From: a virus
DNA length: 28,553 nt
Virus record (IMG/VR): IMGVR_UViG_3300033153_015561
Span: 1 to 28,553 of that record
Strand: one strand, 5' to 3'
The notes beneath the pieces are model-generated. The model did not search any database. It was not told the origin of the DNA and was given only the letters and a program-made list of their open reading frames with translations. Below, piece by piece: positions 1-28,553 of the stretch. Each line of letters begins with the position of its first letter. Within the stretch, counting starts at the first letter, position 1. Made by a program: the position numbers and the translations under genes.

Positions 1-243
1 AACGCGCCGCTGTGACGACTCCTCTTCGACTTCATTTAGCTCCCCCTTACCGCACTCGATTTTACCCACTTTTTCCACCTTATTCACCTGTCCAGTTTTT
101 GGGGAGCATTACAGCCATTGCAAAGGCAATTAAGATGCATGATTATTATTTAAACAAAGAAGATGCTGTAGTGTAAATGGGCAGAGAATTTTTCATTTGA
201 TGCCAGGAAGACTTATGGAGGGCTTGCTACATAGACAATTAAT
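1..243. other. AT-rich left edge, no supported gene
   Basis: No gene with a start and ribosome site can be supported here. A reading frame open from about 42 to 174 on the plus strand ends in a taa stop and could be the tail of a decayed gene, but it has no recognisable family and no start. The base composition matches the following membrane protein gene rather than the GC-rich phage region, so this is probably flanking chromosome or older cargo. Confidence 0.3.
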
Positions 244-1218
244 ATGTCATTGAAGGAATACATAGAATTGATGGCTTGGACAGCCGGACTTATTTTGGGA
301 CTCTTTTTTGTTACTAGTGGAGTGACAAAGAAAGAAGCAAAAGAAAGTCTTGCAAAAAGCATCATTGGATTTACCTTGAGAACGTGGCTTGCCAAGTGGC
401 CTGTTGAGTTTATAAAATTGTTTGATTCAATATTCAGCAATAAACATTTTTCAATTAGATGCTTTCTGATGTCAACAGCCTTCTCTATTTCAGGCTTTTT
501 GGCTATTTTGTTAATTTACAACCATTTCTCATGTGTTGTCCCTTATTGGGGCCCATATTCCATAAGGGGGATACCAAACCTAGTATTCGTTGTGGTAACC
601 GCGGTATTAGTTATTAATTGTATTCCAGATTACCTATCTCTTTTAGAAACTAGAAAGCTTATTGGTTGGATGGCAATCCGTAATAAACCTCTAAGCTTAG
701 TTTCATTTCTCATTCTTGATTTATTTTTTAGTACCCTGATATTTTTCACAATAAGCACTTTAATGATATTTCTATTCATGGCCATCCATGGTTTATATTC
801 TGGTGATCTTTACAATGTTAAAATAAGTTTTAAGGGGCTTATTCAAGGTCTTTATATTATTTTGACTGACTTATTATATCGCGTATTCGATATAGGACAA
901 CCCCAGATTCCGCCCGATGGCCTCACACAATTGTCTTTAATGAGCAGGGGTATTGATTATGACCAAGCACAAAAGATGTTATTTCGGAGTTTTTTCTTGA
1001 CGACGTTTTTAACTTCAGTATGGGTATGGCTTTTTTCCATTATTTTAATAACCATAAAATGCAGCCAACAATACGCAGTTCGCGCTTGGGACTTTCTATT
1101 TGGTAAATTTCTCGATATAGAGAATCAGCCGATTCGTTCTATCGGCTGGGTAGGGGCAGGTCTTGTAATCATTGGATTTACAATATTCTCCCCATTTTAC
1201 TTTTTCTTAATTAAATAA
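244..1218 (+). CDS. hypothetical polytopic membrane protein
   Basis: This 324-residue protein belongs to no family I recognise. Hydrophobic stretches that look like membrane segments lie near residues 13-28, 75-95, 108-128, 153-185, 200-215, 250-275 and 300-322, so about seven inner-membrane helices are likely. A charged cytosolic-type loop (KKEAKE) follows the first. The ATG at 244 has no clear Shine-Dalgarno, so the start is uncertain. The gene is strongly AT-rich and stands alone, with 470 bp of non-coding DNA separating it from the GC-rich recombinase. That contrast suggests it is not part of the phage structural module. It could be cargo, a decayed superinfection-exclusion gene or a host gene; the sequence does not decide. 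Confidence 0.6.
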   Translation: MSLKEYIELMAWTAGLILGLFFVTSGVTKKEAKESLAKSIIGFTLRTWLAKWPVEFIKLFDSIFSNKHFSIRCFLMSTAFSISGFLAILLIYNHFSCVVPYWGPYSIRGIPNLVFVVVTAVLVINCIPDYLSLLETRKLIGWMAIRNKPLSLVSFLILDLFFSTLIFFTISTLMIFLFMAIHGLYSGDLYNVKISFKGLIQGLYIILTDLLYRVFDIGQPQIPPDGLTQLSLMSRGIDYDQAQKMLFRSFFLTTFLTSVWVWLFSIILITIKCSQQYAVRAWDFLFGKFLDIENQPIRSIGWVGAGLVIIGFTIFSPFYFFLIK

Positions 1219-1690
1219 CGAGACTTAGCATGGACTTCTTGAAAAAAACATTAATGGATTTTCTCAAATCTATTTATTACGTGTTGGAATTTATGAATCG
1301 TACATGATCTTTCCCTATAAGGGAAAGCCAATGTCATAACCCGCTCGTCTGAAGATACATAATGAGAAGCGCCGGGCTTTTGCCGGGCGGCGGTAGATTC
1401 CAGAGATTTCCGGACATCGAGAGCCATGGTGTCTTTGACCTCACGGCTCGGCGTGCACGGAAGGCTAAACAAATCAAATAGTTATGGCGCATCGAGCCCG
1501 GGCGGGTGGTGCGCTACCTTACCTTGACCCCTTACCCTAAAATCCGTTAAAAAATCCGGTCGCCGTCAGGCCCGGCTACACCCAAAATATAACGAGCCTT
1601 ATTTTGAAAAGCCATTTTACCTGAAATTCCGCTAACTTGACTTGACTTCCCTCGGAAACCATGCCCTCATGTGTGGTCGAAAGGATGGTT
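1219..1690. other. Intergenic region at the AT-rich/GC-rich boundary
   Basis: About 470 bp lie between the membrane protein gene and the recombinase. A perfect inverted repeat, CTTTCCC-TATAA-GGGAAAG, sits at 1309-1327; no T-run follows it, so it is not a standard intrinsic terminator on the plus strand. A 25-codon frame from ATG 1230 lacks a good ribosome site. I see no tRNA cloverleaf or recognisable att core. Composition shifts from AT-rich to GC-rich near 1340, which marks a compositional boundary. Confidence 0.35.
1309..1327. repeat. Perfect 7-bp inverted repeat
   Basis: CTTTCCC and GGGAAAG are separated by TATAA. It lies 91 bp after the membrane protein stop. It could form an RNA hairpin at the transcript end, but no T-tract follows. 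Its function is unknown. Confidence 0.4.
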
Positions 1691-2485
1691 ATGGCTATGA
1701 GACATGAAAAGGACATTATCCAGGCGGTCGGGTACGTTCGTGTGTCCCAAGAGCGGGCGGCCAAGAACGGCTACGGCCTGGGGGCGCAGGAGGACGAGAT
1801 CAAGCGGTTCGCGGAGTACAAGGGCTGGCGCTTGGTCGAGACCTACCGCGAGAACGGCGTGTCCGGGTACAAGCGTGAGCGGCCCGCGATGGATCGGCTC
1901 CTGGCCGACGCCCGGGCTGGCAAATTCGCCAAGGCCGTGTTCCCGTCCATCGACCGCGCCGGCCGCTCGGTGCGGAACGTGATCGAGAACGACCGGGCGC
2001 TCCGCGCCGCCGGGGTGGACACGGTCTTCCTGCGCGAGGGCGTGGACACCTCGACACCGACCGGCGAGTTGTTCAGGAACATCATGGCCTCGCTGGCCGA
2101 GTTCGAGGGCCGAGTAATCTACGAGCGGCTGTCAAAGGGTAAGCGCAGGAAGGCGTCAGAGGGCGGCTACACCGGCGGCTGGCTGCCTTATGGCTACCGG
2201 CGGGCCGAGGACGGCAGCGTCCAGGTCGTGCCCGAGGAGGCCGAGGTTGTGCGGCGCATCTTCGCCTGGGCCGCCGAGGGCAAAAACCTCCCCTGGATCG
2301 CCAGACGCCTTCAGGCCGACAATGTCCCCACCAAGCTCGGGGGCAGGTGGCGTCCCTCAACCCTTCGAGGCATGCTCAACAACCCCTTCTACACCGGCTA
2401 CATCGAGTTTGAGGAGCAACTTATAACTGGCCGACACGATTCAATAATTCCTCTTTCCCTCTTTCAAGCCTGCCAGCGCGTCTAA
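1691..2485 (+). CDS. Serine site-specific recombinase, short or truncated
   Basis: Serine recombinases cut and rejoin DNA at short sites through a 5'-phosphoserine link. The N-terminal resolvase domain (about residues 12-155) begins with GYVRVS, where Ser19 is the expected nucleophile, and contains SIDRAGRS and the helix ending EFEGRVIYERL. A Recombinase-type DNA-binding domain follows (about 165-264, with PYGYRR and LNNPFYTGYI). The protein stops straight after the stretch resembling 'HEPII..LF..CQ'; large serine recombinases usually continue with a zinc ribbon and coiled coil to 450-550 residues. At 264 residues it is a short form or a C-terminal truncation. ATG 1691 is preferred because AAGGA lies 5 nt upstream; 1661 and 1685 are alternatives without good spacing. 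It ends next to leader element copy A. It is likely the integrase or invertase of the element, but may be inactive. Confidence 0.85.
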   Translation: MAMRHEKDIIQAVGYVRVSQERAAKNGYGLGAQEDEIKRFAEYKGWRLVETYRENGVSGYKRERPAMDRLLADARAGKFAKAVFPSIDRAGRSVRNVIENDRALRAAGVDTVFLREGVDTSTPTGELFRNIMASLAEFEGRVIYERLSKGKRRKASEGGYTGGWLPYGYRRAEDGSVQVVPEEAEVVRRIFAWAAEGKNLPWIARRLQADNVPTKLGGRWRPSTLRGMLNNPFYTGYIEFEEQLITGRHDSIIPLSLFQACQRV

Positions 2486-2557
2486 ATTTTTTCAACTTTT
2501 TTTCCCCGAAATTGACCCTTTTTTCAGCGCCAGGGGGCCTATTTATAGGTAGAGGGA
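2485..2557 (+). promoter_or_regulatory. Leader element copy A (T-tract/TATTTATA)
   Basis: This starts at the recombinase stop codon. It carries a T-rich tract with TCAAC, then CCCCGAAATTGACCC, another T6, a G5 run and CCTATTTATAGG, which is itself an inverted repeat with a 2-nt centre. A near-identical copy (about three substitutions and one deletion over the shared core) lies at 27178-27245 and a diverged copy at 2665-2737. All copies precede a plus-strand structural gene block, so an activator-dependent late promoter or leader is my inference. TTGACC to TATTTA spacing is 21 nt, too long for a normal sigma70 promoter. Confidence 0.5.
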
Positions 2558-2591
2558 CCCCTTCTCGGGCTTGGTATGCTCCGGCGGGGCT

Positions 2592-2612
2592 ATCTCATGG
2601 TAAAACCGAGAT
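2592..2612 (+). other. Small leader hairpin
   Basis: ATCTC and GAGAT flank GGT-AAA-ACC, giving an interrupted stem of 5 plus 3 base pairs in the untranslated leader between copies A and B of the leader element. No T-run follows. It may be an RNA structure; the evidence is weak. Confidence 0.25.
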
Positions 2613-2664
2613 GGATAACGTAGTGAAAGATCGCATTGCCGACCCTGATGGGACAAACGGACAA

Positions 2665-2737
2665 GATTTTTTTCAACTTTTTTCCCGAAAAGTGTCCCCG
2701 TTTTTGCGGCTGAATGCCTTTTTTATTATAGGAGACC
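2665..2737 (+). promoter_or_regulatory. Leader element copy B (diverged)
   Basis: About 180 bp after copy A the order recurs: long T-tract, TCAACTTTTTTCCCGAAA, a C-rich then T-rich section, and TATTATAGGAGA where copy A has TATTTATAGGTA. It is clearly related but diverged. It lies 67 bp upstream of the portal gene start and is the nearest candidate for its promoter or leader. Confidence 0.4.
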
Positions 2738-2804
2738 TTTTACGGGCAAAGTGTATCCCGTGGATGCTTACCCGGGAAAAAAGCAAGGTATTGCAAGGGG
2801 TTAG

Positions 2805-4316
2805 ATGGCGAACATCGTGAAAGCGCACGTCCTCGGGGCGGATGAGAAGGCGGTTGACGCGGCCAGTCGGTCGACGCAGCTCCCGGAGGACACTTGGGAC
2901 TACGACAAGACCGGGGCGAAGGCGCCGCCTTACAACCTTGACGCTCTGGCGCACTTCCTGGAGATCAACACCTGGCATTACCGGTGTGTCAAGGCCAAGG
3001 CGATCAGCACCGCGGGACTCGGTTTTGACTTTATTGCGCCGGAGGGCGTGAAGGAACCGGACGCCGAGCACAAACGCAAGCTACAGGAGTTCTTCAACCA
3101 CCCGAACGACGAGATGACCTGGGGCGAGGTGCTGGAGAACGTGCTCACCGACTTCGAGGCGCTGGGCAACGGCTACTTCGAGGTGGTGCGCAACCGCTTC
3201 GGCCAGGGCCCTCCCAAGGCGATCTTTCATATTCCCGCGGTCACGATGCGGGTGCGCAAGGACAAGAAGGGTTTCATCCAGCAACGCGAGAACAAGATGG
3301 TCTACTTCAGGAACTTCGGGAGCGACCCCGCGGCCCCGGACTCGTTCGACCCGCGCGACCGCGACAAGACGAACGGCAAGCGCAAGCTCTTGAACGAGGT
3401 CATCCACCTCAAGAACTACCACCCGCGCTCGAGCTACTACGGCCTGCCCGACTTCCTGCCGGCGTTGCGAGCGCTCGTGGGCAACAAGAAGGCGGGCGAC
3501 TTCAACATCCAGTTCTTTGAGAACAACGCGGTACCGCAGTACGCGATCATCGTGAAGGGCGGTGAGCTGGCGCGCGGCACTCGCAAGCGCATCGAGGAAT
3601 ATTTCCGCACGCACATCAAGGGGGCGGCGCACAAGACACTGATCCTGGAGGTCGTGCAGGAGGAAGGCGAGAAGGTCGAGATCGAGATCAAGCCGCTCTC
3701 TGTGGACGTGAAGGACGCGTCGTTCCGAATGTTCCGCACGGACAACGCGGAGGAAATTCGCGTGGCGCACGGCGTGCCCGGGCGGCTGATCGGCCTCACC
3801 GAGAAAGGCGGCCTCGGCGGCGCGGGCGAGGGATCGACCCAGCAGGAGATTTTCAAGTACCACGTGATCGAACCGAAGCAGACGCGCCTCGAGTACCGCA
3901 TCAACAACTTCCTGGTCAACCGAGGGTTCGAGGTCAACGACTGGGAGCTTCGCTTCAAGGAGATCGACGTGACCGACGAGGCCAAGGTCGCGGAGATCAT
4001 CCAGAAGCTCGTGAAGCTCGGCGTGCTCACGATCAACGAGGGCCGGAGGCAGATGGGCCAGAAGCCGCTTGATCATCCCGGCGCGGACGTGCCGTTCATG
4101 ATGACCTCGATGGGGCCGCTATCGCTGGACACCCTTGCGCAAGGCGGCGTGCGGCCGCCGATGATGGGCGAGGAGCAAGGCAAGGCTTTGATTGATTCAC
4201 TGCTCACCTTGCAGGACGTAATCCGTGAGGAGATCAAGAAGCGGGGTCTGGACGCTGTGGATGAGCAAAGTGATAGCGATGTTTTGCTTCTCGCCGAAGC
4301 AGGAGGCGGAGGCTGA
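2805..4316 (+). CDS. Phage portal protein (PBSX/HK97-like)
   Basis: The portal forms the dodecameric ring at one capsid vertex, through which DNA is packaged and ejected, and to which the tail is joined. The 503 residues match the length of PBSX-type portals. Typical segments are the N-terminal ITWHYRCVKAKA-like helix near residue 52-65, the FEALGNGYFEVVRN region near 113, HPRSSYYGLPDFLPAL near 205-221, and the DNAEEIRVAHGVP segment near 310 that precedes the long C-terminal helices. AAGGGG lies 4 nt before ATG 2805. The stop overlaps the next gene (TGATG). No terminase gene precedes it in the window, which is unusual, because terminase normally lies directly upstream of the portal gene. Confidence 0.93.
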   Translation: MANIVKAHVLGADEKAVDAASRSTQLPEDTWDYDKTGAKAPPYNLDALAHFLEINTWHYRCVKAKAISTAGLGFDFIAPEGVKEPDAEHKRKLQEFFNHPNDEMTWGEVLENVLTDFEALGNGYFEVVRNRFGQGPPKAIFHIPAVTMRVRKDKKGFIQQRENKMVYFRNFGSDPAAPDSFDPRDRDKTNGKRKLLNEVIHLKNYHPRSSYYGLPDFLPALRALVGNKKAGDFNIQFFENNAVPQYAIIVKGGELARGTRKRIEEYFRTHIKGAAHKTLILEVVQEEGEKVEIEIKPLSVDVKDASFRMFRTDNAEEIRVAHGVPGRLIGLTEKGGLGGAGEGSTQQEIFKYHVIEPKQTRLEYRINNFLVNRGFEVNDWELRFKEIDVTDEAKVAEIIQKLVKLGVLTINEGRRQMGQKPLDHPGADVPFMMTSMGPLSLDTLAQGGVRPPMMGEEQGKALIDSLLTLQDVIREEIKKRGLDAVDEQSDSDVLLLAEAGGGG

Positions 4317-5182
4317 TGGAGACGGGCATCGCGGCGATGACTACTGCTGAACTGCAAGAGGCAGACGGCCTCATTATGGAGATCGTGGACGACCTGGGTT
4401 TCCGCAAGAGTCCGGAAACCGATGTCGAGCGGTTTCAGAGGCTTTATGCGAGTGCGCTGAGGAACGTCCTGGAAGGCCGCATCGCCGCAATCGAGTCCTT
4501 GGAGTTCGACCGCGAGTTAGGGCGCGTGATGGCCGAGGCAGAGCGCATCCTCGGGCCGGAATTGGCTGCGGAGATGGAACCGGTAACGCGGCGTTACATC
4601 GAGCGCTCTTTCGATGCCGGCCAGGCGGTTCGCGGTCTGGCGAAAAACATTCAGAAGGCGTTCAACGGGCCGAGGCCGGAAGCGGTGGAATGGCTAGTCC
4701 ACCACGACCGCTTCTGGCTCGGCAAGGTCTTTCCCGATCACGTGAGCGAGAGTTTCCGCGACACCATCGTGCAGGGACTTGCCGATGGCCTTGGCCGGAA
4801 GGCTATTGGCCGCCGTTTGCGCGACCTGATGGTCGGGACCCGTGAGGTTCCGGGCAAGATCGACCTTTACAACCGCGTGGCCGCGGCGAGCGTAAACCGC
4901 GCCAACAACTGGGGCGGGATGTTTTCGCTGGAGGCGGCGGGCGTTGACGAGTACATGTTCCGGGCGGTCATGGACGAGCGCACTTCCCGCATCTGCCGTG
5001 CGATGAACGGCCGCGTGTTTTCAGTGCCGCGCGTGATGAAGGTTGTAAGAAAGGCCCTGGACGGCCCGCCGAGCGCCATCGAAAAAATATCGCCGTGGCC
5101 GACGTACGACACGAAGCGCGGGGACTTCTTCATCGAGAGCGGCGGTCGGCGCAGCTACCTCAAGGGAAAATCCAGCGACTGA
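4316..5182 (+). CDS. Minor head protein, SPP1 gp7/Mu F-like
   Basis: This family sits near the portal inside or at the capsid vertex and takes part in head morphogenesis and DNA ejection. The first 190 residues are mainly helical. The diagnostic C-terminal part runs from about residue 185 to 275: RVAAASVNRANNWGGMFSL, EYMFRAVMDERTSRICRAM and NGRVFSV match the F-like domain. At 288 residues it is of usual size. The gene starts within the portal stop (TGATG), with GGAGGCGGAGG as ribosome site, so translation is coupled. It is followed after 16 nt by the multi-enzyme gene. Proteins of this family carry toxin or enzyme fusions in other phages, which is relevant to the neighbour's function. Confidence 0.88.
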   Translation: METGIAAMTTAELQEADGLIMEIVDDLGFRKSPETDVERFQRLYASALRNVLEGRIAAIESLEFDRELGRVMAEAERILGPELAAEMEPVTRRYIERSFDAGQAVRGLAKNIQKAFNGPRPEAVEWLVHHDRFWLGKVFPDHVSESFRDTIVQGLADGLGRKAIGRRLRDLMVGTREVPGKIDLYNRVAAASVNRANNWGGMFSLEAAGVDEYMFRAVMDERTSRICRAMNGRVFSVPRVMKVVRKALDGPPSAIEKISPWPTYDTKRGDFFIESGGRRSYLKGKSSD

Positions 5183-5198
5183 AGAGATGAGGCAACCG

Positions 5199-8100
5199 AT
5201 GGCTCAAGCCGAACAAGCCATGTTCGAGTTCGACCTGGATGCCGCGCCCGACGCGGCGCAGGTGGAGAAGCTCGACAAGGATCGCGACGTGCGTGAGAAG
5301 TGGGAAGTTGAAAGTGGGGAGTGGAAAGTGAAAGACGATAAAGATCACTCCTCACTTCCCACTTCTCACTCTCAACTCAAAGAGTACGCGGAAGTCCGGC
5401 CTTCGGGAGACAAGCTTGGCGAGCCGATCACGCTCGATGAGATATTACCTCACCTCAAGACTTTCAAGCTCCGGCAGCCTTACGTGTATCTGGTCGGCGG
5501 CCTGGTGATCCACGGCAAGACCGAGGGCGACATAGACATCCTGATCAAGGAATCGGAAGACATGCCGGACGAGTTCAGGCATGTGCTCGAATGGCGGATC
5601 ATGCGGAGCCTTCCAGAGAAATATTGGGACAGAGTCCAGTTCCATAGAGATAATTTTCACGGCCCCTTCACCGACAACGTGCCGCTCTATGACCTCACCA
5701 TTGAGCGCGTGAACGAGGACAACCGGGTCTTCCGCATGAACGCTGGCGCGGATGATGCGGACTTGGAGAAACAAGAACCGCGCGCTGCATCCCGCGAGCT
5801 TAAGCAACAAGCGGAGCGCTCGCGTGCCGAGGATAAGATAAAACTCATCCGGTTCTTTGTCCCAATGAAACCGGTCAAGGGGGCCTTTCCCGAACAAAGG
5901 CAGAGTGTCCAGGCGTTCCTGGACTTGTTCAAGGATGAGGACTTCCCTGTTCATTCGACCAAGAAGTTCGACGGCGCGAACTACGAGATTCACAAGTCGG
6001 GCGACCGAGTGGTCTTCTACTCCGAGGACGGCGAGGAGAACACGGAGCGCTTCCCAAGCATAGCGGAGGCCGTGCGCGAATTGCCTTGGCGCGACCTTGT
6101 TCTTCTTGCCGAGGTCGAGATGTGGCGCGATGGCAAGCACCTCCCACGCGAGGCGGTTACCGGCTACATCCACGAGAAGGGCGAGCCTGATGATTCCGAG
6201 TTGGTGGCGAACGTCTATGACGTGGTCTACGCGGCAGGCGGGCCGAAAGACGCAGGAGTTGATATTGACGCTGGCGATATCCACAAGCTCCCGTTCACCG
6301 AGCGAGAGAAGTACTTGAAGGCGCTCGGAATCGAGCAGGCAACGATGGGTGTGCCCGACACCAAGAAGAAGCTTAACCGCGTGGCCTCGTTAATTTCAAG
6401 CAACTTGAATGAACTTAAGAGGCACACCGAGGAGCTCGCGGCCAAGCCCGGCTCAGAGGGCAACGTGGCCAAGAAGGCGAACGAGCCTTATTTGCTCGAA
6501 GGCCGGAGCGAAACGCAGGTGAAGTTCCATAACTCCGCGGTGCTGGCAGGGATCGTAATCGAACGGATCGAGACCAAGACCAAGGGCACGTACAACTACC
6601 GTTACGGCCTGGGTCCGGGGAAGTACGAGCCGCACGAGAAAGACGCGGCTGAACTACATGCGAAGACCTACCTCGAGGCGGGCAAGACCTTCAGTACGAA
6701 CACCAAGGCCAAACCCGGCGACGTCATCGAGATCGAGGTCGAGACTTTGAACCTGGTGCGTTACCCGGACGGCACAGTGTCGGTAAGCGGCTGGGCCCCG
6801 AGAGTCATGGGCGTGCTCGAGGGCCGCAAGGAGCCTGACACGGTCGACCAGGCCGTTGCCGCGGCTAAGGAAGGCCGGGTGTTCCAGGAGAAGGAAATTA
6901 CCGAGGAGGGCGAGACGATGTATTTGAGTGGGGAGTGGGAAGTTGAAAGTGGGGAGAGCATGGAATCAATCACTTCTCACTCTTCACTTCTCACTTCCCA
7001 CTTTGACAAGGCGAACTACGTGGGCAACAAGCGGCGGCTCTCAAAGTACATCGTGGACAAGTTCCCTAATGACGGCAAGAGCATCTTCGACCCCATGTGC
7101 GGTTGCTCCGCGATCCTGATCGAGGCTGCAAAGCGCGGCTACCGCGTCAAGGGTAACGACCTCTCTATCGTGCCTTACTGGTACTCGAAGGGCGTATTCG
7201 AGGGTGCACAGCTCTCCGAGGCCGACATTGAGAAGCTTATCAATGCAACTCCTCACGACGGCTGGCTCATGACCGGATGGAAGGGAATGTATCCGCGCCC
7301 TCGGCCAATCCGGCGCTACCTGGACGGCCTGGCAAAGAAGGCCCGGCAGTGGCAGGGCGCTAAAGGCTGGGCGGCGAAGGCCGTGGTCTCGCGCGTGCTT
7401 CAAACACTCTACTCCGACTCGATCTCCGGCTACTCGACCATCCGTTACGAGTCGCAGGACGCGGTCAAACGCATCATCGAGCGATCGGCCAAGGAAGTGA
7501 ACGGCTTCATCGCCGAGGTCTCCGGCAAGGGCAAGGTCACAAACAACGACGCCAAGGCTATGCGCTACCCGCGCGCGGATGTGGTCTACTTCGACCCGCC
7601 GTTCTTCAAGCGCGACAAGGGTTACGTCCACTACTTCCAGAGCTACAGGATTATGAACTCGCTTCTCCTGGGCCGCGAGTGGAAGGAAGCAAATCTCAAG
7701 CCGGAAGACATCCCGCCGATCCTTGAGCGGCTGTGCAAGAGCTGCAAGCACATCTTCATCTCGACCAGCTCGAACGAGGTGGTGCCCTACGGCAAGGAGC
7801 TATCGCGCCACAAGCGGACCATGAAACGATACCGCGTGGCATATACCCAGACGAGCGGATTCGGATCGCGGGACGAGCACCAGCGCGAGCATCTGTATGT
7901 CGCTAAAGCGACAGTGGGAAGTGGAGAGTGCGAAGTGAGAAGTGAAAATCATAACATTTCCCACTCCTCACTTCCCACTTCTCACTCTGATCCGTATATG
8001 CGCTTGCCTTCGGAGGACAAGACTCACCGGTACGTTGTGCAAGAGCATTTCCGCGGCAAGTCCATGCACGCGGACTTTCGGATCGAGAGCGTTGGCAACG

Positions 8101-10193
8101 AAGACCTGATCGGCTGGACCCTGAACACGCTTATCAAGGGCGGGATCAAGGAGCCGGTCGAGACCGTGGCGCAGGCCAAGGCGCTCAAGACCAAGGACTA
8201 CTCCAAGATCGAGTGGGACACCGGCGAGTTCAAGAAGCGGCGCAAGGAAGGCGCGGAGGCGCTCGTGGACGTTGAGATAGTGAGCGAGCGCAAAGCGGTG
8301 GAGCCGCACGCCTGGCTCACCGTGGAGGGGGTGGTCAAGCCCGGGAGCGTGGGAGCCACCAAGGATTATCCCGGCGTGTTCCGGATCGTTGACAAGGGCG
8401 TGTGCGAGTACGGCTCGCAAAAGCCCTGGTTCCACGAGTACTTCCCAAGCTCGGACAAGAGCAAGGGCGGGTTCCGGTATCGCATCTTCTTCAGGCAACT
8501 CCGCGTTGCCGACATCAAGGGCGAAGAGGAAAAGGCTCTCTCGCCTGAACTCTTGAAGGAGTACATCGCACACGACCCGGATATCGAGCGCGAGGACTGG
8601 GACGAGGGTTACTGGGAGTTCCTGAAGACCAAGGGCGAAGTCGTCCTGCCGGCCGCCGAGACCAAGTTCCGCAGTGAGGCGGCCTGGCTTCTTATCAAGC
8701 CAATTGACCAGACGCCTTACGTGCTCTCCGATGGCGCGGTGGAGAAGGAATGGGTTCCGCCGAAAGGATTCTCGGCGCTACCGAAGGCAGTCCGCTCCAA
8801 GGTGCCTCAAGACTTCCGCTACTGGCAGATGGAGCGCGAGTCCGAACGGCGCGAGATGCGGGATGCGCTTGTCAGCGCAGTTGAAAGTGGGGAGTTGAAA
8901 GTGAGTAGTGATGATTCACTTCGCATTCCCGACTCTCAACTCTCGACTTTTGAAAAACGCAGGCGTGTGCCCTTCAACCAGTGGGGCGGCTCGTCAAAGT
9001 ACGCGGCGGCACTTGCCAAGCGACTGCCGGAGCACAAGCGTTACGCAGAGCCTTTCTGCGGGAGCGCCGCTGTGTTCTTTGCCAAAGAGCCTTCGGAGAG
9101 TGAGTTGCTCGCAGACACCGATCCCGAAGTCGTGTTCGCACTGCGCTACATCCAGCGTTTAAGCAAACAAGGATTCGAGGCGCTCAAGCGTTTCCCCTGG
9201 ACAGTCTCTCGTGCGGGCTTCGAGCGGGTGAAGAAGTGCAAGCCAAGTTCGGACGCGGAGCGCTTCTGGAAGCACGTTTACAGCAGGCAGTGCACCTGGG
9301 GCGGCAAGCCTAAGGCGAGCGGCTTTTCCACGATCAGCGACGGCAAGACCTACACCCTGGACGACCTGTGGCGCTTCAAGGAAAGACTCAAGGGCGCACG
9401 CATCGTAAACCAGGACTGGAGGAAGACGCTCACCGAGTGCGACGGTGCTGACACGCTCTTCTTTATCGACCCGCCTTACGTGGACGAGTGGGCGCACGGC
9501 GACGGCATCCCGCCCGAGGAGATCGCCGAGTCAGTTGCAAAGCTCAAGGGCGAGTTCGTGGTGGTCTACACGGACTCGGCCCGGGCGAGGCGCGCTCTTT
9601 CCAAGGCCGGGCGGCTGTTCAAGATGAAAATTCCGGAGACACGGCACAGGGGCCTGTGGCAGAAGCGGAACAGGTTATTCGTGGCATCCGCCGGCATTAA
9701 GAAGAGCGCAGACATGGAGTGGATCGAGCTTGCGGATAGTTCGGCCCGCTTCGTTCTCCAGTACCACTACTTCAGGAAGCGCGGCAAGAAGCCGGTGCGC
9801 TCCGGCCCGACCACGTGGCATTACGATCTGCGCATTGACGCGGGCGAGAAGTCGCTCCGACACTGGGTTCTCGATCATAACATAACGAAAGCCAAGGAGA
9901 CTGTCGGCTACTTCAAGCGGGACACAGATAAGCGCGCGCTCGAGGCCGAGGGATTTTACCCACCCGGGTCGTTCATGAACCCTACCAAGGACACCCCTTC
10001 GTTCATTGAGATCGTGGACAAGGGCGAGTGCCGCATCCTGGTGGATCAACCCGCGCTGGTGAAGATCGAGTACAAGGGCAAGTCGCTAAAAGGCGTGTGG
10101 CTCCTGGAGAAGAAGAACTCCAACTGGCACGTGCATCGCACCCAAGCCGCGCCGCGCGTCGAGAAACAGGAGGCAGTCGCATGCTCCCCGTGA
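5199..10193 (+). CDS. Giant multi-enzyme protein: ligase, two MTases, two PE-like domains
   Basis: Domains in order (about 1664 residues): (1) nucleotidyltransferase-like, 62-215, with YLVGG (to G101) and GDIDIL (D111, D113); (2) ATP-dependent DNA ligase, 225-445, with KFDG (Lys256 the expected AMP acceptor), LAEVEMW, VYDVVY, EGNVAKK (420-426) and QVKFH (K442), then an OB-fold region to about 555; (3) adenine methyltransferase, 603-905, with DPMCG (D631) and DPPF (799-802); (4) LigD 3'-phosphoesterase-like region from 931, with H950, H957, D959; (5) D12-type adenine methyltransferase, 1252-1505, with EPFCGSAAVFF and DPPY (1424-1427); (6) second phosphoesterase-like region, 1506-1664, with H1523, H1541, D1543. 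Four linkers (32-61, 577-602, 906-930, 1228-1251) are in-frame copies of the intergenic hairpin. ATG 5199 has GAGG 6 nt upstream; 5187 is the alternative. It overlaps the protease gene by 13 nt. Its role is inferred: DNA end or nick repair plus protective methylation, perhaps capsid-associated. Confidence 0.85.
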   Translation: MAQAEQAMFEFDLDAAPDAAQVEKLDKDRDVREKWEVESGEWKVKDDKDHSSLPTSHSQLKEYAEVRPSGDKLGEPITLDEILPHLKTFKLRQPYVYLVGGLVIHGKTEGDIDILIKESEDMPDEFRHVLEWRIMRSLPEKYWDRVQFHRDNFHGPFTDNVPLYDLTIERVNEDNRVFRMNAGADDADLEKQEPRAASRELKQQAERSRAEDKIKLIRFFVPMKPVKGAFPEQRQSVQAFLDLFKDEDFPVHSTKKFDGANYEIHKSGDRVVFYSEDGEENTERFPSIAEAVRELPWRDLVLLAEVEMWRDGKHLPREAVTGYIHEKGEPDDSELVANVYDVVYAAGGPKDAGVDIDAGDIHKLPFTEREKYLKALGIEQATMGVPDTKKKLNRVASLISSNLNELKRHTEELAAKPGSEGNVAKKANEPYLLEGRSETQVKFHNSAVLAGIVIERIETKTKGTYNYRYGLGPGKYEPHEKDAAELHAKTYLEAGKTFSTNTKAKPGDVIEIEVETLNLVRYPDGTVSVSGWAPRVMGVLEGRKEPDTVDQAVAAAKEGRVFQEKEITEEGETMYLSGEWEVESGESMESITSHSSLLTSHFDKANYVGNKRRLSKYIVDKFPNDGKSIFDPMCGCSAILIEAAKRGYRVKGNDLSIVPYWYSKGVFEGAQLSEADIEKLINATPHDGWLMTGWKGMYPRPRPIRRYLDGLAKKARQWQGAKGWAAKAVVSRVLQTLYSDSISGYSTIRYESQDAVKRIIERSAKEVNGFIAEVSGKGKVTNNDAKAMRYPRADVVYFDPPFFKRDKGYVHYFQSYRIMNSLLLGREWKEANLKPEDIPPILERLCKSCKHIFISTSSNEVVPYGKELSRHKRTMKRYRVAYTQTSGFGSRDEHQREHLYVAKATVGSGECEVRSENHNISHSSLPTSHSDPYMRLPSEDKTHRYVVQEHFRGKSMHADFRIESVGNEDLIGWTLNTLIKGGIKEPVETVAQAKALKTKDYSKIEWDTGEFKKRRKEGAEALVDVEIVSERKAVEPHAWLTVEGVVKPGSVGATKDYPGVFRIVDKGVCEYGSQKPWFHEYFPSSDKSKGGFRYRIFFRQLRVADIKGEEEKALSPELLKEYIAHDPDIEREDWDEGYWEFLKTKGEVVLPAAETKFRSEAAWLLIKPIDQTPYVLSDGAVEKEWVPPKGFSALPKAVRSKVPQDFRYWQMERESERREMRDALVSAVESGELKVSSDDSLRIPDSQLSTFEKRRRVPFNQWGGSSKYAAALAKRLPEHKRYAEPFCGSAAVFFAKEPSESELLADTDPEVVFALRYIQRLSKQGFEALKRFPWTVSRAGFERVKKCKPSSDAERFWKHVYSRQCTWGGKPKASGFSTISDGKTYTLDDLWRFKERLKGARIVNQDWRKTLTECDGADTLFFIDPPYVDEWAHGDGIPPEEIAESVAKLKGEFVVVYTDSARARRALSKAGRLFKMKIPETRHRGLWQKRNRLFVASAGIKKSADMEWIELADSSARFVLQYHYFRKRGKKPVRSGPTTWHYDLRIDAGEKSLRHWVLDHNITKAKETVGYFKRDTDKRALEAEGFYPPGSFMNPTKDTPSFIEIVDKGECRILVDQPALVKIEYKGKSLKGVWLLEKKNSNWHVHRTQAAPRVEKQEAVACSP
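5293..5379 (+). repeat. Heptad hairpin repeat H1 (in frame, coding)
   Basis: The GA-rich arm is built from 7-bp units such as GTGGGAA and GTTGAAA. A short loop and a CT-rich arm complementary to it follow. It is read in frame as residues 32-61 of the multi-enzyme protein, with a W/E/V/S/G/K-rich half and an S/T/H/L/P-rich half. Confidence 0.85.
6928..7002 (+). repeat. Heptad hairpin repeat H2 (in frame, coding)
   Basis: It has the same architecture as H1. It encodes residues 577-602 of the multi-enzyme protein, exactly between the ligase/OB part and the first methyltransferase domain. An ATG lies just upstream at 6918, after GAGGAGG, so an internal start is imaginable. Confidence 0.85.
7914..7987 (+). 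repeat. Heptad hairpin repeat H3 (in frame, coding)
   Basis: It encodes residues 906-930, between the first methyltransferase and the first phosphoesterase-like domain. Several TGA triplets occur in the GA arm, but all are out of the coding frame. Confidence 0.85.
8880..8950 (+). repeat. Heptad hairpin repeat H4 (in frame, diverged)
   Basis: It encodes residues 1228-1251, between the first phosphoesterase-like region and the D12 methyltransferase. It is the most diverged intragenic copy: the arms still show GTTGAAA and GTGGGGA units against CTCAACTCTCGACTT. It may be the oldest of the four. Confidence 0.75.
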
Positions 10194-11407
10194 ACTTCGA
10201 GTACCCGGTCGAGATCGCCAAGGCCTACGAGGAAGAGGGCAACTGGATTGTGGAGGGCTACGCGGCCACATCCGACTTCGACATGCAGGAGGACATCATC
10301 ACCCAGGACGCGATCAAAGGCTCGGCCAAGGACCTCGTGGAGAACTCGACCGTGCTTCACAACCACAACCCGGACGAGGCCGTCGGTCGGGTGCTTCAGT
10401 CCAAAGCCCGCAAGGGCGGCCTGTTTTTGAAGATATTGATCTCGAAGACCGTGCCCGACATCTGGCAGCAGGTCAAAGAAGGCGTGCTCAACAAGTTCTC
10501 GGTGCGCGGGAAGATATTGGAGGCGCGCAAGGAGTGGGTGCCGAAGCTCAAAAAGTACGCGCGGCTCATTCTCAAGATGCGGCTGGTGGAGGTTTCGCTC
10601 GTGGCCGTGCCGGCCAACCCCAAGGCGCGAGCGATCAACTGGTACGTGGAGAAGGCGCTGGACGAGTTCGAAAAGGCCGGCGGCCAAATCGATACGGCTA
10701 AAGGAGGAACGGAAATGGAAAACGAAGACGTAACTGTGGAAGAGGAACTGTTGGAAGCGTCCGGCGAGCCGAACTTGACCGGAGAGCCGGATTCAACCGA
10801 CACGGAGGGCAAGGCGAACGATTACCCGTACCCGAAGCCCAACGCTCAAGGCGGCGCTCGAATGAAACAGATCATCAGCCTCGTGGATAAGCTCATCGCG
10901 GGTGAGAAGGACGAGGGCCGCAAAAAGATTCTCGCGCAAATCAAACAGATCGCGCAAGGCGCGTTAAGCGCTTACCCGAAACCTTCGGCCAAGAAGGACG
11001 AGAACGAGGAAGGCGCGGGCCCAGAAGCGGAAACGGATGCGGAGAAGGCTGGGCGAAAGATATCAGGCTCGCGGCTCGCTCGCCTGAAGAAGCTCATGGA
11101 AGAGCTGAAAGGCTTTATCGAGGAGGTTGACGCTTCCGAGCAAAACGACAAGAAGGCCGACGCGGGCAAAGGCGATCAAGACAAGCTCACGGAGATCGAA
11201 GGACTTGTCAACAAGATCGCCAAGGTGCTCGGCATCAGCGAGAAGTCGGACGCGGACAAGGCTCCCAACCTGACCGAAACAGTCCAGGACCTTACCAAGC
11301 GGCTTGACGCGCTCGAGGGCGCGCCCGGCGAGCGCACATCGCTCGACGGCCAGGAAGGAATGCCCGGCGAGAAGAACTCCAAGTCGCTCTGGAAGGGACT
11401 GGTATAG
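10181..11407 (+). CDS. Prohead serine protease fused to scaffold domain
   Basis: This is an HK97-type prohead protease, which cleaves scaffold and capsid delta domains during maturation. The protease domain covers about residues 1-175. HNHNPDEAVGR (H60) carries the expected catalytic histidine and EVSLVAVPANPKA (S139) the expected serine. The remaining 230 residues are highly charged, with long helices such as ARLKKLMEELKGFIEEV, as in scaffolds. ATG 10181 is chosen because AGGAGG lies 7 nt upstream; reading further upstream would only extend into the preceding gene's other frame. It overlaps the multi-enzyme gene by 13 nt, so the two are probably coupled. An internal start gives a separate scaffold (see 10715). 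Confidence 0.88.
   Translation: MLPVNFEYPVEIAKAYEEEGNWIVEGYAATSDFDMQEDIITQDAIKGSAKDLVENSTVLHNHNPDEAVGRVLQSKARKGGLFLKILISKTVPDIWQQVKEGVLNKFSVRGKILEARKEWVPKLKKYARLILKMRLVEVSLVAVPANPKARAINWYVEKALDEFEKAGGQIDTAKGGTEMENEDVTVEEELLEASGEPNLTGEPDSTDTEGKANDYPYPKPNAQGGARMKQIISLVDKLIAGEKDEGRKKILAQIKQIAQGALSAYPKPSAKKDENEEGAGPEAETDAEKAGRKISGSRLARLKKLMEELKGFIEEVDASEQNDKKADAGKGDQDKLTEIEGLVNKIAKVLGISEKSDADKAPNLTETVQDLTKRLDALEGAPGERTSLDGQEGMPGEKNSKSLWKGLV
10715..11407 (+). CDS. Nested in-frame scaffold protein (C/Nu3-like arrangement)
   Basis: Inside the protease gene, AAAGGAGG at 10700-10707 lies 7 nt before an in-frame ATG at 10715. That is as good as any ribosome site in the operon and sits exactly at the junction between the protease domain and the charged region. 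Translation would give a 230-residue acidic, helix-rich protein (MENEDVTVEEELLE onward) suited to an internal capsid scaffold. Lambda C/Nu3 is the known precedent for a scaffold nested in the 3' part of a protease gene. Both products are predicted; neither is demonstrated. Confidence 0.7.
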   Translation: MENEDVTVEEELLEASGEPNLTGEPDSTDTEGKANDYPYPKPNAQGGARMKQIISLVDKLIAGEKDEGRKKILAQIKQIAQGALSAYPKPSAKKDENEEGAGPEAETDAEKAGRKISGSRLARLKKLMEELKGFIEEVDASEQNDKKADAGKGDQDKLTEIEGLVNKIAKVLGISEKSDADKAPNLTETVQDLTKRLDALEGAPGERTSLDGQEGMPGEKNSKSLWKGLV

Positions 11408-11431
11408 GCGGAAGCTAAAAGGAGGATGAAG

Positions 11432-12382
11432 ATGGATCAGAACGAGTTATTGCAAAAGGCGCTTGAGACCGCGGACCTGATCGCGGGCGGCGGCGACCTG
11501 AACCCCGAGCAGTCGGAGAAGTTCATAACCTATCTCCACGACCTCTCGGTGATGGCCAAGGACGCGCGGCTCATCCCGATGAAGGCCAAGAAGCGCGAGA
11601 TCAACAAGATCGGCGTCGGCCGGCGCGCGAGCGTTCCCGCCACCGAGGGCGCTGACCCGGGCGTGCGGCAGAAGCCGACCTTCTCGAAGGCGGTGCTCGA
11701 CACGATCGAGATCATGACGCCGTTCGAGATCACCTACGACGTGTTCGAGGACAACATCGAGGGCGACAACCTGGAGGACTCGATCATCAAGTTGTTCGCC
11801 ACCCAGATCGCGACGGATCACGAGGAGCTTTACATCATGGGCGACACCGCATCGACCGACCCATACCTCTCGCTTATCGACGGGTGGCGTAAGTTGGCTC
11901 ACTCCGGCGGACACGTTTGCGACCACAAGGGCGCTGGCGTTGTTGTTGACATTCTGGCCAAGCTCTTGGACGGCATGCCCGAAAAGTATCTGCGCGACTA
12001 TGCGGACCTGCGCTTCTACGTGAGCCCGAGGTTCGAGCACGCCTACAAGAAGATTCTCGGGCAGAGGCCCACGCCGGCAGGCGACAAGTTCCTGCTCACG
12101 GAAACGCCGGCGACCTACGCGGGCATACCGCTCACGCGCGTGCCCATGATCCCGTCCAACCTGTCGGCGACCATCGACGGCACCACTTACAACGGCCTCA
12201 CCTTCGTGATCCTCACACTCAGGAAGAACCTCATCACCGGCATCCACCGGCAGATGAGCCTCGAGCGCGACAAGAACATTTTCGCGCGGATGAGGCAGTA
12301 CGCTTTCACGAGCCGCGTGGACTGCACCTACGAGGAGGTCGACGCGGTGTGTTTGGCAGAAAACATCTCGTCGATATCGTAA
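11432..12382 (+). CDS. Major capsid protein (HK97 fold)
   Basis: This protein forms the icosahedral shell. Its place directly after the protease/scaffold gene is the standard order. In the 316 residues, the helical N-terminal portion (to about 65) resembles a delta or N-arm. The FEITYDVFEDNIEGDNLEDSIIKLFATQIATDHEELYIMGD stretch (about 95-140) matches the long spine helix and P-domain start, and LRFYVSPRFEHAYKK (about 195) and GIPLTRVPMIP match the A-domain and its approach. AAGGAGG lies 6 nt before ATG 11432, so this is preferred over ATG 11426, which directly abuts the Shine-Dalgarno. Codon use is GC-rich like its neighbours. Confidence 0.88.
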   Translation: MDQNELLQKALETADLIAGGGDLNPEQSEKFITYLHDLSVMAKDARLIPMKAKKREINKIGVGRRASVPATEGADPGVRQKPTFSKAVLDTIEIMTPFEITYDVFEDNIEGDNLEDSIIKLFATQIATDHEELYIMGDTASTDPYLSLIDGWRKLAHSGGHVCDHKGAGVVVDILAKLLDGMPEKYLRDYADLRFYVSPRFEHAYKKILGQRPTPAGDKFLLTETPATYAGIPLTRVPMIPSNLSATIDGTTYNGLTFVILTLRKNLITGIHRQMSLERDKNIFARMRQYAFTSRVDCTYEEVDAVCLAENISSIS

Positions 12383-12393
12383 AGGAGCGATGA

Positions 12394-13107
12394 ATGAGCG
12401 CGACAGTAAATGTGCGTTGTCCGGTGTGTGAGGGACAAGGGCTCCCAATCTCGGACACGGGCACTGCCCAAAAGTGCGAGACCTGCAGCGTGTTTTTTAA
12501 GAACCCGCGTCCTTCAATGGGCAAGTTGATAAAGGAGCGGGACAAAGGGTTTGGCGGAGCGTTAACCGCCGACCACGCGGCGACAAGGCGTTCGGATGCA
12601 GAGGCTGCGATCCAAGCAATGCGGGGTTACCACCTGCTAGTCTCGGGCAAGGACGCGCCGCTAAATGCATTCGACAAGCGGGTGCTCGATATAGGTTGCG
12701 GCCTCGGTTTCAAGCTCCGCGAGTTCGAGAAGTACGGCTGGAGCGCTAGCGGTATTGAGCCGAGTGAAAACGCAAGAGAGTACATGCACGCCACCATGCT
12801 GCATGTAACCGATTATGGCCTTAGAGAAAAGCCGTTCGACTTGATCCTGGTGGAAGACGTGATCGAAGAGGTGGACAAGCCCAAGAACCTCGTAGCATTC
12901 ATAAAGGAATCGCTCTCACCACAAGGTGTCCTCTACGTGGCCGTGTCTTTGCGCGAAGGCGGCGAACCGAAGTCCATACCCAAGAACAAGATTTATCTTT
13001 TCAACGAGGACTCGCTCCGCAAGCTCTTCATGCAAGCAGGCTTTGCCGAGCCGCACGTGAAAACCGAAAGCAAGCTCCGCCTTTGGTTCAAGCATAAGAG
13101 GAAGTAG
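12394..13107 (+). CDS. Zinc-ribbon class I SAM-dependent methyltransferase
   Basis: The N-terminus carries two CxxC pairs (C9/C12 and C28/C31), a probable zinc ribbon. A Rossmann-type methyltransferase domain follows: RVLDIGCGLGF (about 96-106) is motif I, GIEPSENAREY is the acidic-residue strand, and FDLILVEDVIEEVDKP is the region after strand 4. This layout is common in methyltransferases acting on sugars or small molecules, so DNA is not the obvious substrate. It lies between capsid and connector genes, with AAGGAG 6 nt before ATG 12394, and is cotranscribed with them. It is an unusual extra gene in a head operon. Modification of a virion surface glycan or of the capsid are guesses only. 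Confidence 0.8.
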   Translation: MSATVNVRCPVCEGQGLPISDTGTAQKCETCSVFFKNPRPSMGKLIKERDKGFGGALTADHAATRRSDAEAAIQAMRGYHLLVSGKDAPLNAFDKRVLDIGCGLGFKLREFEKYGWSASGIEPSENAREYMHATMLHVTDYGLREKPFDLILVEDVIEEVDKPKNLVAFIKESLSPQGVLYVAVSLREGGEPKSIPKNKIYLFNEDSLRKLFMQAGFAEPHVKTESKLRLWFKHKRK

Positions 13108-13128
13108 CCGCTTAAGGAAATGGTTGAG

Positions 13129-13776
13129 ATGTACGCCAGCGTTCAAGACATGCGAGACCGTGGGGCGGATGAGACATCGGCAGACGATGCCGCGGTGGAA
13201 CAGGCGCTCGCCCGGGCCACGGTGGTGATTGACGCCTTTTGCAGCCGCGACTTCTGGAAGCGCGAGAAGATTTACAAGCTGGACGGCAAGGGCAAGGCAG
13301 CGCTCTTTCTGGACGACCGGCCCGTGATCAAAGTTAGCAGGTTGAAAGTTGATGGACAGGTCGTGCAGTCGAAAAGCTACGTCGTTTACAACAATGCTGG
13401 ATACATCCGGCTGAACGACGGCTTTTCGATCTTCGCATACCGTTCGGGCGTGTTCCCCGAGGGAGTGCAGAACATCGAGGTGCACGGGTTTTTCGGTTAC
13501 GAGGAGCCGCCGCCGGAAGTGAAGGAAGCGTGCATTCTGCTCGCGCTCGCGATCCTTCGATCCAGGCAAGCCGAGGCGAACGTCACCGAGTCGCAGGCGA
13601 ACACAACGGCCAAGGCCGTCGGCATCAAGCGAGTGAAGATTGACGACCTGTCGGTCGAGTACGAGTACCCGCGCGAGGTGGGGGTCGGCGCGGAGAAGAA
13701 GCGCACCACCGGCCTCGTGGAAGCGGACCGCTTGCTCGTGCGCTACCGGCGAGACCTGGAGGCGATGGCGGTATGA
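13129..13776 (+). CDS. Head-tail connector, gp6-like adaptor
   Basis: The first 60 residues (MYASVQDMRDRG, then EQALARATVVIDAFCSRDFW) are the helical start typical of HK97 gp6-like adaptors, which form a ring below the portal. The middle is beta-rich (KVSRLKVDGQVV, YVVYNNAGYIRL). PPPEVKEACILLALAILRSRQ near 125-150 is the conserved helix. YRRDLEAMAV is the C-terminal end. The gene is 216 residues from ATG 13129, with AAGGA about 10 nt upstream. ATG 13120 is 9 nt earlier, but only 1 nt from that Shine-Dalgarno. Its stop TGA fuses to the first unit of hairpin H5. Confidence 0.75.
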   Translation: MYASVQDMRDRGADETSADDAAVEQALARATVVIDAFCSRDFWKREKIYKLDGKGKAALFLDDRPVIKVSRLKVDGQVVQSKSYVVYNNAGYIRLNDGFSIFAYRSGVFPEGVQNIEVHGFFGYEEPPPEVKEACILLALAILRSRQAEANVTESQANTTAKAVGIKRVKIDDLSVEYEYPREVGVGAEKKRTTGLVEADRLLVRYRRDLEAMAV

Positions 13777-13863
13777 GTGGGGAGTGGAAAGTGGGAAGTG
13801 GAAAGTGAAAGAGGTGAAGATGAATTCCAAACACTCCACACTTCCCACTTCTCACTTCCCACT
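13777..13863. repeat. Heptad hairpin repeat H5 (intergenic)
   Basis: The GA arm begins at the stop codon of the connector gene (TGA-GTGGGG). The CT arm ends in CACTTCCCACT, then GCGAGCGACTGAAGGGAG provides the ribosome site of the next gene. Confidence 0.9.
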
Positions 13864-13887
13864 GCGAGCGACTGAAGGGAGCGAGCA

Positions 13888-14298
13888 TTGGGCTTGAAGC
13901 AAGGAGTGAAGGCCGCGTGGGACAAGACGCTCTCTCCCTTGTTCGAGGAGTTCAGCGCCGAGGTCATGGTGCAATCGGTGGACACCGTGACCACTACGGT
14001 TGATCCGCTCTACGATGAGCCGATCGCGGAGAAGCGTTTCACCGACCCGGTTGCAGTACGCGCCAGGGTGAAGCTCGAGAAGGAAAGGCTCGTGCTCCCA
14101 GGCGGTGAGGATATCGAGATAGACGGGAGGATCAGGATGCGATCGGAAGAGCTTGAGGCGCAGGGCCTCACGCTGGAGTTCGGTTCTCGACTCACGTTTC
14201 AGGGCGAGCGTTACACCGTAGTCCACCGAGAAGCGCGTGCGGAGCTTGGAGAGGAATTCCTGCTTGTGCAAGTGGCGGTAGTGAAGGAGACAGCGTGA
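13888..14298 (+). CDS. Probable head-closure/neck protein
   Basis: This is a 136-residue protein between the gp6-like adaptor and the gpG-like protein, the usual place of the head-closure (neck) protein. It is mainly beta-strand (DPVAVRARVKLEKERLVLPGG, LTLEFGSRLTFQGERYTVVHREARAEL, EEFLLVQVAVVKE), as in small SPP1 gp16-type closure proteins. The assignment rests on position and fold impression, not on a decisive motif. The start is a TTG at 13888, with AAGGGAG 6 nt upstream. The stop overlaps the next ATG (TGATG). Confidence 0.6.
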   Translation: MGLKQGVKAAWDKTLSPLFEEFSAEVMVQSVDTVTTTVDPLYDEPIAEKRFTDPVAVRARVKLEKERLVLPGGEDIEIDGRIRMRSEELEAQGLTLEFGSRLTFQGERYTVVHREARAELGEEFLLVQVAVVKETA

Positions 14299-14855
14299 TG
14301 TCCGGCGAAGGCAAGTACGGCGAGTGGAAAAAGCTCCAGGACATCATGGAGGGCTTTGACAAGCGCCTTCACAGCAACGCGGGGAAGGCGCTACTCCGAA
14401 CCGGTGAAGAACTCGCCTCGGACATCCGCGAGCGCATCTTGGACGGCAAGGACATGGCCCCGCTGCACGGCTTCACCATCGAGCAGAAGGGATCGAGTAA
14501 GCCGCTCATTGACGACGGCGACCTGCTCGGTTCCGTAGGGGTGCGCTTCATCCCTGCCTGCCGCGCCGGACGCGGCGCAGGCAGGGAGGACCTTGCCGTG
14601 ATCGTGGGCGTCCACCGTAAGGCCGAGGACGGCACTGACCTGGCGGCTCTCCACGAGCGCGAGGAAGGCGCGCGCGTACCGGTAACGCCCAAGATGAGGG
14701 CCTACTTACATGCGAGGGGATTCCACTTGAAGCCGGAGACGACAGAGTTGTTCATCCCAGGCAGGCCGTTCATGAAGCCCGCTTACGAGGACTTCAGGGA
14801 CAGGAGAGCGGCGGAGGACATCGTGGTGCAGTTCGTGGAGGAGACGCTTCGCTGA
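14298..14855 (+). CDS. Virion morphogenesis protein, Mu gpG-like
   Basis: The family acts in head-tail joining or tail completion. The sequence shows LIDDGDLLGSVGVRF near residue 72-86, then an AVIVGVHRKAEDG strand, ALHEREEG and IPGRPFMKPAYEDF near the C-terminus; the last matches the 'iPaRPFl' motif typical of the group. AAGGAGA is 7 nt before ATG 14298, which overlaps the upstream stop. Residues about 85-97 are coded by a GC-rich palindrome (see 14551) and read ACRAGRGAGRED, which does not look like native protein and may be an in-frame insertion. The stop TGA fuses to hairpin H6. Confidence 0.75.
   Translation: MSGEGKYGEWKKLQDIMEGFDKRLHSNAGKALLRTGEELASDIRERILDGKDMAPLHGFTIEQKGSSKPLIDDGDLLGSVGVRFIPACRAGRGAGREDLAVIVGVHRKAEDGTDLAALHEREEGARVPVTPKMRAYLHARGFHLKPETTELFIPGRPFMKPAYEDFRDRRAAEDIVVQFVEETLR
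14551..14587. repeat. GC-rich palindrome inside the gpG-like gene
   Basis: TCCCTGCCTG pairs perfectly with CAGGCAGGGA, and an inner CCGCG pairs with CGCGG around CCGGA, leaving a 2-nt bulge. The 37-bp structure is unlike the heptad hairpins. It resembles REP-type palindromes, but here it is in coding sequence. Confidence 0.75.
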
Positions 14856-14937
14856 GTGGGAAGTGGGAAGTTGAAAGTGAGAAGTGAAGAACTCATTCAC
14901 TTTCCACTTCTCACTCCCCACTCCTCACTTCCTACTG
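14856..14937. repeat. Heptad hairpin repeat H6 (intergenic)
   Basis: The arm starts at the stop codon of the gpG-like gene. TGA appears again just after the right arm (CCTACTG-TGA-GCGACTG), which could be a 3-bp target duplication. The conserved CGACTGAAAGGAG ribosome site follows. Confidence 0.9.
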
Positions 14938-14958
14938 TGAGCGACTGAAAGGAGCGAA

Positions 14959-15498
14959 ATGGAGGAGAACGTATTCACCGAGATCGAGATGGCTCTCAAG
15001 CAGGGCCTCGAGGACCCGGCCAATGTGTCGCTCGGCGGCCACCCCGTTCCGGTGCGCATCGTGACACCCGACCCCGACTTGGTGGAGTTAACGCTCCCGG
15101 TGACCACGCTCCAGCTAATTGACGTGCGCCGCGCTCCCAAGCGAGCGTTCAATGAGTTCGATGTCGAGACGGACATGGAGAACGGCACGGCCAAGGTCGC
15201 CTGGCCCGAGGAGCCTTACGATATGCACTACACCGTGCGAGGGCACACCGAATCCGCCCGGCAGGACCGGCTCCTGCTCGGCCAGTACATCAGGTTCGTG
15301 GACGCGCACCCTGTGCTGGTCGGATCAAGCGGCCGCAAGTTCTACCTGGCGCGGACACTCTCGTTCCGGGACAGGAGCGATGGGCGTTCGTTCCAGAAAG
15401 CGCTCACGTTCGTGGTGAAGGCAAGGTTGCCGGTGGGCATTGAAAAGACGGTGCCCATAGCGACAGAGCGCAAAATAGTTGTGAGTGGTGAGTTATGA
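14959..15498 (+). CDS. Probable tail terminator/completion protein
   Basis: This 179-residue protein directly precedes the sheath gene, the usual place of the tail terminator in contractile phages. It begins with a helix (ENVFTEIEMALKQGLEDP), then alternates strands and turns (VPVRIVTPDPDLVELTLPVTTLQLIDVRRAP, YDMHYTVRGHTESARQDRLLLGQYIRFVDAHPVL). The LLLGQYIRF helix suits the terminator fold, but I recognise no named family with certainty. CGACTGAAAGGAG is 5 nt upstream of ATG 14959. The last residues (VVSGEL) and the stop are encoded by hairpin H7, so its C-terminus has been altered by the repeat. Confidence 0.55.
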   Translation: MEENVFTEIEMALKQGLEDPANVSLGGHPVPVRIVTPDPDLVELTLPVTTLQLIDVRRAPKRAFNEFDVETDMENGTAKVAWPEEPYDMHYTVRGHTESARQDRLLLGQYIRFVDAHPVLVGSSGRKFYLARTLSFRDRSDGRSFQKALTFVVKARLPVGIEKTVPIATERKIVVSGEL

Positions 15499-15558
15499 GT
15501 AATGAGTTAAGAAAAAAACATCTCTTACTCAAAACTCACAACTCAGAACTCAAAACTT
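15481..15558. repeat. Heptad hairpin repeat H7 (variant sequence)
   Basis: The arms use GAGTTATGAGTAATGAGTT and CTCAAAACTCACAACTCAG-type units, more AT-rich than the other copies, but with the same place and shape. It overlaps the last 18 nt of the upstream gene and supplies its stop codon. CCGACTGAAAGGAGG follows. Confidence 0.75.
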
Positions 15559-15583
15559 AAACCGACTGAAAGGAGGTTTATCA

Positions 15584-17080
15584 ATGTCCAAGGAATATTT
15601 ACGGCCCGGGGTCTTCGTGGAGGAGGTCCCGGCGGGCGCGTTCCCGCTGGAGGGAGTGGGCACGACCACCGCGGCCTTCATCGGGATCGCCGAGCGCGGC
15701 GCGCTGAACAGCCCGAAGCTCATCACCAACTGGACGCAGTTCCAGAAACACTTCGGCTCGTACAGGCGCGACTCGTTCCTGGCATACGCGGTGAACGGGT
15801 TCTTTTTGAACAAGGGAAGGCGCTGCTACGTGGTGCGCGTGGCGTCGAGTTCCGCGGCCATTGCGAGCGCGACCTTGCTGGACCGCAACGGAGTGTCGCC
15901 GGAAGACACGCTGCTCGTCCAGGCGCTTAACGAGGGCGAGTGGGGCAACGCGTTTTCCGTTGACGTTGCCGACGGCACGGCCGATCCGGCGAACGAGTTC
16001 AAGCTGGTGGTGAAGGAGAACGGCGTCGTGGTCGAGACCTGGGACGACCTCTCGATGGACCCGGTCGTCAGGAACTATGCGCCCGCCAGGATCAACGGCA
16101 GGTCGAGCTACATCCAGGTGACCGACTTGGAGAGCACATCCGAGCTGGCGGACAGGCGGCCGGAAGTGGTTGAGGATATAGCACTCACAGGCGGCGCAGA
16201 CGGCGCGAGCGACATCGCGGACTCCGACTACATCGGCGACGCGGCCTTGCGCACCGGCCTTTACGCATTCGACACGGTTGACGACGTGAACAACCTCTCG
16301 ATCCCCGGAAAGACGAACGCGACCATTGTCCAGGCGGGCCTGGACTACTGCGCCGCCCGGGCGGACCTCGGCTACGCTGTCGACCCGCCGCTCGGCTCGA
16401 GCCCGCAGGACGTGAAGACCTTCCGCGAGGGCTTCGACAGCTCTTACGGGTATCTGTACTACCCGTGGATCAAGATAAACGACCCGATCACCGACGCGCC
16501 CTGGCTCATCCCGCCGTCCGGACACATTGCCGGCATCTATGCTCGCAGCGACACCGAGCGCGGCGTGCACAAGGCCCCCGCGAACGAGATCGTGCGCGGC
16601 GCAGTCGGCCTCGAGTACCCGGTCACCGACGGCGAGCAGGAGGTACTGAACCCGGAGGGCGTGAACTGCATCCGCGCGTTCCCCGGCCGCGGCGTCCGCG
16701 TGTGGGGCGCGCGCACCATGTCGTCCAACCCGAACCTGCGCTACGTCCACAAGCGGCGCTTCCTCATGTTCGTGGAGGAGTCAATCGCCGAGGGCACACA
16801 GTGGGCCGTGTTCGAGCCGAACGACGAGCGGCTATGGGCAAAGATCATCCGCTCCGGCACCGGGTTCCTGCGGCGGCAATGGCTCGAAGGCGCGCTCTTC
16901 GGCAAGAACGAGGAGGAGGCGTTTTTCATCAAGTGCGACGAGGAGACCAACCCGCCCGAGGTCCGGCAGGCTGGGCAGGTAATCACCGAGATCGGCCTCA
17001 ACATCGTGGAGACCGCCGAGTTCGTGATCTTCCGCGTGGGCCAGTGGGACGGCGGCAGGTCCATCAAGGAGTTGGTGTAA
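15584..17080 (+). CDS. Contractile tail sheath protein
   Basis: The sheath contracts on infection and drives the tube through the envelope. N-terminal YLRPGVFVEEVPAG is the classic sheath start. The long middle domain is variable. The C-terminal core from about residue 370 to 490 is diagnostic: INCIRAFPGRGVRVWGARTM, YVHKRRFLMFVEESI, WAVFEPNDERLWAKI, GFLRRQWLEGALFG and the final EFVIFRVGQWDGG strand that joins neighbouring subunits. At 498 residues it is close to the usual size. AAGGAGG lies 8 nt before ATG 15584. The tube gene should follow directly, but an antisense toxin-antitoxin operon separates the two by 942 bp. Confidence 0.95.
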   Translation: MSKEYLRPGVFVEEVPAGAFPLEGVGTTTAAFIGIAERGALNSPKLITNWTQFQKHFGSYRRDSFLAYAVNGFFLNKGRRCYVVRVASSSAAIASATLLDRNGVSPEDTLLVQALNEGEWGNAFSVDVADGTADPANEFKLVVKENGVVVETWDDLSMDPVVRNYAPARINGRSSYIQVTDLESTSELADRRPEVVEDIALTGGADGASDIADSDYIGDAALRTGLYAFDTVDDVNNLSIPGKTNATIVQAGLDYCAARADLGYAVDPPLGSSPQDVKTFREGFDSSYGYLYYPWIKINDPITDAPWLIPPSGHIAGIYARSDTERGVHKAPANEIVRGAVGLEYPVTDGEQEVLNPEGVNCIRAFPGRGVRVWGARTMSSNPNLRYVHKRRFLMFVEESIAEGTQWAVFEPNDERLWAKIIRSGTGFLRRQWLEGALFGKNEEEAFFIKCDEETNPPEVRQAGQVITEIGLNIVETAEFVIFRVGQWDGGRSIKELV

Positions 17081-17123
17081 AGGGGGCGGGTTTGTTAAAA
17101 GTGACCGAAAAACTTTTCTTATG

Positions 17124-17297
17124 TCATTCCGTTCTGTCTTTGAGAAGGCTCTCAAGGTGGCAGCGAATGGCATCCAGCACCATGCTACGGGCCTCTTCAA
17201 GCGTCTTGCCTGCGGTGACCAAGCCCGGCAATGCGGGGACGGTTACGGTGTACCCGTCTTCTTCCTTGTCGAACACAACGGTGAATACCCTTTCCAT
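17124..17297 (-). CDS. HicB-like (UPF0150) small protein, no HicA
   Basis: The 57 residues VFTVVFDKEEDGYTVTVPALPGLVTAGKTLEEA are the standard HicB N-terminal fold: a small partly degraded RNase-H-like domain that binds HicA toxin. No DNA-binding C-terminal extension and no HicA gene is present. ATG 17297 has AAAAGG 9 nt upstream; a TTG at 17306 is the alternative. It is the third gene of the antisense operon, 58 nt after the RelE-like gene, so it probably shares that promoter. It may be a solitary antitoxin remnant or an anti-toxin against a HicA elsewhere. Confidence 0.75.
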   Translation of the reverse strand: MERVFTVVFDKEEDGYTVTVPALPGLVTAGKTLEEARSMVLDAIRCHLESLLKDRTE

Positions 17298-17355
17298 GAT
17301 CAGCAACCTTTTCTTAGTCGTTCTGTTAAGACTCTATACCGCTTTGGCCCATACA

Positions 17356-17673
17356 TCAATCTACATCACTCTGCTCGCCCAGCCATTCCAGGAGAGCACG
17401 CACATCGATCCGGTCAATGGCCTGTTCAAGGTCGCGGCGGTTAACAATACGGAGGATAACCACGGTCTTTTTGTGCGGCCAAAAGATGGTGCGGAAATCT
17501 CCGCTCTTGATCTCCCAGTAGTCAACGCCTCGCAACTTCTTGACCTTGCCTTGCGGCCAGGGCGGTCTTTCCAATATCTCAAGGTCATCAAGGATACGAA
17601 GCGCATCGTTCTTCTCAAGCTTTTGAAGGTCCCGCTGCGCACGGGGCGCGTAAACGATCTTACGCTTATCCAC
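17356..17673 (-). CDS. RelE/ParE-family toxin
   Basis: This is a 105-residue toxin-fold protein. The N-terminal helix pair (YAPRAQRDLQKLEKNDALRILDDLE) is followed by the beta-sheet core with KKLRGVDYWEIKSGDFRTIFWPHKKTVVILRIVNRRDLEQAI, matching RelE-type mRNA interferases (the GDFR and VVILRIVNRRD stretches). The gene starts with GTG at 17673, inside the antitoxin stop (GTGGATAA), so translation is coupled. It is on the minus strand within the phage tail operon. The family normally cuts ribosome-bound mRNA or poisons gyrase; the sequence favours the RelE side. The C-terminal LLEWLGEQSDVD tail goes beyond the core. Confidence 0.85.
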   Translation of the reverse strand: MDKRKIVYAPRAQRDLQKLEKNDALRILDDLEILERPPWPQGKVKKLRGVDYWEIKSGDFRTIFWPHKKTVVILRIVNRRDLEQAIDRIDVRALLEWLGEQSDVD

Positions 17674-17929
17674 GGCGGCGTTCGATCCGCTTCTTCATGG
17701 TCTCGTGATCAACCCCTCCCTTTTCCTCGTACTCGCGTCGCGCGGCCTCGACTTCGTCAAGGAGGGTCGGATGATGAGACAGGATAAAGTCCTCGAGAAG
17801 GTCCTCGTCGAGGTAGAGGAGAGCCGCGGCAGGCTTGCCGTTCCGGGTTACAACGATGTCCTCCTTGGCGAGTTGGTCGAGGAGCTTGGAGGTGTTGTTT
17901 CGAAGCTCCCGCATGGCGATGAATTTCAT
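17666..17929 (-). CDS. Phd/YefM-family antitoxin
   Basis: MKFIAMRELRNNTSKLLDQLAKEDIVVTRNGKPAAAL is the Phd/YefM DNA-binding fold: beta-strand, helix, then the VVTRNGKPAAAL strand pair. The C-terminal half is acidic and likely the toxin-binding part. ATG 17929 has AGGAGG 6 nt upstream; ATG 17932 is possible. It overlaps the RelE-like gene by 8 nt in the usual antitoxin-first order. It should neutralise the toxin and repress its own promoter through the palindrome at 17941-17960. Confidence 0.87.
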   Translation of the reverse strand: MKFIAMRELRNNTSKLLDQLAKEDIVVTRNGKPAAALLYLDEDLLEDFILSHHPTLLDEVEAARREYEEKGGVDHETMKKRIERRRG

Positions 17930-17940
17930 CATATGCCTCC

Positions 17941-17960
17941 TGTAGGCCAAATGGCCTACA
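17941..17960 (-). promoter_or_regulatory. Palindromic operator of the antitoxin operon
   Basis: TGTAGGCC-N4-GGCCTACA is a perfect 8-bp inverted repeat. It lies between the -10 box and the antitoxin ribosome site, at the predicted transcription start. It is well placed for autorepression by the antitoxin-toxin complex. Confidence 0.75.
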
Positions 17961-17964
17961 TAAG

Positions 17965-17993
17965 AAGATATGCCAACGCGGGGGCTTTGTCAA
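17965..17993 (-). promoter_or_regulatory. Sigma70-type promoter of the toxin-antitoxin operon
   Basis: On the minus strand TTGACA (17993-17988) and TATCTT (17970-17965) are separated by exactly 17 nt. The -35 box is a perfect consensus. Transcription would start near 17958, inside the palindromic operator, and run against the tail operon. Confidence 0.8.
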
Positions 17994-18022
17994 CTGTTCA
18001 TACGTAGATAAGGAGGTGCAAT

Positions 18023-18481
18023 ATGCCGAACGCGAGAGTAGACCCGTTTCCGAGATACAACTTCCTGGTCGAGATCGACGGCATCCGGCGCGCGGGCTTT
18101 ATGACCTGCTCCGGTCTCGAGGAGGAGACCGAGGTGCGCGAGTACCGCGAAGGCGGCGACAACACGACCGTGCGGAAACTCGCCGGCCTTAACTCGTACG
18201 CTCCCATCGTGCTGGAGATGGGATCGATTGCGGACGCCGAGCTTTGGGAATGGCGGCAGCGTATCAAGCGCGAGGGCGCTCAGGGCAACCGCAAGGCCAT
18301 CACCATCATCCAGCAGAACGAAGCGCGCGAGGAGGTCAAGCGCTGGCTGGTGCTTGACGCTTGGCCGTCCAAGTTCACCGCGCCGGAGTTCGATGCGAGC
18401 TCGTCGGACAACGCGGTCGAGTCGGTGGAGATTCAGCACGAGGGCCTGCAACTCACCGTGCGCCCGGCGGCGTTCGCATGA
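18023..18481 (+). CDS. Tail tube protein (T4 gp19-like)
   Basis: The protein stacks as rings to make the inner tube. PRYNFLVEIDGIRRAGFMTCSGLEEETEVREYREGG and the FDASSSDNAVESVEIQHEGLQL strand are typical of the gp19-like tube proteins shared by T4-like phages and contractile injection systems (Pvc1/Afp1 group). The 152 residues fit that family. AAGGAGG lies 6 nt before ATG 18023. It is separated from the sheath gene by the antisense toxin-antitoxin operon and has no obvious promoter of its own, so read-through from upstream is likely. The stop TGA fuses to hairpin H8. Confidence 0.92.
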   Translation: MPNARVDPFPRYNFLVEIDGIRRAGFMTCSGLEEETEVREYREGGDNTTVRKLAGLNSYAPIVLEMGSIADAELWEWRQRIKREGAQGNRKAITIIQQNEAREEVKRWLVLDAWPSKFTAPEFDASSSDNAVESVEIQHEGLQLTVRPAAFA

Positions 18482-18580
18482 GTGTGGAGTGGGAAGTGAG
18501 GAGTGTGGAGTGAGGAGTGAAAAGAAAGATAAATTCTCAATCACTTCCCACTTCCCACTTCCCACTTCTCACTTCCCACT
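18482..18580. repeat. Heptad hairpin repeat H8 (intergenic)
   Basis: This long copy starts at the tube gene stop. The GA arm (GTGTGGA and GTGGGAA units) and CT arm (CACTTCC units) are about 38 nt each. CCGACCGAAGGGAGG, the ribosome site of the next gene, follows. Confidence 0.9.
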
Positions 18581-18604
18581 AAACCGACCGAAGGGAGGTT
18601 TTTG

Positions 18605-18991
18605 ATGAAGGAAAAAGAGATCAGGACAGAGTACACATACGAGTTGCCCAAGGGCTACGTTGACGACAAGGGCCAGCTCCACAAGGACGTGACCATCCGC
18701 GAGATAACCGGCGCGGACCAGGAGGCCATGCTGAACCCGCAGTTCAGGAACAACCCGGCCAAGATGCTCACCGCGCTTCTGGCCCGCGTGATCGTGAAGC
18801 TCGGATCGCTCGAAGGGCGGCAGGTCGACACCGCGGTCACCGCGAACATGTTCAAGAGCGACCGCGACTTCCTGATCATGAAGCTCAAGGAGATCGACTC
18901 CGGGCCGGAGATGGAGATCGACGTCGAGTGCCCGGACTGCGGTAAGAAGTTCAAGGCCATGCTGGACATTTCGGATTTTTTCGGGGGCTAA
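18605..18991 (+). CDS. Tail assembly chaperone (short form)
   Basis: This 128-residue gene lies between tube and tape measure, the standard place of the tail assembly chaperone, which coats the tape measure during assembly. It begins MKEKEIRTEYTYELPKGYVDDKGQLHKDVTIREITGADQE, a start common in small chaperone proteins of contractile phages, and ends with a CPDCGKKF half zinc-knuckle before the slippery sequence. GGGAGG is 6 nt before ATG 18605; the TTG at 18602 is less likely. The stop lies 7 nt after a T-TTT-TTC heptamer that allows a -1 extension. Confidence 0.8.
   Translation: MKEKEIRTEYTYELPKGYVDDKGQLHKDVTIREITGADQEAMLNPQFRNNPAKMLTALLARVIVKLGSLEGRQVDTAVTANMFKSDRDFLIMKLKEIDSGPEMEIDVECPDCGKKFKAMLDISDFFGG
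18976..18982 (+). promoter_or_regulatory. Programmed -1 ribosomal frameshift heptamer
   Basis: The heptamer is T-TTT-TTC, with TTT and TTC as codons of the short chaperone frame, exactly the X-XXY-YYZ arrangement. The zero-frame stop follows two codons later. The -1 frame is open for 249 nt and carries plausible protein sequence. Confidence 0.8.
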
Positions 18992-19230
18992 CCGAGGAGG
19001 TACGCCGCGCGGTCTTCCATATCGCGGGTCTCCTTCCGATCGTGAAAGCCTTCGACTGGCGCATGGAGCCGGTACGCAGGGAGATCGCGATCATCGCTTA
19101 CCACTTTCACTGGAGCCGCGCCGAGTGCATGGCCTTGTCGCGCCGTGAAAGAACTGCGTGGATCGAGGAGATCAAACGGATCAACAAGCAAGTGTGGAGT
19201 GGGAAGTGGGGAGTGAGAAGTGGGAAGTGA
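18982..19230 (+). CDS. -1 frame extension of the tail assembly chaperone
   Basis: After slippage the product continues RGLTEEVRRAVFHIAGLLPIVKAFDWRMEPVRREIAIIAYHFHWSRAECMALSRRERTAWIEEIKRINKQ, giving a total of about 208 residues. The EIAIIAYHFHWSRAECMAL...RERTAWIEEI segment resembles the small protein found after the chaperone in related contractile tails (DUF6760-type, by memory). The only independent start is GTG 19042, which lacks a ribosome site, so frameshifting is preferred. The last residues (VWSGKWGVRSGK) and the stop come from hairpin H9. Confidence 0.75.
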   Translation, partial: RGLTEEVRRAVFHIAGLLPIVKAFDWRMEPVRREIAIIAYHFHWSRAECMALSRRERTAWIEEIKRINKQVWSGKWGVRSGK

Positions 19231-19296
19231 GCGGTGAGAAGTTTGAAGTGAATATTTTCACTCCTCACTTCTCACTTCCAACTCCACACTCACTTC
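19192..19296. repeat. Heptad hairpin repeat H9 (overlaps two genes)
   Basis: The GA arm encodes the end of the frameshift product. The CT arm, read on the minus strand, runs into the stop of the four-helix-bundle gene (CTGAAGTGA). A further single arm lies on the other side of that gene at 19691-19725. Confidence 0.88.
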
Positions 19297-19646
19297 AGGT
19301 GGTCTAAGGAGGATTTAAGGCCATGAAGCATTCTGCTCAACTCTTCGCATTCTTCTTTCAAAGATTGTGCACGCTTATCATCAATAAAGTTTCTCCTCCG
19401 ACAGATTTCAATGAGCGCGATACATTCGAATACCGAGCCTCTTGCAATAGTGTAGAATCTTCTTCGGTCTGCTTTGGTATCTCGCCCTGCGCCTTCCGCA
19501 ATATTGAGAACAATAGATGTCGCCGCTCGCCGGAACTGCGAGGTCAAACCAAACAGTTCAGCCTGCGGAAATGGCTTGGTGGTTTCATATACCCGATCGA
19601 CAAAATCAAGGGCTTTCTGGTAAATGGCAAGCTTTTCAAAATCCAT
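19290..19646 (-). CDS. Four-helix-bundle protein (S23/IVP family)
   Basis: The 118 residues MDFEKLAIYQKALDFVDRVYETT, FGLTSQFRRAATSIVLNIAEGAGR and a C-terminal helix ending LSRMLHGLKSSLDHLK match the S23-type four-helix bundle first seen in proteins coded by 23S rRNA intervening sequences. The family includes Avd of diversity-generating retroelements. Its molecular role is largely unknown. The gene is antisense to the tail operon, more AT-rich, has no good ribosome site at ATG 19646, and is bracketed by hairpin-repeat arms on both sides. No reverse transcriptase or variable repeat is visible, so a retroelement is not supported. Confidence 0.88.
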   Translation of the reverse strand: MDFEKLAIYQKALDFVDRVYETTKPFPQAELFGLTSQFRRAATSIVLNIAEGAGRDTKADRRRFYTIARGSVFECIALIEICRRRNFIDDKRAQSLKEECEELSRMLHGLKSSLDHLK

Positions 19647-19690
19647 AATGTTACCGAGTATAAGCCCTTTCTGTTCGGCAAGGCAAGTTT

Positions 19691-19725
19691 CTTCACTTCA
19701 CACTCCTCACTTCTCACTTCCCACT
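19691..19725. repeat. Single heptad-repeat arm (H9b) beside the four-helix gene
   Basis: CACTTCACACTCCTCACTTC-type units end in CCCACT, directly followed by GCTGGAGG, the tape measure ribosome site. No GA partner arm lies within this piece. It pairs best with the left arm of H9 across the gene, or is a duplicated right arm. Confidence 0.8.
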
Positions 19726-19738
19726 GCTGGAGGTCATA

Positions 19739-22255
19739 ATGACCGACAGCATCACACTTGGAATCGTCATTCGTCTCAAGGACGAGGCGTCGCGGGGCGT
19801 GAAGTCCGCCCTGGGCGGGATCGAGCGCCTGGGCGATGAGGTCGACGAGACCCAGAGGAAGATGGCGAGGCTCGAGTCGGGCTTCCGCCAGCTCCGCGAC
19901 GCAGGCATCGGCCTGACCGCCATGGGCGCGGCCGCGACCGGCGCGCTCTACTCCGTTATCAAACCGGCGGCCACCCTCGAAGAGGCCATCAAGAACACGC
20001 TCACCCTCACCGGCGAGGCCTACGCGAAGATGGAACAGGAGATGACCAAGCGGGCATTGGAGCTATCAACGGTGCTTGGCATTTCTGCAGACCAGGTGGC
20101 GGACTCCTTCTACCAAGTGCTCTCATCCGGAGCCGAGGCATTGTCGCCGCAGTTCGATGCCCTCGCCGTAACCGCGCTCAAGATGTCGAAGACCGTCGGC
20201 CTCGAGCCCACCGCAGCGGTGGAGGTCCTATCGGACACGCTCCACGCCTTCGAGATGGACGTGGCCAACGCCGAGCGCGCCGCCGACGTGTTCTTCACCA
20301 CCTCGAAGCTCACGGCCACAACGGTGCCTCAGCTTACAGACGCCATGCGCGAGGCCGGGCCTGCGGCTGCCGCAATCGGACTATCGCTCGAGGAGACGTC
20401 CGCCATTCTCGCGGGCTTCGCGGCCAAAGGCGTGAAGGGAGCCGCGGCGGGCACCGCGTTCCGCATGATACTCACGCGGCTCGCCAATCCTCCCAAGGAC
20501 GCGGCCAAGGCGCTCGGTATGCTTGGCGTCTCCGTGTTCGACTCGACCGGCGAGATGCGCCCGATGATAGACGTTCTCAAGGACATGCAGAAAGGCATGG
20601 CAGGTCTTACCTCGGAGCAGAAGGCCGCGGCGCTCAAGGCCATCGCAGGTGAGGAGGCGTTCTCCAAGCTCGGCGGCCTTCTCGAAGGCAACCTCGACAC
20701 TCTGGAATCATGGAGGCTGGAACTTAAAGAAGGCGGGGCAATGCAGCTCGCGTTCTCCCAGAAGATGGACGCCACCACCGAGCAGGTAAAGCTCATGTGG
20801 ATTTCGGTGAAGAACCTCGCCATCAGCATCGGCGGGCCTTTGCTCGAATCGCTCTCCGGCGCGGCGGCCTGGTTTGCAAAGGTACTGGGCAAAGTCACCG
20901 AGTTCACCAAGGCGCACCCGATCGTCGGCAAGCTTATCGGCGTCACGCTCGCGGCAGTCGGCGTGTTCGGCCTCCTGGCCGGAAGCATCCTCACGGTCAC
21001 CGGGATGGTCGGCCTGTTCGCGCTCAAGTGGTTGCCTCTGGCGAGGGCGGGCATGTCCGCTCTCTCGGGCGTGGTAACGCGCTCGATCCCGACCTTCATC
21101 GGGTGGGGCAAGGCCGTGGTTGCGAGCGCGCGGGCGGGCAAGCTCCACTCGATCATGACCATGGACGTGGGCAAGGCGCTAAAAGGCATGATCACGTCCA
21201 TGTGGGCCGGCGTGAAAGCGGCTGTGGCCTGGACAGCGGCCACGGTAAAAGACCTTGCAGTCAAAGCCGCACATGCCGCTTCTATCGTTGCCGGGACGGT
21301 AGCTACCTGGGCGAGCGCGGCAGCATCCAAGGCGGCTGCCGCCGCTCAATGGCTCTGGAACGCGGCAATGACCGCGAACCCCATCGGCCTGATCATCGTC
21401 GGAGTCGCGGCGCTTATTGCCGGCATCGTGCTCATGGTAAAGCACTGGGACGCGGTGAGCGCGGCGGTCAAAGGCGCGTTCGCCTGGTTCCAGAACCTCC
21501 TCGGCAAGGCACCGGACTGGCTCCTCGCGCTTATCTTCCCCATCGGCCTCGTCATCAAGCATTTCGACAAGGTAAAGGCCGTGGCGGTCGGCGCGTTCAA
21601 CGCGATCAAGGGAGCGATAACGTCCGCCGTGGTCTGGGTCGTATCCAAGTGGGCCGCCTTCAAGACCGTGATCCTCACCGCGCTCGGGCCCATCGGGATC
21701 GTGATCGCGTACTTCGGAAAGATCAAGGCCGCTGTAAGTTCGGTTGTCGGATGGGTGTTCTCCAGGTGGCCGGCGATCAAGGGAATTCTCCTCTCGCCCA
21801 TCGCCGCGGTAATCGCGGGCTGGACCGCCGTCAAGGACGCGCTTATGGGCGTGTTCCCTTCGATAGCGGGCGCGGCGACGGGTACCTTCGCCGCTGTCAA
21901 GGAAACGATCGCGGGAGTGCTCGACTGGATAGTGGCGAAGATCAACTGGGTGGTTTCGAAGATACCGAGCTTCATGATGCCCGGTGGTGGAGGCTTGCCC
22001 GTGGGCGGACAGATGGTGGTACCTGCCACTGCGCCCGCTTCCGAACGCGCAACGCCGAGGCCCACCGTGCCGCGTGAGGCGGGCGCGCTTCCCGCTTACG
22101 CGATGGCCGCGGCCGGCGGCGGGGCGACTAATCAATCTGTGGTGATCCAGTCCGGCGCGATACAGATTCACGCTGTGCGCGTTGACGAGAACGTGATCCG
22201 GCGCATCGACTACGAGCTCGCAAAGCTCATCCGTAGGAGGCGGGAGAGGAAATGA
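19739..22255 (+). CDS. Tail tape measure protein
   Basis: This 838-residue protein sets tail length and is ejected with the DNA. The N-terminal third (GVKSALGGIERLGDEVDETQRKMARLESGFRQL, then ALELSTVLGISADQVADSFYQVLSSGA and GLSLEETSAILAGFAAKGVKGAAAGTAFR) is the TP901-type core. Hydrophobic segments near residues 391-425 and 545-566, and further ones to about 670, are the usual membrane-active parts. The C-terminal region repeats FxxIKxxI-type segments and ends in a basic tail. GGAGG lies 6 nt before ATG 19739. By the usual 0.15 nm per residue, a tail near 120-125 nm would be expected (inference). Its stop TGA fuses to H10. Confidence 0.93.
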   Translation: MTDSITLGIVIRLKDEASRGVKSALGGIERLGDEVDETQRKMARLESGFRQLRDAGIGLTAMGAAATGALYSVIKPAATLEEAIKNTLTLTGEAYAKMEQEMTKRALELSTVLGISADQVADSFYQVLSSGAEALSPQFDALAVTALKMSKTVGLEPTAAVEVLSDTLHAFEMDVANAERAADVFFTTSKLTATTVPQLTDAMREAGPAAAAIGLSLEETSAILAGFAAKGVKGAAAGTAFRMILTRLANPPKDAAKALGMLGVSVFDSTGEMRPMIDVLKDMQKGMAGLTSEQKAAALKAIAGEEAFSKLGGLLEGNLDTLESWRLELKEGGAMQLAFSQKMDATTEQVKLMWISVKNLAISIGGPLLESLSGAAAWFAKVLGKVTEFTKAHPIVGKLIGVTLAAVGVFGLLAGSILTVTGMVGLFALKWLPLARAGMSALSGVVTRSIPTFIGWGKAVVASARAGKLHSIMTMDVGKALKGMITSMWAGVKAAVAWTAATVKDLAVKAAHAASIVAGTVATWASAAASKAAAAAQWLWNAAMTANPIGLIIVGVAALIAGIVLMVKHWDAVSAAVKGAFAWFQNLLGKAPDWLLALIFPIGLVIKHFDKVKAVAVGAFNAIKGAITSAVVWVVSKWAAFKTVILTALGPIGIVIAYFGKIKAAVSSVVGWVFSRWPAIKGILLSPIAAVIAGWTAVKDALMGVFPSIAGAATGTFAAVKETIAGVLDWIVAKINWVVSKIPSFMMPGGGGLPVGGQMVVPATAPASERATPRPTVPREAGALPAYAMAAAGGGATNQSVVIQSGAIQIHAVRVDENVIRRIDYELAKLIRRRRERK

Positions 22256-22354
22256 GTGGGAAGTGGGGAGTGAGAAGTGAGGAGCATGAAGAAGTGAGAA
22301 GTGAATCGGGGTTCTTGATCTTCACTCCACACTTCCCACTTCTCACTTTCCACT
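22256..22354. repeat. Heptad hairpin repeat H10 (intergenic)
   Basis: It begins at the tape measure stop codon. The right arm ends in TTTCCACT, then GCGAGCGACTGAAAGGAGC, the same junction sequence as after H5. Confidence 0.9.
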
Positions 22355-22378
22355 GCGAGCGACTGAAAGGAGCGAGAA

Positions 22379-23200
22379 ATGGTCAAAGGCTCGATCACGC
22401 CGGTGGAGCCGGAAGGCGATCCCATCCTCTTCGAGTACAACCCTTCCGAGTTCGAGGTGACCAAGGAAGTCGGCTGGGCCGAGATCGGCGTGCCCGGACT
22501 CGACTATCCACTGCAGCAGTTTATCCGCGGCCACCTGAAGAGCATGAACGTGGAGGCATACCTCAACCGCGACCATTACGACCGCGCTTATGATGTGCGC
22601 GCCGCGGTCGAGGCTTTGGAATCGTTGATCGAGAGCACGGCCAAGACCGGCGCGCCGCCGGTGTGCATCTTTCATTGGGGCAAGTTCGACTTCGTGTGCG
22701 TGGTGGGAGCGGTCTCCACGAGTTACACCATGTTCGACTCGGATGGCGACGCCATCGAGGCGACCGTGCGATTGGCCTTGCGGCGCTACGTGGAGAAGGA
22801 CGTGTCGTTCAAACCGCCCCGCCAGGAGGTCGCGCTGCCGCTCCCACGCCAGGCGCAAAAGCCCGTGTTTGAGGGATGGCAGAAAGGTTCAGGCTCGATC
22901 TTCTCGCCGCCCGAGGAAGGCACCGTTACCAAGGCCCAGGCGCTGGTCGAGCAGGGCGAGACGCGCTCGCACCTGGTCGAGTTGGGTGACACCTTCCAGA
23001 GCCTCGCAACCAAGCACTTCGGCGACCCGTCTCTCTGGCGCGTGATCGAGTTCGCAAACCGCAACCGCCGCATGGCCGACAACCTGCGCGACATCGGCTC
23101 CGGCAAGCGCTTCATTATACCCGACATCGAGAACGCGCTCGGCATCATCGAAGGCGTCACCAACTTCCCACCCGAGGTGCGCGAAAGAAGTTGGAAGTGA
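22379..23200 (+). CDS. LysM-containing baseplate/hub protein (Afp7/Pvc7-like)
   Basis: This 273-residue protein has an N-terminal region (EGDPILFEYNPSEFEVTKEVGWAEI) typical of the protein linking tube and hub in contractile injection systems and related phages. A C-terminal LysM-type domain covers about residues 195-255 (HLVELGDTFQSLATKHFGDPSLWRVIEFANRNRR, GSGKRFIIPD). AAAGGAGC is upstream of ATG 22379, after the CGACTGAAAGGAG junction. It lies between tape measure and gpD, the standard place. The last three codons (SWK) and the stop come from hairpin H11, so the original C-terminus has been changed. Confidence 0.85.
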   Translation: MVKGSITPVEPEGDPILFEYNPSEFEVTKEVGWAEIGVPGLDYPLQQFIRGHLKSMNVEAYLNRDHYDRAYDVRAAVEALESLIESTAKTGAPPVCIFHWGKFDFVCVVGAVSTSYTMFDSDGDAIEATVRLALRRYVEKDVSFKPPRQEVALPLPRQAQKPVFEGWQKGSGSIFSPPEEGTVTKAQALVEQGETRSHLVELGDTFQSLATKHFGDPSLWRVIEFANRNRRMADNLRDIGSGKRFIIPDIENALGIIEGVTNFPPEVRERSWK

Positions 23201-23276
23201 GAAGTGGGGAGTGGAAAGTGATGAGGATAAATAATTCATATTTCACTTCACACTATCAACTTCTCACTCCCCACTT
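23190..23276. repeat. Heptad hairpin repeat H11 (ends one gene, starts the next)
   Basis: The left arm supplies the stop of the LysM protein gene and the purine-rich ribosome site, and the loop holds the ATG (23221) of the gpD-like gene. The right arm is coding in the gpD-like frame as HYQLLTPHF. There is no CGACTGAAAGGAG element here. Confidence 0.85.
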
Positions 23277-24384
23277 TAAAATCGTGATCGAGGGCCAGGA
23301 CCTCGCCAAGATTCTGACCGATGACGCGATCTCGCTCTCGGTCGAGGACCACGCCGAGGAAGCCGACGCCGCGTCCTTCGAAGTTACCAACCGCAAGAAC
23401 CAGTGGATAGATCATCCGCTGTTCGAGCGGGGCAACGCGGTCGAGGTGTTCCTCGGCTACGGCAGGCAGCCGCCCAAGTTGTTCGAGGGCGTGATCTCGG
23501 TAGTCGAGCCACACTTCCCTCAGGACGGCGTGCCCACGCTCTCGATCACGGCCTACGACCGCTCCTACCTCTTACGCAAGAAGGGCGACCAGGACAACGC
23601 CTTCCCGGACCGGTCTCCTAATGAGATCGTGCGCGAGGTGGCCCGGCGATATCGCTTCCGAGACGACGACATCTTAACCCCGGACGATCCACCCAAGCGG
23701 AGCTACATCCAGCAGGAGTCGGAGAACGATTGGGAGTTCATCAAGGGCCTCGCCGGAGAGATCGGCTTCGAGCTTTACGTGGAACTCGGCGTGCTCCACT
23801 TCCAGAAGCCGCGCACCCGGCCGGACATCGTGCCCGGAACTTTCGCTTACCGCAAGAACCTCCTCAGCTTCGAGCCATCGCTGTCGGTTGACAAGCCCGT
23901 GTCCAAGGTCATTGTGCGAGGTTGGGACGCCGCGGCCAAGCAGCCCTTCCAGGTCGAGGTGGACGACCCGTTCGCCGCGGACCGGGACGTGCTCGGCGAG
24001 CAGGCCGGGAGCGACATCCTCTCGGAAGGCTTCGGCGAGAGCGTGCGCATCCTGCACGACGTGGTGGCCGAGAGCGAGTCGCACGCCAGGGCCATCGCGC
24101 TCGCTTACTTCCGGCAACGCGAGTTCGAACTTATCACCGCCACCGGTTCGTGCGTGGGAGAGCCGGAACTCAAGGCCAAGCGCCTGATCCGAATCGGCGG
24201 CGTTGGACAAAGGTTCTCCGGGCTTTACTACCTCACGCGCGTAACGCACCGCTTTGACGACGGCGGCTACATCTGCGAGTTCGAGGCCAAGCGCAACGCC
24301 ATCTCGCGTATTGCGGTTGAGGATCAGAAGGATATTGAGCGGCTCGAAGAGGAAGGTTATGCCCTTGCGGGCAGTGAGAAGTGA
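23221..24384 (+). CDS. Late control protein gpD-like baseplate hub
   Basis: gpD/gp27-type proteins form the trimeric hub between tube and spike. From residue 19 on, FKIVIEGQDLAKILTDDAISLSVEDHAEEADAASFEV is the typical first barrel. SYIQQESENDWEFIKGLAGEIGFELYVELGVLHFQKP near 165-200 is the conserved middle. FSGLYYLTRVTHRFDDGGYICEFEAKRN closes the hub. The first 18 residues (MRINNSYFTSHYQLLTPH) come from hairpin H11. ATG 23221, preceded by GGGGAG and GGAAAG from the repeat, is chosen; the frame is open back to a TTG at 23191. The stop lies inside H12. It is 387 residues. Confidence 0.9.
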   Translation: MRINNSYFTSHYQLLTPHFKIVIEGQDLAKILTDDAISLSVEDHAEEADAASFEVTNRKNQWIDHPLFERGNAVEVFLGYGRQPPKLFEGVISVVEPHFPQDGVPTLSITAYDRSYLLRKKGDQDNAFPDRSPNEIVREVARRYRFRDDDILTPDDPPKRSYIQQESENDWEFIKGLAGEIGFELYVELGVLHFQKPRTRPDIVPGTFAYRKNLLSFEPSLSVDKPVSKVIVRGWDAAAKQPFQVEVDDPFAADRDVLGEQAGSDILSEGFGESVRILHDVVAESESHARAIALAYFRQREFELITATGSCVGEPELKAKRLIRIGGVGQRFSGLYYLTRVTHRFDDGGYICEFEAKRNAISRIAVEDQKDIERLEEEGYALAGSEK

Positions 24385-24463
24385 GGAGTAGAAAGTGAGA
24401 AGTGAATATCAATGATCTTATTCTTCACTCCACACTTCCCACTTCCTACTTCCCACTTCCAAC
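24374..24463. repeat. Heptad hairpin repeat H12 (intergenic)
   Basis: The first units encode the last residues and stop of the gpD-like gene (GSEK-stop). The right arm ends in CTTCCAACT, followed by GCCGACCGAAGGGAGG before the spike gene. Confidence 0.9.
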
Positions 24464-24484
24464 TGCCGACCGAAGGGAGGCTAA

Positions 24485-25105
24485 ATGCCCGGCGTGCTTG
24501 ACCAGATGACCGACGAGAACGTGGAGCGCATGAAGCGAAAACGCTTCGGGCTTTACCGGGGCATCGTGCGAGACGTGGACGACCCGGAAGAGAAAGGCCG
24601 GGTGCGAGTCGAAATCCATGAGTTGCTCGGCCCGGGCAAGCTCACCGACTGGGCTTCGTACTGCTCGCCGTTCGGTGGCGGCGGCGCAGGCTTCTTCATG
24701 CTGCCGAGGCTCGGCGACGGCGTGTGGGTCATGTTCGAGCGGGGCGAGCCCACCAAGCCGGTCTGGATCGGTTTCTGGTACAGCAACGAGGACAAACCAC
24801 CGGAAGACGCGGGCAAGGACGTGCGCGTCCTCCAGACCAAGAACGGCCACAAGGTCGTTTTCAAGGACGAGGACGGTTCCGAGTCCATCCTGATCGAAGA
24901 CGCCTCCGGCCAGAAGGTCGAGTGGGAGTGTGCGTCCGGTGAAATCAAGGTCGAGGCAACCACAAAGGTCATCGTCAAGGCCCCCGAGGTCGAGATCGGT
25001 GAAGGAACGCTCCTCTCCGGCATCTGCACCGAGATCGCCCACCCAGTCTGCTACGTCACCGGACAACCAATCGGCGTATCCAAGACCGTGAAAGGGGAAA
25101 GCTGA
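24485..25105 (+). CDS. Baseplate spike protein (gpV/gp5-like OB fold)
   Basis: The protein forms the membrane-piercing spike with the hub. FGLYRGIVRDVDDPEEKGRVRVEIHELLG (about 20-50) and GFFMLPRLGDGVWVMFERGEPTKPVWIGFWYS (about 75-105) are the gp5/VgrG OB fold. The C-terminal part (HKVVFKDEDGSESILIEDASGQKVEWECASGEIKVEATTKVIVKAPEVEIG) is a short repetitive beta-helix as in gpV tips. AAGGGAGG lies 5 nt before ATG 24485. At 206 residues it is a compact gpV. Hydrolase activity is not evident. Confidence 0.9.
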   Translation: MPGVLDQMTDENVERMKRKRFGLYRGIVRDVDDPEEKGRVRVEIHELLGPGKLTDWASYCSPFGGGGAGFFMLPRLGDGVWVMFERGEPTKPVWIGFWYSNEDKPPEDAGKDVRVLQTKNGHKVVFKDEDGSESILIEDASGQKVEWECASGEIKVEATTKVIVKAPEVEIGEGTLLSGICTEIAHPVCYVTGQPIGVSKTVKGES

Positions 25106-25107
25106 TT

Positions 25108-25186
25108 GTGAGTGGGAAGTTGGAAGTGGAAAGTGGGAAGTGTGCGAAATCAATCACTCCACACTCCTCACTTCTCACTCCCCACT
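25108..25186. repeat. Heptad hairpin repeat H13 (intergenic)
   Basis: It begins 3 nt after the spike stop (TGA-TT-GTGAGTGGG). The right arm ends in CTCCCCACT, followed by GCCGACTGAAAGGAGG, the usual junction sequence. Confidence 0.9.
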
Positions 25187-25210
25187 GCCGACTGAAAGGA
25201 GGCATACCTG

Positions 25211-25459
25211 ATGGCGCTATCAAAACAGAGCTTATCCAACCGCATCTACAACGCACTTATCGCCGCGTTCGGCGGCTCCATGGGCACCGTGCCGCAAGGC
25301 GGCACCCAGGAAGGGAACCAGAACCTCAAACCTTCAAACAACCTTCGCATCCTCTCCGACGCCATCGCCGAGGGAGTGGTGGATGAGATCGTCCAAAACG
25401 CCCGAGTTCAAACAACCTCCGGCGCGCCAGACGGAGAGCATACGGGGATTGTGTATTGA
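25211..25459 (+). CDS. Small hypothetical tail-operon protein
   Basis: This 82-residue protein has no family I can name. It has an N-terminal helix (LSNRIYNALIAAFGGSMG), a glycine-rich loop and a helix (NLRILSDAIAEGVVDEIVQNARVQ) followed by a short tail with HTGIVY. AAAGGAGG lies 8 nt before ATG 25211, preceded by the CGACTGAAAGGAG junction, so it is a real member of the operon. By position after the spike it could be a baseplate or spike-associated protein. It converges with the antisense HEPN gene after 6 nt. Confidence 0.7.
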   Translation: MALSKQSLSNRIYNALIAAFGGSMGTVPQGGTQEGNQNLKPSNNLRILSDAIAEGVVDEIVQNARVQTTSGAPDGEHTGIVY

Positions 25460-25465
25460 AACAGC

Positions 25466-27043
25466 TTAACGTTTCCACTCATCTTCCCAGATATCTAAAT
25501 TTAAATGAATATGAGGTATTTTTTTGCCCGCTGAAATTTTCTGGACCTTATGACGTTCTTCAGTTTGTATCGCCAGGGCCAAATAAATGAATGCAGCTCG
25601 TGCCATTTTAATCAGTCTTAATGTTTTATTCTCGAATTCTCCCCGATATAAAGAAAAGGCTAATTTGTCTGATAACGCCTTAACTACATCATCTTCTTTT
25701 GAAGAAGGTCTATGCCAGAGATCATCATGAAGCTTGAAGTATTTATGTTCGAGATGGTTGCGAATATCGTGAAGCTCTTTGGCATCTGGTTCAAGAGTCT
25801 CTTTGAAACCTGATCTGTTTTCATACAGGTCCTTGCTTAGAGAGAACAGACCCCGCAGTGGCCAATTTTCACGATGTTGAAATTCCGTCCTCAACCCTTT
25901 CCGCTTCTCTTGATTGATATACCACAGCGTTCTGAAAGTTACTTTTCTCTCGGGGATTGCAAGGCTAAGGTAATGGTTTAAGAAGAAAGAGACTTTATCA
26001 AACAAAGAATATATCATTCTATATGATGTTTTGACTTTCTCCGCCGCCAAAGAATAACAAGGATAGTCAAGGGTATTAAATAGCAGTACATTCCTATCAG
26101 AAAAATGAGGTTCGTCGCTTGTTATCCCTTCGTAATATAAATATCTGGCGGTAACGAACTCTTGTTTCATTTGATTAAAGAAACCATGATAGTAAGGCTC
26201 CTTACCCTTGATAACAATGCCAGGAAGTGTAAGAATATCGCTTGCTGCTAATGGAAAAGAACCCAAGTCATTCAATGAATTTAAAAATAATTTATTTTGT
26301 AGGCACCATTTTCTATATTGTATCTCTTGTGTTGATTGACCGAGCGAGTGATCATATAAATTTTCTTCTCGGCTTAAATATTCAGAGGGAACCCTGGCTT
26401 CAATCTGTTCCGCACATTCTCTTAAGGGTTCTATTGTGTCAGGCTCAAGTGGCTTGGTAAGAGATTCTTTTAGGTCAAGAAGCGCAAATTTGAGGAATAA
26501 AACTATATGGTTCTGATCGTAAAGCTGTTTCGCGTAATAATGAAGACCGTAACCTCTGTTACCCTGCGCCATACCAAATGAAGGCATTATCTCCAACGCT
26601 CTATTCCAATATTCGATGGCTTCGAGAAAGCGGCCTATATGAGAAAGAAGATTGCCCAAGTTTGTCAATATCTGACATAAGCGTTCATCGGGTAATTCTC
26701 CATGGGTAGCTATTTGCAATGCTTTGCGAAGATGAAAAATCTCATTTTCTATTTCCTCCTGTTCCCAGTCCCAAACTTTTTCGGTGTTTTTTCTTAACAG
26801 GGCTTTCAGGCCGGACCATGCGTTTGCTACAAAGTAATGAAACAATGCTAATTCATGAGAACTCAGTTTTTCTTCGGGAAAGTCCTTGGTCAAATTGATG
26901 GCTCGTTCCAGTCCTTCAGTTTTCTGTAAATCGCATGAAATATCAATCAAGCGCCCTAAGTAAGAAAGGGCATCTGCACCCGAATAACCGTTAAGGTCGG
27001 TAACTGCTATTAGAGAATGATACTCTTCTTCAAGATCGCTCAT
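25466..27043 (-). CDS. TPR plus HEPN-domain protein (LA2681-like), candidate defence gene
   Basis: This is a 525-residue AT-rich protein on the opposite strand to the tail operon. Residues 122-155 form a TPR unit (LTNLGNLLSHIGRFLEAIEYWNRALEIMP), with further helices on both sides. The C-terminal part from about 290 to 495 resembles the LA2681-type HEPN family, including IRNHLEHK, where R428 and H433 give the R-x4-H catalytic motif. HEPN proteins of this type are metal-independent RNases in many toxin and anti-phage systems. Its composition differs sharply from the phage genes and it interrupts the baseplate gene cluster. A weak promoter lies directly before ATG 27043, which has no Shine-Dalgarno. 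The defence role is inferred. Confidence 0.8.
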   Translation of the reverse strand: MSDLEEEYHSLIAVTDLNGYSGADALSYLGRLIDISCDLQKTEGLERAINLTKDFPEEKLSSHELALFHYFVANAWSGLKALLRKNTEKVWDWEQEEIENEIFHLRKALQIATHGELPDERLCQILTNLGNLLSHIGRFLEAIEYWNRALEIMPSFGMAQGNRGYGLHYYAKQLYDQNHIVLFLKFALLDLKESLTKPLEPDTIEPLRECAEQIEARVPSEYLSREENLYDHSLGQSTQEIQYRKWCLQNKLFLNSLNDLGSFPLAASDILTLPGIVIKGKEPYYHGFFNQMKQEFVTARYLYYEGITSDEPHFSDRNVLLFNTLDYPCYSLAAEKVKTSYRMIYSLFDKVSFFLNHYLSLAIPERKVTFRTLWYINQEKRKGLRTEFQHRENWPLRGLFSLSKDLYENRSGFKETLEPDAKELHDIRNHLEHKYFKLHDDLWHRPSSKEDDVVKALSDKLAFSLYRGEFENKTLRLIKMARAAFIYLALAIQTEERHKVQKISAGKKIPHIHLNLDIWEDEWKR

Positions 27044-27051
27044 GGCAATCT

Positions 27052-27079
27052 ATAATATAACGAAAACTAGCCTATGTAA
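27052..27079 (-). promoter_or_regulatory. Possible promoter of the HEPN gene
   Basis: TTACAT and TATTAT are 16 nt apart on the minus strand. Transcription would begin about 2 nt before the ATG, giving a leaderless transcript, which agrees with the missing ribosome site. Confidence 0.35.
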
Positions 27080-27177
27080 CCATTCTCTGATTTAACCTTC
27101 GATTAGAGAGCTAAGTCGTTGTAATTCAGCCACTTTCTAGATTCTCGTTTGAAAGCACACGGACATCTTCCTCTGAA

Positions 27178-27245
27178 AATTCAATTTTTTTCCCCGAGAT
27201 TGACCCTTTTTTCACCGCCAGGGGGCCTATTTATAAGTAGAGGGG
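27178..27245 (+). promoter_or_regulatory. Leader element copy C
   Basis: This is a near-identical copy of the element after the recombinase: T-tract, CCCCGAGATTGACCC, T6, CACCGCCAGGGGG and CCTATTTATAAGTAGAGGGG. The CCTAT-TT-ATAGG palindrome has one mismatch here. It precedes the gp25-like gene, directly downstream of the antisense HEPN cargo. Confidence 0.55.
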
Positions 27246-27282
27246 CACGATGGTTTCGGCGGCCTTGATCAGGGGATTTTTA

Positions 27283-27759
27283 ATGGCAGAAGCGTTCCTT
27301 GGGAGAGGATGGGCGTTTCCCATCCAGGTGGATGATACGGGCGGGATTCTCGTGCACGAGGGCGAGGAGGATATCCGCGAGGCCGTCGGGATCATCCTGG
27401 GCACTCGCCTGGGCGAGCGGGTGATGCGGCCCGAGTTCGGGTGCGGGATCGGCGACCTGGTGTTCGATTCCAACGACGCGAACCTAGCAGGTCGGATCGA
27501 GTTCTTTGCCCGGAAGGCCCTGGAGCGATGGGAGCCACGGATCGAGGTCAAGGAAATAGCAGTGAACATCAACGAGGCGAAGATCGAGATAGATGTGCGC
27601 TACGTGACCGGCAGACTCCAGGTAGCGGGTCTGGAGGCTGTTGACGGCAGCCCGATAATCGACATCAAGCCTTACGTGACGAACTATTACCGGGTCGAAG
27701 ACCCCGTTGTGCCGGAATGGATGCAGCAGATATACAGGGAATTGGGAATCGAAAACTAA
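27283..27759 (+). CDS. Baseplate wedge protein, gp25-like
   Basis: The protein joins the tube-sheath base to the baseplate. FLGRGWAFPIQVDDTGGILVHEGEEDIREAVGIILGTRLGERVMRPEFGCGIGDLVF is the full gp25/gpW-type signature, including the EDIREAVGIIL helix and the GERVMRPEFGCGI turn. ATG 27283 follows AGGGGA by 7 nt and gives the usual short N-terminus; ATG 27250, after AGAGGGG from the leader element, is possible. At 158 residues it is slightly longer than the T4 protein. In related phages gpJ and gpI would follow, but the next gene is a methyltransferase. Confidence 0.9.
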   Translation: MAEAFLGRGWAFPIQVDDTGGILVHEGEEDIREAVGIILGTRLGERVMRPEFGCGIGDLVFDSNDANLAGRIEFFARKALERWEPRIEVKEIAVNINEAKIEIDVRYVTGRLQVAGLEAVDGSPIIDIKPYVTNYYRVEDPVVPEWMQQIYRELGIEN

Positions 27760-27771
27760 AAGGAACTCGTA

Positions 27772-28473
27772 ATGCCTATTGAAAACAATTCACCTATTAC
27801 AGATAAAGAAAAGATCACGAGGGATTTCTTCGACAGTGTTTCCGATGCTTCGCAATGGTCCGAATTATCCAACATGGAATATGCGCTTATTAGAAGGGTT
27901 TTCAGGGATTTGGAACTTGGGCCAGGCGACAGGGTTGTGGAGCCGGGGTGCGGCACAGGGCGTCTTACTGTAGAATTGAGTGAGGCCGTCGGGAAAAGCG
28001 GATGGGTGTTTTCATTCGACCTATCGGCCAAGATGATAGAAAGGGCTCGGACCCGGAGGCATTTCTCGAACGTTCACTATAGCGTCGGCTCAGTGACGGA
28101 TATTCCTTTGTTCGATTCTTCCATGGATGTAGCAATCTGTTACAACTGTTTCCATCTTTTCGCTTGTCCGCCGAGGTCGGTGGGGGAGATCGCCCGGGTA
28201 TTGGCACCTGGCGGAAGACTGGCCATTGTTCAATCAGAAAATTTGAATGACCTTTACGATGAAAGATACCTGCCGGATCAGTTGAAAAGCCATAACATCC
28301 CGTCGCTTTCCGACATCCTGACCATATTCCAGGCGTTCGGTTTACACATCACTAAAATACCCAGAACCGATGTTGGCTTTGTTGCTCTAGCGGTAAAAAG
28401 TGATGTGTTTCGGGGATATTATATTATAGTATTGAAGATTAAGAGCCTGTTGCATAATTCGGGAAAATCATAA
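27772..28473 (+). CDS. Class I SAM-dependent methyltransferase
   Basis: This is a 233-residue Methyltransf_11-type protein. Motif I is RVVEPGCGTGRL (E57 to G63), FSFDLSAKMIERAR carries the ribose-binding acid, GSVTDIPLFDSSMDVAICYNCFHLF is the motif II-III region, and IARVLAPGGRLAIVQ is the last conserved strand pair. AAAAGGA lies 8 nt before ATG 27772, 12 nt after gp25. No substrate-specific motif is seen, so the substrate is unknown. Its lower GC content and lack of baseplate function suggest the end of the phage block or a cargo gene. Confidence 0.85.
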   Translation: MPIENNSPITDKEKITRDFFDSVSDASQWSELSNMEYALIRRVFRDLELGPGDRVVEPGCGTGRLTVELSEAVGKSGWVFSFDLSAKMIERARTRRHFSNVHYSVGSVTDIPLFDSSMDVAICYNCFHLFACPPRSVGEIARVLAPGGRLAIVQSENLNDLYDERYLPDQLKSHNIPSLSDILTIFQAFGLHITKIPRTDVGFVALAVKSDVFRGYYIIVLKIKSLLHNSGKS

Positions 28474-28491
28474 TATATAGCATTATAAGTA

Positions 28492-28520
28492 TTGACAAAT
28501 ATATTTACATATGCTATCCT
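28492..28520 (+). promoter_or_regulatory. Sigma70-type promoter at the right edge
   Basis: TTGACA (28492-28497) and TATCCT (28515-28520) are separated by exactly 17 nt in AT-rich DNA. GAGGAGG and an ATG at 28545 follow. It is a clean consensus promoter for the next gene. Confidence 0.75.
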
Positions 28521-28544
28521 GTTGTTCGAGGAGGTAGGGGAAGC

Positions 28545-28553
28545 ATGTATAAG
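28545..28553 (+). CDS. Start of a gene cut by the window edge
   Basis: ATG-TAT-AAG follows GAGGAGG by 10 nt and the promoter at 28492-28520. Only three codons are visible, so no product can be named. Confidence 0.4.

Follow-up and report, generated by a model that had tools for sequence, protein, structure and literature searches.

A giant gene for several enzymes lies between viral head genes

The stretch of DNA analysed here (the window), an IMG/VR virus record, is 28,553 bases long. In it a serine recombinase gene is followed by genes for a portal protein, a Mu-F-like protein, a giant protein, an S78 prohead protease and a capsid-like protein, and then by tail genes (Table 1). Adaptor, sheath, tube, tape measure and hub proteins are encoded after the capsid-like protein, and the window proteins scanned included no recognisable terminase. 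The recombinase-portal order also occurs in one relative (L005). Pfam and PHROG matches agree with an earlier, sequence-only reading that placed the giant gene between a gp7/Mu-F-like minor head gene and the prohead protease gene. In the window the last two are separate genes, which overlap by 13 nt because the protease ATG (10181) precedes the stop codon of the giant gene. This overlap is kept in six contigs (the window and L004-L008).

The giant gene encodes a protein of 1,668 or 1,664 amino acids, depending on whether the ATG at 5187 or that at 5199 is used. Its domains are, in order, nucleotidyltransferase-like (NTase), ATP-dependent DNA ligase, amino-methyltransferase (MTase1), phosphoesterase-like (PE1), Dam/D12 adenine methylase (MTase2) and a second phosphoesterase (PE2). 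That they share one uninterrupted frame, as first read, was confirmed: five independent contigs retain the whole frame, and their products are colinear with that of the window at 90% (L004), 81% (L005) or 71% (L006-L008) identity. All of the domains are under purifying selection, with dN/dS values of 0.06-0.22 in each of the six when the window is compared with L004, L005 and L006. The break in the frame that the sequence-only reading had named among possible refutations was not seen, and the intact frame in five other contigs together with the low dN/dS rules out a frame error or chimera.

Table 1. Features of the window
Feature	Position	Strand	Basis or remark
Portal protein	2805..4316	+	Pfam, PHROG
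Mu-F/gp7-like minor head protein	4316..5182	+	Pfam, PHROG
Giant multienzyme ORF	5187..10193	+	ATG 5187 or 5199, TGA 10193; full length kept in L004-L008; purifying selection
In-frame palindromic heptad element 1	5292..5379	.	At the site of a ~55-aa helical segment in L005-L008
Pol-beta-superfamily-like nucleotidyltransferase (probable)	5379..5768 (aa 61-190)	+	DxD; model resembles MNT NTases, Pol beta
ATP-dependent DNA ligase: adenylation domain and OB-like tail	5817..6908 (aa 207-570)	+	Pfam, profile against PDB, motifs
In-frame palindromic heptad element 2	6927..7004	.	Absent from L004, L005, L009
DNA amino-methyltransferase 1	7005..7904 (aa 603-902)	+	DPMCG..., DPPF; PHROG
In-frame palindromic heptad element 3	7906..7988	.	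Shared with L004, near-identical DNA
PE1, LigD-type phosphoesterase-like, with C-terminal extension	7995..8873 (aa 933-1225)	+	Profile, motif, Pfam LigD_N in L042
In-frame palindromic heptad element 4	8872..8950	.	Diverged copy in L004
DNA adenine methyltransferase 2, D12/Dam type	8949..9713 (aa 1251-1505)	+	DPPY, Pfam, PHROG
PE2, LigD-type phosphoesterase	9726..10178 (aa 1510-1660)	+	HYDLR motif retained in window
Prohead protease, S78 family (weak XkdF match), then scaffold-like tail	10181..11407	+	ATG overlaps stop of giant ORF by 13 nt
Capsid-like structural protein	11426..12382	+	phrog_1623
Intergenic heptad hairpins	13776-13863, 14848-14938, 15477-15555, 18481-18580, 19191-19290, 22255-22354, 23189-23277, 24366-24464, 25111-25186		

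Three further features of the window were recorded. Genes for two more SAM-dependent methyltransferases are present (12394-13107 and 27772-28473), one of them in the head operon immediately after the capsid gene. Direct repeats of 60 bp that are 95% identical (2497-2556 and 27185-27244) lie on either side of the phage module, with a partial third copy at 2668-2705; they may mark the ends of this module or represent a duplicated regulatory sequence. Finally, a 39% GC (low-GC) patch holds a minus-strand gene for an LA2681-type HEPN protein with TPR repeats (25466-27043), possibly a cargo or defence gene, which PADLOC did not recognise.

Domain assignments

Searches with each segment upheld the ligase, methyltransferase and phosphoesterase assignments, and the sequence-only reading of the domains proved correct nearly throughout. 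The predicted ATP-dependent ligase, with its KxDG and EGxVAKK motifs (the latter fitting EGxVxK), matches Pfam PF01068 (E 1.5e-13) and has a C-terminal OB-like part. Its family profile retrieves archaeal and human DNA ligases from the PDB (E 4e-22), with LigD ligase domains ranking lower. Among 61 aligned relatives, the lysine of KxDG is conserved in 57 and the EG pair in 57-58.

Two adenine methylases had been proposed. MTase2 is one, since it carries DPPY and matches D12/Dam PF02086 (E 1.5e-22); MTase1 is supported as a DNA methyltransferase (DPPF; PHROG match, E 1e-7), adenine specificity being shown for MTase2 alone. The N-terminal domain is probably a nucleotidyltransferase, as the first reading had it. 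The DxD of its GG..GDxDxL motif is kept in all 44 sequences, the third acidic residue is not conserved in L014 and L015, and a predicted model of low confidence (pLDDT 61) bears a weak resemblance to the MNT/Pol-beta fold (Z ~7). Comparison of the NTase profile with the PDB gave no meaningful match.

The two LigD-type phosphoesterase-like regions were likewise borne out. Searched with its family profile, PE2 finds the archaeal LigD phosphoesterases 3p43/3p4h (E ~1e-8). A predicted PE1-PE2 model from the relative L016 (pLDDT 80) has exactly six PDB matches at E <0.001, all of them LigD-type phosphoesterases, and reaches a VIA-align Z of 15.9 to LigD PE structures in alignments whose rows cover PE2 only. 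For PE1, a profile of 11 sequences found nothing in the PDB, and one of 42 sequences was required before these two LigD PEs appeared as the best matches (E 0.0015 and 0.0087). In that alignment 'yvvqeHfrGksvHaDlrie' stands opposite 'FVVQEH-HARRLHWDLRLE', so that the H and the H-x-D-x-R (H950 and H957-x-D959-x-R961 in the window) are aligned. Pfam LigD_N matches PE1 of L042 at E 0.0011, under the family cut-off, and the hhalign probability between PE1 and PE2 is 18%, or 70% with 42 sequences. The PE1 motif residues and the ligase lysine are more than 90% conserved across the 61-70 aligned relatives.

Inteins prefer conserved sites of DNA-acting proteins. An intein-like insertion, recognised by an intein C-terminal profile, interrupts the ligase of L044, and others interrupt PE1 at several distinct conserved motifs: after RGK (L050, L027), before WL (L063), after AQK (L071) and in the equivalent region of L083. 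Judged from sequence, these positions would fit active enzymes.

Relatives share a core and are often fused to the head-maturation protease

A scan with the whole protein recovered 17 viral contigs, and a scan with the PE1 profile recovered 64. The core NTase-ligase-PE1-PE2 is shared by some 64 contigs from uncultured viruses of bacteria and archaea, and the domain order is shuffled around it: the core recurs while the methylases vary in position and number, and some relatives have acquired AAA ATPase or C5-methylase parts. ANMV-1 is the only named phage record with the ligase-PE module among 50,697, and six matching contigs were found among 84,980 bacterial and archaeal genomes, in MAGs labelled Planctomycetota, Dehalococcoidia, Thermoplasmata, Archaeoglobales, Alkanophagales and one bacterium. 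No relative was found on plasmids. The open-access literature searched contained nothing on LigD-type domains in capsid operons and no discussion of the ANMV-1 ligase.

The search for homologues near portal genes that had been suggested along with the first reading placed a recognisable portal or MuF gene upstream in 22 of the 40 loci with enough flanking sequence. In 25 of the 64 non-redundant loci, a count that includes truncated contigs and rests on our own profiles with Pfam backing in the scanned cases, the chain runs on as one polypeptide into an XkdF head-maturation protease (PF14550 at the polypeptide end, E as low as 3e-30). Protease activity of XkdF in these relatives is assumed from the family. 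The gene order in L014 and L019 is terminase, portal, MuF, the fused enzyme-XkdF gene, scaffold-like and capsid. Neither the protease fusion in relatives nor the four in-frame palindromic elements described below formed part of the sequence-only reading.

The motif EKQ is 12-fold enriched in the linkers of the family relative to domain interiors, partly through common descent, and its C-terminal copy coincides with the AGGAGG that precedes the protease start. Linker EKQ is a possible protease cleavage site, an idea that draws no support from the other head proteins examined, where the motif is absent. In L009 (659-4573) the first part of the giant protein is fused directly to the prohead protease, which may reflect a real deletion or an assembly chimera. 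Beside the giant gene of L014 lies one (3157-7026) for a MuF-like minor head protein, 1,289 aa in length, whose long C-terminal regions are unassigned; it is likely another polyvalent protein.

Comparison with known systems

Bacterial LigD, the POL-PE-LIG protein of NHEJ, resembles the giant protein in combining a ligase, a 3'-phosphoesterase and a nucleotidyl-adding module in one chain. Unlike LigD, the viral protein has a Pol-beta-like NTase in place of POL, two PEs, attached methylases and, in relatives, an attached protease, and no accompanying Ku gene. No Pfam or NCBIfam match to a primase-type POL domain was found in the window protein or the relatives scanned, and LigD models align with its ligase part only.

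Archaeal stand-alone LigD-type phosphoesterases (PDB 3p43, 3p4h, 5dmp) correspond to PE2 in fold and sequence and to PE1 in motif. They differ in that the viral PEs are in tandem or split by a methylase inside a polyprotein, and the H-to-H loop is one residue longer in PE1, which also carries a long extension at its C-terminus. The ANMV-1 'ATP-dependent DNA ligase' (KP703175, AJP62006) has the same NTase-ligase-PE1-PE2 arrangement right after the portal gene, whereas the methylases of the window protein and a fused protease are missing from it. That portal gene (KP703175.1:1913-3193) is annotated 'MutT-like phage hydrolase', probably a misannotation; it matches portal PF06381 at E 3e-22.

In organisation the protein parallels polyvalent proteins such as P1 DarB and MuF-fused effectors. 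As described in passages of Iyer et al. (2017; PMC5512222), these are giant chains of unrelated enzymes, including adenine methyltransferase and Pol-beta-type NTase, encoded beside portal or MuF genes with the domain order shuffled between relatives. The giant gene shares with them several unrelated enzymatic domains and a phage location next to portal/MuF. It departs from them in its attachment to the prohead protease in relatives and in its core of DNA ligase and LigD phosphoesterase, which does not occur in those passages of PMC5512222; the passages there on ligases concern RNA ligases and leave XkdF unmentioned. An MTase-helicase dyad and other LPDs are signatures of that class; a SWI2/SNF2 or other helicase was not detected by Pfam, PHROG or NCBIfam, libraries that do not include the full LPD profile set. 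The protein would act like LigD yet, without a POL domain, is not LigD; it fits best among the polyvalent proteins, as a new kind.

A possible virion-borne system for repairing and marking incoming DNA

On its way into the cell phage DNA may suffer nicks, blocked ends or cuts, and little is known of how this damage is mended before host nucleases get to it. Phosphoesterases of this family clean 3' ends, ligases seal, methylases mark bases and nucleotidyltransferases transfer nucleotides. We lean, at slightly better than even confidence, towards a virion-borne protein that heals, seals and methylates the genome at entry. It would be made alongside the head proteins and would most likely end up inside the procapsid together with the maturation protease, covalently in the XkdF-fused relatives and through a neighbouring, translationally coupled gene in the window. 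Once injected, or while still in the head, the LigD-type phosphoesterases would convert blocked 3' ends (3'-phosphate, 3'-ribonucleotide) to 3'-OH; addition or exchange of nucleotides would fall to the NTase and sealing of nicks, gaps or joined genome ends to the ligase, and the methylases would mark incoming DNA against restriction at adenine and perhaps another base. The sequences themselves show the domain content, its constraint, the place in the head operon and the fusion to the protease in relatives. Packaging, proteolytic release, injection, timing and substrates are what we infer from this arrangement, and protection from host nucleases would be its presumed outcome.

The joining of these enzymes to the protease or its gene makes the procapsid their most natural location. 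Phage polyvalent proteins are proposed, in passages of PMC5512222, to be packaged and injected, and in giant phages the prohead protease cleaves ejection proteins (PMC5694885); procapsid placement taken with these precedents would favour a role at entry. The XkdF fusion and the recurring position in the head operon give real but indirect backing to the packaging hypothesis of the sequence-only reading, under which the protein may instead be vertex-associated and may act on entry or during packaging. The overall reading also draws on the domain assignments, catalytic motifs held across 44-70 relatives, purifying selection, the 13-nt overlap with the protease gene, the sole ATP ligase noted below, and additional end-processing domains of some relatives (metallo-beta-lactamase in L025, L030 and L042; 2H phosphodiesterase in L040 and L053). 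On the other side, the giant gene of the window is separate from the protease gene, no Ku is encoded, the ligase has no N-terminal DNA-binding domain, H-x-D-x-R is gone from PE2 in the protease-fused forms, 39 of the 64 loci, some of them truncated contigs, lack the fusion, and the narrow profiles used recognised no portal or capsid gene near many archaeal-type relatives.

The ligase of the giant protein is the only ATP ligase detected in 18 of 21 longer viral records, none of which yielded an NAD ligase, and it may therefore have a general role in replication or repair. Together with the separate gene in the window, this would suit a late-phase intracellular enzyme whose substrate is phage DNA, concatemeric or damaged, ahead of packaging or in its course, and which stays out of the virion, the operon position setting only its timing. 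We consider this unlikely, if a serious contender, because a covalent protease fusion in 25 loci is odd for a freely acting replication enzyme and because the position between MuF and protease recurs. Protease fusion would equally bring the relatives' enzymes into the procapsid if they merely kept the duplex continuous during packaging and were then degraded by the protease and lost. Such nick repair seems very improbable, as it would require ATP and SAM in the head during packaging, and methylation could equally occur earlier, in the cell.

Among solved folds, the NTase model comes closest to MNT antitoxins, which AMPylate HEPN toxins, and the Pol-beta NTases of polyvalent proteins are proposed, in passages of PMC5512222, to modify proteins. 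An anti-defence protein can be imagined that works mainly by protein modification: its NTase would AMPylate proteins of the host, its methylases would block restriction, and its ligase and PEs would undo damage by defence nucleases. This reading is improbable, given a weak match to a low-confidence model, and the NTase shares an ORF with the ligase in 34 of the 64 loci, which favours a nucleic-acid role.

If virion carriage at entry is correct, a ligase-phosphoesterase joined to the prohead protease would be a direct answer to damage on entry for many uncultured viruses; it would bring DNA end repair within the range of polyvalent proteins and point to fusion with the capsid protease as a way of loading enzymes into capsids. 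More tentatively, and at somewhat less than even confidence, these proteins may represent widespread, undescribed LigD-like end-joining machines of uncultured bacterial and archaeal viruses, taken into the capsid either attached covalently to the head-maturation protease or as its close partner, that repair and/or circularise and methylate the genome on entry without Ku. Ku (PF02735) is absent from the 21 viral records, several of which may be fragments, and could be supplied by the host.

Palindromic heptad elements occupy domain linkers

Hairpins built of AGTGRRR heptads occur in most gaps between the later phage genes of the window, and four lie in frame at linkers of the giant gene. Their presence varies even between relatives that are 90% identical, and element 2 occurs in the window only. 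The DNA of elements 1 and 3 hardly differs between the window and L004, with almost no synonymous change, although flanking synonymous divergence is 0.3-0.8. The helical segment of about 55 residues found elsewhere at the site of element 1 is widespread in the family. The corresponding linkers of L005-L008 are ordinary, which indicates that the insertions are younger than the fusion of the domains. We had also considered that the elements are fossil intergenic spacers through which separate genes became fused; this is ruled out, since L005-L008 share the fusion without the elements. Since 3 does not divide 7, a perfect array of heptads encodes one and the same cycle of residues whichever frame is read, and should be tolerated more easily.

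Rickettsia palindromic elements are likewise palindromic and in frame. Like them and the heptanucleotide-repeat elements of Geobacter, found between and inside genes (PMC2700814), the window hairpins are repeats that lie both between and within genes. They differ in being a phage AGTGRRR heptad hairpin with four copies in a single ORF, each of them at a domain linker.
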